Below, piece by piece: positions 1 through 64,000 of a stretch of 64,000 nt of DNA. The notes under the pieces were generated by a model, which ran no database searches, was not told the origin of the DNA, and saw only the letters and a program-made list of their open reading frames with translations. Source of the stretch: Calditrichia bacterium (GTDB lineage Bacteria; Calditrichota; Calditrichia; RBG-13-44-9; J075); contig JANQQU010000015.1 of the NCBI GenBank assembly GCA_028284905.1, forward strand, positions 1 to 64,000, in the 5' to 3' direction. How positions within the stretch are numbered: position 1 is the stretch's first letter; each line of letters opens with the position of its first letter. Position numbers and translations under genes: made by a program.

Positions 1-2435
1 TGGACTCCAGCATTGCAATCAATGCCAATTTTATCCGCCAGTTCTCACTCATTGCCAATTCCGGCGGCGGAGGTAACATCACCTTCAGTCCAGATACGAT
101 CGGCGGCGCCATCTACGACAGTGCTACTGTCGTCACCATTACTGCAACACCCGATTCCGGTTATACATTTGCCGGTTGGAGTGGCGCATTCAGTGGCAAC
201 GCTTTGATCGATTCGGTTAATATCGATAGCAATACCAGCGTCACTGCAACCTTTAGTCGCCAGTTCCAACTAACTTCTTCAGTTGTGGGCAATGGCAACA
301 TCACCTTCAGCCCGGACACTACTGGTGGTGCTATTTATGATAGTTCGACTGTCGTGACATTAACTGCAACACCGGATGCCGGATATGCCTTCGCAGGATG
401 GAGCGGTGATCTGATCAGCGCCTCGAACCCCGATTCAGTGACAATGGATTCCAGCATTGCCATCCAGGCACTTTTCGTACCGGCTTATGTGCTCACAATG
501 AACGCCAGCAATGGCAGCGTTACGCTTGATCCAACCGGTGGCATCTACGACAGCGCCACCGTGGTTACCTTCACAGCAACAGCAGACTCTGCCTATCGTT
601 TCGACAGCTGGAGTGGTGATTATGGCAGTTCGACGAATCCGGATTCAGTGACAATGGACTCCAGCATTTCAATCAATGCCAATTTTATTCGCCAGTTCTC
701 ATTGCTAGCAAATACAATCGGTGGAGGTAACATCGCCTTCAGTCCGGACACCACCGGCGGTGCGATTTATGACAGTGCCACTGTCGTCACCTTCACTGCT
801 GCACCCGATTCCGGTTACACATTCGCCGGTTGGAGTGGCGCGCTCAGTGGAAACGCTCTGACCGATTCGGTAAATATCGATAGTAACACGACTGTCACTG
901 CGACTTTTGTCCGCCAGTTCCAACTGACTTCTTCGGTTATTGGCAATGGTAGCATCGGCTTTAGCCCGGATACGACTGGCGGTGCGATATATGACAGCGC
1001 TACGGTCGTTACCTTAACCGCAACACCGGATGCCGGATATTCTTTCGCAGGTTGGAGCGGTGACTTAAACAGCAATGCCAATCCGGATTCAGTGACAATG
1101 GATTCAAGCATTAATGTGCAAGCGCTTTTCGTACCGGCTTATGTGCTCACAATGAACGCCAGTAACGGCAGTGTTGCGCTTGATCCAACTGGTGGCATTT
1201 ACGATAGCGCGACGGTGGTTACAATGACCGCCACCGCAGACTCCGCTTATCGCTTCGAGAGTTGGAGTGGTGATTACAGCAGTTCCGAAAATCCCGACTC
1301 TGTTGCTATGGATTCCAGCATCACCATCAACGCCAACTTTATCCGTCAGTTCTCACTGCTAGCAAATACGATCGGTAGAGGCAATATCGCCTTCAGTCCG
1401 GACACCACCGGCGGCGCCATCTATGACAGTGCTACTGTCGTCACCATTACTGCAACACCCGATTCCGGTTATACATTTGCGGGTTGGAGTGGTGCACTCA
1501 GTGGTAACGCTCTGACCGATTCGGTGAACATTGATAGTAACACGACTATCAATGCAACCTTCATCCGCCAGTTCCAGTTGACATCCTTGGTTGTTGGCAA
1601 TGGTAGCATCTCTTTCAGCCCGGATACTACTGGCGAAGCAATTTATGATAGTTCAACGGTCGTTACATTAACCGCAACACCGGATGCCGGATATTCTTTC
1701 GCAGGCTGGAGCGGTGATCTGATCAGTTCAGTCAATCCCGATTCAGTCACAATGGATTCCAGCATCTCCGTCCAGGCGCTATTCGTGCCGGCTTATGTGC
1801 TCACAATGAACGCCAGCAACGGCAGCGTTGCACTTGATCCGGCCGGTGGCATCTACGATAGCGCGACGGTGGTTACTATGACTGCCACGGCAGACTCTGC
1901 CTACCGCTTTGATAGCTGGAGCGGTGATTACAGCAGTTCCGAAAATCCGGACTCTGTGACCATGGATTCCAGCATCACCATCAATGCCAATTTTATTCGC
2001 CAGTTCTCACTGCTAGCAAATACAATCGGTGGAGGGAATATCACCTTCAGTCCGGACACCACCGGCGGAGCCATCTACGACAGTGCTACTGTCGTCACCA
2101 TTACTGCAACACCCGATTCCGGTTACACATTCGCCAGTTGGAGTGGCGCACTCAGTGGCAACGCTTTGATCGATTCGGTTAATATCGATAGCAATACCTC
2201 CGTCACTGCAACCTTTAGTCGCCAGTTCCAACTGACTTCCTCGGTTGTTGGCAATGGCAATATCACCTTTAGTCCAGACACCACTGGCGGTGCGATCTAC
2301 GACAGCGCTACCGTCGTTACATTAACCGCAACACCGGATCCTGGCTATGCCTTCGCAGGATGGAGTGGCGATCTGACAAGTTCAGCCACCCCGGACTCAG
2401 TCACTATGGATTCCAGCATTACCATTCAAGCCACG
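1..2435 (+). repeat. 654-bp higher-order tandem repeat inside the first gene
   Basis: The codon block reading RQFQLTS recurs at 258, 912, 1566 and 2220, a spacing of exactly 654 bp (218 codons) each time. Each 654-bp unit holds three different InlB-type units: A (RQFQLTS...), B (AYVLTMNASNGS...) and C (RQFSLLANT...). The window shows a partial unit at the left edge, three complete units and a final A before the C-terminal module. Identity between copies is high at DNA level, so the array probably grew by recent unequal recombination. Short-read assemblies could miscount it. Confidence 0.93.
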
Positions 2436-3275
2436 TTTGAACTGATCCCGATACCGATTGTAAATATTCGGGCATTTTTAGAAGGTCCCTATAACAACAG
2501 CACTATGGACACAACTTTAAAAGCGGAAAACAAACTCCCGCTGACACAACCGTTTGCGACCGCTCCCTGGCATTATACCGGCGGAGAAACAGTAGACACT
2601 ATTCCCCCGGGTGTCGTCGATTGGATCTTGATCGAACTGCGCACAGGAACCGGCGCAGAAACAGTTATTGCCAGACGGGCTGCCTTTATCCTTCAGAATG
2701 GATTACTCATCGACACTACTGGTGTAGAGAATGTATCATTTCCGGGCGTTGTTCCCGGTAGCTATTACCTTGTTCTCAGGCATCGTAATCACCTCGCGGT
2801 CATGAGTGCGGAACCAGTTATGCTCAGCGATACAACTGAAGTCTACGATTTTACCGGCGCTCAATCCCAGGCATTTGGCAGTGATGCAATGAAGGAACTC
2901 ACGCCGTCCAATTTCGGCTTATATTCCGGGGACAGCAACTCCGATGGAACGATAGATAGCGAAGACAAGGAGAATTACTGGCGAATTGAAAATGCCACAA
3001 TTTGGGAATACGGCAAACGTTCCGATTATAACCTCGACGGCGGCATTGACGTCACCGATAAAAATTTCTTCTGGTCTCCCAATATCGGTATCTCGACAGA
3101 AGTTCCGGATAGCACCATGAGCTCAAATCCCGGCAATGGCAACAGCCGTAACGGCAGTGGTTCCACAGACCTCAATGGCGAGAATAATCGATCAAACCAG
3201 GAAAAGCAAAAAGGTCAGAAAAACTCGGCAAAATCTGCCGCAAATAGCGATCGAGCAAAGGGCTCAAGAGAGTAA
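1..3275 (+). CDS. Giant secreted InlB-repeat protein, 5' truncated by window edge
   Basis: The frame is open from base 3 to the TAA at 3275, so the true start lies upstream. The visible part (about 1090 residues) is nearly all tandem InlB B-type / Flg_new-like repeats of about 72 residues, each with a core like GWSGDL..NPDSV.MDSN and ending in an aromatic before the next unit. Eleven units (the first cut by the edge) are arranged in a C-A-B-C-A-B-C-A-B-C-A order. After the repeats (from about 2455) comes a module starting with FLEGPYNN and containing DWILIEL and HRNHLAVMS, also found in the next three genes. A dockerin-like segment follows at about 2925-3090 (GDSNSDGTIDSED and DYNLDGGIDVTDKN, two acidic calcium-loop-like stretches), then a hydrophilic basic tail. 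Inference: an extracellular or surface adhesin-like protein. Its N-terminal cargo domain, if any, is not visible. No type IX-like FlgD tail is present. Confidence 0.9.
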   Translation, partial: DSSIAINANFIRQFSLIANSGGGGNITFSPDTIGGAIYDSATVVTITATPDSGYTFAGWSGAFSGNALIDSVNIDSNTSVTATFSRQFQLTSSVVGNGNITFSPDTTGGAIYDSSTVVTLTATPDAGYAFAGWSGDLISASNPDSVTMDSSIAIQALFVPAYVLTMNASNGSVTLDPTGGIYDSATVVTFTATADSAYRFDSWSGDYGSSTNPDSVTMDSSISINANFIRQFSLLANTIGGGNIAFSPDTTGGAIYDSATVVTFTAAPDSGYTFAGWSGALSGNALTDSVNIDSNTTVTATFVRQFQLTSSVIGNGSIGFSPDTTGGAIYDSATVVTLTATPDAGYSFAGWSGDLNSNANPDSVTMDSSINVQALFVPAYVLTMNASNGSVALDPTGGIYDSATVVTMTATADSAYRFESWSGDYSSSENPDSVAMDSSITINANFIRQFSLLANTIGRGNIAFSPDTTGGAIYDSATVVTITATPDSGYTFAGWSGALSGNALTDSVNIDSNTTINATFIRQFQLTSLVVGNGSISFSPDTTGEAIYDSSTVVTLTATPDAGYSFAGWSGDLISSVNPDSVTMDSSISVQALFVPAYVLTMNASNGSVALDPAGGIYDSATVVTMTATADSAYRFDSWSGDYSSSENPDSVTMDSSITINANFIRQFSLLANTIGGGNITFSPDTTGGAIYDSATVVTITATPDSGYTFASWSGALSGNALIDSVNIDSNTSVTATFSRQFQLTSSVVGNGNITFSPDTTGGAIYDSATVVTLTATPDPGYAFAGWSGDLTSSATPDSVTMDSSITIQATFELIPIPIVNIRAFLEGPYNNSTMDTTLKAENKLPLTQPFATAPWHYTGGETVDTIPPGVVDWILIELRTGTGAETVIARRAAFILQNGLLIDTTGVENVSFPGVVPGSYYLVLRHRNHLAVMSAEPVMLSDTTEVYDFTGAQSQAFGSDAMKELTPSNFGLYSGDSNSDGTIDSEDKENYWRIENATIWEYGKRSDYNLDGGIDVTDKNFFWSPNIGISTEVPDSTMSSNPGNGNSRNGSGSTDLNGENNRSNQEKQKGQKNSAKSAANSDRAKGSRE

Positions 3276-3541
3276 CTTGCTCGGTTGATTAGAAGAGAAA
3301 AAGTATTTTCCGTAAACAGAATCAGAAAACCTCCCCCCTGTATCATCGAAATTCCCTAAAAATAAGATGAATAAAATTGAGTGTTTGCCAAATTGCAAAA
3401 TCTGTCAAGAATAAATATGTGATTTGCCTTAAAATTGAACATCTCTGAAATCTGCTAAAGCTGTGTTGTTAGTGACCTTGGTATTTATTCAATAAACGGA
3501 CTAGTTATTATTGAAGACATTTGAAATTCAAAAGGGAAACA

Positions 3542-6500
3542 ATGCATTCATTTTGCAAACCTAACAAGTTACTTTTTCTGGGCTTAATATTTTTGCTCTC
3601 ATCAAATAGTTTCGCACAGAATTCCGAAAAATATTTCGGGAATAAAACGAACGCTACCGAAGCAGTAGAAGTCGTTAAAATTATTGACCCGGACAATGGG
3701 CCGGGGACAGATTATACTTCATTAGACGATTTTGCTAAATATGAACAACGAGACCTGGTAGCTGCGGGAGAGATCGCTGTTGCGCTTTGCCGTAGTAGCG
3801 GCGGCACTCCTGACGAGCCGGCCCAATTTGTTGACTGGGTAACGGATGAAAACCATTATGTGAAAATAGTGGCGGACGTTGGTCATCGGGCCAACGCCCA
3901 GTGGGACACAACCAAATATCGCATTCTGGAATTTACCACGATTAATTCGGAATGCCTGGATATTGAAATCGACAACATTGTTGTTGATGGTATCCAAATG
4001 AGAATTTACGGCAGCGGCCGCAGTAACGACGTTATCGATCCGGATGCCGGCGATTATTATATATTCAAAAATTGTTTTCTCTGGATGGATTTAAGCAGTG
4101 GCTCTGGCGACGGCATGGACTTTAAAACCGACGGAGAAGTGGTCAATTGCATAATCAAAGGACCTTCATCAGAAGGAATCAATGTCCTTGAGGGTGCTTT
4201 TGTGAAGGTAATAAACAATACTTTTATTGGATGGGAGCATGCAATAAAATCCGAGGGGACCGTACTGGCATTAAACAATATCTCTATTGGCGCATTCGGA
4301 GAGCCTTACGAAACCGATGATGACGGTACTTTTACCAGCGATTCTGATTATAATACTTCGCACCAGCTTGGGAAGGCCCTGGTGAAATTCCCGCGCAGCA
4401 GCAATGCATCTCCCTGGTATTCCGGTGCTACGCCAGTGGCACAAATCTTTGTCGATAGTACCGCAAATGATTATCATTTATTAGCAAACAGTATCTTTTC
4501 CGGAAGCGGCATTGGGCCAACAGCCGACAACCGTATTCCTATATGGGACATAAATCTGCAAAGACGCAGCGGTGCCGCCACAGATTTAGGCGCGGATCAT
4601 GGTGGATTATTAGGATATCAATATACTGTAGATGTTACCATAATTGACAGTGGACAAGTTACCCTAAATCCTGACGACAGCCTCTACTATACCGGCACGC
4701 CAGTGGAGATCAGCGCTATTCCTGACAGTGCCTACAGATTTGTCGGCTGGAGCAGCAATCTTTCCGGTTTCGGTAATCCCGATACAATTGTCGTAGATAG
4801 TAACATTGCCATTACCGCCACATTTATTCGTCAGTTCCAACTGACCTCCGGAACACCCGTAAATGGCAGCATTTCTTTTAGCCCGGATACCACAGGCGGT
4901 GGTATTTACGACAGTGCAACGGTGGTGACATTGACACCGATAGCGGATTCCGGCTTCGTATTTACCGGCTGGAGTGGTGATTTAATGAGTGTTGCTAATC
5001 CTGATTCAATTCAGATGGATTCTAACATCTATGTTCAGGCACACTTTGATACCGCCTATTACCTGACGGTGAACGCCAGCAACGGCAGCGTCGTTCTCGA
5101 TCCTCCCGGTGGTATATATGATAGTGCCCGAGTGGTAAGCATGACGGCCGTACCGGACTCCGCCTATCGTTTCACCGGCTGGAGCGGTGATCTCATCAGT
5201 ATTGACAATCCCGACACTGTTCAGCTAGATACCAACATTACAGTGACAGCACATTTCCTTCGTATGTTTTCGCTGACTAGCAACACCATCAGTGGTGGCA
5301 ATATCACATTTAGCCCGGATACAACCGGCGGGGCGATTTATGATAGCGCCACAGTGGTTACCTTCAGCGCTACGCCGGATTCCGGTTACAGATTTGTTGG
5401 TTGGAGCGGCGCAATATCCAGCGACTCCACCACAGATTCTGTCCGTGTTGATAGCAACACCGCAATAACTGCCACCTTTATCCCCCAATACCAATTAGCT
5501 GCAAGTGTCGTTGGCAGTGGGAGCGTTTCATTTAGTCCGGATACAACCGGCGGAGCGATATACGATAGCGCCACAGTTATTACACTTACCGCGATACCTG
5601 ATTCCGGCCAGGTCTTTTCCGGCTGGAGCGGCGACCTGCTCAGTTCAGCGAATCCTGATTCCATTCAATTAGATTCGAATACGACCATTATCGCCACATT
5701 TCAAGAATATATTGCTCCAACGCTGAATCTAAAAGCCTTCCTGGAAGGCCCCTACAACAATGGTGCGATGGATACTACACTTAACTCGATTGGTAACTTA
5801 CCGCTAGCTCAACCATACAATATTGCCCCCTGGAATTACAGTGGCAGCGAAGTATTGAGCGCCATCCCGGCAGACATGGTCGATTGGGTCTTGCTGGAGC
5901 TTCGCTCTCAAACCGGCGCGGAATCGGCCATCGCCCGGCGGGCTGCTCTTCTGAATAAATCCGGGCAGATTGTCGATACAACCGGCTTAAGTCCGGTGAC
6001 ATTCCAGGGCGTTGACCATGGTGCATATTACGTAGTCGTTTTCCATCGTAATCACCTCGCAGTGATGAGCGCAGCGCCTCTCAGTGTTACTGACAGCACC
6101 GCATTACATGATTTCAGTATCGCCCAAACCCAGGGATTTGGCATCTCCCCGATGAAAACACTTGCCCCGGCCGTATTTGGCATGTACTCCGGTGACAGCA
6201 ATGGGGACGGCAGTGTTGACAGCACAGATAAAAACATTTATTGGCGCGCTGAAAATGCGACGCTTTGGAATTACAACAAACTTTCTGATTACAACCTTGA
6301 TGGCGGCATTGACACCGCAGATAAAAATCAATTTTGGATGCCCAATAATGGTACATCTACTGCAGTGCCAGACAGCAATTTAGCGGCCCACCCTGGCACC
6401 GGAAACGGTAAGCAGCGCGCACATTCCGAACAACAGAAGATCAACAGTAATCGGTTAAATTCCGCAAGTGTTAAGGCGGGGCAACAAGCGGCATCCGCAA

Positions 6501-6550
6501 AGCAACGACAGAACCGCCAGCAATCTAACCGCGACGGTTCAAACGACTAA
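3542..6550 (+). CDS. Secreted beta-helix protein with five InlB repeats and dockerin-like C-terminus
   Basis: I chose ATG 3542 because AGGGA lies a few bases upstream; an in-frame TTG at 3521 has no clear ribosome site. Residues 1-26 are a signal peptide (LLFLGLIFLLSSNSFAQ). Residues about 30-370 look like a right-handed parallel beta-helix of the pectate-lyase/polysaccharide-lyase class, with short recurring strands such as DIEIDNIVVDGI, VNCIIKGPSSEGI and KVINNTFIGW. No catalytic residues can be assigned. Five InlB-type repeats follow (about 370-730), then the shared FLEGPYNN...HRNHLAVMS module and a dockerin-like pair (GDSNGDGSVDSTDKN, DYNLDGGIDTADKN). The tail is rich in Q, N, S and K. Likely exported and surface-associated, perhaps binding or cutting polysaccharide; the substrate is unknown. 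It lies 266 bp after the previous gene in the same orientation. Confidence 0.88.
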   Translation: MHSFCKPNKLLFLGLIFLLSSNSFAQNSEKYFGNKTNATEAVEVVKIIDPDNGPGTDYTSLDDFAKYEQRDLVAAGEIAVALCRSSGGTPDEPAQFVDWVTDENHYVKIVADVGHRANAQWDTTKYRILEFTTINSECLDIEIDNIVVDGIQMRIYGSGRSNDVIDPDAGDYYIFKNCFLWMDLSSGSGDGMDFKTDGEVVNCIIKGPSSEGINVLEGAFVKVINNTFIGWEHAIKSEGTVLALNNISIGAFGEPYETDDDGTFTSDSDYNTSHQLGKALVKFPRSSNASPWYSGATPVAQIFVDSTANDYHLLANSIFSGSGIGPTADNRIPIWDINLQRRSGAATDLGADHGGLLGYQYTVDVTIIDSGQVTLNPDDSLYYTGTPVEISAIPDSAYRFVGWSSNLSGFGNPDTIVVDSNIAITATFIRQFQLTSGTPVNGSISFSPDTTGGGIYDSATVVTLTPIADSGFVFTGWSGDLMSVANPDSIQMDSNIYVQAHFDTAYYLTVNASNGSVVLDPPGGIYDSARVVSMTAVPDSAYRFTGWSGDLISIDNPDTVQLDTNITVTAHFLRMFSLTSNTISGGNITFSPDTTGGAIYDSATVVTFSATPDSGYRFVGWSGAISSDSTTDSVRVDSNTAITATFIPQYQLAASVVGSGSVSFSPDTTGGAIYDSATVITLTAIPDSGQVFSGWSGDLLSSANPDSIQLDSNTTIIATFQEYIAPTLNLKAFLEGPYNNGAMDTTLNSIGNLPLAQPYNIAPWNYSGSEVLSAIPADMVDWVLLELRSQTGAESAIARRAALLNKSGQIVDTTGLSPVTFQGVDHGAYYVVVFHRNHLAVMSAAPLSVTDSTALHDFSIAQTQGFGISPMKTLAPAVFGMYSGDSNGDGSVDSTDKNIYWRAENATLWNYNKLSDYNLDGGIDTADKNQFWMPNNGTSTAVPDSNLAAHPGTGNGKQRAHSEQQKINSNRLNSASVKAGQQAASAKQRQNRQQSNRDGSND

Positions 6551-6555
6551 AATAC

Positions 6556-6586
6556 CGGGTTAATTTGCATTCCGTAAATTAACCCG
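6556..6586 (+). terminator. Hairpin after the beta-helix protein gene
   Basis: CGGGTTAATTT (6556-6566) is perfectly complementary to AAATTAACCCG (6576-6586), giving an 11-bp stem and 9-nt loop starting five bases after the stop codon. No U-tract follows, so it may be an mRNA 3'-end stabiliser rather than a true intrinsic terminator. Confidence 0.5.
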
Positions 6587-6828
6587 ACATTGCGAATTTG
6601 CCCTAAATCTTTTCCAGATTTGCACTTTCGTTAAAAACTTCTACCCTAAAATGAGATTTTCACCACAGCATTCCTCCACATTTCCGCTATCCTTTAATTA
6701 TTCAGCAATCAAAATGTTATAGGTCCGTATTTCGGAATTTCAGCATTTTTTAATGCGCATACATATACTGCCTAAAGATTTTTAACATTACTACATTTCT
6801 GATCATAGAAACCGGCCAATATTTCGAA

Positions 6829-6880
6829 ACTACCCAATACTCCGAGAAATGACTTTTGGGTAGTATTAAGGATATTTCTC
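6829..6880 (+). promoter_or_regulatory. Candidate leader pseudoknot upstream of the alginate-lyase-like gene
   Basis: ACTACCCAA (6829-6837) pairs perfectly with TTGGGTAGT (6856-6864). The intervening loop contains GAGAAAT (6844-6850), which pairs perfectly with ATTTCTC at 6874-6880. The two helices interleave, which is H-type pseudoknot geometry, and they end about 50 nt before the chosen GTG start. A competing pairing AATACT/AGTATT also exists. It matches no riboswitch class I can name. Confidence 0.3.
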
Positions 6881-6931
6881 ATTGAAGAATATTCAGAATA
6901 AAATATTTACCGGTTATTGCAAGAGGATGCA

Positions 6932-9900
6932 GTGAAAATCGACAAGCAATACTGCTTCATATATATACTTTTAAAGATACTTATTTTATTTCCAGAATTT
7001 CTGCCGGGTCAATCGACGCCGGTCATTCAGGGATATAGAGATTTTAACTACGGCACTACTGTCAATTCTACCCCAATGGGAGAGATCCCGGAAAGCAAGT
7101 TGTGGTGGCATGACAATTATTGGTGGGCCAGTTTATGGAACGATAGTTTGAATAGCCATACTATACATCAATACAACTTCCCCACAAGCAGCTGGAGGAA
7201 TACCGGAGTTACAATCGATGATCGTTCCGGGAGTAAATCGGATGTACTTTCGGATGGCAACAAACTCTTCATTGCCTCCCATATTTTCTCCAATACCGCC
7301 CAATCAGCATCTGCTGCAAACGCTGCCAGGCTTTATCGTTATAGCTACAGTAATAGCGACACAAGCTACAGTCTGGATGCCGGATATCCGGTTCTGATTA
7401 ACAGTTCAAAGTCTAATTCCCTGGTATTAACAAAAGATACCGCCAGTCGTTTATGGATCACCTGGGTAGATTCCGGTGCGATTATGATCAACCATAGCAG
7501 TGGTGATGATGCCACCTGGGCGACCCCATTCAGCCTGCCAAACCAAACCGACACAACGACCTGGGAAGATGTGTCATCGATTATTACGTTCGGTGACAGT
7601 ATTGGCATCTTCTGGACGAATCAGTCTACAGAAAATGTGCACTTCGCTGTACACGCCGCTGCAGACAGTGTCCACATCTGGCAGGAAGAGGATGTTGTTG
7701 ACAATGAAGATGAGGACGGCGGGCTGGAAGAAATAATCAGCGACGAAATCAATCTTGCTGCTTATAATGGTATTGTTTACAGCGTTGTGCAATCTTCCGA
7801 AGCAGAAGATGAAGATCCGCAAATAATCGTCTTTCGCCGAAATGCCGCGAATAGCTGGGAGCACTTCACCTTTGGCGTGGGAGATGATAATCATCGCCAG
7901 GCTCTGGCAGTTATTGATACATCCGGCCAAAAGCTTCATGTGTTTGCCGGTAGTCGGCAAAGCAGTATCGAATATATTTATCATAAGTCCGCGCCATTAT
8001 CGACCCTGAGTTTCCCTTCCGGTCAGGGCACCTCTTTTATTGCCAGCGCGAGTGACATTCGCATAAACAAAATTAGCGCCAGTAAACAATTGGCCGGCAA
8101 CCAATCCGGCATCTTAATACAGGCGAATGACCAGACGACCCGCAACTACCTGCACAATTTTCTGGAATTGACCGATAAACCGGTAATTAGTGATTTTTTT
8201 CCGGCAAGAGGCCCGGTTGGCACAGTTGTAACAATAACCGGCCGAAATTTCAGCAGCGTTTCCAATATTCAATTTAACGGCGTCTCCGTAGACAGCTTTA
8301 CGGTGGTTTCGCCCTTTGAAATCATTACCACTGTCCCGAACAGTGCCGCTGATGGCCCGGTAACCTTAACCAACCCAAATGGCCAAACCAGCAGCGAGGA
8401 TATTTTTACCGTAAACCTCCCGCCATTTGATTTGACAACATCGGTAATTGGTGCCGGCAGTATCTCAATTTCTCCCGGCAGCGGCAGTTACATGACACCG
8501 ACCGATGTTGCCATTTCGGCAATACCGGACTCCGGCTATATTTTTAGTGCCTGGACCGGGGATCTCTCCGGCACGGTCAACCCGGATACTATCCGGATGG
8601 ACGACGATAAAGTTGTTACTGCTATATTCATAGAATACGAAGGGGAACAGGTCAGCTATCAGGAAACCGTTACCGGAAGCTCCAGCGGAAGCAGCACAGT
8701 TTCGACAGATAGCGCCCTTACCCGTATCAATGATGCGTTGTATTTGGCTGCGATCACTTCCAAATCGCCGGAAACTGTTTCCATGGTTTCCGGTCTGGGA
8801 CTCTCCTGGACATTGCTGAAAAGCCAGTGCTCCGGCAGAAATCATACCGCAGTCGAAATCTGGCAGGCACAAGGCACTCCCAGTGCAGATGGCATCGTCA
8901 CTGCGACTTTTGCAGATGCGCCGGGAAATGCCGTCATTGCTGTCACTCGTTATGCCTGGGTCGATCCGCTGAATCCCATCGGCAACATCATTTCCGGGAA
9001 CACGAATGGAGAAGACGGTCTTTGCAGCGGCGGTGTTGATAGTAACGCCTATGCCTTTCCGATTGCAGCCACAGATAGCGGCGCAGTAATTTACGGGGCG
9101 GCGGCTTTACGTAACCGTTTTCATTCACCCGGCAGTGGATATACCGAAAGAATTGAATTGGCACAGGGCACTGGCGGTAGTGCAGCCACCCTGGCAGTGC
9201 AGGATTATCTTTCCCCTACCCCGGACAGTTTGACATTCAATGGCGATATTAGCGGCAACGTGGATTGGGCAGTTGCAGCACTGGAAATACGCCCTGGCAC
9301 TGCCGGCGCAGGCCTCCCCCTCTATTCCGTAAATACATCGGTAAGTGGTGAAGGATCGGTTTCTAATACTCCCTCCAACAGTTTGTATTACCAGGGCACA
9401 ACCGTTCAATTGACGGCTTCGCCTGCTGCCAATTATCAATTCAGTCATTGGAGTGGAGATACGAGCAGTACCACTAATCCTATTTCCATACCGGTCAATG
9501 GCGATCGTAATCTGATAGCAAATTTTACTAATCTGCCCCAGTATACGATGACAGTTTCGACGGTTGACAGCGGCAGTGTTCTCCTTAATCCCTCCGGCGG
9601 GACTTATTTCAGTGGCAGCAGCGTCGTACTAACTGCCGAGCCGGACAGCAACTATCAGTTTCTGAGCTGGACCGGAGACTTAACCGGCAGCGAAAATCCG
9701 GACACCGTCATAGTCGATAGCAATATTGCTATCACTGCAAATTTTGCTGAGTTACCACAATATAATTTAACAACGAGTATCTCTGCCGGTAATGGTAGTA
9801 TTCACATGGATCCTCCCGGCGGTATATACTATAGCGGCACTTCGGTCGTCTTAACTGCTCAGCCGGATTCCGGATATGAATTTCAGGACTGGACTGGAGA

Positions 9901-12820
9901 CTTAAGCGGTTCGAACATCAGTGATACCTTAATTATCGATGCGAATAAAAGTGTCAGCGCCAATTTTCAGGAACTGCCTATTTATTCATTAGACACGACA
10001 ATTATCGGAAATGGCAACATCGTTTTACAGCCTGCCGGTGGTAGTTATTATCTTGGAACAGAAGTGGTGTTGGATGCCGTCGCAGATTCCGGATTTTTAT
10101 TTCAGAACTGGGGTGGGGATCTCACAGGTTTTCAGTCCCCGGATACTGTTACCATGGATAGCAATATTGCCATAACCGCAGTTTTTCAGGATACCGCGAC
10201 CATTGCCTATACCATAACGGCCAGTGTCGATAGTAATGGCAGCATTTCACTTCTGCCGGATAATCCTACTTACAGTTACGGGGATACAGTGATTGTTCAG
10301 GCAATTCCGGATTCCGGCTATGGCTTAAATGCCTGGCATGGGGATCTAATTGGCAATGAAAATCCTGACACGTTGATTATGGATGGCCATAAAGTTATTT
10401 CTGCAACAATTACCGAATTACCTCAGTTTACGGTAACTGCCATCAGCGAAGGAAATGGCGCGGTGCAGCTATCACCTCCGGGCGGCATCTATTATCAGGG
10501 GAGCACAGTTATCGTAACTGCAATTCCGGATTCCGGGTATCGATTACTCGACTGGGATGACGATCTGGATGGCGATGACAATCCGGACACTCTATTCATC
10601 GATACGAGTAAAACCGTTACGGCAGAGTTTATTGAGCTGCCGCAATATACTTTAACAATCGACACCATGGGCACCGGCACGATTACCCTCCAACCGCCCG
10701 GCGGCACTTATTACCAGGGGACAACGGTTTACTTGACAGCACAGAGCGGGCCGGGACATCTATTCGCCGGATGGCAATTTGGGTTAAACGGACAAATGAA
10801 TCCGGATAGCCTGGTCATTAGTAAGGATCTCAATTTGAAGGCGGCCTTCGTCACCGTTCCTCAACCAAGAGTAAATGACGGTATCTGGATCAACCAGACG
10901 GAGATCGATTCACTCCCTGCCAGCGGGCTAGCCTGGGATTCTTTACTCTCGGAAGCGAATCGCACTATCGGCATTCCGAATGTCAGTGATCAGGATGATT
11001 CTCTGAATGTGCGTATTTTTGCCAAGGCTTTAGTATATGCTAAAACCGGTATTGCAACCTACCGAACAGATGTTATTAACGGCATCATGAATGCGATTGG
11101 CACTGAGACCGGTGCAAGGGTTCTGGCGATTGGCCGGGAGATTCCCGCTTATGTCATTGCTGCAGATCTGGTCAACCTCCCGGTTTATGAAGACAGTTTA
11201 TTTCGGGACTGGTTAACGCTGCTTCGGTCAACAGTTTTTGATGGGAGCACTATTCGGGAAACCAATGACCATCGTCCGAATAATTGGGGTCTTCATGCTG
11301 GCGCTGCCCGGATCGCAATTTCCTGTTACCTGGGAGACAGCACCGAAGTTGCCAGAGCGGCTTTGATTTTTCAGGGTTGGCTGGGAGAGCGACAGCGCTA
11401 TAGTGATTTTAACTATGGCGATCTTTGGTGGCAGTCGGATTCTACCCAACCGGTAGGCATCAATCCACTTGGCGCGACGCTGAATGGACACAATGTGGAT
11501 GGCGTGCTTCCGGATGAACAAAGACGAGCCGGCACTTTTAGTTGGCCACCTCCAACTACAAGTTACAACTATGAAGGCTTGCAGGCTGCGATGAGCCAGG
11601 CGATTATGCTCCATCGATTGGGGTATGATGTTTTCCTCTGGTCGGACCAGGCATTACTTCGTGCTTTTCAATGGCTTTATCAGCAAGCGAATTATCCTGC
11701 GGATGCTGATGACAGATGGTTACTGCATGCGGTTAATCATTATTACGATGAAAATTTTCGAGCGGATATCCCTACTACTCCCGGCAGAAGTTTTGGGTAT
11801 ACCGATTGGTATTACGGCGCTCATGATTCACTAACTGTCAGCCATACTGGCAGCGGCAGAGTGAACCAGGTGGCGCTCGGCAGAGATGCGCAGGGAGATA
11901 TGCGTATTGAATTAACTGCTGACCCCAGTAGCGAATACAACTTTGATCAGTGGAGTGGAGATTTAAACAGCACTATCAATCCGGATACTGTCATATTAGA
12001 TGGCAATAAAACGATCACCGCACTATTCTCGAAAGGATTAGACAGCTCATCCGTTCGGGTTCGGGTAAAAGTATTCCTGGAAGGACCTTTTCAAACAGAC
12101 TCGATGCAGACAAACCTGGCCAACCAGGGTGCACTGCCATTAAGTCAACCATTCAACATCTCACCCTGGAATTATGATGGCACTGAATCCGTTACAGCGA
12201 TGGCAGATAATGTGGTAGACTGGGTTTTAGTGAAGCTAAGAACGAATTCATCAGCGAACAGTGAAGTGGCTGGCATTGCTGCCCTCCTCACCAGCGATGG
12301 TGATTTAATGCGAGCAGACAGCGCCGCCGCCTTAAAATTTTACGGTTTTTCCAGCGGCAACTACTACATTACGGTTTATCATCGCAATCATTTACCAATC
12401 ATGAGCCCCACTTCGCTCTTCTTGAGCAGTACGACCAGTGATTATGACTTTACCAATAGTCAAAGCAGTGCATATGGCTCAACCCCGATGGTGCAACTGA
12501 ATGACAGTATTTATGGCATGGTCGCCGGTGACGGCAATAAGGATTTTGCAGTTGATTCCCTGGATAAACAGCTGAATTGGCGGATGCATAATGCTACCAA
12601 CTGGACATACGACAAATACAGCGATTTTAACCTGGACAACAGCATCGACGTTTTCGATTTGAATTTTATATGGCGTAAGAACAATGGGCGATCGACAACG
12701 ATTCCGTTTAATCCGCCGGCAGGTCCAGCAAACGGTAACAGCTTGCTGCCCCCTTCTCCACCCGGCGAGAAAGCAATTATGCCATCACAACAATTTTATT
12801 CTCCGGTGAGAAGAGAATAA
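6932..12820 (+). CDS. Giant secreted multidomain protein with alginate-lyase-like domain
   Basis: I chose GTG 6932 because AAGAGG lies about six bases upstream; an in-frame TTG at 6917 is less likely. Domains in order: a hydrophobic signal (about 5-30); a region without clear homology, perhaps a beta-propeller (30-420); an IPT/TIG fold (about 420-500, GPVGTVVTITGRNFSS); one InlB repeat; a beta-rich domain of about 215 residues shared with the next gene (about 570-790); seven InlB repeats; an (alpha/alpha)-toroid alginate-lyase-like domain (about 1310-1620); one more InlB repeat; the shared FLEGPF module; and a dockerin-like segment. The lyase-like part shows NNWGLH, DGVLPDEQRRAG and SYNYEGL, matching the Asn, Arg and Tyr positions of A1-III-type (PL5/PL38-like) lyases. 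The usual His after NN is Trp here, so activity and substrate are uncertain. Probably a secreted polysaccharide-degrading or -binding protein. Confidence 0.85.
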   Translation: MKIDKQYCFIYILLKILILFPEFLPGQSTPVIQGYRDFNYGTTVNSTPMGEIPESKLWWHDNYWWASLWNDSLNSHTIHQYNFPTSSWRNTGVTIDDRSGSKSDVLSDGNKLFIASHIFSNTAQSASAANAARLYRYSYSNSDTSYSLDAGYPVLINSSKSNSLVLTKDTASRLWITWVDSGAIMINHSSGDDATWATPFSLPNQTDTTTWEDVSSIITFGDSIGIFWTNQSTENVHFAVHAAADSVHIWQEEDVVDNEDEDGGLEEIISDEINLAAYNGIVYSVVQSSEAEDEDPQIIVFRRNAANSWEHFTFGVGDDNHRQALAVIDTSGQKLHVFAGSRQSSIEYIYHKSAPLSTLSFPSGQGTSFIASASDIRINKISASKQLAGNQSGILIQANDQTTRNYLHNFLELTDKPVISDFFPARGPVGTVVTITGRNFSSVSNIQFNGVSVDSFTVVSPFEIITTVPNSAADGPVTLTNPNGQTSSEDIFTVNLPPFDLTTSVIGAGSISISPGSGSYMTPTDVAISAIPDSGYIFSAWTGDLSGTVNPDTIRMDDDKVVTAIFIEYEGEQVSYQETVTGSSSGSSTVSTDSALTRINDALYLAAITSKSPETVSMVSGLGLSWTLLKSQCSGRNHTAVEIWQAQGTPSADGIVTATFADAPGNAVIAVTRYAWVDPLNPIGNIISGNTNGEDGLCSGGVDSNAYAFPIAATDSGAVIYGAAALRNRFHSPGSGYTERIELAQGTGGSAATLAVQDYLSPTPDSLTFNGDISGNVDWAVAALEIRPGTAGAGLPLYSVNTSVSGEGSVSNTPSNSLYYQGTTVQLTASPAANYQFSHWSGDTSSTTNPISIPVNGDRNLIANFTNLPQYTMTVSTVDSGSVLLNPSGGTYFSGSSVVLTAEPDSNYQFLSWTGDLTGSENPDTVIVDSNIAITANFAELPQYNLTTSISAGNGSIHMDPPGGIYYSGTSVVLTAQPDSGYEFQDWTGDLSGSNISDTLIIDANKSVSANFQELPIYSLDTTIIGNGNIVLQPAGGSYYLGTEVVLDAVADSGFLFQNWGGDLTGFQSPDTVTMDSNIAITAVFQDTATIAYTITASVDSNGSISLLPDNPTYSYGDTVIVQAIPDSGYGLNAWHGDLIGNENPDTLIMDGHKVISATITELPQFTVTAISEGNGAVQLSPPGGIYYQGSTVIVTAIPDSGYRLLDWDDDLDGDDNPDTLFIDTSKTVTAEFIELPQYTLTIDTMGTGTITLQPPGGTYYQGTTVYLTAQSGPGHLFAGWQFGLNGQMNPDSLVISKDLNLKAAFVTVPQPRVNDGIWINQTEIDSLPASGLAWDSLLSEANRTIGIPNVSDQDDSLNVRIFAKALVYAKTGIATYRTDVINGIMNAIGTETGARVLAIGREIPAYVIAADLVNLPVYEDSLFRDWLTLLRSTVFDGSTIRETNDHRPNNWGLHAGAARIAISCYLGDSTEVARAALIFQGWLGERQRYSDFNYGDLWWQSDSTQPVGINPLGATLNGHNVDGVLPDEQRRAGTFSWPPPTTSYNYEGLQAAMSQAIMLHRLGYDVFLWSDQALLRAFQWLYQQANYPADADDRWLLHAVNHYYDENFRADIPTTPGRSFGYTDWYYGAHDSLTVSHTGSGRVNQVALGRDAQGDMRIELTADPSSEYNFDQWSGDLNSTINPDTVILDGNKTITALFSKGLDSSSVRVRVKVFLEGPFQTDSMQTNLANQGALPLSQPFNISPWNYDGTESVTAMADNVVDWVLVKLRTNSSANSEVAGIAALLTSDGDLMRADSAAALKFYGFSSGNYYITVYHRNHLPIMSPTSLFLSSTTSDYDFTNSQSSAYGSTPMVQLNDSIYGMVAGDGNKDFAVDSLDKQLNWRMHNATNWTYDKYSDFNLDNSIDVFDLNFIWRKNNGRSTTIPFNPPAGPANGNSLLPPSPPGEKAIMPSQQFYSPVRRE

Positions 12821-12870
12821 TGCTACAGACTCTTTAGGTATATAGAAACTCTCGTTGAGGAGAGAAGAAA

Positions 12871-12909
12871 GGGGAGGGTTCCTTCGGGAATTCTCCCCGA
12901 TTTTTTTTA
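12871..12909 (+). terminator. Intrinsic terminator after the alginate-lyase-like gene
   Basis: GGGGAGGGTTCC (12871-12882) pairs with GGAATTCTCCCC (12887-12898), with two G-U pairs, around a TTCG tetraloop. A run of eight T follows after GA. This is a textbook intrinsic terminator and separates this gene from the nuclease-domain gene downstream. Confidence 0.9.
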
Positions 12910-13068
12910 TATTCTGCCAGGCCCAGCCCCAGTTATTGAAAATCTGACTCCAGCAAATTATACATCAGTTGTGCAGTGAATCACGCCTCCCCCGCCCTTC
13001 CATTGTTTAACTTATCCCACTTTGAGCAGTAACAAGGATGTCGGTTTTGACGGGAGATCTTTAGAAAT

Positions 13069-15879
13069 ATGATTCGTAGTATCTTGATAGCCCTTTTATT
13101 ATGGGGCACGGCTGTAGCTCAGCCGGATACAGTAACAGTGATGACATATAATTTAATGTCTTATAACGGGGGCACCTCTCAAATCCCCCATTTCCGCACA
13201 GTCCTGGATTCCATCCGGCCGGAAATACTGGTATGTCAGGAAATTGAGCCTTTATCTTCAGTAAACACCTTCCTGGACAGTGTTCTCAATTACAGTACGA
13301 GTGAATATGCTGCCGGCACTTTCATTGATGGTCCCGACGACGACAATGCCCTTTTCTATAAAAGCGCCACTTTCGATTTTATTTCCAACACCGCTATTCC
13401 TACTGATGACCGCGATCTGAATCAATTTTTGCTGCGCCATAAAACAACTGGCGACACGCTGTATCTCTATGCGCTTCACTTAAACTCCGGCGGAAATTCT
13501 GCTGATCAGCAAGACCGTTTGCAACAAATCGACAGCTTGCGCCAGGTAACTGCTCAGTTATCATCCTGGAGTCATTTTATTGTTGCGGGAGATTTTAACA
13601 TGAGTACTTCTGAGGAACCGGGATTCCAGGCTATGCTGGATCAGGCGACTCCGGGCTATGCCATAGATCCGCTCAACGTCATTGGCGCCTGGGAAGATGA
13701 TTCTACCTATGCACAATTTCATACGCAATCAACCCGCACCCGTGCGTTTGGCGGCGGCTCTTCTGATGGTCTTACCAATCGACTGGACATGCTCCTGCTT
13801 TCTCAGACGATAAACGACAATAGTCGAGTCAATTTTGTTGAAGACTCTTATATCACCCTGGGCAATGACGGCAATCATTATGCGGATAGCATCAACGCCT
13901 TGCCAAATACTGCCGTCAGCAGCAGCATGGCAAATGCTTTACATTACGCCTCCGATCATCTGCCCGTCTGTATAGACATTGCATTTACTAACGAACAGGC
14001 ACCTTTTACCCTGACGACATCTGTCAATGGAAATGGCAGTATATCCCTGTCATCCGGCAGTGGTACTTATGCGCAGGCCACGACGATAAACGTAACTGCC
14101 ATCCCGGATCCCGGCTATGTCTTTTCTGGTTGGACGGGAGATCTCTGTGGTAGTAATAATCCGGCAACAGTCCGCGTCGACCGGGATATGAGCATAACGG
14201 CAGTATTTACCCAGCAGGTTACCGGGCCAATTACACTGGAAGAGGTTGTCACCGGCACCGCCAGTGATACCGGCAGCATAACGACTGCGACAAATGTTAC
14301 TGCTGCTAATAGCCAACTTTATCTCGCAGCAATTTCAACTCGTTCCAACGTGGCAGTTTCGACAATTTCCGGTATGGGCCTAAAATGGACAGAAGTCGAT
14401 GCCCAGTGCGGCGCTCGCAGTCAGATCAACAATGAAGTTTGGATGGCCATGGGCGCACCCACCGGCAATGATTCGGTCCGGGTCAATTTCGCTGATAAAG
14501 TTACCAATGCAGTTATTACTGTTTCCCGATATTCCGGAATTGATTTAGATGATCCGATTGGCACAGTCATTTCCTATAATTCCCTTGGAGAAAATGGCAC
14601 ATGTTCCGGTGGTACTGATAGAATCAACTACGCTTTTGCTTTCAACACAACCAGGGATAGCTCGATTGTTTTTGCTTCTATCGGTCTAAGACATCGCACA
14701 CATACACCGGGTGCCGGCTACACCGAGCAGCAGGAAATTTCGATAGGCATTACAGGAGATAAAGCTGGCGTTGCAATCATGGATCGCCTCATCGAAAGAG
14801 ATAGCACAGTGATACTGAATGGTAGCTTCAACAATCCGGTTGATGGGTCTGTCATCGGTGTGGAGATCCTTTCCGGGGATACACTTTTTGATCTGGATAC
14901 GACCATTGTCGGCACTGGCAGCCTTGCGCTAAGTCCTGACAGCATGACACATTCTAAAAATGCAATGGTCTCGCTGACAGCAACACCAGGGACTGGATAT
15001 TACTTCGGAGGTTGGAGTGGTGACCTTGAGGGATCAACGAATCCGGCAACAATTACAATAGACAACAATAAATCCATCACCGCTAACTTTTACCCATTTA
15101 CCCCGCTACAGGTCGATGCCAGAGTCTTTCTGGAGGGACCTTTTGCTGCAGACAGCATGCGAACGGCTTTACGCGCCATGGATAGTATTCCGGCTGCCCA
15201 ACCGTTTAATACGTCGCCCTGGAATTACAACGGTACGGAAACCACCACAACGCCTGCCGACAGCATTGTCGACTGGGTCTTGTTAAAATTACGCAACAGT
15301 GCCAGTGGCAGTGATGTCGCCGCCAGAGCCGCGTTCGTCACATCGCATGGATATATTGTTGATACAACCGGCAATACTGCAGTCGAGTTTGATAGCGTTG
15401 CATACGGGAATTATTTTCTGCTCATCTACCATCGGAATCATTTGGCAATCATGAGTGCAGCAGCCATCGCTTTGGATTCTGCCAGTGCGGCCTACGATTT
15501 CAGTAGTGCGCAATCCCAGGCATATGGCACGTCCCCAATGACGGAAGTCAGCAGCGGCGTATTTGCCCTTATCGCCGGTGATGCCAACAGTGATGGAAGT
15601 GTGGATAGTACGGACCAGCAGCAAGTCTGGCGGTTGGAGAATGGCGCCGATTGGAATTATAACTCTCTGGGAGATTTCAATTTGGATGGCGGCGTAGATG
15701 TTGGCGATTTTAATCTGTATTGGCGCAACAACAATGGAGACTCGACGGAAATTCCCGCGGGTATGTCCATGCCAGAGGTCGGTGGAGATCCAAAAAGAAA
15801 TGCCGGAAACATCCAAAAAGTCGTTCCCGGCAAATTTTCTAAAACGCCCCGGCAGAGTAAAAGCGAGAAGGAATTGTAA
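13069..15879 (+). CDS. Secreted endonuclease/exonuclease/phosphatase-domain protein with InlB repeats
   Basis: The signal peptide is at residues 1-17 (ILIALLLWGTAVAQ). Residues about 20-305 form an endonuclease/exonuclease/phosphatase fold with the expected catalytic motifs: the Asn in MTYNL, the Glu in CQEIE, GDFN, and SDHLP at the end. One InlB repeat follows. Next comes the beta-rich domain shared with the preceding gene (SGMGLKWTEVDAQCGARS matching SGLGLSWTLLKSQCSGRN), a second InlB repeat, the shared FLEGPF module (HRNHLAIMS) and a dockerin-like pair (GDANSDGSVDSTD, DFNLDGGVDVGD). The tail is basic. Likely an extracellular nuclease or phosphodiesterase; DNA, RNA or phospholipid could be the substrate. 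The four-gene run looks like paralogues that differ mainly in cargo domain. Confidence 0.9.
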   Translation: MIRSILIALLLWGTAVAQPDTVTVMTYNLMSYNGGTSQIPHFRTVLDSIRPEILVCQEIEPLSSVNTFLDSVLNYSTSEYAAGTFIDGPDDDNALFYKSATFDFISNTAIPTDDRDLNQFLLRHKTTGDTLYLYALHLNSGGNSADQQDRLQQIDSLRQVTAQLSSWSHFIVAGDFNMSTSEEPGFQAMLDQATPGYAIDPLNVIGAWEDDSTYAQFHTQSTRTRAFGGGSSDGLTNRLDMLLLSQTINDNSRVNFVEDSYITLGNDGNHYADSINALPNTAVSSSMANALHYASDHLPVCIDIAFTNEQAPFTLTTSVNGNGSISLSSGSGTYAQATTINVTAIPDPGYVFSGWTGDLCGSNNPATVRVDRDMSITAVFTQQVTGPITLEEVVTGTASDTGSITTATNVTAANSQLYLAAISTRSNVAVSTISGMGLKWTEVDAQCGARSQINNEVWMAMGAPTGNDSVRVNFADKVTNAVITVSRYSGIDLDDPIGTVISYNSLGENGTCSGGTDRINYAFAFNTTRDSSIVFASIGLRHRTHTPGAGYTEQQEISIGITGDKAGVAIMDRLIERDSTVILNGSFNNPVDGSVIGVEILSGDTLFDLDTTIVGTGSLALSPDSMTHSKNAMVSLTATPGTGYYFGGWSGDLEGSTNPATITIDNNKSITANFYPFTPLQVDARVFLEGPFAADSMRTALRAMDSIPAAQPFNTSPWNYNGTETTTTPADSIVDWVLLKLRNSASGSDVAARAAFVTSHGYIVDTTGNTAVEFDSVAYGNYFLLIYHRNHLAIMSAAAIALDSASAAYDFSSAQSQAYGTSPMTEVSSGVFALIAGDANSDGSVDSTDQQQVWRLENGADWNYNSLGDFNLDGGVDVGDFNLYWRNNNGDSTEIPAGMSMPEVGGDPKRNAGNIQKVVPGKFSKTPRQSKSEKEL

Positions 15880-15934
15880 CTTTAAAATATAAATTCTTTC
15901 ATTACTCCCCGAAGGCAACTGCGATTTCTTTTGA

Positions 15935-17206
15935 CTATTCTTTTATCGCATAAAGCGCTTTGGCTGTCCGCATATAAATAACGCCGTTAGAAACGGCTAA
16001 AGAAGCACTGGATCGTTCTCCCAAATTATTTTGCGACAACAACTCATATTCCCAGCCCGCTTTAATCACAGATACAGTACCATCAATAGCCATCAGGTAA
16101 ATCTTTCCATCCGCATACAAAGGGGAACCGCGATGGCGGCGGCTGTAGACTCTTTGTTGATAAACTTGCACGCCGCTGTTCGCATCCAGGCAAATCAACA
16201 CACCATTCTCCCGGCAGATGTAAACCAGTCCATCATAAACCAGCGGAGATGGTACATCGGATGTGTTACTGGGCATACGCCAGTGATATTGCGCTTTATC
16301 ATCAGTAATATTTCCCCGGGCATTTTCCGGATTGATTCCCAATACCGGGCCATTTTTCGCCGAGGGGACAACCACCAGGCCGGGTCCAACAACCGGCGAT
16401 GCGACAAAACGTAAATAGTTATTGTAGCTCCCCGCCTGCTGCAAACCGCCGCAGCGCCATATTTCACTGCCATCTTTGAGGCTATGCGCAACTACATAAT
16501 CTGCCCCATGGGTAATTAACTGCTCGGTATTGCCATGGCGATAAATCACCGGCGAAGCATAGGAGTGTAAACACTCAACCCGCGCATCCGTTGGGCGATT
16601 TTGTTTCCAGATTTCCTTACCGCTGGTTTTATCGAAAGCGATCACCAACTGGGCATTATCATGCATCAAGGCAAGGTAGAGACGGTCGCCATCCAGCAAG
16701 GGCGTAGTCGACATTCCCCAATACATGCCGAATTTCCCGTATTTCTCCTGAATATCGATTTTCCAGACTTCGTTGCCGGCATAATCGTGGCAAGCCAGGA
16801 AGCCGGTGCCAGTGTAGGTCCAGACGTATTTTCCGTCCGTAGAAGGAGACGGACATGCCGGATTGCTTTCCCCCTGCCGGATATCGTAATTTCCGCTACT
16901 CAGCTTGCGTTGCCAAAGCTGTTTACCTGCGGTATTAAAGGCAAGCAAAACTATGTCGCTGCCTGCCCCGCTGGTGACAAAGATATGCTCACCCCACACT
17001 GCCGGGGTAGATGCCGCCGTGCCCGGCAATTCACTGCGCCAAAGCACATTTTTTTCCGCACTCCACTCTGTGGCCAATCCTTTTCCGTTACTGATGCCAT
17101 CATTTGCCGGCCCACGCCAGTTCGGCCAGTTCTCACTGTATGCTGCGAGCGATAACAAAATAATTGTTAGAATACAAACGACCTGCTTGAATCGAAAATG
17201 CCGCAT
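15935..17206 (-). CDS. Exported PQQ-type beta-propeller protein (BamB/quinoprotein-like)
   Basis: 423 residues. An N-terminal signal segment (CILTIILLSLAAYS) is followed by NWPNWRGPANDG, a hallmark of PQQ-like repeat proteins. Propeller blades of the type STPAVWGEHIFVTSG, LLAFNTAGKQLWQRKL, VWTYTGTGFLACHD and VYICRENGVLICLDANSG run to the C-terminus, consistent with a seven- or eight-bladed PQQ_2 propeller. No quinone-binding dehydrogenase residues are obvious, so an enzymatic role is not supported. Such proteins usually act in the periplasm or outer membrane as scaffolds. It lies downstream of the AbgT gene on the same strand, separated by a terminator, and converges with the nuclease-domain gene. 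Confidence 0.88.
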   Translation of the reverse strand: MRHFRFKQVVCILTIILLSLAAYSENWPNWRGPANDGISNGKGLATEWSAEKNVLWRSELPGTAASTPAVWGEHIFVTSGAGSDIVLLAFNTAGKQLWQRKLSSGNYDIRQGESNPACPSPSTDGKYVWTYTGTGFLACHDYAGNEVWKIDIQEKYGKFGMYWGMSTTPLLDGDRLYLALMHDNAQLVIAFDKTSGKEIWKQNRPTDARVECLHSYASPVIYRHGNTEQLITHGADYVVAHSLKDGSEIWRCGGLQQAGSYNNYLRFVASPVVGPGLVVVPSAKNGPVLGINPENARGNITDDKAQYHWRMPSNTSDVPSPLVYDGLVYICRENGVLICLDANSGVQVYQQRVYSRRHRGSPLYADGKIYLMAIDGTVSVIKAGWEYELLSQNNLGERSSASLAVSNGVIYMRTAKALYAIKE

Positions 17207-17330
17207 GTTAACCTCCTGTGTTTATTACAGGCATACTATCACTGCCTCAAGAAGTTTAATTTTGTTAAAAATGTTGTTAATGTGAAAGTGTTATCATCAC
17301 ATCATCCAACACTATTATTACAACCGTTTC

Positions 17331-17372
17331 AAAAAGAAATCCCTGAACGCATTTTGCTGCGACAGGGATTTC
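17331..17372 (-). terminator. Intrinsic terminator of the AbgT transporter gene
   Basis: GAAATCCCTG (17336-17345) is perfectly complementary to CAGGGATTTC (17363-17372), with an inner CGCA/TGCG pairing. Read on the minus strand, the stem is followed by a T-run (bases 17331-17335 are A on the plus strand), as expected for termination after the AbgT stop codon. Confidence 0.75.
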
Positions 17373-17400
17373 AAAATCTCAAAATTAACCAGGCACCAGA

Positions 17401-18960
17401 TTAAGGATAAGTGTAGCCAGCCTGCAATCCTAACGGAATACCCAGTATCCAGTAAACAACCAGGAATATCGTCCAGGCGATCAGGAATACAATACTGTAG
17501 GGTAACATAATCGAGACCAATGTTCCGATCCCGGTTTTCTTCACATATTTCTGGCAGAATACCACGACCAGCGGGAAGTAAGGCATTAAAGGTGTAATGA
17601 TATTGGTTGAGGAATCACCAACGCGATAAGCGGCCTGCGTCAATTCCGGTGAAAGTCCCAACTGCATGAGCATCGGCACAAAAATCGGCGCCAGCAGTGC
17701 CCACTTCGCAGATGCAGAACCCACAAACAAATTGACCACGCCGGCCAATACGATAATACCCATAATCGTTACTTCACCAGGCAGCGCGAGGCTCTTCAAA
17801 AAGTTTGCCCCTTTTACCGCCATCAACGGTCCGATATTCGATGCACCAAAAGCGCTAATGAACAGGGCGCAGAAAAATGCCATTACGATATAATAGGACA
17901 TGCCATTCATCGCAGTGGTCATAGAATCGATAACATCTTTGCTCTTTTTAAAAGTGCCGGATAAGAAACCATAAATGACACCAGGTAACAGAAAGAAGAG
18001 AAAAATTAATGGGACAATAGACTGCATTAAGGGGGCGGTGAAAGAATCCAGATTACCAGCGCCATCCCGCAAGGGCGAATCAGCGGGAATCGCTGTGAAA
18101 TAAAGGACAAACAAGCCAAGGATAATAATCGCCATACCTGCCCAGAAGCCTGAACGCTCTTTTGATTCTACTGTATCCATGGAGGGTGCTGCTTCCGTAT
18201 CATCATCAACCGGGGATGTTTTTTTAATGCGCGGCTCGACAATCGCATCGGTCAGATACCAGCCTAAACCAACGATTAACAGGCTGGAGGCTGCAGTAAA
18301 GTAGTAGTTACACAACGGGTTTACCAGCACACTGGCATTGATCAGCTGTGCTGCCGGCTGGGTAAATCCCTGCAGGAGCGGATCCAATGCAGACGGTAGC
18401 GGATTCGCACTAAATCCTCCGGAAACGCCGGCAAAAGCCGCGGCAATACCGGCAATCGGATGGCGACCAGCGGCATGAAAAATGACGCCACCAAGCGGAA
18501 TCACCAATACATAACCAGCATCTACAGCGGAGTGGCTGAGGATACCGACAAAAATAACCATCGGGGTTAACAAGGAACGAGGCGTAACGCCCAGAGCCAT
18601 CTTCAGTCCGGCATTAATAAAACCGGAACTATCTGCCACACCCACACCAAGCATCGCGACAAGCACCACGCCGAGCGGGGCAAAGCTGGTAAAGGTAGTT
18701 ACCATTGTAGATAGGAAGTTTGCCAGTGCAGTACCAGTCAACAGATTATTGACCACCAGCGGATTTCCTGTGCGCGGATCCAATTCACTAAATGTGAAAG
18801 GTGCCATCAGCGCGGAAAGCCCCCAAACTACCAACATACAGACAAGAAATAAAATCGCCGGATCCGGTAGTTTATTCCCGACTTTTTCGATAACATTGAG
18901 CATCCGGTCAATAAAACCACTCCCGTTACCGGAACCATTTGTTTGCTTCATTTCAGCCAT
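17401..18960 (-). CDS. AbgT-family transporter
   Basis: 519 residues with many hydrophobic segments spread over the whole length. The sequence matches the AbgT (p-aminobenzoyl-glutamate transporter) family: an N-terminal GFIDRMLNVIEKVGNKLPDP, the central HSAVDAGYVLVIPLGG, an AGVSGGFSANPLPSALDPLLQG segment and the C-terminal YRVGDSSTNIITPLMPYFP. These are all family signatures. Members import p-aminobenzoyl-glutamate in E. coli, while others export sulfonamides or p-aminobenzoate by proton coupling; the substrate here cannot be told. The start ATG at 18960 fits the family's N-terminus. The gene is divergent from the luciferase-like monooxygenase, with about 255 bp between them. Confidence 0.93.
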   Translation of the reverse strand: MAEMKQTNGSGNGSGFIDRMLNVIEKVGNKLPDPAILFLVCMLVVWGLSALMAPFTFSELDPRTGNPLVVNNLLTGTALANFLSTMVTTFTSFAPLGVVLVAMLGVGVADSSGFINAGLKMALGVTPRSLLTPMVIFVGILSHSAVDAGYVLVIPLGGVIFHAAGRHPIAGIAAAFAGVSGGFSANPLPSALDPLLQGFTQPAAQLINASVLVNPLCNYYFTAASSLLIVGLGWYLTDAIVEPRIKKTSPVDDDTEAAPSMDTVESKERSGFWAGMAIIILGLFVLYFTAIPADSPLRDGAGNLDSFTAPLMQSIVPLIFLFFLLPGVIYGFLSGTFKKSKDVIDSMTTAMNGMSYYIVMAFFCALFISAFGASNIGPLMAVKGANFLKSLALPGEVTIMGIIVLAGVVNLFVGSASAKWALLAPIFVPMLMQLGLSPELTQAAYRVGDSSTNIITPLMPYFPLVVVFCQKYVKKTGIGTLVSIMLPYSIVFLIAWTIFLVVYWILGIPLGLQAGYTYP

Positions 18961-19215
18961 AGACCATCCTCGAATAAATGTTTAATTTGCGGTTAGATTT
19001 TTCATATCAGATCAATGTGTTTTATGCAAAATCGCCATAAAGGTAAGATTTTCGAATTTTTTATCCAAGGAAAATCACTGCGTTGATCTTTCCGGTTTAA
19101 TTTTCCCTCTCAGTGCTTTATATTTCGATATCAAGTTAAAACAAAGGGATATCGCAATAGCAGGTATCCATTACCAGATTTGAAGCAACAAAGCGCAATA
19201 GAAAGGAAGCGGGAT

Positions 19216-20232
19216 TTGAAATTATCCATCCTGGATCAATCACCGGTCGCAGAAGGGATGACACCAGCCTCAGCCATCCGGGAAACGCTCTCGCTGGCAG
19301 CAGCGGCGGAGTCATTAGGTTATCATCGCTATTGGGTTTCTGAGCATCATAATACCAATTCATTTGCCTCGGCCAGCCCGGAGATTTTGCTGGGTAGAAT
19401 TGCCTCGCTGACCGAGCGCATCAGGGTTGGATCGGCCGGCGTATTATTAACATTATACAGTCCGTTAAAAATAGCCGAACAGTTTAATATGCTCGAGACA
19501 TTATTCCCGGGCAGAATCGACCTTGGCATTGGCCGCGCCGGTGGCAGTGATGCAAAAACGCTGAAGGCGCTTCATCCTGATGCGCAAAGCGAAGATACTT
19601 TTGCAAAATTTGATGACATGATTTCCTTTATGGACAACAGCGTGCCCGGCCCGATGCACTTTCGGAATGTCAACGCCTCTCCCCTGGTAGAAAACATTCC
19701 GCAGTTTTGGGTGCTGGGTTCCAGCCCGGCCAGTGCAGAATATGCTGCGACTCGTGGTCTCCCCTACTCTTTTGCGAATTTTATCAATGCCGAGTATTGT
19801 ATTCCCGCTCTGCAAACCTATCATCAGCATTTTCGGCCCTCTCGCTTCCTGAAGGCGCCCTATGTAAATCTGGCGGTTTTTGCACTCTGCGCCGATTCGG
19901 AAAAAGAAGCGAATCGTTTAGCAACAAGTTCAGAATTATGGGTAGTGAAATCTTTTTTACGCAGGGAGAATATCAAATTCCCAGATCAGGCGACGGCGGA
20001 GAGTGCCAGCTACCACCCGCAGGAGCGCTTAGTACTGGCATATCGCCGGAAATCCAGTTATATTGGCAGTGCCGGTCAGGTTTCTGCAGCGTTAGCCGAA
20101 ACCGCCAAAAAGCTGGCTGTAAATGAACTTACCATTGTAACTATCACACCTGAATATGAAGACAGACTTCGTTCGTATCAACTATTAGCCGATGCATTTG
20201 AACTAGCGCCCAGCCTTGTTCCAGAGGGTTAA
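19216..20232 (+). CDS. LLM-class flavin-dependent oxidoreductase (MsnO8-like)
   Basis: I chose TTG 19216, preceded by AGGAAGCGGGA, because it gives the family's standard N-terminus (LKLSILDQSPV); a TTG at 19180 would add an untypical basic extension. The 338-residue protein is a bacterial luciferase-like TIM barrel: AAAAESLGYHRYWVSEHH, PEILLGRIASLTERIRVGSAGVLL, PGRIDLGIGRAGGSD and WVLGSSPASAEYAATRGLPYSFA are characteristic. Family members oxidise small organic substrates using reduced FMN and oxygen. The substrate is not inferable from context. It is followed by an independent RlpA-type gene 77 bp downstream. Confidence 0.92.
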   Translation: MKLSILDQSPVAEGMTPASAIRETLSLAAAAESLGYHRYWVSEHHNTNSFASASPEILLGRIASLTERIRVGSAGVLLTLYSPLKIAEQFNMLETLFPGRIDLGIGRAGGSDAKTLKALHPDAQSEDTFAKFDDMISFMDNSVPGPMHFRNVNASPLVENIPQFWVLGSSPASAEYAATRGLPYSFANFINAEYCIPALQTYHQHFRPSRFLKAPYVNLAVFALCADSEKEANRLATSSELWVVKSFLRRENIKFPDQATAESASYHPQERLVLAYRRKSSYIGSAGQVSAALAETAKKLAVNELTIVTITPEYEDRLRSYQLLADAFELAPSLVPEG

Positions 20233-20308
20233 GCGCGGTAAACCGGAGAATGTTTCGTTTGAGCCGTGCCATTAAAAAAGCAGTTAATTTGAATTTCAGG
20301 AGCCATCA

Positions 20309-22495
20309 ATGCAGCAAGTATTTCGCAACATTTCTTTTTCAGTCATTCTGTTTTCGTTAGTTGTTATTAGCGGAACCGCTTTTTCGCAGACGAATTACAG
20401 TGGCATTTGGTTAACTGGCGATGCAGACTATAAAGTTTGGTCAGACGCGAACTGGAAATCTTTCCATGCCAAATGGGATGAACTGCGAAATCAAAACTAT
20501 CGCCTGGTGGATATCGAAACAATTCTTGGCGATGGCGAGCGACGCTATTTTGGCATCTGGCATAGTGGATTCGATCTCAGCCGCCTTTGGGTTGGTATCA
20601 ATTGGTTTACATTTAAGGAAAAATGGGATGAAGCCCGGGCGGATGGATTGCGGCTGGTTGATGTAGAAATTTATCATGATCGCCAGGGAAGAAAATTTAT
20701 TGGCGTCTGGCGGGAAGGTTTCCATGACGAGGAATTTGTTTTCGACCAAACTTGGGACAACTTCCAGAAAAAATGGAATGAGTTAAACGAAGCAAATTTT
20801 CGCCTGATAGATTTTGAAATCTACTACATCAACGGCGATTTACGCTATGCCGGGGTTTGGCAATCCGGAGAAAGCAATGATTTGTTTCTGCATGATCTTC
20901 CCTGGGACAAATTTGAAGAAATTAATATAAAACTTTCCGAAGGTAAAATGCGCCTCGTAGATCTGGAGATGCATCCGGTTTCCAAAGGCGTCAAGAGCTT
21001 TAGCGGCTTATGGTATCGGGAAGCTGGCTCTCAGCGTATTCTCGCTGAACAAGGTTGGAATGCTTTTCTCGATAAAATTCGCAGCTGGCCGCGAGAGGGC
21101 TACGCATTAGTAGATCTGGAAACCGAAAGCCGGGAATCGGTATTTTATGCCGGCGCGGGAGATGCTTCTTCCAGCAGCACAGGCCGAAATGATTATAGCT
21201 CCAGCAGCTCCGGGCATTCCAGTTCATCTAGTAATAGCTCTTCCGGTAGTACGGTGAGCCCCCCTCCTCCATCAGACGATACCTCTGGCTATATCGTTGC
21301 CGGCGGTGAAGAGCGTGGCAAAGCATCTTATTATGCCGATAAATTCCATGGGCGCAAAACTGCCAGCGGCGAACTCTATGATAAAAATGCGATGACCACA
21401 GCTCATCGTACGCATGCCTTTGGCACCTTACTGAAGGTTACCAACGAAACGACCGGGCAATCCGTCGTAGTTCGGGTAAACGACCGCGGTCCGCATGTGC
21501 CCAGCAGAGTTGTTGATCTTTCCCGGGCAGCAGCCGTGAAGGTCGATGCGATCACCATGGGGATTATCGATGTTGTCGTTGTGCCGGTAGTAGATCCCAA
21601 TGCGGCGCAAAATAACACAACTGCAGACAATTCCAGCGAGAGTACATCTGGTAGCAGCACAACGGTTGCCTCCAACACCAGCAACGATAATACATCAGAG
21701 AATCAGCAATCCAGCAGTAGCAACACCAGCAGCAGTAATAGTAGTAGCGCAGAAGATGTCGTCGCTGCCGGTAAGGTAGAAAGCGGAAAAGCATCTTATT
21801 ATGCCGATAAATTTCATGGCAGAAAAACCGCCAGCGGGGAGCTGTATGATCGCAATAAGATGACCTGTGCCCATCGCACCCATCCGTTTGGCACGCTGTT
21901 AAAAGTGACCAACGAAGGCAATAACCGCTCGGTCGTCGTGCGGGTTAATGATCGCGGTCCCCACTCCCCCGGACGTATTGTCGACCTTTCCAACATTGCC
22001 GCTCAGCAAATTGGTTTAATTCAACAAGGGATCGCCGAAGTGAAAGTGGTTCCGGTGAAAATCGCGAATGAAAATGGCGGCGGGCAAAGCGACCTTGCTT
22101 CCAGCACTAGTAGCACTTCCTCGAATAGTAACGATTCAGGCAACTCCGGAAATTCATCGTCTTCATCCTCCTCATCTTCAGATGGGGATATAGAGCGCGG
22201 CAAGGCCTCTTACTATGCGAATAAATTTAACGGACGGCGCACCGCCAGCGGTGAAATATTTGATCAGAATAAATTGACCTGTGCCCATCGCACCCATCCG
22301 TTTGGCACTTATTTAAAAGTCACCAATGTGGATAATGGTCTTTCCGTGATCGTTCGGGTAAATGATCGTGGTCCCCACGTGCCCAGCAGGGTTGTTGATC
22401 TCTCCGCAGAAGCTGCCGACCGTCTGGATGCGATTCGCCTCGGTATTATTGATGTCGAAGTTGAGGTTGTTTCCAATGATGAGGCTGAGAATTAA
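20309..22495 (+). CDS. Exported protein with five BTRD1-like repeats and three RlpA domains
   Basis: 728 residues, with AGGAG eight bases before the ATG and a signal peptide ending at AFSQ. Residues about 28-290 hold five repeats of roughly 50 residues with the pattern G.W..G....W....W..F..KW.E....RLVD.E, which matches the bacterial tandem repeat domain 1 (BTRD1) type. Serine-rich linkers then separate three copies of an RlpA-like double-psi barrel (at about 332-430, 487-600 and 625-728). Each has ERGKASYYA or similar, GRKTASGE, AHRTHAFGT or AHRTHPFGT, VRVNDRGPH and VVDLS. RlpA cleaves glycan strands lacking stem peptides or binds peptidoglycan at the septum; the conserved Asp of VNDRGP and the His are present in all three copies. 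No SPOR domain is seen. The BTRD1 and triple RlpA combination is unusual. Probably periplasmic or outer-membrane, acting on the cell wall. Confidence 0.9.
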   Translation: MQQVFRNISFSVILFSLVVISGTAFSQTNYSGIWLTGDADYKVWSDANWKSFHAKWDELRNQNYRLVDIETILGDGERRYFGIWHSGFDLSRLWVGINWFTFKEKWDEARADGLRLVDVEIYHDRQGRKFIGVWREGFHDEEFVFDQTWDNFQKKWNELNEANFRLIDFEIYYINGDLRYAGVWQSGESNDLFLHDLPWDKFEEINIKLSEGKMRLVDLEMHPVSKGVKSFSGLWYREAGSQRILAEQGWNAFLDKIRSWPREGYALVDLETESRESVFYAGAGDASSSSTGRNDYSSSSSGHSSSSSNSSSGSTVSPPPPSDDTSGYIVAGGEERGKASYYADKFHGRKTASGELYDKNAMTTAHRTHAFGTLLKVTNETTGQSVVVRVNDRGPHVPSRVVDLSRAAAVKVDAITMGIIDVVVVPVVDPNAAQNNTTADNSSESTSGSSTTVASNTSNDNTSENQQSSSSNTSSSNSSSAEDVVAAGKVESGKASYYADKFHGRKTASGELYDRNKMTCAHRTHPFGTLLKVTNEGNNRSVVVRVNDRGPHSPGRIVDLSNIAAQQIGLIQQGIAEVKVVPVKIANENGGGQSDLASSTSSTSSNSNDSGNSGNSSSSSSSSSDGDIERGKASYYANKFNGRRTASGEIFDQNKLTCAHRTHPFGTYLKVTNVDNGLSVIVRVNDRGPHVPSRVVDLSAEAADRLDAIRLGIIDVEVEVVSNDEAEN

Positions 22496-22547
22496 ATAAG
22501 TCAGTTGGCATTCCGCTGAAAATTGGTTCAGCAAAATTTGATAAAAC

Positions 22548-22582
22548 AAGATACCGGAACCCCATTACGGTATCTTTATAAC
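22548..22582 (+). terminator. Probable terminator after the RlpA gene
   Basis: AAGATACCG (22548-22556) pairs perfectly with CGGTATCTT (22568-22576) and is followed by TATAAC. The U-tract is weak. Confidence 0.55.
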
Positions 22583-22722
22583 TTCATGTTTCCATAATAA
22601 TTGTCAAGAAAATTGTTGAGGTTCGCAGCATAATCCCTTAAATTGCCGGACTATTATCGAAAATGCCCCGCTGGGCATATTGCAACTGATTTGGAGAAAT
22701 ATTCGGAGAGGATGATTACAAT

Positions 22723-23079
22723 ATGGGCATAGATGAGGTTTTGAATAAGAAAGAATTATTCGAACGTCTGGATGATGACCAGGAACTCCTAGTTGAACTA
22801 ATCGAAATTTTCTTGAGTGAGTATCCGGAATCAATTCAAAGCATTGCGTCTGCCATTCAGGCCCAAGATCCGGAAGCTCTGCGCATCGCCGCCCATACCC
22901 TGAAAGGGGCTGTCGGTAATTTTTGTGCATATAAGGCGATGGAAGCAGCCGAGCAGTTGGAAATGAGTGGTCGAAATAAAGACCTCAATTCAGTCGAAGC
23001 AGAGTTCGTCAGCCTTGAGGCTGAAATGACAAAGGTGAATGCCGCACTGCAGGATCTTGCAGAAAGTTGTGCATCTTAA
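22723..23079 (+). CDS. Stand-alone Hpt phosphotransfer protein
   Basis: 118 residues forming a single Hpt domain. The phosphoacceptor is His58 in the motif AAHTLKGAVGNF, within the expected helical pattern (LVELIEIFLSEYPESIQSIASAI before it, AAEQLEMSGRNKDL after it). Hpt proteins relay phosphate between hybrid kinases and response regulators, or receive it from a receiver domain. No kinase or receiver gene is adjacent, so the partners must lie elsewhere. The nearest two-component genes in the window (57-62 kb) do not need an Hpt relay. It is monocistronic or read into rplU, but rplU has its own promoter. Confidence 0.9.
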   Translation: MGIDEVLNKKELFERLDDDQELLVELIEIFLSEYPESIQSIASAIQAQDPEALRIAAHTLKGAVGNFCAYKAMEAAEQLEMSGRNKDLNSVEAEFVSLEAEMTKVNAALQDLAESCAS

Positions 23080-23124
23080 TCAAATAAATTTCCGATGTCA
23101 GGGTCTCCCTTATAATTTTTTACC

Positions 23125-23153
23125 TTGACACACCAACAGACAGCATTTATATT
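23125..23153 (+). promoter_or_regulatory. Sigma-70-type promoter of rplU-rpmA
   Basis: TTGACA (23125-23130) is a perfect -35 hexamer, followed after 17 bp by TATATT (23148-23153), a five-of-six match to the -10 box. Transcription would start near 23160, giving a leader of about 40 nt before rplU. Confidence 0.8.
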
Positions 23154-23200
23154 TTGCAGCTGTTATTCAAGGAATATCAATTTTATAGAGGATCGTTATT

Positions 23201-23512
23201 ATGTACGCTATTGTGGAAATCGCAGGCAAACAGTTTCGTGTAGAAAAAGACATGAGCATCAAAGTGCCTCTGATGAAAAAGAATGTCGGCGATAAAGTTG
23301 AGTTTGATCGCGTATTACTCGTAGGTGGAGACAAAGGCACGAAAATTGGCCGTCCGCTGGTAGAAGGCGCGAAAGTAAAAGCGAAAGTAATCGAGAATGG
23401 CCGCGATAAAAAAATCCTGGTTTTCAAAAAGAAACGTCGTAAAGGCTACCGGGTACTGAATGGTCATCGTCAACATTTTACTAAAATTCAAATCGAAAAA
23501 GTAAGTGGATAA
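23201..23512 (+). CDS. rplU: 50S ribosomal protein L21
   Basis: 103 residues, the usual length for bL21. It starts [17 protein letters not shown] and carries the family features [38 protein letters not shown] and the basic C-terminal [16 protein letters not shown] that contacts 23S rRNA. GAGG lies ahead of the ATG. rpmA follows after 17 bp, the standard bacterial arrangement; the obgE gene often found next is absent here. Confidence 0.98.
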
Positions 23513-23529
23513 ACCAGCCGGAGGAAATT

Positions 23530-23787
23530 ATGGCTCATAAGAAAGGTGTTGGTAGTTCCCGGAATGGTCGTGACAGTGAAGCTAAACGACTGGGCGTAAA
23601 AGCCTTCGGTGGACAGTTTGTTCGTGCCGGAAGCATTATTATTCGTCAGCGTGGCACCAAATGGCATCCCGGTAACAACGTAAAGCGCGCAGGCGACGAT
23701 AGCATTTTTGCTTTGATCGACGGCGTTGTAAAGTTTGAGCGTAAGGATAAAACTCGCACTAAAGTTAGTGTTTATCCTGCGAACTAG
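23530..23787 (+). CDS. rpmA: 50S ribosomal protein L27
   Basis: 85 residues, the usual length for bL27. It begins [20 protein letters not shown], so the flexible N-terminus that reaches the peptidyl transferase centre is present, without the cleaved extension of Firmicutes. The body has [22 protein letters not shown] and [19 protein letters not shown] precedes the ATG. It is cotranscribed with rplU and followed by a strong terminator. Confidence 0.98.
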
Positions 23788-23813
23788 TCTATTTTAATCA
23801 GACATTGTTTTTG

Positions 23814-23845
23814 AAAAGGGAATTCAATCGAATTCCCTTTTTTGT
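23814..23845 (+). terminator. Intrinsic terminator of rplU-rpmA
   Basis: AAAAGGGAATTC (23814-23825) and GAATTCCCTTTT (23830-23841) form a perfect 12-bp stem with an AATC loop, followed by further T residues. Confidence 0.93.
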
Positions 23846-23946
23846 TTCCCCACCCCTACTCATCATTACTTGATTGCCTATCAAATCATCTGTAAATTTC
23901 CCAGATCAATTCAATCAGTGCTATCTAAATCTTCTGAGGTTAAACT

Positions 23947-24624
23947 ATGCCGAAACTTACTTTTCTGGGACATTCTGCTTTCTTGATCGAAGGTCACTCT
24001 AATACCTTGATTATCGATCCGTTCTTAAATGACAATCCACTGGCTGAAATTAAAGCGAGTGAGGTAAAAGCCGATTATGTACTTGTTACCCATGGGCATG
24101 GAGATCATTTGGGAGATAGTATCGAAATTGCCAAAAACAATGACGCAACAGTTATCTCCACCTACGAACTGGCCAGTTATTGTGAGCGACAGGGCGTAAA
24201 ATCACATCCGATGCATATCGGCGGCGCTCATATCTTTCCTTTCGGCCGGTTGAAGCTGACGATCGCCCATCATGGCTCCTCGACCCCGGATGGTGCTTAC
24301 ATGGGAGAGCCCAGTGGCATGCTAATCACAATGGATGGAAAAACCTTTTACCACGCCGGCGATACCGGCCTGTTTCTTGACATGAAGCTCATTGGAGAAA
24401 TGAACCATATTGATATCGCCGCGTTGCCCATCGGCGACAATTTCACTATGGGCATTGATGACGCTGTTAAAGCCGCAGAATTTCTCAATGCAAAGCACTA
24501 TTTACCAATGCATTATGGTACATTTGGTCTTATTGACGTAGACCCGCATCATTTTGTTGAAAAATTAGCTGGTAACGGCCTGAAAGGCACCGTGCTCCCG
24601 GTTGGCTACTCAATCGATTTTTGA
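23947..24624 (+). CDS. UPF0173-type metal-dependent hydrolase (metallo-beta-lactamase fold)
   Basis: 225 residues, typical for the UPF0173/YtkL family. The N-terminus is MPKLTFLGHSAFLIEG. The metal-binding motif is THGHGDHLGD (HxHxDH), with further ligands in HHGSS, the Asp of YHAGDTGLF and the His of YLPMHYGTFG. The fold binds two metal ions, usually zinc or manganese, and hydrolyses ester or phosphoester bonds. The physiological substrate of this family is unknown. It is a single gene after the ribosomal-protein terminator. Confidence 0.93.
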   Translation: MPKLTFLGHSAFLIEGHSNTLIIDPFLNDNPLAEIKASEVKADYVLVTHGHGDHLGDSIEIAKNNDATVISTYELASYCERQGVKSHPMHIGGAHIFPFGRLKLTIAHHGSSTPDGAYMGEPSGMLITMDGKTFYHAGDTGLFLDMKLIGEMNHIDIAALPIGDNFTMGIDDAVKAAEFLNAKHYLPMHYGTFGLIDVDPHHFVEKLAGNGLKGTVLPVGYSIDF

Positions 24625-24728
24625 TACTCAAAATTATTAGTTTGCAGAATTGCAAAATCGCATTCATCTGCTTACATTTGGTGATGCACAAAATTGATTG
24701 TTAATCATTCAGCGACAGAAAGAGGAAT

Positions 24729-26561
24729 ATGGCAAGCGATCGCCAGGCGCAGGGTATAGAAGAAGATAAGGTCAGTGGGAAGATATACGATCGAAAACTA
24801 TTTGCCCGACTGATAAAATATGGGAAGCCTTACTGGCCTTTGATTCTGCTGGCAGTAGCCATGATTATCATCGCAGCCGGTCTGGAAACATTAGGCCCCT
24901 ACCTGACGCGACTGGCAGTTGATGATCACATTGTCACAGGAGACACCGATGGATTGATCACCATTATCATCATCTACATTTCGGTGCTCTTTGGAAATTT
25001 TCTCATCAAGTATATGCAGATCATCCTTACTCAGTATGTCGGGCAAAAGATTATCTATGATTTGCGCAGCGAGATTTTTACCCACTTGCAGTATCTTCAC
25101 CAGCAATATTTCGACAAAAACCCGGTGGGCCGTCTGATGACCCGGGTAACTTCCGATATTGAAGCACTGAACCAGATGTTTACCCAGGGTCTGGTAATGA
25201 TCTTTGGCGACATCTTCCTGATTCTCGGTATCGTCATCATGATGGTATCCGTGCAGCCGGAATTGGCGCTTTGGACATTTTCAGTTATTCCCTTTTTATT
25301 TCTTGCGTCCTTTGTTTTCCGGAAAAAAGTGCGTAGTGCCTTCGGGGAAATACGACTTTTTCTTGCCCAGATTAACTCCTTTCTCCAGGAGCGAATCAGC
25401 GGCATGTCGATTGTCCAGCTTTTCAACCGGGAGAAGAAAGATTATGATGATTTTCGGGAGGTCAACTGGTCTCATACCGATGCATTTATTCGGACCATCT
25501 TTTATTATGCACTCTTTTATCCGGTTGTAGAACTTATTAGCGCGACCGCTCTGGCGATCATTATTTTCCGCGGAGGTTGGCTAATTCAGTCCGAAGCAGT
25601 GACGCTCGGCATTCTAATCGCTTTTATTCAATATGCCCGGATGTTTTTCCGTCCTATCAGCGATCTTTCCGAGAAATACAATATTCTACAGGGGGCATTT
25701 GCCTCATCCGAGCGCATCTTCAAACTGCTCGATACAAAACCGGCAATCAGCACCCCGGAGAACAGTCATGGACAGGATAAAATTACCGGTAACATCAAAT
25801 TCGAGGATGTTTCCTTTGGCTACAATCCGGAAGAATTAGTCTTGAAAAATGTCAACCTGACCATTCCCGCCGGTAAGCGATATGCCCTGGTTGGCCATAC
25901 CGGTTCCGGTAAAACCACCATGCTCCGCCTGATTGGCCGCTTCTACGATATTAATGAAGGCCGGATAACTGTCGATGATGTTGATGTGCGCCAGTGGGCT
26001 CTGCATTTATTGCGCAAACATATGGCCATTGTTCTTCAGGACGTTTTCCTTTTTTCCGGCAATATTCTCGAGAATATTCGCCTGGGTAGAAAAGATATTA
26101 GTGAAGAGCAAGTGATGGCGGCAGCGAAGATGGTCAATGCCCACAATTTTATTATGAAAATGCCCGATGGCTACCGCTCTCAGGTAAAAGAACGTGGCAG
26201 TAATTTATCCGTGGGGCAAAGACAGTTGCTTAGTCTGGCCAGGGCACTGGTTGTCGACCCGGATGTTCTATTGCTCGATGAAGCGACGGCAAATATCGAC
26301 AGTGAATCTGAAGCGCTTATCCAACAGGCCCTGGAAGTTGTGTTGAAGGATCGTACTGCAATTGTTATCGCGCACCGCCTCTCCACTATCCAGCGGGTAG
26401 ATCAGATCGTGGTAATGCATAAGGGCATCATTCGCGAGCAGGGCACGCATCAGGAACTCCTCAAGAAAAGAGGATTTTATTACAAACTTTATCAGTTGCA
26501 ATACCAAAATTGGCAAAAAGATGACCGGGAAAAGTCAGCTGCCCAGATTTTTATTGACTAG
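24729..26561 (+). CDS. ABC exporter half-transporter (membrane domain fused to ATPase)
   Basis: 610 residues. The N-terminal part (about 30-330) is a six-helix ABC transmembrane domain with GQKIIYDLRSEIFTHL and YFDKNPVGRLMTRVTSD. The C-terminal ATPase (about 360-590) has Walker A GHTGSGKTT, signature LSVGQRQ, Walker B VLLLDEATANID with the catalytic Glu, and an H-loop IAHRLST. As a half-transporter it must dimerise. It resembles the YheH/MsbA group of multidrug or lipid exporters, with no dedicated partner next to it, so a homodimer is likely. The only close neighbour is the unrecognised gene 54 bp downstream. Confidence 0.92.
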   Translation: MASDRQAQGIEEDKVSGKIYDRKLFARLIKYGKPYWPLILLAVAMIIIAAGLETLGPYLTRLAVDDHIVTGDTDGLITIIIIYISVLFGNFLIKYMQIILTQYVGQKIIYDLRSEIFTHLQYLHQQYFDKNPVGRLMTRVTSDIEALNQMFTQGLVMIFGDIFLILGIVIMMVSVQPELALWTFSVIPFLFLASFVFRKKVRSAFGEIRLFLAQINSFLQERISGMSIVQLFNREKKDYDDFREVNWSHTDAFIRTIFYYALFYPVVELISATALAIIIFRGGWLIQSEAVTLGILIAFIQYARMFFRPISDLSEKYNILQGAFASSERIFKLLDTKPAISTPENSHGQDKITGNIKFEDVSFGYNPEELVLKNVNLTIPAGKRYALVGHTGSGKTTMLRLIGRFYDINEGRITVDDVDVRQWALHLLRKHMAIVLQDVFLFSGNILENIRLGRKDISEEQVMAAAKMVNAHNFIMKMPDGYRSQVKERGSNLSVGQRQLLSLARALVVDPDVLLLDEATANIDSESEALIQQALEVVLKDRTAIVIAHRLSTIQRVDQIVVMHKGIIREQGTHQELLKKRGFYYKLYQLQYQNWQKDDREKSAAQIFID

Positions 26562-26615
26562 TTTTCCCAGCCATGTTAAATTCGGTTTAAACCAATTGTT
26601 GCGGAGGCTTTGATA

Positions 26616-27974
26616 TTGTCTGAAGGGTTGTCGAAAAAATACGTTACCGTGCGGGAATTTGTCGAAAGTTGGGATAAAGAATTATACAAGCTTACCAACC
26701 TCGATTACTTTATATATCTGCTCATAAACCATATGGGCAACCAATTGGACAAGCATTTTTTTAATGCCCCGCGAAATGATTCTCAGCTACTTTTAAGTTT
26801 TGAAAGCATTGGCACTTTATGCTTTAATATTGGTGACAGCTTCGAATATTTTCTCGAAGAAGATTCTTTCGGCCGTTATAGCGTAGATTATCGGGTTGAC
26901 AAAGAAATGTCCGGTGAAGTGCTCGATCGCAACTCGGATGTAACCCACCGCCGCTTGAAAAGCTTGCAAGCATTATTGACTCACGGATATTTTAAAGAAC
27001 AAAGTTTTCGCGCAGACCTGATGGAATATGTTATCATCGATACATTGCTCCAATTCTACTACGAGGAAATTGGCATTGAATTCGGTGATGAAGATATGGA
27101 GATCATGGCGTTGGCAGAATTTATCGAAGACACTATGATTCGTTTTATTCGCGCCGAGGGAAAATCGCTGCTGCAGAGATATGACGATCCTGCTATCGAC
27201 TTTTTTGAAAAGCTACTTGAGCTGGAAGAAGGGATTAATGAAGCACAGCGCTGGCAGAGTAACGGACGTGAAATGGCAGAAGATTCACATGATTGGTCCG
27301 CGAACAAAATTGGCCATGAGAATGCCCTGGATGATGTTTTTAAGCGCTTCATAGCGGATAGCGAAAGGGATGCTTCTCAGGACGATCTCGGTTGTTTGTC
27401 CTGTACTATTGAGTTATTCCAATGTTATCTGCAGGAAGAAGCCCGCATTAACAGTATCTACGAAATTTCCCCGACCCATATCAATGAATTCCTCTCTGTT
27501 TGGCTCATCAAAAAATTTGCACATGAATCCCCTCCCCGCTTTCCGCAATTATTTCAGTCTTTAGCAAGATTTATTACCTGGTTAAACAAAAATCTTGGCA
27601 TCGAGCTAAAGCGGGAATTTATTCGTTTTTATGATAATGTTAAGACAGAGATCCCCCGGGTTGTCCGCATTCTCCATTCCTATCTTCAGGAATACAATCT
27701 TTTCGAAATAATGCTCTTGAGAAACCAGGAAGACGCTGAACAGATTGATGGTTTTTTTGAAATCACCGAGTTTTCCCAACGGCCGGAGAAAATCCTTAGC
27801 CTGGAAAACATTCACCAATATCAACCACTGAAAGATGTTGGATTGAACATGTCTTCCTACAATAGTTTACGTAAGGGAGACGTGCTACAGGCAACTGTAG
27901 TCAAGAAAAATGAAGATTGGGAAATATTGGAAATACACTACTTATTCCCGAATGCCTCAAAAGCTTATCTTTAA
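26616..27974 (+). CDS. Conserved-looking hypothetical protein, 452 aa, cytoplasmic
   Basis: I chose TTG 26616 because GGAGG ends eight bases before it; the TTG at 26610 is too close to that site. I recognise no domain. The sequence has no signal peptide or membrane helix and is predicted from composition to be mostly alpha-helical and acidic. There is a possible boundary around residue 225-250, where a charged, low-complexity stretch occurs, and a small beta-rich end (LRKGDVLQATVVKKNEDWEILEIHYLF). One segment has two cysteines (LGCLSCTIELFQCY). The short gap to the ABC exporter suggests cotranscription, but no shared function can be claimed. Confidence 0.8.
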   Translation: MSEGLSKKYVTVREFVESWDKELYKLTNLDYFIYLLINHMGNQLDKHFFNAPRNDSQLLLSFESIGTLCFNIGDSFEYFLEEDSFGRYSVDYRVDKEMSGEVLDRNSDVTHRRLKSLQALLTHGYFKEQSFRADLMEYVIIDTLLQFYYEEIGIEFGDEDMEIMALAEFIEDTMIRFIRAEGKSLLQRYDDPAIDFFEKLLELEEGINEAQRWQSNGREMAEDSHDWSANKIGHENALDDVFKRFIADSERDASQDDLGCLSCTIELFQCYLQEEARINSIYEISPTHINEFLSVWLIKKFAHESPPRFPQLFQSLARFITWLNKNLGIELKREFIRFYDNVKTEIPRVVRILHSYLQEYNLFEIMLLRNQEDAEQIDGFFEITEFSQRPEKILSLENIHQYQPLKDVGLNMSSYNSLRKGDVLQATVVKKNEDWEILEIHYLFPNASKAYL

Positions 27975-28040
27975 TAGACTTAAATTCATTTTTGACTATA
28001 AAAATCATTTAAAAAAAATTAAATTCCCTGCAGAAAAGAC

Positions 28041-28069
28041 TTGATTAGATTTAGAATTATTGATATATT
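28041..28069 (+). promoter_or_regulatory. Candidate promoter of a small RNA
   Basis: TTGATT (28041-28046), 17 bp, then TATATT (28064-28069). This has the same spacing and the same -10 hexamer as the rplU promoter in this window. The expected start, about seven bases downstream, falls on the first base of a perfect hairpin. Confidence 0.5.
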
Positions 28070-28075
28070 AATAGC

Positions 28076-28178
28076 GGCGATGAGGTTCTCTCCAAAGAAA
28101 CCTCCCTCCTTAAATTTATTTTAATTAGGCCTCATCGCCATAAAAAAGGACATCAAAAATTTGATGTCCTTTTTTATT
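28076..28178 (+). ncRNA. Candidate small noncoding RNA of about 100 nt
   Basis: Within a 367-bp gap between convincing genes, GGCGATGAGG (28076-28085) pairs perfectly with CCTCATCGCC (28130-28139), closing a 44-nt loop. A perfect-stem intrinsic terminator follows at once (28142-28175), and a plausible promoter places the transcript start at about 28076. No ribosome site with an adequate ORF lies inside. A promoter, a 5' stem and a terminator within 140 bp argue for a discrete transcript. The 5' stem strand looks a little like the fluoride riboswitch start, but the 3' half does not fit, and no membrane transporter gene follows. The class is unknown. Confidence 0.45.
28142..28178 (+). terminator. 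Intrinsic terminator ending the candidate small RNA
   Basis: AAAAAAGGACATCAAA (28142-28157) is complementary to TTTGATGTCCTTTTTT (28160-28175), a long A-/T-flanked stem ending in a T-run. It could also insulate the downstream envelope operon. Confidence 0.85.
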
Positions 28179-28341
28179 TAACGACCTCTCAAACCACGAT
28201 TATAATTGTTTATGAACGCCTGCACTTTTTCGTAAAAATCCCCGAGAAGATATTTACTGCCCGACGAATTAAATCATGTAACTTTCCCCTATTCCCCCCG
28301 TAAAAATTTGTTGGTCAAAGTATAAATCCGGGAGTGTGTAT

Positions 28342-29892
28342 ATGGCATCTAGGTTAACGATTTTTTTGATACTTCTCAGCTCCGTCTTCGGAGTGCTATT
28401 TGCGCAGCACTATGATCGCGATCTGGAGAGAGTCCGATATAAGGCTGAACGCAAGTATATTCACTATTACGACCGGGATGAAATTTGTCGTTTCGATGGT
28501 TCCACGACTGTCTCCCGGAACGAAGTTATCCGTGGGCCAGTGGTTGTCAGTCGCGGCAATTTACATGTCCGCGGGAAAATTAACGGAGACGTCCTGGTCC
28601 TCTATGGCGATGTTATCATTCACGATAAGGGTAAAGTGCGTGGGGACGTTACCACAGTAAATGGTAATATTCGATTACGCCGTTACGGCTATGTTTCCGG
28701 AAAAATGCTCGAAACTCATGAACGCAATCTTCGCCGCACCCGCCGTTACGTACGCAACTATTCTTCTTACCGCTACTCCTACCGGCCAGTGAATTATGGC
28801 ACCCTGCGCATGCCCAATACCGATCACAATGTTGCTTTACGCTATAACCGGGTAGAAGGCGTTTTTCTCGGACTGGAAGTGCCGCGCACTTTACACCGTC
28901 ACGCCAGTCAATTTGATCTCTATGGTTTTGCCGGATATGGGTTTGACAGCGAGGAATTTCGCTATCAGATCGGTTTGCAGCGCTGGCTGTTCGACCCGGT
29001 GGATTTCCGCACTGAAATCGGTTTTGAATATCATGACCTGACCGACACTAAAGATCTCTGGCGCATCGATTACCTGGAGAACTCCCTTTCCGCTTTCTTT
29101 TTGAACCGGGATTATCACGATTATTATCAGCGGCAGGGATTTAGTTTTCGCTTAAGCCAGAACTTTACCCGTTTCTTCCAGATCAGCGGTGAGTATCGCC
29201 GGGATGACTATTTCAGCATGCCCCTGGTAACCGAATGGTCGTTGTTCCGCCGGGATGCAACCTTCCGCCCCAATCCGCAGTTGGGTCAATATGAAGGCAA
29301 CATGCGTTCTATTTATGCCCAGTTGCTGGTAGACACTCGCAATGATATTCATTACCCCCGGAAAGGATTATATTTCCGTGTCAGTGGTGAAACCTCCCAC
29401 CCGGGACTACGGAGCGATTTCGATTTCGAGCGCTATGTCACCGAAGCACGCTTCTACCAGCCGATTAGTAATGGCGAAAGAATTATGCTAAGACTTATCG
29501 CCGGCACCGCCCGTGGCGACTTGCCTTTACAGAAAAATTTTGAACTTGGTGGACTTAGTACACTACGTGCTTACCCCTTTAAAGCCTTCGCCGGAAACCG
29601 AATTTTCCTGGCAAACGTAGAATATTTGCTATCCCCGGATATTTTTGATAATTTTCTGGGAATTGACGGACTGGATTTCATCGTCTTTGGAGATATGGGT
29701 GATGCATGGAGTGGGGATAACGATGAAAGCATTTTTGATAGCTTTCAACCCTGGCGCTGGGATCGCCTGAAAACGGATGTCGGATTAGGTATTGCAGACA
29801 GTGATGGACATTTCCGCCTGAATATCGCAAAACGCACCGACAGATCAGATAATGATGTTGTAGTTACTTTCAGATTGAGGCAGCCGTTTTAA
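28342..29892 (+). CDS. Outer-membrane beta-barrel (Omp85/surface-antigen-like) with bactofilin-like N-terminus
   Basis: ATG 28342 has GGGAG seven bases upstream. The signal peptide is residues 1-21 (IFLILLSSVFGVLFAQ). Residues about 50-130 form a short repeating hairpin series (RGPVVVSRGNLHVRGKINGDVLVLYGDVIIHDKGKVRGDVTTVNGN), like bactofilin/polymer-forming cytoskeletal strands. A basic linker (RRTRRYVRNYSSYRYSYR) leads to a barrel rich in alternating aromatic strands. Its end resembles the Omp85/bacterial surface antigen C-terminus: NFELGGLSTLRAYPF (an RxY variant of the RGY motif), FVFGDMGDAW-like and FRLNIAKRT, with a final aromatic Phe. POTRA domains are absent. It is probably an outer-membrane protein of unknown role, and the first gene of a four-gene operon. 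Confidence 0.78.
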   Translation: MASRLTIFLILLSSVFGVLFAQHYDRDLERVRYKAERKYIHYYDRDEICRFDGSTTVSRNEVIRGPVVVSRGNLHVRGKINGDVLVLYGDVIIHDKGKVRGDVTTVNGNIRLRRYGYVSGKMLETHERNLRRTRRYVRNYSSYRYSYRPVNYGTLRMPNTDHNVALRYNRVEGVFLGLEVPRTLHRHASQFDLYGFAGYGFDSEEFRYQIGLQRWLFDPVDFRTEIGFEYHDLTDTKDLWRIDYLENSLSAFFLNRDYHDYYQRQGFSFRLSQNFTRFFQISGEYRRDDYFSMPLVTEWSLFRRDATFRPNPQLGQYEGNMRSIYAQLLVDTRNDIHYPRKGLYFRVSGETSHPGLRSDFDFERYVTEARFYQPISNGERIMLRLIAGTARGDLPLQKNFELGGLSTLRAYPFKAFAGNRIFLANVEYLLSPDIFDNFLGIDGLDFIVFGDMGDAWSGDNDESIFDSFQPWRWDRLKTDVGLGIADSDGHFRLNIAKRTDRSDNDVVVTFRLRQPF

Positions 29893-29894
29893 CA

Positions 29895-32453
29895 ATGATT
29901 AGAAACACGATACAATTATTTTTCACCCTGTTTTCCTTGCAATTCGTATTGGCACAGGGGCATGTAACGCTGGAAATTTCCGATATCCGCTTTGATGAGG
30001 TTCGTTTTGCCGGCTTCAAGCTGGACAGAACGAGAACCATTGAAATTGAAGCGATTGGTGGCGGATTTGAAAAAGCCGCTAAACACTTGGATAACGATTA
30101 TTATGACCGGCATGACATGTTCGTATATGCCTGGATCCTTGATGCGAAATCGCGGGATTTGGTTTGGCGAATGACTATTGGCAATACCGAATCGTCCGAT
30201 GAGGGTGAATTTATTCGGGAATATGACAATGAGATAGAATTGCCACCCGGTCGTTATGAAGCTTACTTTTTTGCCAAACGACCCAATCGGGCAATCTTTG
30301 GTCAAAGCGGTATCCCCAGTCTTCGTGAATTTTTCCGTCGGTTATTTCGTGAAAAGAATTGGGTAGAGATATTTAAAGAATTCAGTTTCCTGAAAATTTC
30401 CGGTATTGATGAAGTTTACTCCAAAGCCGAAATACGGGAATATCATCGCAAGATAAATCCTCCGGCACTCACTCTCACCCAGATGAGAAACAATGACGCC
30501 CGGGAAAAACGCTTTACTCTAACTGAAGACGGCGTTTTTGAAGTCTATGCCCTTGGCGAAATTTTGGATGGAGACGAATACGATTATGGCTGGATCGTCA
30601 ACGAAGATACCGGTGAAAGAATCTGGTCCATGCGCCAACAGCATAGCAATTATGCCGGTGGTGCCAACAAAAACCATTATTGGAAAAGCATCCTCAATCT
30701 AAAGGCTGGCAATTATTCTGTCCATTACGTTACCGATGATAGCCATTCACCGGAGCGCTGGAATGCCAATCCCCCCTATGACCCATATTTCTGGGGCTTA
30801 TCACTTTATGGTGTTCCCGGTAAATATTCATCCAAAATGATGAAAGAATACGAAAAGCCGGAAGCGCTCAAGCTGCTGTCAATCAATGAAGTCGGCAATC
30901 ACCACTACGAAAAGAAGGGCTTCATACTGACCGAAAAAACGGCGATGCGGGTATTTGCTATCGGCGAAGGTAGTCGTCATCGCATGAGTGACTTTGGTTG
31001 GATTGAAAATGCCCGTACCGGCCGAATTATCTGGGAAATGAAATATCACAAGACCGATCATGCCGGTGGCGCTTCTAAAAATCGTAAAGCGGAAGACACT
31101 TTAGTCCTTAATCCCGGTGAATATTACCTGGTATACAGTTCCGATGGCAGCCATGCCTATAATAGCTGGAATAATACCCAGCCTTACAATGCCAGTGATT
31201 GGGGCATTACGCTCTACCCACTGGATGCTAATTTCAACCCGAAAAGCGTGCGTTTATTCGATAAAGAATTCGTGGAGCCCGCTCTGGAAATCACCCAGGT
31301 CCGTGACGATGAATTCCGGCAAAAACATTTTAAAGTGGAACGCACCACTCGCTTCAGAGTTTTTGCCATTGGCGAAGGCACTCACTATTTGGTTGACTAT
31401 GGGTGGATAGAAGAAGTTCGCACCGGCCGTGTCGTTTGGAAAATGCGCTATCGTAAAACGGTACATGCTGGCGGTGCCAAGAAGAATCGCAAGATCGATG
31501 AAGTTATCGAACTGGATGCTGGCGATTATGTTCTGAATTATCAAACCGATGATTCACATGCTTATGGCGATTGGAATGCCTCTCCCCCATATGATCAGCA
31601 AAAATGGGGCATCTCCCTTTACCAGTTGGATAGCGGAGAAGCCACGATTCAACCATTGTCCAGGGCACCGAGTGACCTCCCACGTCCTTTCTTATCACTG
31701 ACCCGTATTATGGATGACGAACTTGTCTCGAAACGATTTACATTGGAGGATGAGAGTGATATACGGGTGCTCTCTATCGGTGAAGGCAGCAATGGTGAAA
31801 TGTATGACTACGGATGGATTGCCAATGCAACCACCGGCCGCCGCATTTGGGAGATGAAGTATCGCGATACAGACCATGCTGGTGGCGCCAGTAAAAATCG
31901 AGTGGTTAATGAAGTAATCTCCTTACCAGCCGGTGAATATGTGGCCTATTATCGCACCGATGATTCCCACAGTTATAAGCACTGGAATAGCAGAGAACCG
32001 CGTCGACCGGAATTATGGGGAATTTCGCTAAGTGCCGTGACCATCGATCCTTCGGAAATTCGGGTTTATGATGATGCCAAATCCTCTCAGGAAGTGATCT
32101 GCAAACTCGTTGAAATTCACGATGATGAGCATAGCAAACGCACTTTCCGTATTAACAGTCCGACAGTCGTCCGTATATATGCCATCGGCGAAGGCGATGA
32201 CGGCGAAATGTATGATTATGGCTGGTTAGAGCATCGTGATAGTCGCGAGGTTATCTGGGTTATGGAATATGATGAAACCAGTTGGGCTGGTGGCGCACAT
32301 AAAAACCGCACATCTTCAATCACCCTTACGCTACAGCCCGGCCAATATACCTTGCATTATGTTACCGACGATTCTCATTCCTTTGGCGACTGGAACTCCT
32401 CTCCGCCCAAAGACCCGAGAAGCTATGGCATTACAGTTTCCAAGTTAAAATAA
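29895..32453 (+). CDS. Secreted protein with five tandem HAGG-type domains of unknown function
   Basis: 852 residues, starting two bases after the preceding stop. The signal peptide is at residues 1-20. One degenerate unit (about 22-150, YAWILDAKSRDLVWRM) precedes five full units of about 125 residues (from about 190, 325, 460, 600 and 725). The unit consensus runs: ..D.GWI.....GR.IW.M.Y..T.HAGGA.KNR....I.L..G.Y...Y.TDDSHS...WN..PP.DP..WGI.L. Invariant Gly, Trp, His and Asn positions suggest a compact beta-fold, perhaps binding metal or carbohydrate. I do not recognise it as a named family. One more unit sits inside the sensor kinase at about 57.8-58.2 kb. Likely periplasmic or surface-exposed, working with the barrel protein encoded just upstream. 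Confidence 0.85.
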   Translation: MIRNTIQLFFTLFSLQFVLAQGHVTLEISDIRFDEVRFAGFKLDRTRTIEIEAIGGGFEKAAKHLDNDYYDRHDMFVYAWILDAKSRDLVWRMTIGNTESSDEGEFIREYDNEIELPPGRYEAYFFAKRPNRAIFGQSGIPSLREFFRRLFREKNWVEIFKEFSFLKISGIDEVYSKAEIREYHRKINPPALTLTQMRNNDAREKRFTLTEDGVFEVYALGEILDGDEYDYGWIVNEDTGERIWSMRQQHSNYAGGANKNHYWKSILNLKAGNYSVHYVTDDSHSPERWNANPPYDPYFWGLSLYGVPGKYSSKMMKEYEKPEALKLLSINEVGNHHYEKKGFILTEKTAMRVFAIGEGSRHRMSDFGWIENARTGRIIWEMKYHKTDHAGGASKNRKAEDTLVLNPGEYYLVYSSDGSHAYNSWNNTQPYNASDWGITLYPLDANFNPKSVRLFDKEFVEPALEITQVRDDEFRQKHFKVERTTRFRVFAIGEGTHYLVDYGWIEEVRTGRVVWKMRYRKTVHAGGAKKNRKIDEVIELDAGDYVLNYQTDDSHAYGDWNASPPYDQQKWGISLYQLDSGEATIQPLSRAPSDLPRPFLSLTRIMDDELVSKRFTLEDESDIRVLSIGEGSNGEMYDYGWIANATTGRRIWEMKYRDTDHAGGASKNRVVNEVISLPAGEYVAYYRTDDSHSYKHWNSREPRRPELWGISLSAVTIDPSEIRVYDDAKSSQEVICKLVEIHDDEHSKRTFRINSPTVVRIYAIGEGDDGEMYDYGWLEHRDSREVIWVMEYDETSWAGGAHKNRTSSITLTLQPGQYTLHYVTDDSHSFGDWNSSPPKDPRSYGITVSKLK
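30463..32453 (+). repeat. Five tandem HAGG-domain units (about 390 bp each)
   Basis: Coding repeats begin near 30463, 30865, 31270, 31680 and 32085. All carry codons for the GWI/GWL, W-M-Y, AGGA-KN, DDSH or DGSH, and W-GI/YGI cores. They are diverged in sequence, so this is an old protein-domain array rather than a recent DNA duplication. Confidence 0.85.
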
Positions 32454-32498
32454 TACAGACAATTAGGGAAGTTAAGACTTCCACGAAAGGACAGTTCA

Positions 32499-33293
32499 AT
32501 GAAACATTCGCGTCGATATTTTAATCTGCTGCTGGTTCTTCTTTTCGGATTGACCGGCATGACCTATGCTGGCACTCTGGAAAAAACCGTAAAAAAAGAA
32601 GCCCCGCTTAAATATGGTGGCGAAGTCGTTCTGGACAATGTAAATGGCAAAATTACTATCGAAGGCTGGGATCGGGAAGAGGTGTCAGTAATAGCGGAAA
32701 TCCGCGTTCGGGACAGAAACGAAGACCGTGCCCAGGAGCTTCTCGATGAGATTGAGATCGATTTTGATGAGCGACGGGGAGAAATTCGTATCAGAACGAT
32801 TACCCCGAAACGCAACAGTGGTTTTTGGGGATGGGCCAGTGGTAACAAATCATCGGTTAGCGTTTATTATCGTTTAAAAGTGCCGGAAGAATGCTCTCTT
32901 GACATCGACAACACCAACGGCGCAATTGAAGTATCTGACGTTGAAGGTGAAATTCGCCTGGAATCAACCAATGGGAAGATCTGGACAGAATCAGTCGGCG
33001 GTTCGGTAAATGCAAATACGACCAACGGCTCAATTAAAGTAGATATTGCTGATATTACATCATCCAGAGACATGGAATTCACAACGACGAACGGCAGTGT
33101 AAAGCTGTATCTACCAGAAGATGCCGGCTTCGATCTCAACGCCCGAACAACGAATGGTTCTATTAAGACAGACTTCTCCATGAACTCCCGCAGCAACTAT
33201 AATCGCAGACGGATGCAGGGCAGCGTAAATGGTGGTGGACCACTGGTTTATGTAGAAACGACCAATGGCAGCATCAATGTCTGGGAAAGATAG
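32499..33293 (+). CDS. DUF4097-family secreted beta-strand repeat protein
   Basis: 264 residues with AAAGGACAG before the ATG and a signal peptide (LLLVLLFGLTGMTYA). The body shows the DUF4097 pattern: VNGKITIEGWDREEVSVIAEIRVRD, then short repeats NTNGAIEVSDVEGEIRLESTNGKI, TTNGSIKVDI, TTNGSVKLYL, ARTTNGSIKTDF and ETTNGSINVW, that would build a right-handed beta-solenoid. The function of the family is unknown; members are often found near envelope stress and adhesion genes. It is the third gene of the envelope operon, 45 bp after the HAGG protein gene and overlapping the glycosyltransferase. Confidence 0.92.
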   Translation: MKHSRRYFNLLLVLLFGLTGMTYAGTLEKTVKKEAPLKYGGEVVLDNVNGKITIEGWDREEVSVIAEIRVRDRNEDRAQELLDEIEIDFDERRGEIRIRTITPKRNSGFWGWASGNKSSVSVYYRLKVPEECSLDIDNTNGAIEVSDVEGEIRLESTNGKIWTESVGGSVNANTTNGSIKVDIADITSSRDMEFTTTNGSVKLYLPEDAGFDLNARTTNGSIKTDFSMNSRSNYNRRRMQGSVNGGGPLVYVETTNGSINVWER

Positions 33294-34473
33294 TTCCCGC
33301 ACAGCCGCCCGAATTGCTTTTCTAGTATTTTTTACACTTCTCATTGGGAACGGCCTCTATAAATATCTTGTTAAAGGCGTTATCGGAGACTATTCCCAAT
33401 GGGATCTTCATTCCCACACCAGTGCTTTTTCGCTATTAATGCAGGGGGTTCCCCTGTATACCGAAGCATCATCAATCCCCTACCTTCCTCCTTTTACACC
33501 ATTAACATTTCCGTTATTGGATTTTTTTGCCAGTTTTTCCCGAGAGGTAACTCAATGGATATGGTTACTGGTAACCAGCATATCTTATCTGTATATTTTT
33601 TCTAATATTATAACAACAATTTCCGACAAAGAGAACATCCGCTTAACGCTGCCCGAACAGCTGATCCTCGTTCTAAGTTTCTGGCTATTCCCCGGCACCT
33701 ATCTGGGATTTGCCGCCGGGCAAATATCCATGCTGGTTATTATTTGCCTGATGTTGTTTTGGATAAATGAATCGAGGCACCCTTACCTTGCGGCATTTTT
33801 TCTTGCACTGAGCACTATCAAGCTGACGCTGGCAGTACCGTTTTTTATTTACCTCCTTTATAAGAATTGTATTCGGACTTTCATCATCGCATCAGTGATT
33901 GCCATTAGTTTGAACACGCTGATCAGCTTTTTCTATCTTGGATTTGGCGGACACATCAATCAAATGTGGCAGGCGACAATCGCCCTGGAGCCGCTAGGTG
34001 TAAACAGTTATCTCCAGATGGGCGCCAGCGGCAGAGTGGACCTCGCCCCGTTTCTGGCGATTTTTAACATTCAGGGAGTTGCCTGGATCGTTATCGCGAC
34101 ATTGATATTCACCACCGGTATGGCCTATCTTTATCGGAAACGACATGAAATGCCGAGTGAGATATTATTACTAAACCTAAATTTACTCTTTTTTACAATA
34201 TTATATCATCGTGCATATGATCTAACATTACTACTGCTGATCGCAATACCATTAATCTGGAAACAGCGATTGTATTTGGGCAACTTATTCTGGGCGGGAT
34301 TAATTTTTTCCATTTTGCCACTGCAATTAATATTTCAGTCTGGAATGACATACTTCCCCAAACTTTCCATTCTCTGGCATTTAATCGGCGCTTCGACAAT
34401 TGTTGCAATTGTTACGATTGCTTTTTTTCTAAACAAGAATCTCTTGCCCACCTCTAAAATGCCTCTCCCCTAA
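33265..34473 (+). CDS. GT87-family (DUF2029) membrane glycosyltransferase
   Basis: 402 residues with about ten hydrophobic segments (for example ARIAFLVFFTLLIGNGLYKYL, LVTSISYLYIFSNII, HLIGASTIVAIVTIAFFL). The acidic residue in QWDLHSH near the end of the first loop and the LPYLPP-like motif (IPYLPPFTPLTFPLL) fit the GT87 family, which moves a sugar, often mannose, from polyprenyl-phosphate to an extracytoplasmic acceptor. The ATG at 33265 overlaps the DUF4097 gene by 29 bp; a second ATG at 33277 is also possible. The overlap indicates translational coupling. Inference: it may glycosylate an envelope glycan or the operon's own products. Confidence 0.85.
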   Translation: MAASMSGKDSSRTAARIAFLVFFTLLIGNGLYKYLVKGVIGDYSQWDLHSHTSAFSLLMQGVPLYTEASSIPYLPPFTPLTFPLLDFFASFSREVTQWIWLLVTSISYLYIFSNIITTISDKENIRLTLPEQLILVLSFWLFPGTYLGFAAGQISMLVIICLMLFWINESRHPYLAAFFLALSTIKLTLAVPFFIYLLYKNCIRTFIIASVIAISLNTLISFFYLGFGGHINQMWQATIALEPLGVNSYLQMGASGRVDLAPFLAIFNIQGVAWIVIATLIFTTGMAYLYRKRHEMPSEILLLNLNLLFFTILYHRAYDLTLLLLIAIPLIWKQRLYLGNLFWAGLIFSILPLQLIFQSGMTYFPKLSILWHLIGASTIVAIVTIAFFLNKNLLPTSKMPLP

Positions 34474-34752
34474 AAATTTATTTTTTATAGGATTAGCCCT
34501 TCTTGAAATTCAAACAAGCGTTATTTTTTTAGCGAATATCACAAAAATCAAAAAAGAAATTGAAACCGCTCGAAAAATCTTTTATTTTTCCCGGCTGAAT
34601 AATAGATGGTCAACCATTTGCAAACTCTTGAAAAAATGAAAACTGCGGGAACAAAAACTACATTTGTGATTATCCTTATTTAAATCAAATATGATTAGTC
34701 AGCTTGAAAAGCTAGCATTTGTATTTATGTCCTAAAACAGATGAGGTATTAA

Positions 34753-35523
34753 ATGGCAAACTCACCACAAACGATGATTGAAGCAAAAGGGATCAGTAAA
34801 TTTTATGGCCCTTTTGTAGCGGTGCAGAATATTTCTTTCCAAATTCCTGAGGGTCAGGTTGTCGCTTTTTTAGGGCCTAATGGCGCAGGTAAAACTACCA
34901 CGATGCGAATCCTCAGTGGTTTTCTCGCTCCCAGTGAAGGTAGTGCATCTATCGCCGGGCATGATGTATTTCAGGATCGCCTGAAAGCAGCACAACAGCT
35001 AGGCTACCTGCCTGAGAACGGTCCATTGTATGCGGACATGACTCCGTTAGAGCTGCTTCAGTTTTTTGGAGAAGCACGTGGCATCGATCCAAATACACTG
35101 GGCGACAGAATTAAACTGGTAACTGAGCAAAGCGCTCTGCAACAGGTGCTCGATAAGCCGATAGGAAAATTATCCAAAGGTTATCGCCAAAGAGTTGGTC
35201 TGGCTCAGGCACTACTGCACGATCCGAAAGTACTTATTATGGATGAGCCCACCAGTGGCCTGGATCCGAATCAGATCAAGGACTTCCGTAAGAACATCCG
35301 TACCCTCGGTGAAAAGAAAACAATTTTAATGTCTACCCACATTTTACAAGAAGTTGATGCTGTTGCCGACCGGGTAATTCTCGTTAACAATGGCCGCCTG
35401 GTTTATGATGGCACCCCGAACGACCTGAAGGAGAATGGTTCTCTGGAAGGGCCGTTCCACCGTTTAACTTCTGAAGAGCCGAAAAAGAAGCAGAAGAAGA
35501 CCGCAGAGGAGGAAAACGCATGA
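34753..35523 (+). CDS. ABC transporter ATPase, GldA-like
   Basis: 256 residues. Walker A GPNGAGKTT is at about 40-48, signature LSKGYRQRVG, Walker B VLIMDEPTSGLDP and an STHI switch His. It is the ABC-2-type (CcmA/GldA) ATPase of a three-gene transporter operon, ending with ATGA overlap into the permease gene. In Bacteroidetes, GldA-GldF-GldG supports gliding, but the same cassette is widespread in non-gliding bacteria, so gliding cannot be inferred. The C-terminus is lysine-rich (PKKKQKKTAEEE). Confidence 0.92.
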   Translation: MANSPQTMIEAKGISKFYGPFVAVQNISFQIPEGQVVAFLGPNGAGKTTTMRILSGFLAPSEGSASIAGHDVFQDRLKAAQQLGYLPENGPLYADMTPLELLQFFGEARGIDPNTLGDRIKLVTEQSALQQVLDKPIGKLSKGYRQRVGLAQALLHDPKVLIMDEPTSGLDPNQIKDFRKNIRTLGEKKTILMSTHILQEVDAVADRVILVNNGRLVYDGTPNDLKENGSLEGPFHRLTSEEPKKKQKKTAEEENA

Positions 35524-38207
35524 AGTTAGACATTAACTATTCGATGATAAAAGCCATTGCCAAAAGGGATCTTCAGCTATATTTCACTAATCCCTCCGGC
35601 TATGTATTCATTACAATATTTATTTTCTTAAGTGCTGCCGCAGCATTCTGGCAAGAACGTTTTTTCTCAGACAACCTTGCCAACCTCAATCAGCTAAACA
35701 GCATATTTCCATTTATCGTTCTGTTCTTTATTCCAGCGCTAACTATGGGCGTCTGGGCCGATGAACGCAAGCAGGGAACCGATGAGTTACTGTTAACTTT
35801 ACCGGCGACAGATCTGGAAGTCGTTCTCGGTAAATACCTGGCAGTTTTAGGCGTTTATACTGCTTCTCTCCTGCTTTCTCTTAGTCATGTGATTGTACTG
35901 ATGTTCCTGGGCAGTCCGGACCTTGGCCTGATGTTTGGCAATTATGTCGGCTATTGGTTGCTCGGTGCTGCCTTTATTACTGTCGGAATGCTTGCTTCAC
36001 TTCTCAGTGAGAATGTGACAATCGCCTTCATTCTCGGAGCGATATTCTGTGCGTTTTTCGCGTATATCGATTCCGTTGGCGGCCTACTGGGCACCAGCGT
36101 TGCGGAATTTCTTGAGCCCCTCGGTGTTATCGGGCATTTCGGAGACTTTGCCCGGGGAATCTTTAGCTTTTCCGGCCTTATCTATTTTGTTTCGCTGGCT
36201 GCTGTTATGCTTTATCTAAATGTACTGATTGTCAGCAGAAGGCACTGGCCGCAGGAAGCAGATGGCCTTAAGATGTCCTATCATCACATTTTCCGCACAG
36301 TTGCACTGATCATCGCCGTTATTAGCCTGAATGCCATTCTCGGGCGTCTCAGCATGCGTCTGGATGTAACCGCAGAACAATTACATTCCCTTTCGGACAA
36401 AACATCTGAATTGTTAAACGAATTACCTGATGACCGTCCGGTTTTCATCCAGGCGTTTATCAGCCCGGACGTGCCGCAGCAATTTGTGCAAACCCGGGAA
36501 AACCTCGTCAGCTTTCTGAAAGAGATTGATGCAATCGGTGGTGGCAAAGTTGAAGTATTGATTAATGATACCGAACCTTACACCCAGGAAGCCCGGGATG
36601 CACGGGAAAAATTCGGCATCCTTCCGCGGGAGATTCCTAATCCCGGTAGCGCTCGCGCCAGTCTTGCACAGGTCTTCATGGGAATCGCCTTTACCTGTGG
36701 TGCGGAGGAAGAAGTTATTGGATTCTTCGAACGTGGACTACCCGCAGAATATGAGTTGGTTCGTAGCATTCGAGTTGTTGCAAAAACCGATCAAAAAAGA
36801 GTGGGCATGCTTGTAAACGATACCAAAATTTTCGGTGGCTTCGACTTTAATGCTGGCTCAACCTCACCGGCATGGCAGGTAATTAGCGAACTCCGCAAGC
36901 AATACGAAGTAGTTCGTATTGCCGCAAACGCGCCGATTACCGAGGAGTTGGATGCCTTTATCGTTCCGATGCCTTCGACGCTACCGCAGGAAGAAATGGA
37001 TAACGTGCTCAGCTTTATCGAAACCGGTGTACCGACCCTGGTAATGGTTGATCCGCTGCCAGTGGTCAATATTGGTATCGCCCCTTCCGAAAAGCCTGGT
37101 GGTAATCGTAATCCATTTATGAACCAGGGCAACTCACCTCCCCCGAAAGATAAGGGTAATATCGAAGGATTTATGGCTCGCCTCGGGGTTAGCTGGAATA
37201 AATCGCAGATTGTATGGGATTCCTATAATCCGCATCCGGATCTGGCCAATCTTCCTCCGGAAATTGTCTTCCTTGGCCGCGGGAATGAAAATCCGGAAAC
37301 CTTCAATTCAGAATTCGTTGTTAGTGAAACCTTGCAAGAGTTGGTCCTGATGTTCCCGGGTTTTATCAACAAGGCATCTTCGTCTGATATCGAATTTACC
37401 CCATTGGTTAAATCCAGTATTGTTAGTGGTATTCAGCCGTATGAGCGCATGGTGCAGCGGAGCTTCTTTGGCACTCAGTTAAATTTACGCGGTCTCCCCC
37501 ATCGTCCTAATGCCGTGGATTATATCCTGGCCGCGAGGGTTAAGACCGCTTCCGCCCCGGTGGATACCAGCAGTGACGCCAGTAATATTTCCAAAATGGT
37601 TGATGCAATCTTTATCGCTGATGTGGATTTTATTTCCGAGCAGTTCTTCGAAATTCGTAAGCAGGGCATTGCTAATATGAATTTTGATAATATCAGCTTT
37701 TTCCTGAATTGTATTGATATGCTGGTTGGCGACGAATCCTTTATCTCTCTGCGTAGCCGGCGGGTCCGTCATCGCACGCTGGAGTCGGTAGAAAACCAGA
37801 TTCAGGATTATGTGCAAGAACGTTCCCAACGCGAACAGCAAGCGGAATCCGAAGCACAACTGGCGCTTTCCGATGCCCAGCGTCGCCTGGAAGAGCGTGT
37901 TCAGGAAGTACAGCAGCGATCCGATCTTGACGATCGTACCAAGCAGATTATGGCTCGCAACCTCCGGGAAGTAGAACAGCGGAAGTTTACTGCATTGCAG
38001 AATTCTATCGAGGCGGAAAAAGAAGCGAAAATTGCTGCCAGTAAAGAGCAAATGGAATCGAACATCCGCACGATTCAAAGCGGCATTAAAACAATGGCCG
38101 TATTATTTCCGCCGATTCCGGTAATCATTATCGGCATCATGATTTTTATCCGCCGCCGCCGTCGCGAAGCGGAAGGAACTATTGAAGCCAGAAGACTAAG
38201 GAGCTAA
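35520..38207 (+). CDS. ABC-2 permease fused to GldG-type domain
   Basis: 895 residues, overlapping the ATPase gene by four bases. Residues about 1-245 are a six-helix ABC-2 permease (KAIAKRDLQLYFTNPSGYVFI, GVWADERKQGTDELLLTLPAT). From about 250 a membrane helix leads into a GldG-type periplasmic region (LSMRLDVTAEQLHSLSDKTSELLNELPDDRPVFI...). A long coiled coil (about 755-850, rich in E, Q and R) and a C-terminal transmembrane helix (VLFPPIPVIIIGIMIF) with an arginine cluster close the protein. In many bacteria GldF and GldG are separate, so here they are fused. The cargo is unknown. Confidence 0.92.
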   Translation: MKLDINYSMIKAIAKRDLQLYFTNPSGYVFITIFIFLSAAAAFWQERFFSDNLANLNQLNSIFPFIVLFFIPALTMGVWADERKQGTDELLLTLPATDLEVVLGKYLAVLGVYTASLLLSLSHVIVLMFLGSPDLGLMFGNYVGYWLLGAAFITVGMLASLLSENVTIAFILGAIFCAFFAYIDSVGGLLGTSVAEFLEPLGVIGHFGDFARGIFSFSGLIYFVSLAAVMLYLNVLIVSRRHWPQEADGLKMSYHHIFRTVALIIAVISLNAILGRLSMRLDVTAEQLHSLSDKTSELLNELPDDRPVFIQAFISPDVPQQFVQTRENLVSFLKEIDAIGGGKVEVLINDTEPYTQEARDAREKFGILPREIPNPGSARASLAQVFMGIAFTCGAEEEVIGFFERGLPAEYELVRSIRVVAKTDQKRVGMLVNDTKIFGGFDFNAGSTSPAWQVISELRKQYEVVRIAANAPITEELDAFIVPMPSTLPQEEMDNVLSFIETGVPTLVMVDPLPVVNIGIAPSEKPGGNRNPFMNQGNSPPPKDKGNIEGFMARLGVSWNKSQIVWDSYNPHPDLANLPPEIVFLGRGNENPETFNSEFVVSETLQELVLMFPGFINKASSSDIEFTPLVKSSIVSGIQPYERMVQRSFFGTQLNLRGLPHRPNAVDYILAARVKTASAPVDTSSDASNISKMVDAIFIADVDFISEQFFEIRKQGIANMNFDNISFFLNCIDMLVGDESFISLRSRRVRHRTLESVENQIQDYVQERSQREQQAESEAQLALSDAQRRLEERVQEVQQRSDLDDRTKQIMARNLREVEQRKFTALQNSIEAEKEAKIAASKEQMESNIRTIQSGIKTMAVLFPPIPVIIIGIMIFIRRRRREAEGTIEARRLRS

Positions 38208-38210
38208 ACT

Positions 38211-39587
38211 ATGAACGAGAAGAAAAAAACAATGATGTTCGGCGTGGTGGCACTGGCCCTGATGCTTCTGGCATTTATCACCACTCCCAGTAAGGTAAAA
38301 CCCGATGCATTCCTGGATCAGGGAGAGTTATTCTTCCCGGATTTTCAGGATCCCAATGAAGCAACTTCCCTGGAAGTAATCGGTTATAACAAGGACACCG
38401 GGGAAGCAACGCCTTTTAAAGTCGTCTTTAATGAAGGACAATACTCAATCCCTTCTCACTACGACTATCCGGCTGATGGCAAAGAACGCCTTGCGCAAAC
38501 TGCTGCCGGTGTTATCGGTATCAAGAAAGATGATTTCCGTAGCAATAATATCGCGGATCATGAAGCTTGCAGCGTCATCGATCCAATGGATGAGACTAGC
38601 ACCGCCTTAACCGGCCGGGGCACCCGGGTAACACTGAAAGGTGCAAACGATCAGGTACTGGCAGATTTTATTGTCGGAAAAAAAGTGCCTGCCCGCGATG
38701 GTTTCCGCTTTGTACGTTTACCCGATCAGAAAAGAGTATATTCCGTGCGCATGGACATCAACCTTTCAACCCGTTTTGGAGACTGGATTGAGAGTGACCT
38801 TATGATGGTCGAAAAAGATGATATTACCCAGGTAACAATCAAGAATTATTCGATCAACGAGCGGAGTGGTGTTGTTAATCAGCGTGGGCAGTTAACATTA
38901 CGGAAAGACGGCGGCAATTGGCAGATCAACAATCTCCCCGGCAACAAAGAGGTTAACACGACAAAGGTAGATGAGTTACTGAAAAGCATCGATGAGCTGA
39001 AAATCGTTGGTGTCCGTCCTAAGCCAGCCGGTGTTTCCACAACATTGAGAAAGCTGGAAGAAGATGGTGCCGTGGAAATTACTCAGGCAGACTACAACTC
39101 TCTGCGCGGCAAGGGATATTTCTTTAGCGGAAATGGCAATCTCGTTTCCAATGAAGGCGAGATGCAGATTCAGACCAGTGAAGGCGTATTATATACCCTT
39201 CGTTTCGGTGAAGTTGCCTATGGTAGTGGTACAAACGTTAGTGCCGGATTGACTGAAGGCAGCGAAAGTGCGGGGCAAAATCAAACGGTTGCAGATAATC
39301 GTTACCTTTTTATCTCGACAACTTTTGATCCGAAGGTTTTTAAGGAGCCAGCTGCCCCCCGGGATACAACTTTCCTGGCCAAGGCAGACAGTCTCTGGTC
39401 CAGCACGGATCGTGCAAATAAAGGGTTGTATGACGCATACAATAGCTGGAAAGCACAAATCAAAAACGGAGAAGCAACGACGGGTAATTTAAGCGACCGA
39501 TTTGCCAACTGGTATTACGTCATCTCCAATGCCAGCTTCAACAAATTAAAGATGAAGCGGGAAGATTTAATCAAAGACAAATCTTAA
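38211..39587 (+). CDS. DUF4340-domain protein of the Gld-type transporter operon
   Basis: 458 residues. An N-terminal transmembrane segment (MMFGVVALALMLLAFI) is followed by an extracytoplasmic DUF4340 region with the repeated pattern KVRVGDFVRGKKV-like (DFIVGKKVPARDGFRFVRLPDQKRVYSV) and the STRFGDWIESDLM motif. Such proteins regularly close GldA-GldG operons and are thought to be accessory, substrate-side components. The gene starts three bases after the permease gene and ends before a strong bidirectional terminator. Confidence 0.93.
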   Translation: MNEKKKTMMFGVVALALMLLAFITTPSKVKPDAFLDQGELFFPDFQDPNEATSLEVIGYNKDTGEATPFKVVFNEGQYSIPSHYDYPADGKERLAQTAAGVIGIKKDDFRSNNIADHEACSVIDPMDETSTALTGRGTRVTLKGANDQVLADFIVGKKVPARDGFRFVRLPDQKRVYSVRMDINLSTRFGDWIESDLMMVEKDDITQVTIKNYSINERSGVVNQRGQLTLRKDGGNWQINNLPGNKEVNTTKVDELLKSIDELKIVGVRPKPAGVSTTLRKLEEDGAVEITQADYNSLRGKGYFFSGNGNLVSNEGEMQIQTSEGVLYTLRFGEVAYGSGTNVSAGLTEGSESAGQNQTVADNRYLFISTTFDPKVFKEPAAPRDTTFLAKADSLWSSTDRANKGLYDAYNSWKAQIKNGEATTGNLSDRFANWYYVISNASFNKLKMKREDLIKDKS

Positions 39588-39607
39588 GCGCCATATAAAT
39601 AGTGTAT

Positions 39608-39646
39608 AAAAAAAGGGCTGTTCAGATTGAACAGCCCTTTTTTTAT
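39608..39646. terminator. Bidirectional terminator between convergent operons
   Basis: AAAAAAAGGGCTGTTCA (39608-39624) is complementary to the strand starting TGAACAGCCC at 39628 and ending in a T-run. A-run on one side and T-run on the other let it work for both the DUF4340 gene and the convergent TonB receptor gene. Confidence 0.93.
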
Positions 39647-39671
39647 CTAAAAACAAATTTCCGATTTTGCA

Positions 39672-42600
39672 TTAACGGAAGAAATAACGCAAGCCAACCT
39701 GTACTTGCCAACGGGAGAACAGGCCGGGATCATCAACAAACGTTTCCGTTAACGGTGCCGCCGGATCCGCACCTCTAAAGCGGAGCAACGGAGCGCCATC
39801 GTTAGTATACAGACCATTGCCAAGGCCGTCGGTAACTAACTGCAGCGGACTGGTAGCCGCCGGGTTAGCCACTTTGCGCACGCCCCAATCGGAGCTAATC
39901 AGATTCGCGACATTGAGAATATCCAGATTCACCTGAAAGGTATGTTTTTTCGGGCCATTCCCAAAAGAGATATCCTGTAATACTCTCAGATCAATATTGC
40001 TATACCAGGGATTAACACCGCCGGAACGCTCAGCAGTTTCACCACGATGTTGGCTCAGGTAGTCATCCTGCTCGATAAAAGCATTAAACGCATCCCACTG
40101 CATTGCCGGGGTAACAATATCGCCATTTGCGCCTTCGAATTCAACAAAATCAATTTCACTTTCTGAAGCCGGGATGTAAATCAGGTCGTTACCACCACTG
40201 CCGTCGCCGTTAACGTCGCCAGCGTAGATGTACGAGTAACGATTCCCACCAGTAACCGTAAAGCGATTCCCTTCGGCAACCTCGAAGAAAACACCGAAAT
40301 GCGTCGCTAAATTCGGATTCCAGGATTTACTGTAAAGGGCATTACCAACAATACGATGCCGCTGACCAAACTGGGAATAACTAAGCAGCGGATTGTTCGG
40401 GTCGCCCTGAACCGGGTTGTTTTGCCATAATACACTGGCAATTTCAGTAGAGGTCAACTGGCTTTTGGCCTGCAAATAGGTATATCCCATTCCGACATCC
40501 AGCCCGTTATCAAAGCTTTTCCGAAGCTGGGCAGTCAAGTTATAGTTATATCCTTCGCTGGTATTATCAATCACATAAATACCGGCATTACCATCCGGAT
40601 TTAACTCAAAATTATTGACGCCAACAAAATCCCCATCGTCATTAATAAAGTTCGAAGTGCCCCCGTAGAACGGACGATTGTCATACGGAAGGGTTCTTAC
40701 CGGCTTAACGATATCGGAATTACGCATAACCACTGCATTTAAATCTTTGCCATAAACAAATTCCAGGGTTCCCAGGAATCCACCGCCCAGCTGTTTATCG
40801 ACAGCGATATTTGTATTCCAAACTTGCGGCCACTTAAAATCAGGATCCATGGCATTCAGATCGAAGGATTGCTGTAATACTGCATCATCGCTGGTCGCGA
40901 CTTCATCTGCGTCCGGAAATAGATTCGGATTTGCACCAGGATTGGAAATGACATTACCGATCCATACGAAAGGGACACGGCCGGTAAAGATACCGGTACC
41001 ACCACGCACCTGCGTGCTGCGGTCGCCGGCAACATCCCAGTTAAATCCCAACCGCGGTGAGATCAGCGGGGTTGCACCGGGCAGTTCACTTTGATCGACC
41101 GTTTCGGAATTATCATCCGCATCCAGGGCAGTCAAACCACGGGAAAAGGGGTTGTCTACCGGATCGGTCATATAAATCGGCATATCCACGCGTAAACCGA
41201 GCGTCAGGTTTAATCGGGGATTGACCAGGAATTCATCCTGTGCATAGACGGAGAACTGACCAACGTCAATTTGCTCGCCTTTAAAAGGACCGGAACCGAT
41301 CATACTGCGAAAATCTTTCTGATCGGGATTGGCTGGATCAGTCGCCTCAAAAAATTCATCCAGAGAATTAAACGTTGATCCGAAAGGCAAGGCCTGAGTC
41401 AAAAAGAAAACGCCATGACGGAAAATATTAAAAGAGTTAAAGAAAGAATAAGATTCGTAGGACGCACCAAATGTCAACACATGGTTATTGGTAAAATAAC
41501 TGAAGTTATTGGTAATCTGGAGAACATCCTGATCGAGAATGTTGTTGATAGAAAACGGCTCATGTCCCAAAGTTGTATAAGTAATACCTCCTTCGGCAAT
41601 TTCGACAGTCGGGAAAGGTTCACTTAATGCTTCCCGGAAATCGCGGAAACGATTAAAGCTGGCGAAAAAGCGATTCGCATAGGATCCACCGCGACTGTTT
41701 AATTCCAGTGCAAAAGAATTCAGTTCATTGTTGATGGTATAACCGGCGTTCTGAAATGGTAAACTGGTTTCATTCGGTCCACGGCCGGAACTGTTAGTAC
41801 TCAGCACAAATGGGTGCGGCGGTAAATCTCTGTTCGCATCAAGGAAATTGTAACGGAAAGACAAATTGTTATTGTCATTAATGTTCCAGTCTAACTTCAC
41901 CAATATTTTGTCGTTATTGGTCTCGTTGATGTAATCATCATAAGAACCGGTATCATAACCATATGCACTGCTCATCCGATCCCGGATGCGATCCATTACC
42001 GATGCTTCCACTCGGGATTCCCCAAATTCCTGGGTGCCATCATTATTGGCAACAAAATTACTGCCAGGATCTTCACGGCGTTCCAATTCCGCGTTGACAA
42101 AGAAAAACAGCTTATCTTTGATAAGCGGTCCACCCAGGGTAAAACCGGATTGATTAAAAGTTAAGTCAGGATTTGCAATTACATCATCACCGCGAATGCT
42201 GTTACCGACAAAGCTTTCATTACGGGTAAAGCTGTAAACGGAGCCGGTGAGGTTGTTAGTACCGCTCTTGGTAACAGTGTTTATACCTGCGCCGGTAAAG
42301 CCACTCTGGCGGACGTCATACGGGGCGATAGAAACCTGCACCTGCTCAACTGCGTCGAAAGGTACCGGCTCCGCGTTGGACTGTCCACCCGGTGCGGGAT
42401 CATCGAGACCGAATGAGTTGTTAAAGTAAGATCCGTCCAGGGAAATACTGTTATACAACCAGTTTTTTCCACCGAAACTGAAATTACCGTCACTACGGGG
42501 ATCGAGACGAGTCAAATCCCGGGTACTACGTTTAATAGACGGTAACTGAGATACCTGTTCGGAGTTAACATAAGTGGCCGCGCCAGTTCGGTCGGAATTC

Positions 42601-43016
42601 AGAACAGCGTCTCGTTCTGCAGTGATATTTACTTCCTGCCCGGTCACCGTTTCCGAAGCAAGTGCAAAATCGGTCCGGGTATCCTGCCCCAATCTCAGAT
42701 AGATATCACTTTGGCTCTGGTCTTTATACCCAAGATAAGACACTGATATGGTATAAGGACCACCAATACGCATATTAAAGATATTATACTGCCCGTTATT
42801 ACGGGTTGCTGCGCCATAGCGGGTTCCACTGGGTTCGTGAACTGCTACGACATTCGCCCCTGCCAATCCCTGTCCATCTTGTGCGGTTACCAAACCGCTC
42901 ATAGAAGACGTGGTCACACCCTGCCCCAGAATATGACCGGTTAACAACAGAGATATAACGACAATTAATGGTATCGTTAATATCTGCCGAATTCCAATAA
43001 TCGCTTCTCTAACCAT
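39672..43016 (-). CDS. Oar-like TonB-dependent receptor with carboxypeptidase-regulatory N-terminus
   Basis: 1114 residues. The signal segment is at residues 15-31 (TIPLIVVISLLLTGHILGQG). A carboxypeptidase regulatory-like domain (about 38-115, SGLVTAQDGQGLAGANVVAVHEPSG) precedes a plug (YVNSEQVSQLPSIKRSTRDLTRLDP; FDAVEQVQVSIAPYDVRQSGFTGAGINTVTKSGTN). A large barrel of alternating aromatic strands follows, ending in RWQVQVGLRYFFR with a final aromatic plus Arg. This is the Oar/TBDT type, probably importing large or poorly defined substrates or acting in export in related phyla. No SusD-like gene is next to it, so a classical Sus system is not supported. Confidence 0.93.
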   Translation of the reverse strand: MVREAIIGIRQILTIPLIVVISLLLTGHILGQGVTTSSMSGLVTAQDGQGLAGANVVAVHEPSGTRYGAATRNNGQYNIFNMRIGGPYTISVSYLGYKDQSQSDIYLRLGQDTRTDFALASETVTGQEVNITAERDAVLNSDRTGAATYVNSEQVSQLPSIKRSTRDLTRLDPRSDGNFSFGGKNWLYNSISLDGSYFNNSFGLDDPAPGGQSNAEPVPFDAVEQVQVSIAPYDVRQSGFTGAGINTVTKSGTNNLTGSVYSFTRNESFVGNSIRGDDVIANPDLTFNQSGFTLGGPLIKDKLFFFVNAELERREDPGSNFVANNDGTQEFGESRVEASVMDRIRDRMSSAYGYDTGSYDDYINETNNDKILVKLDWNINDNNNLSFRYNFLDANRDLPPHPFVLSTNSSGRGPNETSLPFQNAGYTINNELNSFALELNSRGGSYANRFFASFNRFRDFREALSEPFPTVEIAEGGITYTTLGHEPFSINNILDQDVLQITNNFSYFTNNHVLTFGASYESYSFFNSFNIFRHGVFFLTQALPFGSTFNSLDEFFEATDPANPDQKDFRSMIGSGPFKGEQIDVGQFSVYAQDEFLVNPRLNLTLGLRVDMPIYMTDPVDNPFSRGLTALDADDNSETVDQSELPGATPLISPRLGFNWDVAGDRSTQVRGGTGIFTGRVPFVWIGNVISNPGANPNLFPDADEVATSDDAVLQQSFDLNAMDPDFKWPQVWNTNIAVDKQLGGGFLGTLEFVYGKDLNAVVMRNSDIVKPVRTLPYDNRPFYGGTSNFINDDGDFVGVNNFELNPDGNAGIYVIDNTSEGYNYNLTAQLRKSFDNGLDVGMGYTYLQAKSQLTSTEIASVLWQNNPVQGDPNNPLLSYSQFGQRHRIVGNALYSKSWNPNLATHFGVFFEVAEGNRFTVTGGNRYSYIYAGDVNGDGSGGNDLIYIPASESEIDFVEFEGANGDIVTPAMQWDAFNAFIEQDDYLSQHRGETAERSGGVNPWYSNIDLRVLQDISFGNGPKKHTFQVNLDILNVANLISSDWGVRKVANPAATSPLQLVTDGLGNGLYTNDGAPLLRFRGADPAAPLTETFVDDPGLFSRWQVQVGLRYFFR

Positions 43017-43324
43017 ATTAGGCTCCTCAGCTTTGGTAAATTGGTGTTAGTTGTCTAGGAGTTTACGAGTATCTGATGAGAATAAAAATAGTTATCAAAA
43101 AAAGAGTGAAATTCGTCGGCATTCATTACCTCTAGTATCCGGTAGAGATTACAAAATATTTCCCGAACTTATTTTAAGAGTGTATTACAATTTAATGACA
43201 TTTATTGCAGTTTATTTATCAATATCCCGGAGTTACTGTATTTCTCCCTTGAGAATTCTACAGACCAATCAGTATTTTAAAGGATAGTAAAACTTCCTTA
43301 TAATTTTTGCCAGGAGATGTCGGT
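43017..43324. other. 308-bp divergent promoter region
   Basis: This AT-rich region serves the TonB receptor (minus) and the small lipoprotein (plus). I saw no riboswitch, strong inverted repeat or clear promoter hexamer pair in it. Confidence 0.5.
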
Positions 43325-43822
43325 ATGAAAAAATCACTGATGTTAACCTTTTGTGGCATTATCATACTCTTATTTGGTAGCTGTCAGGATCAGAATAGCC
43401 CGGTGCCCAATAGCCTGAAGTTTTCAGACTTGAACAATAGTCACTATAATTATGTCGTGCTCGATACAGACGGCACACTGCTCGCGCTTGGTGAATTACA
43501 TTTTTTCGAATCCACGCCTGCGCTATTGAATGGGCAATGGCATCTCAATGCCTGGGGAGAACAAAGCGGCTGGCCGCCGGAAGGAATATCAGGGAATTTT
43601 AACGGGTTAATGTGGAATAATATTGCTTTGCTAAACTTCAGGACTTCAACAGAAGACATTTCGCTTTCCTGGAAACTGGATGGTTTTTTAGGGAATAAAC
43701 TGGTCGGTGAATGGGTCCGCAACCCGAACGATGCAAGTGACAGTGAAACCGGCACCATCGAAGCTTTTCGATTTACGGATAATACTTCGGAGCAAACAAT
43801 TTCCAGAGTTTCCGGGGATTAG
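43325..43822 (+). CDS. Small predicted lipoprotein
   Basis: ATG 43325 has AGGAG eight bases upstream, giving 165 residues; a longer in-frame reading from 43307 has no advantage. The leader MKKSLMLTFCGIIILLFGSC ends at a lipobox-like LFGS/C, so the mature protein would start at Cys. The rest is acidic, with aromatic-rich segments (HYNYVVLDTDGTLLALGELHFF; GNFNGLMWNNIALLNFRTS) suggesting a beta-sandwich. I know no family for it. It converges with the AlkD gene. Confidence 0.75.
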   Translation: MKKSLMLTFCGIIILLFGSCQDQNSPVPNSLKFSDLNNSHYNYVVLDTDGTLLALGELHFFESTPALLNGQWHLNAWGEQSGWPPEGISGNFNGLMWNNIALLNFRTSTEDISLSWKLDGFLGNKLVGEWVRNPNDASDSETGTIEAFRFTDNTSEQTISRVSGD

Positions 43823-43853
43823 GTGTGCCCCAAATGCGCAATTTCTAATATAT

Positions 43854-44627
43854 TCAGCCGTCTTTTAACGCTGTTTTCCAAAACAATTTCAGGCGTTTCT
43901 TTTCTGCTGCGCTCATCTTCTCCGTCGCGTAACGTAATCCTTCTGCGGAGAAAAAGCGAATATGTGATTCTATGAGTTTGAGAACATCTTCCGGTGCTGC
44001 CTTCCACAATTCCCGTAAAACCCATCCGGTGCCGGTTTGTGAGAACCGTTCCGGATGCTTCACCGTTGCTTCACAGGCCGTTAGTAACATTTCGGTAAAT
44101 CCAGGGAAGTTTTCATCACCATTTTTAGCAAGGTTAACGAAAGCCACTCCAGACGCGCGTCGTTGCCAGATGTTCCTTGCAGATTGCCAATCAGCAATAG
44201 CACGACTACAGGCCTCTCCTTCTTTTTTTGCCATTGGGCCCAACACTCTTACACAAAACCAGTCGCAAATATTCCAGTCGTAAATATATCCATCCTGAAA
44301 TAATTCAGCGAACCTGGGCAGCGCTATTTTCCAGTTTACCATCTCTCCGGGAATCAACACTTCCTGGAAATAGAGGATGCCGGCTAATTTATCCTCTGCA
44401 TATTTTTCCCGGATTAACTGTAAAGCAATATCAACTTGTTCAGCAGGAACCATTTTTTCGGGAATCTGTTCCGTCCGCAGCCACTCATGAAGCGAGCTGC
44501 GGATATCCGCCATTTTGACGCCGCGAAATTCTATCACATGCTTAAGATAATTTTCCCACCATACTTTTGTTTTTTCTGTGGCTTTTTCATCCATTAATTG
44601 CCAGAGAAAACCGAAATCATATGTCAT
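43854..44627 (-). CDS. AlkD-like DNA alkylation repair protein
   Basis: 257 residues. It fits the AlkD/DNA_alkylation family (HEAT-like helical repeats), with GVKMADIRSSLHEWL near the N-terminus, the central YIYDWNICDWFCVRVLG, NIWQRRASGVAFVNLAK, and VLRELWKAAPEDVLKLIESH toward the end. AlkD glycosylases remove bulky alkylated purines such as 3-methyladenine. The Trp and Asp in DWNICDW fit the helix that contains the catalytic Asp in the family, but I cannot verify it by alignment. It overlaps hldD by four bases (ATGA) on the same strand, an odd pairing that probably reflects simple cotranscription. Confidence 0.87.
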   Translation of the reverse strand: MTYDFGFLWQLMDEKATEKTKVWWENYLKHVIEFRGVKMADIRSSLHEWLRTEQIPEKMVPAEQVDIALQLIREKYAEDKLAGILYFQEVLIPGEMVNWKIALPRFAELFQDGYIYDWNICDWFCVRVLGPMAKKEGEACSRAIADWQSARNIWQRRASGVAFVNLAKNGDENFPGFTEMLLTACEATVKHPERFSQTGTGWVLRELWKAAPEDVLKLIESHIRFFSAEGLRYATEKMSAAEKKRLKLFWKTALKDG

Positions 44628-45577
44628 TCGCTATCCGTCCAGTATCCATTACTTTCCTTTAAAAGCGCAACATAAGCGCGTACACCATCTTCAAGAGAAG
44701 TAAAGGGTCTTTTATAACCACTACCATCGAGCAGGTTGCGATCGGCCTGGGTGAAAGCTTGATATTTTCCTTTCAATGTTTCCGGGAAAGGGACATAACG
44801 AATTTTACAATTATCATAGCAGCTTTGCATAATTTCCGCAATTTTCAGGAAACTCTCGGCCTTGCCGGTGCCGCAGTTAAAGATGCCGCTGATGTCGGGA
44901 TTCTCCAGAAAGTGCAGGTTCACATTCACCACATCATCGACATAAATAAAATCCCGCACAAATCCGTCACTCCCTTTAAAAAGACTAATATCGCCGGTCT
45001 TTTTGATTTGATTGTGGAACTGGAAAATAACCGAAGCCATTTTCTCCTTATGATTTTCCTGCGGTCCGTAAACGTTAAAATAACGTAATCCGACAATTTG
45101 CGTAGGAATGTCATCGATAATACGACGGATGTATTGATCGAAGAGGAATTTTGAATAAGCATAGACGTTGAGCGGATATTCGTAATGGCGATCTTCTACG
45201 AATCCCTTATCACCATTGCCATAGACAGATGCAGACGAGGCATAGATAAAACGGGCTTTATTTTCCAGGGCAAAAGTCAATAGCGCTTTACTATATTCGT
45301 AATTTACCCGCATCATGAAACGGCCATCATATTGCATGGTATCAGTGCATGCCCCTTGATGAAATATCGTACTGATGTGTTTGTTTTTCATCGACGACAA
45401 TGCCGGCAGAAATTCTTCGTAGTCAATAAAATCCGCGAATTTCAGGGTATTCAGGTTGAGATGTTTTTCACCTTTTTTTAAGCTGTCAACAATAATGATA
45501 CTATCAATGCCTTGTTGATTTAAACGTCTTACCAAATTGCTGCCAATAAATCCTGCGCCACCGGTTACAATAATCAT
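44624..45577 (-). CDS. hldD: ADP-L-glycero-D-manno-heptose 6-epimerase
   Basis: 317 residues. The nucleotide-binding loop is VTGGAGFIGSNLVRRL, the catalytic site is STIFHQGACTD and YVYAYSKF with the Tyr-x3-Lys pattern (NVYAYSKFLFDQY), and ends with YGPQENHKEKMASVIF and FNCGTGKAESFLKIAEI. HldD converts ADP-D-glycero-D-manno-heptose to the L-form used for LPS inner core, so this organism probably makes heptose-containing LPS. Other heptose genes are not in the window. Upstream of the alkD-like gene in the same operon. Confidence 0.95.
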   Translation of the reverse strand: MIIVTGGAGFIGSNLVRRLNQQGIDSIIIVDSLKKGEKHLNLNTLKFADFIDYEEFLPALSSMKNKHISTIFHQGACTDTMQYDGRFMMRVNYEYSKALLTFALENKARFIYASSASVYGNGDKGFVEDRHYEYPLNVYAYSKFLFDQYIRRIIDDIPTQIVGLRYFNVYGPQENHKEKMASVIFQFHNQIKKTGDISLFKGSDGFVRDFIYVDDVVNVNLHFLENPDISGIFNCGTGKAESFLKIAEIMQSCYDNCKIRYVPFPETLKGKYQAFTQADRNLLDGSGYKRPFTSLEDGVRAYVALLKESNGYWTDSE

Positions 45578-45670
45578 ATTTTATCTCCTGCGATTGTTTT
45601 TCAGATGATCCCAGTCTTGCGGAAGTGATTTATCTTCGCCAGACTGCAGGGAAAAAATACAGCGGAATTT

Positions 45671-47497
45671 ATGGCATCGAAATGTTTTTTTCAGATTCAT
45701 CGATTTTATCAACCAGATCATTTTCAGAGCGCTTTTGCCTTTGCTAAGTCCTTGAAAACAGCTATCTTCATCCCCATGAAAACTGCAAAGAAAAACAAGA
45801 CTGACGGTGCGAATGATATTTACGATTTACAATCAATCCGCGCCCCTCGCCTGGTTGGCCGCGCGCTGCGAACTTTTACTGCGTTGCTGGAAGGCCCCAC
45901 GGGACGCCTTATTTTCCCAAAACTATTCCGCGATGCTGGCATAACAGCATTACGAGAACAGCATTTTGAAGAGCCGCCCGGCTTTTACCCGGACTGGACT
46001 ACAGGATCTTCTGCAAAAAATGAAAACGTTCCAGCCAAAGAACTTCCCCGAAAAAAGTTCTCGCGCCCTCCGGGCTTTCAAATGCCGACGATCTATGATT
46101 ACCATGATGCCTTCAAAAAAGGTAAAACAACGCCCTCAAAAGTCGCTGAAAATTTATTAAATGCAATCAAAGACAGTGAGCAGTCATCTCCGGCGCTCAA
46201 TGCCTTTATTAGTTATTCCGAGGAACAAATCCTTCAGCAAGCAGCTGCGGCCGACACCCGCTACAAAGAGGGAAACCCCTTAAGTCTGTTGGATGGCGTT
46301 CCGGTAGCGATTAAGGATGAGATGGATCTCTGCCCCTACCCTACCCGGGTTGGCACTGCTTTCCTGGGAGAGTCATTACCAACACAGGATGCAACAACTG
46401 TTGCCCGTCTGCGAACTGCCGGTGCCCTGCTAATCGGTAAAAGCAATATGCACGAAATAGGCATTGGCGTTACCGGTTTAAACAGCAATCATGGCACTGC
46501 AAGAAATCCCTATAATCCCGGACATTATCCCGGCGGCAGCTCCAGTGGCAGCGCAACATCCGTAGCAGCGGGCTTTTGTCCGGTAGCCCTCGGGGCCGAT
46601 GGAGGTGGTTCCGTGCGCATCCCGGCGGCATTTTGCGGCTTATTTGGCCTGAAACCAACCTTTGGGAGAATCAGTGAATATGGCGCGGCGCCCCTGGCCT
46701 GGAGTGTATCCAATATCGGTCCGATTGCCGGCAGTGCCAACGATGCTGCCTATGCCTATGGCATTATTGCCGGTGCAGACCCCGGCGATCCTCATACGCT
46801 GCACCAGCCTTCCCCGACCCTGAAAGGATGGGATAAAACCAATCTAAAAGGACTGAAAATTGGTATTTTCACCCCCTGGTTTAAACATGCAAATGATGAA
46901 GTTGTTAAGTGCTCAGAAGAAATGGTAAAAACGCTGGAGAACTTGGGCGTCGAGTTCATCGATATCACCATTCCGGAGCTGGAGGCTTCCCGGGTGGCAC
47001 ATATTGTTACTATCAGTAGCGAGATGTCCCAGGCGCTGGATCAGTATTATGCACAACATGGACACAAACATGGTTTGGATGTGCGCATTAACCTCGCACT
47101 GGCCCGACGCTTAACCAATCGGGATTATATCAAAGCGCAGCGTGTTCGCACCCGGGTGATGGAAAACTTCCGCAGGGTATTCGAAAACGTTGATGTTATC
47201 CTTACCCCGACAACCGCAATACCGGCGCCGCAAATCCGGAACGATGTATTGCCGGATGGTGAATCCGATCTTGTCAAATTAAACCAAATTACCCGATTTG
47301 CCGGATTTGCTAATTTCACCGGTTTACCAGCGATCAGCTTCCCGGCAGGGTATACTTCAAACGGTTTGCCAGTTGGGGTCCAGGCAATGGGCCCAGCCTG
47401 GAGCGAAAGCCTCCTTCTCCGGCTGGCATTGGCGGCGGAGGCATCAGTCAAGCGTCAAAAACCGCAGGTTTATTATTCGTTATTAGATGTTGAGTAG
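45671..47497 (+). CDS. Amidase-signature hydrolase, FAAH-like
   Basis: 608 residues from ATG 45671 (GCGGA six bases upstream). An alternative ATG at 45776 would remove a poorly conserved-looking 35-residue lead and start at MKTAKKNKTDG; neither choice is certain. The amidase core has the Lys of GVPVAIKDEMD, the Ser-rich signature GGSSSGSATSVAAGF and GADGGGSVRIPAAFCG, which supply the Ser-cisSer-Lys triad, and PGYTSNGLPVGVQAMGP at the end. Length and the N-terminal helical extension resemble fatty-acid amide hydrolases more than GatA. No gatCB genes are near. Divergent from hldD. Confidence 0.9.
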   Translation: MASKCFFQIHRFYQPDHFQSAFAFAKSLKTAIFIPMKTAKKNKTDGANDIYDLQSIRAPRLVGRALRTFTALLEGPTGRLIFPKLFRDAGITALREQHFEEPPGFYPDWTTGSSAKNENVPAKELPRKKFSRPPGFQMPTIYDYHDAFKKGKTTPSKVAENLLNAIKDSEQSSPALNAFISYSEEQILQQAAAADTRYKEGNPLSLLDGVPVAIKDEMDLCPYPTRVGTAFLGESLPTQDATTVARLRTAGALLIGKSNMHEIGIGVTGLNSNHGTARNPYNPGHYPGGSSSGSATSVAAGFCPVALGADGGGSVRIPAAFCGLFGLKPTFGRISEYGAAPLAWSVSNIGPIAGSANDAAYAYGIIAGADPGDPHTLHQPSPTLKGWDKTNLKGLKIGIFTPWFKHANDEVVKCSEEMVKTLENLGVEFIDITIPELEASRVAHIVTISSEMSQALDQYYAQHGHKHGLDVRINLALARRLTNRDYIKAQRVRTRVMENFRRVFENVDVILTPTTAIPAPQIRNDVLPDGESDLVKLNQITRFAGFANFTGLPAISFPAGYTSNGLPVGVQAMGPAWSESLLLRLALAAEASVKRQKPQVYYSLLDVE

Positions 47498-47548
47498 CAA
47501 ACAGTTCGTTTTTTTGCAGGAATATAAATCTGCCTGAGAGGAAAAAAC

Positions 47549-48709
47549 ATGAGATCACGATTCATTTCCCTACTTGCCTTTTTATTCTTTTTTATTAACC
47601 ACGGCCAGGCATCTCCCAGTGATTCTTTGATTAGTAGCTTCTTGTATCAAATCCAGGGTTCGTTAATGTCCGGAAATCCAGATTTATTAAATCAAAGCAT
47701 GGACATGAAGCGGCTGATAGACAAAACCTTCAGTGGCTTACCGGCGCCGCCAGAGATTGAGCTTAGTTTTACAGCTGAAATCGCAGACAATTTTAATCTT
47801 GGCAAGGAAATTACCACTGCAATGGGCGAAGAAGGTCATTACATGGCCCGGCAGTTTATGGTTTCCGGGGACACGATATTTGCCCTGTTTCGTTTTTACA
47901 TGCAGAATGGTGGATTGAATTATCATGAATATGAGATATTCTACGATGATGACGGTAAATTCCGGATCGGCGATGCTTATGTGATGAGCACTGGTGAATA
48001 TCTCAGCGAAACTTTTCGGTTTTTACTAGAGCCGGCATTGCTTACCCACCAATCAATCATGGATGATCTCAGCAAGATTGCCGCAATTATCAAAGGGGAC
48101 CGGCAGGAATACATGCAGGACATGGAAAAAGTTCAGCTGATCCGAAATGAATTCCAAAAAGGCAATTATCAGAAGGCACACGAAATCTACATCGGCATGG
48201 GTGACGAAGCGCGTATGAAAAAAGCGGTTCAACTGATGAACATTAAAACAGTTACCCAGCTTTCCGACAGCCTGACGATCAAATACACCGACATCTACCA
48301 GGAATCCTTTCCCGGAGATCCCAGTCTGCAACTAATGATGATTGACAATTACTTTCTGAAAAAACAATATGACCGGGCCATTAACGCAATCAATGGCTTG
48401 ATGGTGCTAGTTGGCCAGGATGACGGCCATTTGGAAAATATGAAAGCACAAATTCACCTGGTTGCCGGCAACAGTGAAAAGTTTGTGGAACATGCCCGCG
48501 CTGCGATACAATTAGAGCCCTGGCTTCCCGATCCATACTTCTCTCTGATCCAATTCCACATTGCTGTAAAAGATTATGATATCGTCGTCGAGTTAATGAA
48601 ACTATTAGAAAAGGAAGCATCGATTACTTTTTCTGAAGAGAATCTGAAGGCGAACGATACCTTCAAGGGTTTATTGTCGTCCGAAGCCTATAAAAAATGG
48701 CGCCCGTAA
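47549..48709 (+). CDS. Exported protein with C-terminal TPR-like helices
   Basis: 386 residues. A signal peptide (ISLLAFLFFFINHGQAS) is followed by an alpha/beta N-terminal region (about 25-190: ARQFMVSGDTIFALFRFYM, NYHEYEIFYDDDGKFRIGDAYV) and helical repeats to the end. Those repeats have TPR-like spacing (GNYQKAHEIYIGMGD, KKQYDRAINAINGLMVL, LVAGNSEKFVEHARAAIQLEPWLPDPYFSLIQFHIAV). No catalytic motif is seen. It lies 51 bp after the amidase gene. The function is unknown; a protein-protein adaptor of the periplasm is the best guess. Confidence 0.8.
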   Translation: MRSRFISLLAFLFFFINHGQASPSDSLISSFLYQIQGSLMSGNPDLLNQSMDMKRLIDKTFSGLPAPPEIELSFTAEIADNFNLGKEITTAMGEEGHYMARQFMVSGDTIFALFRFYMQNGGLNYHEYEIFYDDDGKFRIGDAYVMSTGEYLSETFRFLLEPALLTHQSIMDDLSKIAAIIKGDRQEYMQDMEKVQLIRNEFQKGNYQKAHEIYIGMGDEARMKKAVQLMNIKTVTQLSDSLTIKYTDIYQESFPGDPSLQLMMIDNYFLKKQYDRAINAINGLMVLVGQDDGHLENMKAQIHLVAGNSEKFVEHARAAIQLEPWLPDPYFSLIQFHIAVKDYDIVVELMKLLEKEASITFSEENLKANDTFKGLLSSEAYKKWRP

Positions 48710-48762
48710 GACAGCGGTGCCACCTTGATTGCTCCTTGCGAGGTGCCCGGAAAATCGCTAAG

Positions 48763-48785
48763 TTTCCCCGGAATTAACCGGGAAA
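48763..48785 (+). promoter_or_regulatory. Hairpin overlapping the cmoA ribosome-binding site
   Basis: TTTCCCCGG (48763-48771) pairs with CCGGGAAA (48778-48785), one base bulged, around AATTAA. The 3' arm contains the GGGA that would act as the cmoA Shine-Dalgarno. A partial direct copy of the arm (CCGGAAAATCG) lies at 48747-48757. It could modulate cmoA translation or end the preceding transcript. Confidence 0.35.
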
Positions 48786-48791
48786 ATCGAT

Positions 48792-49532
48792 ATGGGAAAC
48801 AAAGCATCCGCAGCGGACAACATTTATGCTGAGCGTATTCGCGAGATCAGCAAATTTCAGTTCGACGAAACCGTCGTCAGCGTTTTTCCGGACATGATCC
48901 GCCGCTCGGTTCCTGGCTATGCGGCAATTATATCGATGATTGGCATACTGGCCGAGAAGCATGCCACGCCGGGCAGTAATTGTTACGATCTTGGTTGTTC
49001 GTTAGGCGCTGCGACCCTCTCCATGCGTCATCATATTCCTCACAAAGATTGCCGGATTATCGGCATTGATAATTCTCCGGCGATGATCGATCACTGCCGG
49101 AAAATTATTGCCGGGGACGATGCCGGCATAGCGGTATCATTGCGTTGTGAAGATTTACGGCAAACTTCAATAGAAAACGCTTCCATGGTCGTGCTCAATT
49201 TTACCCTGCAATTTATTGAACCGGCAGACCGGGAAAAAATTCTCGACAAAATATATGCCGGCATGCGGCCCGGAGCGGTATTGGTGCTGTCAGAAAAAAT
49301 TGCATTTGCAGATCCCCATCTTGATGCACTCTACATAGAAATGCACCACCATTTTAAGCGGGCAAACGGCTACAGCGACCTGGAAATCAGCCAGAAACGA
49401 ACCGCCCTGGAAAATGTATTGCTGCCGGAAACCCTTGAGACTCACCAGGAGCGAATATCCGGCGCAGGGTTTCGCCATAGTGATGTCTGGTTTCAATGTT
49501 TTAACTTCGTCTCTATTCTGGCCATAAAGTAA
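48792..49532 (+). CDS. cmoA: Carboxy-S-adenosyl-L-methionine synthase
   Basis: 246 residues, the usual length. The Rossmann SAM site is CYDLGCSLGAATLSMR, followed by IIGIDNSPAMIDHC. Family features include FDETVVSVFPDMIRRSVPGYAAIISMIGILA at the N-terminus and NFTLQFIEPADRE with SEKIAFADPHLD. CmoA turns SAM and prephenate into carboxy-SAM, the donor used by CmoB. The partner gene follows after six bases, so the two form a clear pair. Confidence 0.95.
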   Translation: MGNKASAADNIYAERIREISKFQFDETVVSVFPDMIRRSVPGYAAIISMIGILAEKHATPGSNCYDLGCSLGAATLSMRHHIPHKDCRIIGIDNSPAMIDHCRKIIAGDDAGIAVSLRCEDLRQTSIENASMVVLNFTLQFIEPADREKILDKIYAGMRPGAVLVLSEKIAFADPHLDALYIEMHHHFKRANGYSDLEISQKRTALENVLLPETLETHQERISGAGFRHSDVWFQCFNFVSILAIK

Positions 49533-49538
49533 AGAAAG

Positions 49539-50537
49539 ATGCTTCCGAGAATGAATTTCCCCTGGCAATCATATTATCATTCAATGTTTCCCCAACTCGC
49601 AGAAACGGAAATGGCGAAATGGGCGGATCAATTACAGGATGATCTGCAGCTATTTTTTGATCGATGCAATCACGGCGATCTTCCCGAATGGCAGGAAATA
49701 CTCAATCAATTACCGAAAATTCCTCCAGTAGAGGTTTTAATAAACCAGGATACCATTCAGGTAAACAGCGCCGATCCTAATCTTTTCGAGCAGCAGAAAA
49801 TAGAACATCTCTTCAGACAACTCATCCCCTGGCGAAAAGGCCCTTACCGAATTCATGATGTATTCATCGACACCGAGTGGCGTTCCGACTGGAAATGGCA
49901 GCGTCTGGAAAACCATATACAACCATTGAAAGACAAAACGGTATTGGATGTTGGCTGTGGTAGTGGCTATCACTGTTGGCGTATGGCCGGGGCAGGCGCC
50001 AGGCTGGTAATAGGCGTCGACCCCTATCTGCTCTTTCTCATTCAGTTTTTTGCGATCCGGCATTATTTGGAAAAAGACAATGTTCACCTACTCCCTTTCC
50101 CACTGGAAGCTTTGCCGCATCAATTATTATCATTTGACACGATTTTTTCCATGGGGGTGCTCTATCATCGCCGTTCCCCTATGGATCACCTGCGTGAACT
50201 TTATAGCAGTCTTCGCCCTGGTGGTGAGCTGGTTCTGGAAACCCTGGTTGTTGACGGTGATAAAAACACCGTTCTGGTGCCGGAAGACCGGTATGCCGGA
50301 ATGCGCAACGTCTGGTTTCTACCGTCACCAGATGCACTGGCCGGCTGGATCAAACGTTGTGGATTTAGCAATGTTCGATTGCTCGACTGCAATGAGACCT
50401 CGATAGAAGAACAACGAAGTACTTCCTGGATGCCTCATCACTCCTTAACTGACCAACTCGATCCCGCAGACAAGCGCCGAACAAAAGAAGGCTTGCCACG
50501 CCCTCTGCGTGCCATTTTTTTGGCATCGCGCCCCTGA
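49539..50537 (+). CDS. cmoB: tRNA U34 carboxymethyltransferase
   Basis: 332 residues. The C-terminal two-thirds are a SAM-type methyltransferase with VLDVGCGSGYHCWRMAGAGA, GVDPYLLFLIQFFAI, FSMGVLYHRRSP and the CmoB-specific ends VPEDRYAGMRNVWFLPS and RSTSWMPHHSLTDQLDP. The N-terminal part (DTEWRSDWKWQRL, FRQLIPWRKGPY) also fits. CmoB uses carboxy-SAM to carboxymethylate 5-hydroxyuridine at the tRNA wobble position, giving uridine 5-oxyacetic acid. An ATG at 49551 is also possible. The cmoAB pair is best known from Gammaproteobacteria, so its presence here is worth checking. Confidence 0.95.
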   Translation: MLPRMNFPWQSYYHSMFPQLAETEMAKWADQLQDDLQLFFDRCNHGDLPEWQEILNQLPKIPPVEVLINQDTIQVNSADPNLFEQQKIEHLFRQLIPWRKGPYRIHDVFIDTEWRSDWKWQRLENHIQPLKDKTVLDVGCGSGYHCWRMAGAGARLVIGVDPYLLFLIQFFAIRHYLEKDNVHLLPFPLEALPHQLLSFDTIFSMGVLYHRRSPMDHLRELYSSLRPGGELVLETLVVDGDKNTVLVPEDRYAGMRNVWFLPSPDALAGWIKRCGFSNVRLLDCNETSIEEQRSTSWMPHHSLTDQLDPADKRRTKEGLPRPLRAIFLASRP

Positions 50538-50544
50538 TGTGGCT

Positions 50545-50577
50545 TTTCAAAATGGAATTTCAAATTTCATTTTGAAA
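50545..50577 (+). terminator. Hairpin after cmoB
   Basis: TTTCAAAATG (50545-50554) is complementary to CATTTTGAAA (50568-50577), followed by an AT-rich stretch. Possible terminator of the cmo operon; the stem is AT-rich and the U-tract is poor. Confidence 0.4.
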
Positions 50578-50797
50578 TATTTCGTTCCACTTTTTTGAAA
50601 CAAGCTGTTTCAGAAATATCCTTCCAGCGGAACATTCTCCTCATAAACAATTGTTTTAATGAAACTTACAAGCAAACACTCTTCACATCTTTTTTTCCTT
50701 CTCATTTTTTCCAGACTTGGCATAGCAATTGTTATCGAGAGCGTGATTGTAATTTGCAGTTAGTCATCTTTTAAAATTTATTGTCAAGGAGTTAAAA

Positions 50798-51283
50798 ATG
50801 TTCAAGCAATTACTAATGTTCTTTCTCGTGATGATGCTCGCCGTAGCGACAGTTGGATGTAGTGAAGAATCAACCGAACCGACCCCGACAACTGGCACAA
50901 TTTCCGGTAAAATTACTTTTGACGGTACCTGGCCGACGACTGGTAATGTTCAAGTATCTGTATATACCACTGTCGCGCCTCCGGCATATGTGCCGGCAGG
51001 CCCTCCGGAGCAATCCAGCGATCCGATTGCAGAAGGAACCGAGTATAATTTTTCCTTTGAAGGGTTGGATTTCAGTTCATATGCGGCAGTGTTTGTAAGC
51101 TGGAGAGATCCCGCGAACCCCGCTGGTGCATTGTTGCTTGGTATGTATCAGGCAGATGCCTCCAATTCCGGAATGAATGCTTTCGGCCTGCCAGTGGCAG
51201 AACCCACTGCAATTACGCTCAGTGCAGACAATGCCGATGTCAGCAATATTGACATTAAAGCTGATTTCAATTTGCTGCCGTAA
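50798..51283 (+). CDS. Predicted lipoprotein with an SGKIT-type Ig-like fold
   Basis: 161 residues with AAGGAGTTAAAA before the ATG. The leader KQLLMFFLVMMLAVATVGC is a lipoprotein signal with Cys as the probable lipidated residue. After a Thr/Pro linker (EEPTPTTG-like), TISGKITFDGTWPTTGNVQVSVYTT suggests a carboxypeptidase-regulatory or Ig-like beta-sandwich. A terminator lies between it and the TonB receptor 130 bp downstream, so cotranscription would need read-through. It may be an accessory surface lipoprotein of that receptor, which is inference from proximity. Confidence 0.75.
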   Translation: MFKQLLMFFLVMMLAVATVGCSEESTEPTPTTGTISGKITFDGTWPTTGNVQVSVYTTVAPPAYVPAGPPEQSSDPIAEGTEYNFSFEGLDFSSYAAVFVSWRDPANPAGALLLGMYQADASNSGMNAFGLPVAEPTAITLSADNADVSNIDIKADFNLLP

Positions 51284-51354
51284 GTTTTATAAAATCTCTG
51301 ATTTTTAGAGCATAAATTTGCCGCTTAATATATTGGCTTCACTTTCACAATTAA

Positions 51355-51388
51355 ACCGGTAACAACGAAGTTTGTTACCGGTGTTTTT
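51355..51388 (+). terminator. Intrinsic terminator before the second TonB receptor
   Basis: ACCGGTAACAA (51355-51365) and TTGTTACCGGT (51372-51382) form a perfect 11-bp stem with a six-base loop, then GTTTTTC. It sits only 26 bp before the receptor start at 51414, which allows an attenuation role as well as termination of the lipoprotein transcript. Confidence 0.75.
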
Positions 51389-51413
51389 CAATTTTTGCAG
51401 GAAACTTCTTATT

Positions 51414-53708
51414 ATGCGTGACAGCAGAATTTCGACCTTCGACAACATTTACCTTCAATCAATCATCATTCTCTTTTTCGCATCATTGCCAATATTTTCT
51501 CAGAATTACTCCGCTAGCACTGAAGCAGGTGGGGTTGTATCCGGTCAGATCTATGATGCAGATTCCATGTCACCACTGGATAATGTCGCGGTATACCTGG
51601 ATAGCATTCGCCTGGGAAGTACCTCTGGCGCTGATGGGAAATTCGTTATTCAATTTATTCCGGAAGGTAGCTATTTACTGATTGTCGAACGACTGGGGTA
51701 TGAAATTTTTCAGGAAAGAATTCAGGTTGAACGCGGGAAATTACTTTCGCGAAGAATTGCATTGAAGGGCACTGAGATCCAGGGACAAGCCGTTTTAGTT
51801 TCCGCTGCCCGTAAAGAGCAAACCGCGCAAATGGCACCGGCCAGTGTGACGATTCTTCAATCAAAAGATTTGGAAATACGTCCGATTACCACATTCGATC
51901 AGGCATTGGAATCTGTGCCGGGGCTTTCAGTTTACCGCTCTGCCGGAGTTTCGGTGCAAAGCCTCTCCATCCGCGGCAGTTCCGACGTGGCCGGAGGTGG
52001 CGTCGGCAATCGAGTTTTGTTGATGATCGACGGGCGGCCGGCACTGACATCTGATGCCGGAGGCGCATACTGGAGTTTGGTTCCTACGAACTTCATCGAG
52101 CGGGTTGAAGTTGTAAAGGGCGCTTTTTCCAGCCTCTACGGCTCCTCAGCCATGGGTGGGGTGATCAATGTCATCACCCGAAAGCCTTTGTACCGGTCCC
52201 GCACAACGATTGATGCCAAGGCCGGCTTCTTCCAAAAAGCACCTGCAGACATTCGATATACGGAAGAGACGCCATTACAAAATGAGCTGGAAGTTAGCCA
52301 CTCCGGCGTTACCGGGAGATTCAGCTATCTCTTAAATGCCAGCCGGAAATTCTCCGATGGGCATGCCGAGCAAACCGCTTTCGAGTTTTATAATTTTTTT
52401 AGCAAACTGCTCTATAACTTCAAATATAACCGCAATCTGGAATTAACTCTTGGTGGCGGCTATGCGGAGAACGATTATCCACATAGCTGGTTAAATTCCA
52501 TCCAGCCATTAAGTGTTCGTGAAGGATATACAGACGATCGACAGGTAAAACGCCAGCTAAATTTTGATTTACATTACTGGGCAGTACCAAACACCAATGT
52601 TAAATACTCCTCCCGCTTTTATTACTACCGCAATGCCGCCCGCTCATTTTTTAATGAGAGTGATCCTGATTTAACCCTCGCCGGCAATGAACCTTTCGGC
52701 ACAAAAACCATTATTGATGGAGATAAATTCGGGAATATTTCCCAGTTTGACATCTATTTGAATGATCGTAATTACCTGATTGCCGGAGTAGATTTGCAAT
52801 TGGATAAAGTTGTTTCTTCTCCGGACACCATTCTCTACGGCAATCGACAGGTAAATAATGTCGCCTTTTATCTACAAAATGAGACGCAACTGAGTGATCG
52901 CTTTACTGCCACGCTGGGACTGCGCTACGATCAAAACCATTTAGTTAGCGGAAAAACGTTGCGACAGGTTAGTCCAAAATTGTCATTTGTTTATCATCCC
53001 CACGATCGCTTTACTGTCCGCACATTGTTTGGGCAGGCATTTCGGGCGCCGACCATTGCAGAACGCTTTTTCCAGGTGGAACTCGGGGGCAGCACGCTGT
53101 TTAAACCGAATCCGGAATTGGAAGCAGAACGCATGGACATCTCCCTCGAAGCAGGTTTCCGCTGGCAGATTAGTGATGATGCCGATATTGATGTTGCTGC
53201 TTTCCGCTACCATTATAAAGACATGATTTACTGGGTAGATATCGCCCAGGAAGAGCAGGTTTCTTTCCCATATTTTCAGGTTCGGAATCTGAACAGTGCT
53301 CTCCTGCAAGGGGGAGAGTTTGTCTTTACTTATCGCCTGGGGGATTTTTTTCAGAGTGCTTTCAATTATACTTATCTGTTTGCCCGGGACGAATCTCCTG
53401 ATCGGGAAGATGATGTGCTCGCCTATCGCCCAAAACATACTTTTCATTTTACCGGGGATTTTTTCTGGAAACGTTTTATTCTCAATGTGAATGGCAGATT
53501 TCGCAGTAACATCGATGAAGTCTTCCTCTATCCGCTGCAGGCCCCGGAAGCGTTTTTTACCACAAATGGAAAGATGACCTTTAATGCCGCCAACAATCTG
53601 CGCTTTTCCTTAACGGTCAATAATATTTTGAACAATGACTATGAGGAATTGGCCCGTTATCGAATGCCCGGAAGAAATTTCATTTTCGGCACCCAATTCA
53701 GTTTCTAG
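51414..53708 (+). CDS. TonB-dependent receptor (plug plus 22-strand barrel)
   Basis: I chose ATG 51414 over an upstream in-frame start at 51372, which would add a poor leader and overlap the terminator; AGGAA lies about 11 bases upstream. An exported leader (IYLQSIIILFFASLPIFSQ) is followed by a carboxypeptidase-regulatory domain (GVVSGQIYDADSMSPLDNVAVYLD). The plug has RPITTFDQALESVPGLSV, LSIRGSSDVAGGGVGNRVLLMIDGRP and VEVVKGAFSSLYGSSAMGGVINVITRKP. The barrel ends in a typical YRMPGRNFIFGTQFSF with a final Phe. It resembles siderophore or cobalamin receptors (BtuB/FepA group) more than the Oar type; the substrate is unknown. Confidence 0.93.
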   Translation: MRDSRISTFDNIYLQSIIILFFASLPIFSQNYSASTEAGGVVSGQIYDADSMSPLDNVAVYLDSIRLGSTSGADGKFVIQFIPEGSYLLIVERLGYEIFQERIQVERGKLLSRRIALKGTEIQGQAVLVSAARKEQTAQMAPASVTILQSKDLEIRPITTFDQALESVPGLSVYRSAGVSVQSLSIRGSSDVAGGGVGNRVLLMIDGRPALTSDAGGAYWSLVPTNFIERVEVVKGAFSSLYGSSAMGGVINVITRKPLYRSRTTIDAKAGFFQKAPADIRYTEETPLQNELEVSHSGVTGRFSYLLNASRKFSDGHAEQTAFEFYNFFSKLLYNFKYNRNLELTLGGGYAENDYPHSWLNSIQPLSVREGYTDDRQVKRQLNFDLHYWAVPNTNVKYSSRFYYYRNAARSFFNESDPDLTLAGNEPFGTKTIIDGDKFGNISQFDIYLNDRNYLIAGVDLQLDKVVSSPDTILYGNRQVNNVAFYLQNETQLSDRFTATLGLRYDQNHLVSGKTLRQVSPKLSFVYHPHDRFTVRTLFGQAFRAPTIAERFFQVELGGSTLFKPNPELEAERMDISLEAGFRWQISDDADIDVAAFRYHYKDMIYWVDIAQEEQVSFPYFQVRNLNSALLQGGEFVFTYRLGDFFQSAFNYTYLFARDESPDREDDVLAYRPKHTFHFTGDFFWKRFILNVNGRFRSNIDEVFLYPLQAPEAFFTTNGKMTFNAANNLRFSLTVNNILNNDYEELARYRMPGRNFIFGTQFSF

Positions 53709-53829
53709 TATTTATCTGGCAAAGAACTTACTTCAATCATTCGACTTGGATTTTAAGCAAATTCATGATAAACTGGCTGATTATTTTTTAAGGGATCGTT
53801 TATTTTTTAGCCGGAATAATGGAGTTGAT

Positions 53830-54450
53830 ATGGATTGGATTGAGATTGTCGGGTATACAGGATCGGTGCTGGTAGCGGTTTCGCTAACGATGAATAATAT
53901 CTGGCGTTTACGTTGGATAAATCTTTTTGGCGCCGGCACTTTCGCGATTTATGGATTGTTGACAAAAACTTACCCGGTTTTCGCCTTAAACGGATTTATC
54001 GTTGCGATTGATGTTTACTATCTTTTTAAAATGTCCCGCGAGAAGGATTTTTTTACTCTGGAAAGTGTAGCTGCTGATAGTTTGTTTCTGAAAAAGTTCC
54101 TCGATTATCATGCCTCGGATATTCAAAGTTTTTTCCCGGGATTTAGCAAAGAATTATTAACAAATGCCGAATGCATTTTTGTCTTACGCAACCTGTTGCC
54201 GGTAGGCGTTTTTGCATATACCGTGGATGTGCCCGGGCACGCAACAATTTTAATGGACTACGTTCGCCCGGAATATCGCGATTTTAAGAACGCTCATTTT
54301 TTATATCAACAGCATTCGGAAGTGTTTAGCGAGAACGGTATTCATACCCTTGTCGCAGATAGTGAAGTGAAGGCACATCAACAATATCTGCGCAAGCTAG
54401 GTTTTGAAGCGGATTTTTCCCGGGAAATTCATTTCATCAAAAAGCTTTGA
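53830..54450 (+). CDS. YgjV-like membrane protein fused to an acyltransferase-like domain
   Basis: ATG 53830, with GGAG five bases upstream, gives 206 residues. A longer reading from 53635 overlaps the TonB receptor and has no support. Residues about 5-75 have three hydrophobic helices (VGYTGSVLVAVSLTMNNIWRL, WINLFGAGTFAIYGLL, VFALNGFIVAIDVYYLFKM) that resemble the YgjV inner-membrane family. The rest (about 85-206) is soluble and looks like an N-acetyltransferase fold without the canonical acetyl-CoA loop, ending SEVKAHQQYLRKLGFEADF, a GNAT-like helix and strand. The function is unknown. Confidence 0.7.
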   Translation: MDWIEIVGYTGSVLVAVSLTMNNIWRLRWINLFGAGTFAIYGLLTKTYPVFALNGFIVAIDVYYLFKMSREKDFFTLESVAADSLFLKKFLDYHASDIQSFFPGFSKELLTNAECIFVLRNLLPVGVFAYTVDVPGHATILMDYVRPEYRDFKNAHFLYQQHSEVFSENGIHTLVADSEVKAHQQYLRKLGFEADFSREIHFIKKL

Positions 54451-54460
54451 TGATTCGCTA

Positions 54461-56392
54461 TTAGCGTACTAGCAACATCTTACGGGATTGATAAAACTCT
54501 CCGGCACTCATACGATAGATATACACCCCACTGGCGACAGCTTCACCTTCGTCGTTACGCCCATCCCACACTACTGTTTTTTCCCCAGCCGCTTCCCGGC
54601 CACTTACCAGTGTGCGGATTTCTTCGCCCAGTGCATTATAGATTTTCAGAGAAACGGTTGTATTCCCCGGCAGAAAATATCGTATCGTGGTTGCCGGATT
54701 AAATGGATTTGGGAAGTTCGCTTCCAGTCGATAAGATGCCGGCTGAGTAGATTCATTACGAATGCCAACGGGATCGTCATTTTCGATAAAATGATGAAAT
54801 CCTGAAGAAAGCGTCCCTACCTCCTGAATTTCTCCGGTTGGCCAGATGATCTTTAATTCCCCGGATGTATTTCCTCCCATCCCGAAATAAGCAGCGCGGT
54901 AATCTCCACCGCCATGGGTGGGGCCACTGTTAATATCCCGAATCTGGGTAATTCCATCCGGTGTTGTCAGCGACAGGCGGCTGCCAATGGCATCCCGGTT
55001 ACTGATCGTCCCCTCCAGTGTAATCGTCATGAAATTATTGGTATTTCCAAGTTCTTTCCCGCGATTAAGCATTAACATAAGATTTTCGGCATAATTGGCG
55101 ACAAAGAGGTCCACGAAACCATCGAAATTAAAATCGACCATCGAAGCATTTCTCCCCCGGCCGGGATCGTTTAAACCGGTGCTGTCGGAAACTTCAATGA
55201 AGGTGCCATCAGCTTCATTCTCGAACAATACATTTGGCTGGTCGACACCATTATTGGCGATTGGGCCACCAGCAAAAAATAAATCAACCCACTGATCGTT
55301 GTTATAATCAAAGAAGGCTGTCGCCCAGGTTACATTTCTTCGTCCCCCCGGGGTTTGCGGCCGATCCACACCAGCGCTAACTGAAACATCGGTAAATGTG
55401 CCGTCACCATTATTTCGGATCATTACATTCGGCCCAAAATTACTGAAGGCGGCATCCATATAACCATCGTTATCGTAGTCGCCCAATCCCAGCCCCATGC
55501 CACTCAGACTGATATTCGCTCCGGAAGCGACAGAGACATCAGTAAAAATCCAGCCACCGCTGATGCTATCCGGGCCATCATTTCGCCAGAGCACGTTTTC
55601 GAAAAAATTACCATTAATGTCATCATTGATTAAATAAAGGTCGAGGTCGAAATCATTATCATAATCGAACCAGCCGGCAGTAAAACCGAGGCCACCGACT
55701 TGATCGCAGGTAGGATCCCCATTACAAAGCCAGGAGGTAACATCGCTAAAAGTGCCGTCGCCATTATTCTTGAACAGACGGTCTTCGCTCTCCCGCGGTA
55801 CCGGTTGACATTCAAAGTGCTTGGATAAATAAAAATCCAGCCAGCCATCACCATCAAAATCGGCCCAGGAAGCGGTCACCGCTCGCCCACCATCTGCTAC
55901 GCCAGCAATCTCGGTGACATCCACAAAAATCGCATCTCCGGTTTCCGTCAGGGTATTTTTATAGAGAATGTTACCGTATAAGTTGGTTAGGTAAAGGTCT
56001 TGGTCCCCATCATTATCATAATCAATAAATACCGCGCCATGGCTCACATTTGCAGCAGCTTCTACGCCACAAATTTCCGCGACATCCAAAAAGTTAGGCA
56101 AATTATCGTTGTTGGTATCCCCTAAATTTTGATAAAGCCAGTTCGCTCCGCCATGATTGGTTACATATAAATCCAGATTACCATCATTATTAAAATCGGC
56201 CCAGGCCGATCCGGATCCCAGCTCTGGCCGATGGCAAACGGTGCTATCCAGCGAATGAAGGGTATCCAGACCAGTAGCGATTGCAATATCAACAAAAACA
56301 GGCGATTGAGCCTGCAAACAACTAATAGAAATCAGCAGGCTAAATATCCCTGCCAAAACAACATTTTTCTTTAACATACGCTGTCTCCTCAA
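54461..56392 (-). CDS. Secreted VCBS/FG-GAP protein with ASPIC-UnbV domain and type IX-like tail
   Basis: 643 residues with a signal peptide (VVLAGIFSLLISISCLQAQ). FG-GAP/VCBS repeats (calcium-binding DFNNDGNLDLYVTNHG, DYDNDGDQDLYL, DFDGDGWLDFYLS, DYDNDGYMDAAFS, DYNNDQWVDLFFAGG, DFNFDGFVDLFVANY) form a propeller. They are followed by an ASPIC/UnbV domain (RDAIGSRLSLTTPDG, GPTHGGGDYRAAYFGMG), as in cartilage acidic protein 1-like proteins. The C-terminus is a FlgD-Ig type tail: NFPNPFNPATTIRYFLP, VVWDGRNDEGEAVASGVYIYRM and a final RKMLLVR. Such tails direct type IX-like export in this superphylum, so a surface location is likely. Confidence 0.92.
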   Translation of the reverse strand: MRRQRMLKKNVVLAGIFSLLISISCLQAQSPVFVDIAIATGLDTLHSLDSTVCHRPELGSGSAWADFNNDGNLDLYVTNHGGANWLYQNLGDTNNDNLPNFLDVAEICGVEAAANVSHGAVFIDYDNDGDQDLYLTNLYGNILYKNTLTETGDAIFVDVTEIAGVADGGRAVTASWADFDGDGWLDFYLSKHFECQPVPRESEDRLFKNNGDGTFSDVTSWLCNGDPTCDQVGGLGFTAGWFDYDNDFDLDLYLINDDINGNFFENVLWRNDGPDSISGGWIFTDVSVASGANISLSGMGLGLGDYDNDGYMDAAFSNFGPNVMIRNNGDGTFTDVSVSAGVDRPQTPGGRRNVTWATAFFDYNNDQWVDLFFAGGPIANNGVDQPNVLFENEADGTFIEVSDSTGLNDPGRGRNASMVDFNFDGFVDLFVANYAENLMLMLNRGKELGNTNNFMTITLEGTISNRDAIGSRLSLTTPDGITQIRDINSGPTHGGGDYRAAYFGMGGNTSGELKIIWPTGEIQEVGTLSSGFHHFIENDDPVGIRNESTQPASYRLEANFPNPFNPATTIRYFLPGNTTVSLKIYNALGEEIRTLVSGREAAGEKTVVWDGRNDEGEAVASGVYIYRMSAGEFYQSRKMLLVR

Positions 56393-56950
56393 CTACAAGA
56401 TAAATTCCACACATGATCATTGTGCGAATGACCTTCCTCCCCTTCCTTACTGGATACACAGCAAAAAGGGTATAGCAACTCTCTAACGTTATTATAATAA
56501 ACTGAAAAGGTTACATTCAGCTTACATATCTAAATATAAGGGAAAAAAATATTGAAAAAAACTTTACCGGTTTTCTATTAACTACCGGGCAGATGTAAAA
56601 TTGTTTTCAATAACATTGATAATGATAATCATATTGAGATAGTGGAGAAATCTTTACACAGATCATTTTAGCCAATATAAATAAATCCATTAGCTGGGAC
56701 CACATCCTATCTCACAATTTTTCCGGGTTAAAAATCACCACATGCAACTCGACTGTATGGCTGCTTAGAAAAGCTGCTGGAAACCGGTTATTCATTTTGC
56801 CGGAACTATCTGCCTTGCCCGCTGTTAGCAAATATTACCGGAAATCATTACGTTTATACAACGCACTTAAATATCTTTCGAATGAGATCGACGCGAATAG
56901 AATATATTAAAACATTGTAAAATCACCCACTTATTCGGGATGATTAATAA
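56393..56950. other. 558-bp divergent intergenic region
   Basis: It separates the VCBS/ASPIC gene (minus) and the sensor kinase (plus). It contains a Fur-box-like palindrome, listed separately, and is otherwise AT-rich with no convincing ORF. The gap after 56640 has no strong stem or riboswitch that I recognise. Confidence 0.5.
56618..56636. promoter_or_regulatory. Fur-box-like palindrome
   Basis: GATAATGATAATCATATTG matches 16 of 19 positions of the Fur consensus GATAATGATAATCATTATC and 13 of 14 half-site bases of the 7-1-7 form. It lies 226 bp above the VCBS/ASPIC gene and 315 bp above the kinase, so it could regulate either. Whether a Fur protein exists in this organism cannot be seen here. 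Confidence 0.5.
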
Positions 56951-59900
56951 TTGATTCAGCCCCATACTGTCGTTAACTTCGAATATATGCGAAACAAGCG
57001 GCCAAAACAAATGCAGATATTCAACTTACATAACATAACAGAATTTAGATGCTATATACCTTCCGGCCGCCGTCGGTTTTCCTCATATATTTTATTGGTT
57101 ATTGTTTTTTTACTCTTCCACGCGGCCAGCCTCCCCGCTCAGGATATAAAATTTGAACGTTTTTCCCAGGAGAAAGGGCTGTTTCAAAGTAACATCACAA
57201 CCATATTCCAGGATAGCAGGGGGTTGATCTGGGTAGGCACCTCTGATGGCTTATCCCGCTATGATAGTTATGAGTTTACGATTTTTCGATTCGACCCAAT
57301 GGATGAACACTCTATTTCAGGCAATTACATTCATTCTATTTATGAGGATCGTTTCGGCTATCTTTGGGTGCGCACCAGTGGTGGGGGCATCAATATGTTT
57401 GATCCCGGCAATCGCACTTTTACGCATTTTTATAATGATGCTAACGATCCGTTCAGCCTTAGCAATGACAATATTTCCTGCCTGCTGGAGGATCGAAAAG
57501 GCAATTTTTGGCTGGGCAGCAATGGTGGAGGACTCAACCTCTTTGTTCGCGAGGAGGGCACATTCAGACATTGCCGGAACTCATCAACTTCTCCGCAAAG
57601 CCTCAACAATAATTTTGTCAGCGATTTACAGGAAGATAAAAACGGGGATATTTGGGTCGGAACGAATGGCGGAGGGCTGAATAAGTTTACACCTCCGGAT
57701 TCCTTGAAATTATCCCAAATGCATCAGTCATCTCCAAATTCTCCAGCTTTAAACGATATTCGATTTACGCAATACTATGCTGCGGGAGAGACCTATCCGG
57801 CGGATGTTTTCAGTTTTGCAGACAGCCTTACCAGGGCCAAGCTGGCAATAGCCTCCGTGCTACAGCCGGAAAACTACCAGGAGAGCACCCACGATTTCAC
57901 TTTAAACAAAGCCACTGAAGTACTGGTCGTCGCAACCGGCGATGGAAACGCATATGGAATGACAGATTATGGCTGGATTGAAAGAGTGCCGTTCGGCTCG
58001 AAAGTTTGGCAGATGCGCTACGAAAATTCGACCCATGCCGGTGGTTCAACCCGTAACCGGGTATTGATGGAAGTAATGACGCTGCAACCCGGCAGCTACC
58101 AACTTCGCTATCGTTCCGACCACGAACATTCTTTCAATAATTGGGTCGGCAATCCTCCGGAATACGCGTCGCTTTGGGGAATTCAGTTATTCGTGCTGCC
58201 GAAATCCCGCGCTGGATCATTATCAATGCGGCTTCGCCAGAAAATTGTCCCCAATTCTCTTTCTCATAACTGGATAACTGATCTGGAAACCGACCCGGAC
58301 GGCAATCTTTGGATCGGTACCGCCGATGGTATCTCGAAACTGAACCTCGATGCACTGATGGATGAATCCGAACAATTTAACACATTTAAGCATCATCCCG
58401 GTCAGGAGAGCTCTCTTAACCACAGCTACATACAACGGATTTATCGCGGCAAAGATGGCGGGAATTTTCTTTGGGTATTAACACCGGCCGCCGGGCTTAA
58501 TCAGATTGATTATCGAACAGGGAAAAATATACGGTATGCGCCGACAAACAATACTCGTGGAGAAGACAATCTCTTATTGAGTGACGGGCAAATTAGCGGC
58601 TTACTGCTGGACCGTTATAATCATCTTTGGGTTGGCACTGCAAATGCCGGCTTAAACTGTTTTTCACCAGCAGTGCTGGATAGTTCCGGTAAACCGAAAT
58701 TCAATCCCATCACTTATTTCCGGCATGATCCGGGTAATCCGCAAAGCCTCAGCAACGACGGTATTACCACTTTATTCGAAGATCGCTCCGGCACAATCTG
58801 GGTCGGCACCAGTCGTGGCGGCCTGAATCAATTGAATCAGCGTCAGAGTAAATTTCAACATTTCACACATCAGCCGGAGAACCCTCAGAGCCTCAGTCAT
58901 AAGGTGATCACAGCAGTTTATGAAGATTGGCAGGGGGTGATTTGGGTGGGCACAGCCGGTGGCGGGTTAAATAAATTGGTGCGAAATCCGGACGGGGAGA
59001 ACAAGTTTACATTCACCCATTTCAAACATTCTCCGGAGCGCACTGATGGATTAAGCCATAATTTTATTTCCGCAATCTACGAAGACAAAGTCAGAAATCT
59101 CTGGATTGGCACCTATGGGAATGGTTTGTCTAAAGTATTAGACAGAGAGGAAGGGAAGTTTGCCCATTACCGCTATGATCCTTTTAACAACCGAACCATT
59201 ACCGGAAACTTCATCAATACGATTTATGAAGATCAGTTTGGGCAATTATGGATTGGCACCAATTCCGGCTTAAATAAATTTGATCGCTTTACGGAGAAAT
59301 TTAACCAGTACCGCCATATACCGGGTGACTCCAGCAGCCTCAGTAACAATGAAATTTGGTCGATTTACGAAGATAGCTACAGTCATGGCAAAACCCTTTG
59401 GATCGGTACTCGTGCCGGCGGACTGAATAAATTCGATCGAAAGAATGAAAAATTTATTCGCTACATGCGCGATTTTGACGACCCGCATAGCCTCAATAAT
59501 CCGGCAATACTTTCTATCCATCAGGATAATGCCGGGGCGCTCTGGTTCGGCACCTATAGCGGTGGATTGAATAAATTCAACCGTGAAACCGAGCAATTTA
59601 CTTTTTTTACCGAACGGGACGGCCTTTCGAACAACATGATCTATGGCATTCTTGAAGATCGTAAAGGGAATCTATGGCTGAGCACGAACAATGGCCTTTC
59701 CCAGTTTAACCTGATGAATGAAACATTTAAGAACTACGATGTTTACGACGGACTGCAAGCCAATGAGTTTAATGCCGGGGCACATATCGTCAGCTACAAT
59801 GGTGAAATGATCTTCGGTGGCGTCAATGGCATTACCGTCTTTCACCCCGATAGTATCTCCGAAAACAGTGAGCCTCCTCCGATAGTTTTTAATGCATTTA

Positions 59901-61015
59901 GCATTTATGGGGAAAATAAAGATACGTTGTTAACCCAGGCGGTATTTAAGAATGAGCCGCTGCAACTAGACCACAATCAGAATTTTATTTCATTTGAATT
60001 CGCGGCAATAGATTATGTGAATCCGGCCAAAGTAAACTACGCCTATAAGCTGGAAGGCTTTAATGAAGAGTGGATTGAATCTGGCACCCGCCGCTTTATC
60101 AGCTTTACCAATCTTGATCCGGGAGAATACATTTTCCGGGTAAAAGCGGCCAATAGCGATGGCATCTGGAACGAAAATGGCGCAGCGGTATACCTGGAAA
60201 TAGACCCGCCATTTTGGAGAACCTGGTGGTTTATCGCTTTCGCCAGTCTGTTTTTACTGGCAGTGACGATTGTGATTCAACGCTCCTGGTTGCAATCGAA
60301 AGTTCGTCGTGCACTGGAATTGGAACAGGTTCGCTCCCAGGAGAACGAACGGGTGCGTGCGAAAGCGGCGCATGATTTTCATGACGAACTCGGACATCAG
60401 TTAACAAAAATCTCCCTGTTCAGCGAAATACTGAAGCGATCAATGGGCGACACCCGTCCGGAGTTAACCGACTATATTTCCCGCATCGGAGATACTTCCA
60501 AGAGTTTATCCAATGGCATGCGGGATTTTATCTGGACGCTAAATCCGGAGAAAGATAGTTTGCACGAAGTGTTAGTCCGTTTAAAAGATTTTGGGGATCA
60601 TCTTTTTGACAAAACCGGGGTTAGCTTTCGGGTCGATGGTATTGCCCCTGAGATGGAGGCGATTACCTTAACAACCGATTGGAGACGGCATCTGACCCTG
60701 CTTTTCAAGGAAGCGATGAACAACAGCCTCAAGCATGCCCAATGCAAGAACGTTATTCTCGATGTATCTTTAAAGGGAAATCATCTGGAAATAGTGCTTG
60801 CGGATGATGGCGTCGGCTTGCCGGAAGAACACTATACAAATAATGGAAAAGCTGGTCAGAATGGGGAGAAGTTTTATTTTGCGAAATCCTCCTCCGGTAA
60901 TGGATTAAACAACATGAAATTTCGCACACAGCAAATCGATGGCAATATTGAATTTCTTCCCAACGAGAAGAAAGGCATGCTGATACGCTTTAGTGGAGAG
61001 CTTCCGGAATCCTGA
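56951..61015 (+). CDS. Hybrid Reg_prop/Y_Y_Y sensor histidine kinase with inserted HAGG domain
   Basis: 1354 residues; TTG 56951 is taken, but ATG 56987 or 57011 are possible. After a membrane/leader segment (YILLVIVFLLFHAASLPAQ), Reg_prop propeller blades (LIWVGTSDGLSRYD, FWLGSNGGGLNLF and similar) run to about residue 950. At about 265-420 a HAGG domain interrupts the propeller (DYGWIERVPFGSKVWQM, HAGGSTRNR, HSFNNW). Y_Y_Y (about 985-1070), a membrane helix (WWFIAFASLFLLAVTIVI), HisKA_3 with phosphoacceptor His1144 (DFHDELGHQL) and an HATPase domain (EAMNNSLKHA, DDGVGLPEE, GNGLNNMKF) follow. No receiver domain: phosphate goes to the NarL-type regulator encoded downstream. Confidence 0.92.
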   Translation: MIQPHTVVNFEYMRNKRPKQMQIFNLHNITEFRCYIPSGRRRFSSYILLVIVFLLFHAASLPAQDIKFERFSQEKGLFQSNITTIFQDSRGLIWVGTSDGLSRYDSYEFTIFRFDPMDEHSISGNYIHSIYEDRFGYLWVRTSGGGINMFDPGNRTFTHFYNDANDPFSLSNDNISCLLEDRKGNFWLGSNGGGLNLFVREEGTFRHCRNSSTSPQSLNNNFVSDLQEDKNGDIWVGTNGGGLNKFTPPDSLKLSQMHQSSPNSPALNDIRFTQYYAAGETYPADVFSFADSLTRAKLAIASVLQPENYQESTHDFTLNKATEVLVVATGDGNAYGMTDYGWIERVPFGSKVWQMRYENSTHAGGSTRNRVLMEVMTLQPGSYQLRYRSDHEHSFNNWVGNPPEYASLWGIQLFVLPKSRAGSLSMRLRQKIVPNSLSHNWITDLETDPDGNLWIGTADGISKLNLDALMDESEQFNTFKHHPGQESSLNHSYIQRIYRGKDGGNFLWVLTPAAGLNQIDYRTGKNIRYAPTNNTRGEDNLLLSDGQISGLLLDRYNHLWVGTANAGLNCFSPAVLDSSGKPKFNPITYFRHDPGNPQSLSNDGITTLFEDRSGTIWVGTSRGGLNQLNQRQSKFQHFTHQPENPQSLSHKVITAVYEDWQGVIWVGTAGGGLNKLVRNPDGENKFTFTHFKHSPERTDGLSHNFISAIYEDKVRNLWIGTYGNGLSKVLDREEGKFAHYRYDPFNNRTITGNFINTIYEDQFGQLWIGTNSGLNKFDRFTEKFNQYRHIPGDSSSLSNNEIWSIYEDSYSHGKTLWIGTRAGGLNKFDRKNEKFIRYMRDFDDPHSLNNPAILSIHQDNAGALWFGTYSGGLNKFNRETEQFTFFTERDGLSNNMIYGILEDRKGNLWLSTNNGLSQFNLMNETFKNYDVYDGLQANEFNAGAHIVSYNGEMIFGGVNGITVFHPDSISENSEPPPIVFNAFSIYGENKDTLLTQAVFKNEPLQLDHNQNFISFEFAAIDYVNPAKVNYAYKLEGFNEEWIESGTRRFISFTNLDPGEYIFRVKAANSDGIWNENGAAVYLEIDPPFWRTWWFIAFASLFLLAVTIVIQRSWLQSKVRRALELEQVRSQENERVRAKAAHDFHDELGHQLTKISLFSEILKRSMGDTRPELTDYISRIGDTSKSLSNGMRDFIWTLNPEKDSLHEVLVRLKDFGDHLFDKTGVSFRVDGIAPEMEAITLTTDWRRHLTLLFKEAMNNSLKHAQCKNVILDVSLKGNHLEIVLADDGVGLPEEHYTNNGKAGQNGEKFYFAKSSSGNGLNNMKFRTQQIDGNIEFLPNEKKGMLIRFSGELPES
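57735..58205 (+). repeat. Single HAGG-domain copy inside the sensor propeller
   Basis: This coding stretch shares the core of the five HAGG units at 30.5-32.4 kb: TDYGWIERVPFGSKVWQMRY, STHAGGSTRNRVLMEVMTLQ, LRYRSDHEHSFNNWVGNPPEY and LWGIQLF. It replaces what should be propeller sequence between two Reg_prop blades. This is a distant copy, found 27 kb from the array. Confidence 0.85.
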
Positions 61016-61069
61016 TGGTTTCCCCGCTAAAAGAAATCCCTTGAAAAAATCGCCAGCGGTCGCTAGATT

Positions 61070-61176
61070 AACTATGCTTCATCGGACGAGGCGGCATAGT
61101 TTAGACAAACAGGATCAAATCCCTCGGTGCCAAGCTGCTCCCTCGTCCGGGGCTCCAAAATCGCCGGGGGTTTTTT
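61070..61176 (+). promoter_or_regulatory. Candidate structured RNA between kinase and regulator genes
   Basis: AACTATGC (61070-61077) pairs perfectly with GCATAGTT (61094-61101). The 16-nt loop contains CGGACGAGG (61083-61091), which pairs perfectly with CCTCGTCCG (61141-61149). The two helices interleave as a pseudoknot or as alternative folds. A G-run then T-run (61164-61176) gives a terminator-like end. Right after it lie TTGATG, 16 bp and TATACG (61178-61205), a weak promoter for the regulator gene. It may be an attenuator between the kinase and the regulator. It does not fit a tRNA. Confidence 0.35.
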
Positions 61177-61237
61177 GTTGATGATAACAGACAATTAAAT
61201 ATACGCAGCTCTTAACGCTGCGGGAAAAGAGACAGAG

Positions 61238-61861
61238 ATGATAACTGTAGCCATAGTAGAAGATGACCAGGACATCCGTGAAAGTCTGGCATTGCTGATT
61301 AACGGCACCCCCAATTTTAATTGTGTTGGTACTTATAACAGTGTCGAAAAAGGCGTTAAGGGCATTATGAAAGAGCAGCCCGATGTTGTTTTAATGGACA
61401 TTGGCTTACCCGGCATGTCCGGCATCGAAGGGATTAAAATCCTGAAAGAAAAAGAGCCGGAAATCGATATTCTGGTACTCACCATTCAGAGCGATGACCG
61501 TATTGTTTTTGATGCACTCTGCGCCGGTGCTTGCGGTTACCTGGTTAAAGACACGCCGCCGGCCCAGTTGCTGGAAGCAATTCAGGAAAGCCATGAGGGC
61601 GGCGCACCAATGAGTACCCGAATTGCCCGCCTGGTTGTAGAATCGTTTCAGGTAACCCCACAAACCAATTTAACCAATCGGGAAACCGAAGTGCTTACCC
61701 ACCTCTGCAAAGGCAAAAGCTACAAAATGATTGCGGATGACCTTTGTATCAGCGAAGAGACGGTTCGCCGCCACATTAAAAATATTTACCGGAAACTGGA
61801 AGTGCATTCCAAATCCGAAGCTGTGGCGAAAGCATTTAAAGAGAAACTGGTTAAGCTTTAA
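61238..61861 (+). CDS. NarL/FixJ-type response regulator
   Basis: 207 residues. The N-terminal receiver has the acidic pair in EDDQDIRES, the phosphoacceptor Asp in VVLMDIGLPGMSG, a Thr/Ser switch in LVLTIQSDD and the Lys of GYLVKDTPP. The C-terminal LuxR-type helix-turn-helix (about 143-207) has NLTNRETEVLTHLCKGKSYKMIADDLCISEETVRRHIKNIYRKL. It binds DNA after phosphorylation, and its obvious partner is the upstream hybrid kinase, which lacks a receiver. The pair probably responds to an extracellular ligand sensed by the propeller and HAGG domain. Confidence 0.96.
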   Translation: MITVAIVEDDQDIRESLALLINGTPNFNCVGTYNSVEKGVKGIMKEQPDVVLMDIGLPGMSGIEGIKILKEKEPEIDILVLTIQSDDRIVFDALCAGACGYLVKDTPPAQLLEAIQESHEGGAPMSTRIARLVVESFQVTPQTNLTNRETEVLTHLCKGKSYKMIADDLCISEETVRRHIKNIYRKLEVHSKSEAVAKAFKEKLVKL

Positions 61862-62066
61862 GAAGCGTTTCAGTTTAGTAATGAATCTCAATTGGAAATT
61901 TACGCCATCGTAAGTTTCCAATTTCACAACTACCCCATTTTGACCCGCCAGATCATATTTCCTTAAATCTCTTCCAGAAAAATCCCCCTTTCGGGGTATG
62001 GATTCCCCTACCCTTTTTTACTATCATATAATCAGCATAAATAACCTTTGTCTCTGTCTCTCCGGA

Positions 62067-62102
62067 GGGTTCTGATCAAATTTCAGTGTTTGATCAGAAC
62101 CC
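62067..62102 (+). terminator. Strong hairpin downstream of the response regulator
   Basis: GGGTTCTGATCAAA (62067-62080) and TTTGATCAGAACCC (62089-62102) are perfectly complementary over 14 bp with an eight-base loop. No T-run follows, so it may be an mRNA stabiliser, a factor-dependent terminator or a dyad operator rather than a classical intrinsic terminator. Confidence 0.5.
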
Positions 62103-62173
62103 TTGTAGCTTCGAAATAAAATATCAGCAAATCTTTTACAGACCGAATATGATTAAGCAGGAGCACGCAGTAA

Positions 62174-62293
62174 ATGGATGATTACTACTTCTATATGAGC
62201 TTTTTCTTTCTTTTCAGTCGTTCCCAGGTCGGAAAGGTAATCAGCCTGATTTTACTATTGTGTATTTTCTTTGTTCAAAAAGGCTACGCCTGA
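62174..62293 (+). CDS. Possible small membrane protein, 39 aa
   Basis: ATG 62174 has AGGAG ten bases upstream (62159-62163). The reading MDDYYFYMSFFFLFSRS and VGKVISLILLLCIFFVQ, ending GYA at TGA 62291, gives one hydrophobic helix with a short charged N-terminus. Base composition and length alone cannot separate this from chance. It lies 112 bp before the next start codon. Confidence 0.28.
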   Translation: MDDYYFYMSFFFLFSRSQVGKVISLILLLCIFFVQKGYA

Positions 62294-62404
62294 TATCCTA
62301 GTATTTCCCGGTTACAATCACCGGCTTCGTTCTGTTTCCTCCCTATGCGCAATATTTCTTGTTGAAAATCTATTTTCATGTCATCACTTAACCCGGAGTG
62401 TGCC

Positions 62405-64000
62405 TTGAGAAATTTTTACAAACTCATTCTTTTCATAGGTTTAGTACCGGCTATTCTTTACTCGCAGTCCTGGATATCTGCAACAACGCCGCCCTTAAAT
62501 GCACTTAATGTTTCAAGCAATTCCGTCATCTCTGTAACTTTTGACCGGGATATTTCCGAAGCCACGGCATCTGAGGCAACCATTAAAGTTGCCGGCGGAG
62601 AAACAGGCTACTATTCAACGGCCTTTGCTTATAATACCAGCACCCGGATATTAACCATCACATCTGCAAGTGAATTCAAGAATGGTGAAATTATTACCGT
62701 TACTTTAACTACTGCCATTGAAGATATTGGTGGACAGGGGATGCCCCAATCGTTTGCCTGGCAGTTTACAGTCGCTGCTACCGAAGGAACCGGCCGCTTA
62801 TCAGCACCATCAATTATTTCTGTCAGTGGAACGCCTTATGCGATTACCAGTGGCGATTGGAACAATGACGGCGCAATCGATCTGGCAACAGCAAATCGCA
62901 GTAGCAGCACAGTATCAATTCTAATTAACGATGGTAGCGGCAATTTTAGTATCCAGGGCAGTGTGAGTGCTGGCGCTACGCCGGAATATCTTACCACTGG
63001 TGATTATGATCAGAGTGAATCGTTAGACATTGCCGTTGCCAGCGCTGGCAGTAATGCAGCGATAATTCTCAGCAATGACGGTAACGGCAGTTTTAGCAAT
63101 ATCGGTAGCACAACCGTGGTAAGCAGTCCCCATGGCATTAGCAGCGGCGATTTTAATGGCGATGGCGATATCGATCTTGCCGCTTCTAATTTTAGCAGTA
63201 ATGGCAGCATCTCCATATTGGACAATAATGGCTCAGCAACTTTCAGCCAGATAGCCACTCCGGCAGTAGGCAATGGCCCGGAAGCAGCGATTGTTGCCGA
63301 CCTGAACAATGATGGTAGTCCGGATTTAACCGTTCCAAATTTCTTTGCCGGCAACATCGTTACTTTGTTAAATGATGGCAGCGGGAGCTTTTCTCTAGAT
63401 GGAAATATAAGCCTGGGGTTTTCTCCCCATTTACCCACTTATGGCGATCTTAATGGTGATGGCGAGATTGATATCGTTGCCACTATTTCCGGTTCATCCC
63501 AGGTTGCAATTTTGGAAAACGAAAATGGCGCGCTTTCTCCGGGGACACCGCTATCTCTAAGCGGACAACCCTGGTCTGGGGCCAGCGCAGATATGGATAG
63601 CGACGGCGATCTCGATTTGTTAATCACGACTTACAGTGGCAATACACTGACGATTTGGGAAAATGATGGCAATGCCGCTTTTACTTTGGATACAACCATT
63701 GCTACCGGCATCCGTCCGCACCGGGTGGTTACGGCAGATTTTAATAACGATGGGGCAATGGACGCGGCAGTCACCAACGAAGGTAGTAACAATGTTTACG
63801 TCTTCCTGAACCAGCCAGCCGTGGGTATTTTCTCACCCACGAATAACATTCCGGTGACCGCCTCCCTATCGCAAAATTATCCCAATCCATTTAATCCGGC
63901 AACAACCATCGATTATGAAATAGCGCATCCCTCACAAACCGAGTTGGCGATTTATGACGTTCAGGGTAATTTGATTAAAATACTGCAAAATGGTGCTCAG
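62405..64000 (+). CDS. Secreted VCBS-repeat protein with Big_5 domain, 3' truncated by window end
   Basis: TTG 62405 has GGAG six bases upstream (62395-62398). The frame stays open to the window end (532 codons), so the C-terminus is cut. A signal peptide (KLILFIGLVPAILYSQ) is followed by an SbsA/Big_5 Ig-like domain (about 25-125: VISVTFDRDISEATAS, RILTITSASEFKNGEIITVTL). VCBS/FG-GAP repeats follow (GDWNNDGAIDLATAN, GDFNGDGDIDLAAS, DLNNDGSPDLTVPN, GDLNGDGEIDIVAT, DMDSDGDLDLLITT, DFNNDGAMDAAVTN), likely calcium-binding. It ends with the start of a type IX-like FlgD-Ig tail (NYPNPFNPATTIDYEI). It is probably surface-exported. Confidence 0.9.
   Translation, partial: MRNFYKLILFIGLVPAILYSQSWISATTPPLNALNVSSNSVISVTFDRDISEATASEATIKVAGGETGYYSTAFAYNTSTRILTITSASEFKNGEIITVTLTTAIEDIGGQGMPQSFAWQFTVAATEGTGRLSAPSIISVSGTPYAITSGDWNNDGAIDLATANRSSSTVSILINDGSGNFSIQGSVSAGATPEYLTTGDYDQSESLDIAVASAGSNAAIILSNDGNGSFSNIGSTTVVSSPHGISSGDFNGDGDIDLAASNFSSNGSISILDNNGSATFSQIATPAVGNGPEAAIVADLNNDGSPDLTVPNFFAGNIVTLLNDGSGSFSLDGNISLGFSPHLPTYGDLNGDGEIDIVATISGSSQVAILENENGALSPGTPLSLSGQPWSGASADMDSDGDLDLLITTYSGNTLTIWENDGNAAFTLDTTIATGIRPHRVVTADFNNDGAMDAAVTNEGSNNVYVFLNQPAVGIFSPTNNIPVTASLSQNYPNPFNPATTIDYEIAHPSQTELAIYDVQGNLIKILQNGAQ

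Follow-up and report, generated by a model that had tools for sequence, protein, structure and literature searches.

A domain without a named family, here called HAGG, recurs in an exported tandem-repeat protein and in a sensor histidine kinase encoded in the window analysed in this study, a 64,000-nucleotide stretch of DNA from a Calditrichia bacterium. Our analysis revealed that HAGG is a real, widespread and unnamed domain family with a known fold; its gene cassette is unusual and conserved, its function is one that we infer below, and what is new is the domain family rather than the kind of system. The sequence-only reading of this DNA had recognised no named family in the motif set and had named a strong match to a characterised family as the outcome that would overturn it; no such match appeared in the libraries searched. 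The HAGG unit had no match in NCBIfam, PHROGs or PDB sequences, nor any over the curated cut-off among the Pfam results shown for the array protein and the kinase. Comparison of 62 full-length homologues with Pfam returned scattered weak matches, none of them consistent (best family E 1.3e-5).

The array protein and its units lie as follows, with E values taken from a profile search of the bacterium's own genome:

29895-32453, + strand: exported HAGG array protein of 852 aa, with a signal peptide, a degenerate unit and five full units; the C-terminus is the last unit
29967-30269, + strand: degenerate unit u0 (E 6e-6)
30462-30815, + strand: HAGG unit 1 (E 8e-54)
30870-31226, + strand: HAGG unit 2 (E 7e-55)
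31278-31631, + strand: HAGG unit 3 (E 2e-56), template of the single-unit structure model
31686-32039, + strand: HAGG unit 4 (E 3e-55)
32094-32447, + strand: HAGG unit 5 (E 7e-55)

The protein starts with an apparent signal peptide (MIRNTIQLFFTLFSLQFVLAQ, assigned by eye), and its five full units and one degenerate unit, as originally counted, were all recovered by a profile of the six full copies. Units are about 118 residues long, their motifs recur with a period of 135-137 residues, and the other array units share 42-51% identity with unit 3. Twenty columns are invariant in the six full copies (F19, G33, D41, G43, W44, W55, M57, A65, G66, G67, N71, L80, G83, Y85, Y89, D92, H95, W100, P105 and G112). 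The motifs themselves, which had been described as invariant, proved to be near-invariant only: units 1 and 5 have YAGG or WAGG in place of HAGG, DDSHS occurs also as DGSHA, DDSHA and DHEHS, and WGI as WGL and YGI.

The HAGG unit is confidently modelled as a beta-sandwich, apparently a jelly roll of the collagen-binding/GOLD class. The AF2 model of a single unit is an eight-strand sandwich (pLDDT 88.6, pTM 0.82), and the model of a 583-aa core protein, built with 62 sequences, contains four sandwich units including the degenerate one (pLDDT 90.0, pTM 0.75). The units thus have one predicted fold and are specifically homologous; a loose set of look-alike sandwiches, which had been named as a second way for the idea to fail, is ruled out by the specific motif conservation, with E values down to 1e-50. 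A fold search with the single unit identified the C-domain of the C. perfringens enterotoxin, p24 GOLD, CBM6 and PPC/ColG domains near E 1e-3 and with TM of about 0.4-0.6, while the full core model matched the ColG tandem domains (5iku, E 7.9e-7) and CUB proteins at a low overall TM, as expected if the domain spacing differs. As judged from the models, these matches are similarity of fold class, and a toxin reading of the enterotoxin match (TM about 0.5 or below) was rejected on the same grounds.

The PPC (PF04151) and ColG collagen-binding domains, of which 1nqj, 5sv5 and 5iku are among the nearest solved folds, are jelly-roll beta-sandwiches, a fold that HAGG may share with them (Foldseek TM 0.45-0.56, E 1e-3), and in a plausible alignment register the DYGW of HAGG falls at their D..DW position. 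However, HAGG differs from them in its extra conserved loops, AGG.KNR and DDSHS..WN..PP, and in having no Pfam match. A profile comparison by hhalign with a small PPC set, 8 sequences built from relatives, did not reveal significant kinship (probability 4.8%, P 0.008; unrelated controls 0.1-1.1%). The GOLD domain of p24/TMED proteins reaches a Foldseek TM of 0.51/0.61 at most (p24delta1), but its identity to HAGG is 8-12%, it belongs to the eukaryotic secretory pathway, and there is neither a common motif set nor a Pfam match. CBM6 and similar carbohydrate-binding modules were matched by Foldseek at E about 1e-3 but with TM of 0.37-0.43 and no family match, and HAGG has no attached glycoside hydrolases in the loci seen. 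Several of these nearest solved folds (ColG collagen-binding, pre-peptidase C-terminal, CBM6 and p24 GOLD domains) are binding modules.

Conservation in the unit is concentrated in three loops, GEG...DYG, M...AGG.KNR and TDDSHS..WN..PP. In the conservation set of 307 core and 16 sensor units, the core means were 2.25, 2.55 and 2.70 bits for loops C-D, E-F and G-H, compared with 1.44, 1.85 and 1.83 bits for loops B-C, D-E and F-G. From the strand order and the antiparallel rule, the C-D, E-F and G-H loops should all lie at one end of the sandwich and form a conserved pole. The degenerate unit is informative in this respect. In the 62-member alignment, u0 retains the strand residues W..W..GxY (W81, W92, G120 and Y122) and lacks the AGG.KNR and DDSHS..WN..PP loops, and although these conserved loops are lost, the sandwich is kept in the model with high confidence, suggesting that the loops are dispensable for the fold. 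In the sensor copies, the pole retains W, AGG, N, D, H, W, P and G.

The sensor copy in the window belongs to the following genes:

56951-61015, + strand: sensor histidine kinase with Reg_prop propellers, Y_Y_Y, HisKA_3 and HATPase_c (Pfam) and an inserted HAGG unit
57848-58198, + strand: HAGG unit of the kinase, residues about 300-416, between Reg_prop blades
61238-61861, + strand: LuxR-type response regulator (Response_reg and GerE) adjoining the kinase, its presumed partner

The kinase had been proposed to hold a sixth copy inside its propeller, and a full unit is indeed found there: direct BLASTP of the kinase against the array gave E = 5.5e-25, and the own-genome profile search gave E = 5.6e-52 with a model that itself includes the kinase unit. 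At the sequence level, this similarity is far beyond chance. The six-copy profile gave 15 HAGG matches in the genome of the window, among them four more HAGG sensors, on contigs C47, C69 (two) and C75, and a second exported HAGG protein on contig C92, with 3+1 units in a 607-codon open frame. The suggestion that the domain is common to exported proteins and to extracytoplasmic sensor parts likewise held, as the pairing recurs across phyla.

Every sensor examined has Reg_prop repeats and Y_Y_Y; the HAGG insert follows a blade strand and linker, and its position along the propellers varies from about residue 141 to 553. Each of the ten HAGG sensors scanned, the window kinase included, unites Reg_prop, Y_Y_Y and an output in a single protein, and the outputs are diverse: HisKA_3 kinase (window, L054 and L182), HisKA kinase (L055), LytS-type His_kinase (L157), a hybrid containing receiver and AraC domains (L154) and SpoIIE/PP2C (L153, L156, L180 and L181). 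With full Reg_prop, Y_Y_Y and output domains, the HAGG hosts resemble known Reg_prop/Y_Y_Y sensors (Bacteroides HTCS such as BT4663, and PP2C and kinase variants), but they carry an extra unit between blades that is not described in the literature found. The PP2C sensors of Ignavibacteria/Chlorobi adjoin a STAS gene and a second SpoIIE gene, to which L153 adds an RsbW-like ATPase; by its gene content, this neighbourhood is a partner-switching operon. Such operons were seen at L153:129-6412, L180:31-5808, L181 and L183-L186, and a literature search for partner switching with propellers in Ignavibacteria found no paper. Locus L155 (G031 contig C36) encodes two HAGG propeller proteins about 0.9 kb apart with differing unit sequences. 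The whole genome G000 has at least 150 Reg_prop repeat matches, pointing to a large propeller-sensor set.

The typical HAGG protein is an exported protein of about 580 aa with one degenerate and three full units that stops at the last unit, and this 1+3 form is ancestral; the 5+1 form of the window was also found in G003 and G004. In a tree of 71 units, those of the three-repeat protein grouped across phyla, mainly according to their position (u1, u2 or u3), and a single branch (99% SH-aLRT) set all 13 sensor units apart. One branch also split sensor from core in a tree of 18 sensor and 32 core units (support 97/96), for which the alignment had 115 columns only and the bootstrap was not fully settled. 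By these trees, the three-repeat protein is old. The sensor module, whose clade spans five output types, has either one origin or one long separate history. A recent tandem amplification specific to the window was considered and rejected in view of the positional grouping of the three-repeat units.

Whole-genome searches found the core protein in 39/40 Calditrichota genomes, and in 23/23 of good quality (>=90% completeness and <=5% contamination). The phylum of G048, taken as Zixibacteria, had it in 81/133 genomes (53/79 at good quality), the class of an Ignavibacteriales genome (Ignavibacteria) in 24/149, and a sample of other phyla in 1/20; Bacteroidota are among the phyla with the core protein. 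A scan of genome contigs yielded 80 loci from Calditrichota, KSB1, Zixibacteria, Gemmatimonadota, Ignavibacteria/Chlorobi, Rhodothermia, Cyclobacteriaceae/Fulvivirgaceae/Roseivirga and Marinimicrobia, and from a small number of MAGs carrying the labels of other phyla. The Ignavibacteria genomes G289, G302, G348 and G368 have sensors and, as far as their assemblies are complete, no core protein.

The array gene is enclosed by two partner genes:

28336-29892, + strand: partner gene 1, POTRA-less outer-membrane barrel (OMP) of the Omp85 superfamily, 518 aa (Omp85 PF01103, E 8e-16)
32499-33293, + strand: partner gene 2, exported toastrack protein (DUF4097) of 264 aa (PF13349, E 2.8e-13)

The order Omp85 barrel, HAGG protein, toastrack is kept in many genera of Calditrichota, where an OMP lies within 3 kb in 18/28 loci and a toastrack within 3 kb in 19/28; the barrel is usually directly upstream, with a gap of 2 bp in the window. 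KSB1 has a variant cassette with an OMP and a LiaF-like protein (4/5 loci), and an OMP directly follows HAGG in 2/9 Ignavibacteria and 1/2 Chlorobi loci. In Zixibacteria, a TldD/TldE pair stands upstream instead (5/12 loci), and in Bacteroidota none of the 10 loci had OMP, toastrack/LiaF-like or TldD/TldE neighbours. Many HAGG genes outside Calditrichota and KSB1 are without Omp85 or toastrack neighbours. The TldD/TldE (PmbA) pairs were seen upstream of the HAGG gene in L081, L133, L136, L145 and L151, and in L133 a protein of about 212 aa without Pfam match lies between the pair and the HAGG gene. In L053, a second HAGG gene adjoins a 1053-aa protein (L053:11403-14564) in which a CHAT-like protease domain, an ATPase segment and two DUF1566-like repeats were recognised by eye.

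In the window, the cassette is flanked by conserved proteins without Pfam match at 26610-27974 and 33265-34473, the former also present in the same synteny block of relatives. Elsewhere, 6917-12820 encodes a 1967-aa protein in which nine InlB B-type repeats are combined with a TIG and an alginate lyase domain, and 54461-56392 encodes an exported FG-GAP/ASPIC protein that has FlgD-like matches and weak matches to a secretion tail and is transcribed away from the HAGG kinase. The expectation that arrays lie near kinases was not borne out: they are usually not adjacent, and their recurrent neighbours are the Omp85 barrel and toastrack/LiaF-like proteins. In the window, array and kinase lie 24 kb apart; G003 shows this spacing too and conserves further genes of the same block, so that the spacing may be plain synteny. 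The idea that the array senses its own neighbour kinase was accordingly dropped, as arrays are generally not near kinases.

All 27 barrel homologues matched PF01103 and most have the L6-type motif GG..TLRGY/F, placing them with the Omp85/TpsB superfamily, but they differ from it in lacking POTRA, no POTRA family being found among the matches of the 27, and in a bactofilin-like N-terminus. In partner gene 1, this bactofilin-like beta-helix segment precedes the barrel (Bactofilin PF04519, 3e-5, below cut-off), and 17/27 homologues have a Bactofilin match. The searchable text of the 2014 Omp85 survey describes ten subfamilies, with POTRA-less members known, and contains no bactofilin type (PMC4104836). 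The POTRA-less barrel with a bactofilin-like N-terminus is possibly an undescribed Omp85 subfamily. The partner gene 2 family is identified as toastrack by DUF4097 in 22/24 homologues and LiaF-like_C in 9/24, in common with toastrack/LiaF-type envelope-stress proteins, but its members appear exported, with an apparent signal peptide, and are tied to HAGG and Omp85. One study regards most toastrack domains as cytoplasmic, links them with PSP envelope-stress systems as proposed partners and proposes them as a scaffold of stress-signalling complexes (PMC11237479); given the apparent signal peptide here, the envelope-stress link may not carry over. PspA and PspC were absent from the recurrent neighbours clustered or annotated around HAGG, and a literature search for DUF4097 together with bactofilin found no paper.

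Our leading interpretation, held with slightly less than even confidence, is that HAGG is an extracytoplasmic ligand-binding module with the three-loop pole of the sandwich as its recognition site. A recognition role of the pole is favoured because its loops are conserved and because u0 has lost them with the sandwich kept. The exported protein, with its degenerate and three units (five here, units having been added), would be a multivalent binder in the periplasm or at the cell surface, and together with the POTRA-less Omp85 barrel and the toastrack it may form an envelope module. The copy between the blades would let the propeller/Y_Y_Y ectodomain read ligand occupancy and pass the signal to histidine kinases, hybrid systems or the PP2C phosphatase of a partner-switching operon. 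The pole would bind a ligand, and array and sensor may see related ligands. The earlier suggestion of one common ligand found no support, however: the sensor clade is distinct and some Ignavibacteria genomes show sensors without the exported protein, so that the ligand of the sensor may differ. The leading guess for the ligand is a glycan or glycoconjugate, either from the envelope or from the surroundings, because several fold neighbours are carbohydrate- or matrix-binding and the Reg_prop/Y_Y_Y ectodomain of Bacteroides HTCS binds oligosaccharides (PMC3243724), BT4663 being such a sensor as reviewed in PMC5121618. Against this interpretation, no enzyme or polysaccharide-use locus was found, and the Omp85 and toastrack neighbours are missing beside many HAGG genes outside Calditrichota and KSB1.

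The cassette also lends itself to a different explanation, in which HAGG is a protein-protein module, the array binding the Omp85 barrel and the toastrack and the sensor copy monitoring free partner as a gauge of assembly or envelope stress. The tightness of the Calditrichota cassette, its KSB1 variant, the OMP beside HAGG in Ignavibacteria/Chlorobi and the scaffold role proposed for toastracks (PMC11237479) all agree with this, yet sensors apparently occur without an array in the four Ignavibacteria genomes and many array genes have no Omp85 or toastrack nearby, and we consider it rather unlikely. The same absence of a barrel beside many arrays weighs on the idea of a two-partner-like export with the array as client or cofactor, a surface protein secreted by its neighbour. 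The barrel gene directly upstream and weak ShlB/FhaC matches in 12/27 barrels speak for such export; neither hallmark of two-partner secretion, a POTRA in TpsB and a TPS domain in TpsA, was seen in the pair, the Pfam scan of array homologues listing no TPS domain, and we regard this route as quite improbable.

Other explanations concern the pole itself. The conserved Asp, Asn, Glu and His of the loops could coordinate a metal (Ca2+), either to stabilise the fold or for Ca2+-dependent adhesion. Some collagen-binding and CUB domains have Ca2+ sites, and both ColG collagen-binding domains and CUB-containing proteins are among the fold matches; these matches, however, hold at the level of fold class only (TM about 0.45-0.6 for the unit), and Trp, Arg/Lys and Pro, for which a pure metal site has no need, are conserved as well, and we consider a metal site improbable. 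Equally doubtful as two-partner-like export is a plain structural spacer, whose conserved residues would stabilise long loops with no ligand. Tandem units without catalytic domains would suit a spacer, as would aromatic and glycine conservation, which is frequent in stabilising networks, but the degenerate unit keeps its sandwich without the conserved loops and most pole residues are retained in the sensor copies.

The ligand-binding interpretation can be extended, speculatively and with a low probability, to the view that HAGG marks an undescribed envelope-surveillance system across FCB phyla, in which the array, the bactofilin-Omp85 barrel and the toastrack would handle an envelope glycan whose state the HAGG-bearing Reg_prop sensors would signal to kinases or a partner-switching stress cascade. 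All 23 high-quality Calditrichota genomes and about two thirds of those of the second phylum encode the exported protein, which is nevertheless nameless in the libraries searched, and genes this widespread usually do something basic in the envelope. The HAGG motif set provides a ready profile for annotating the family, and the sensor insert, with its five kinds of output, may offer a handle on the ligands of large propeller sensors outside gut Bacteroides.
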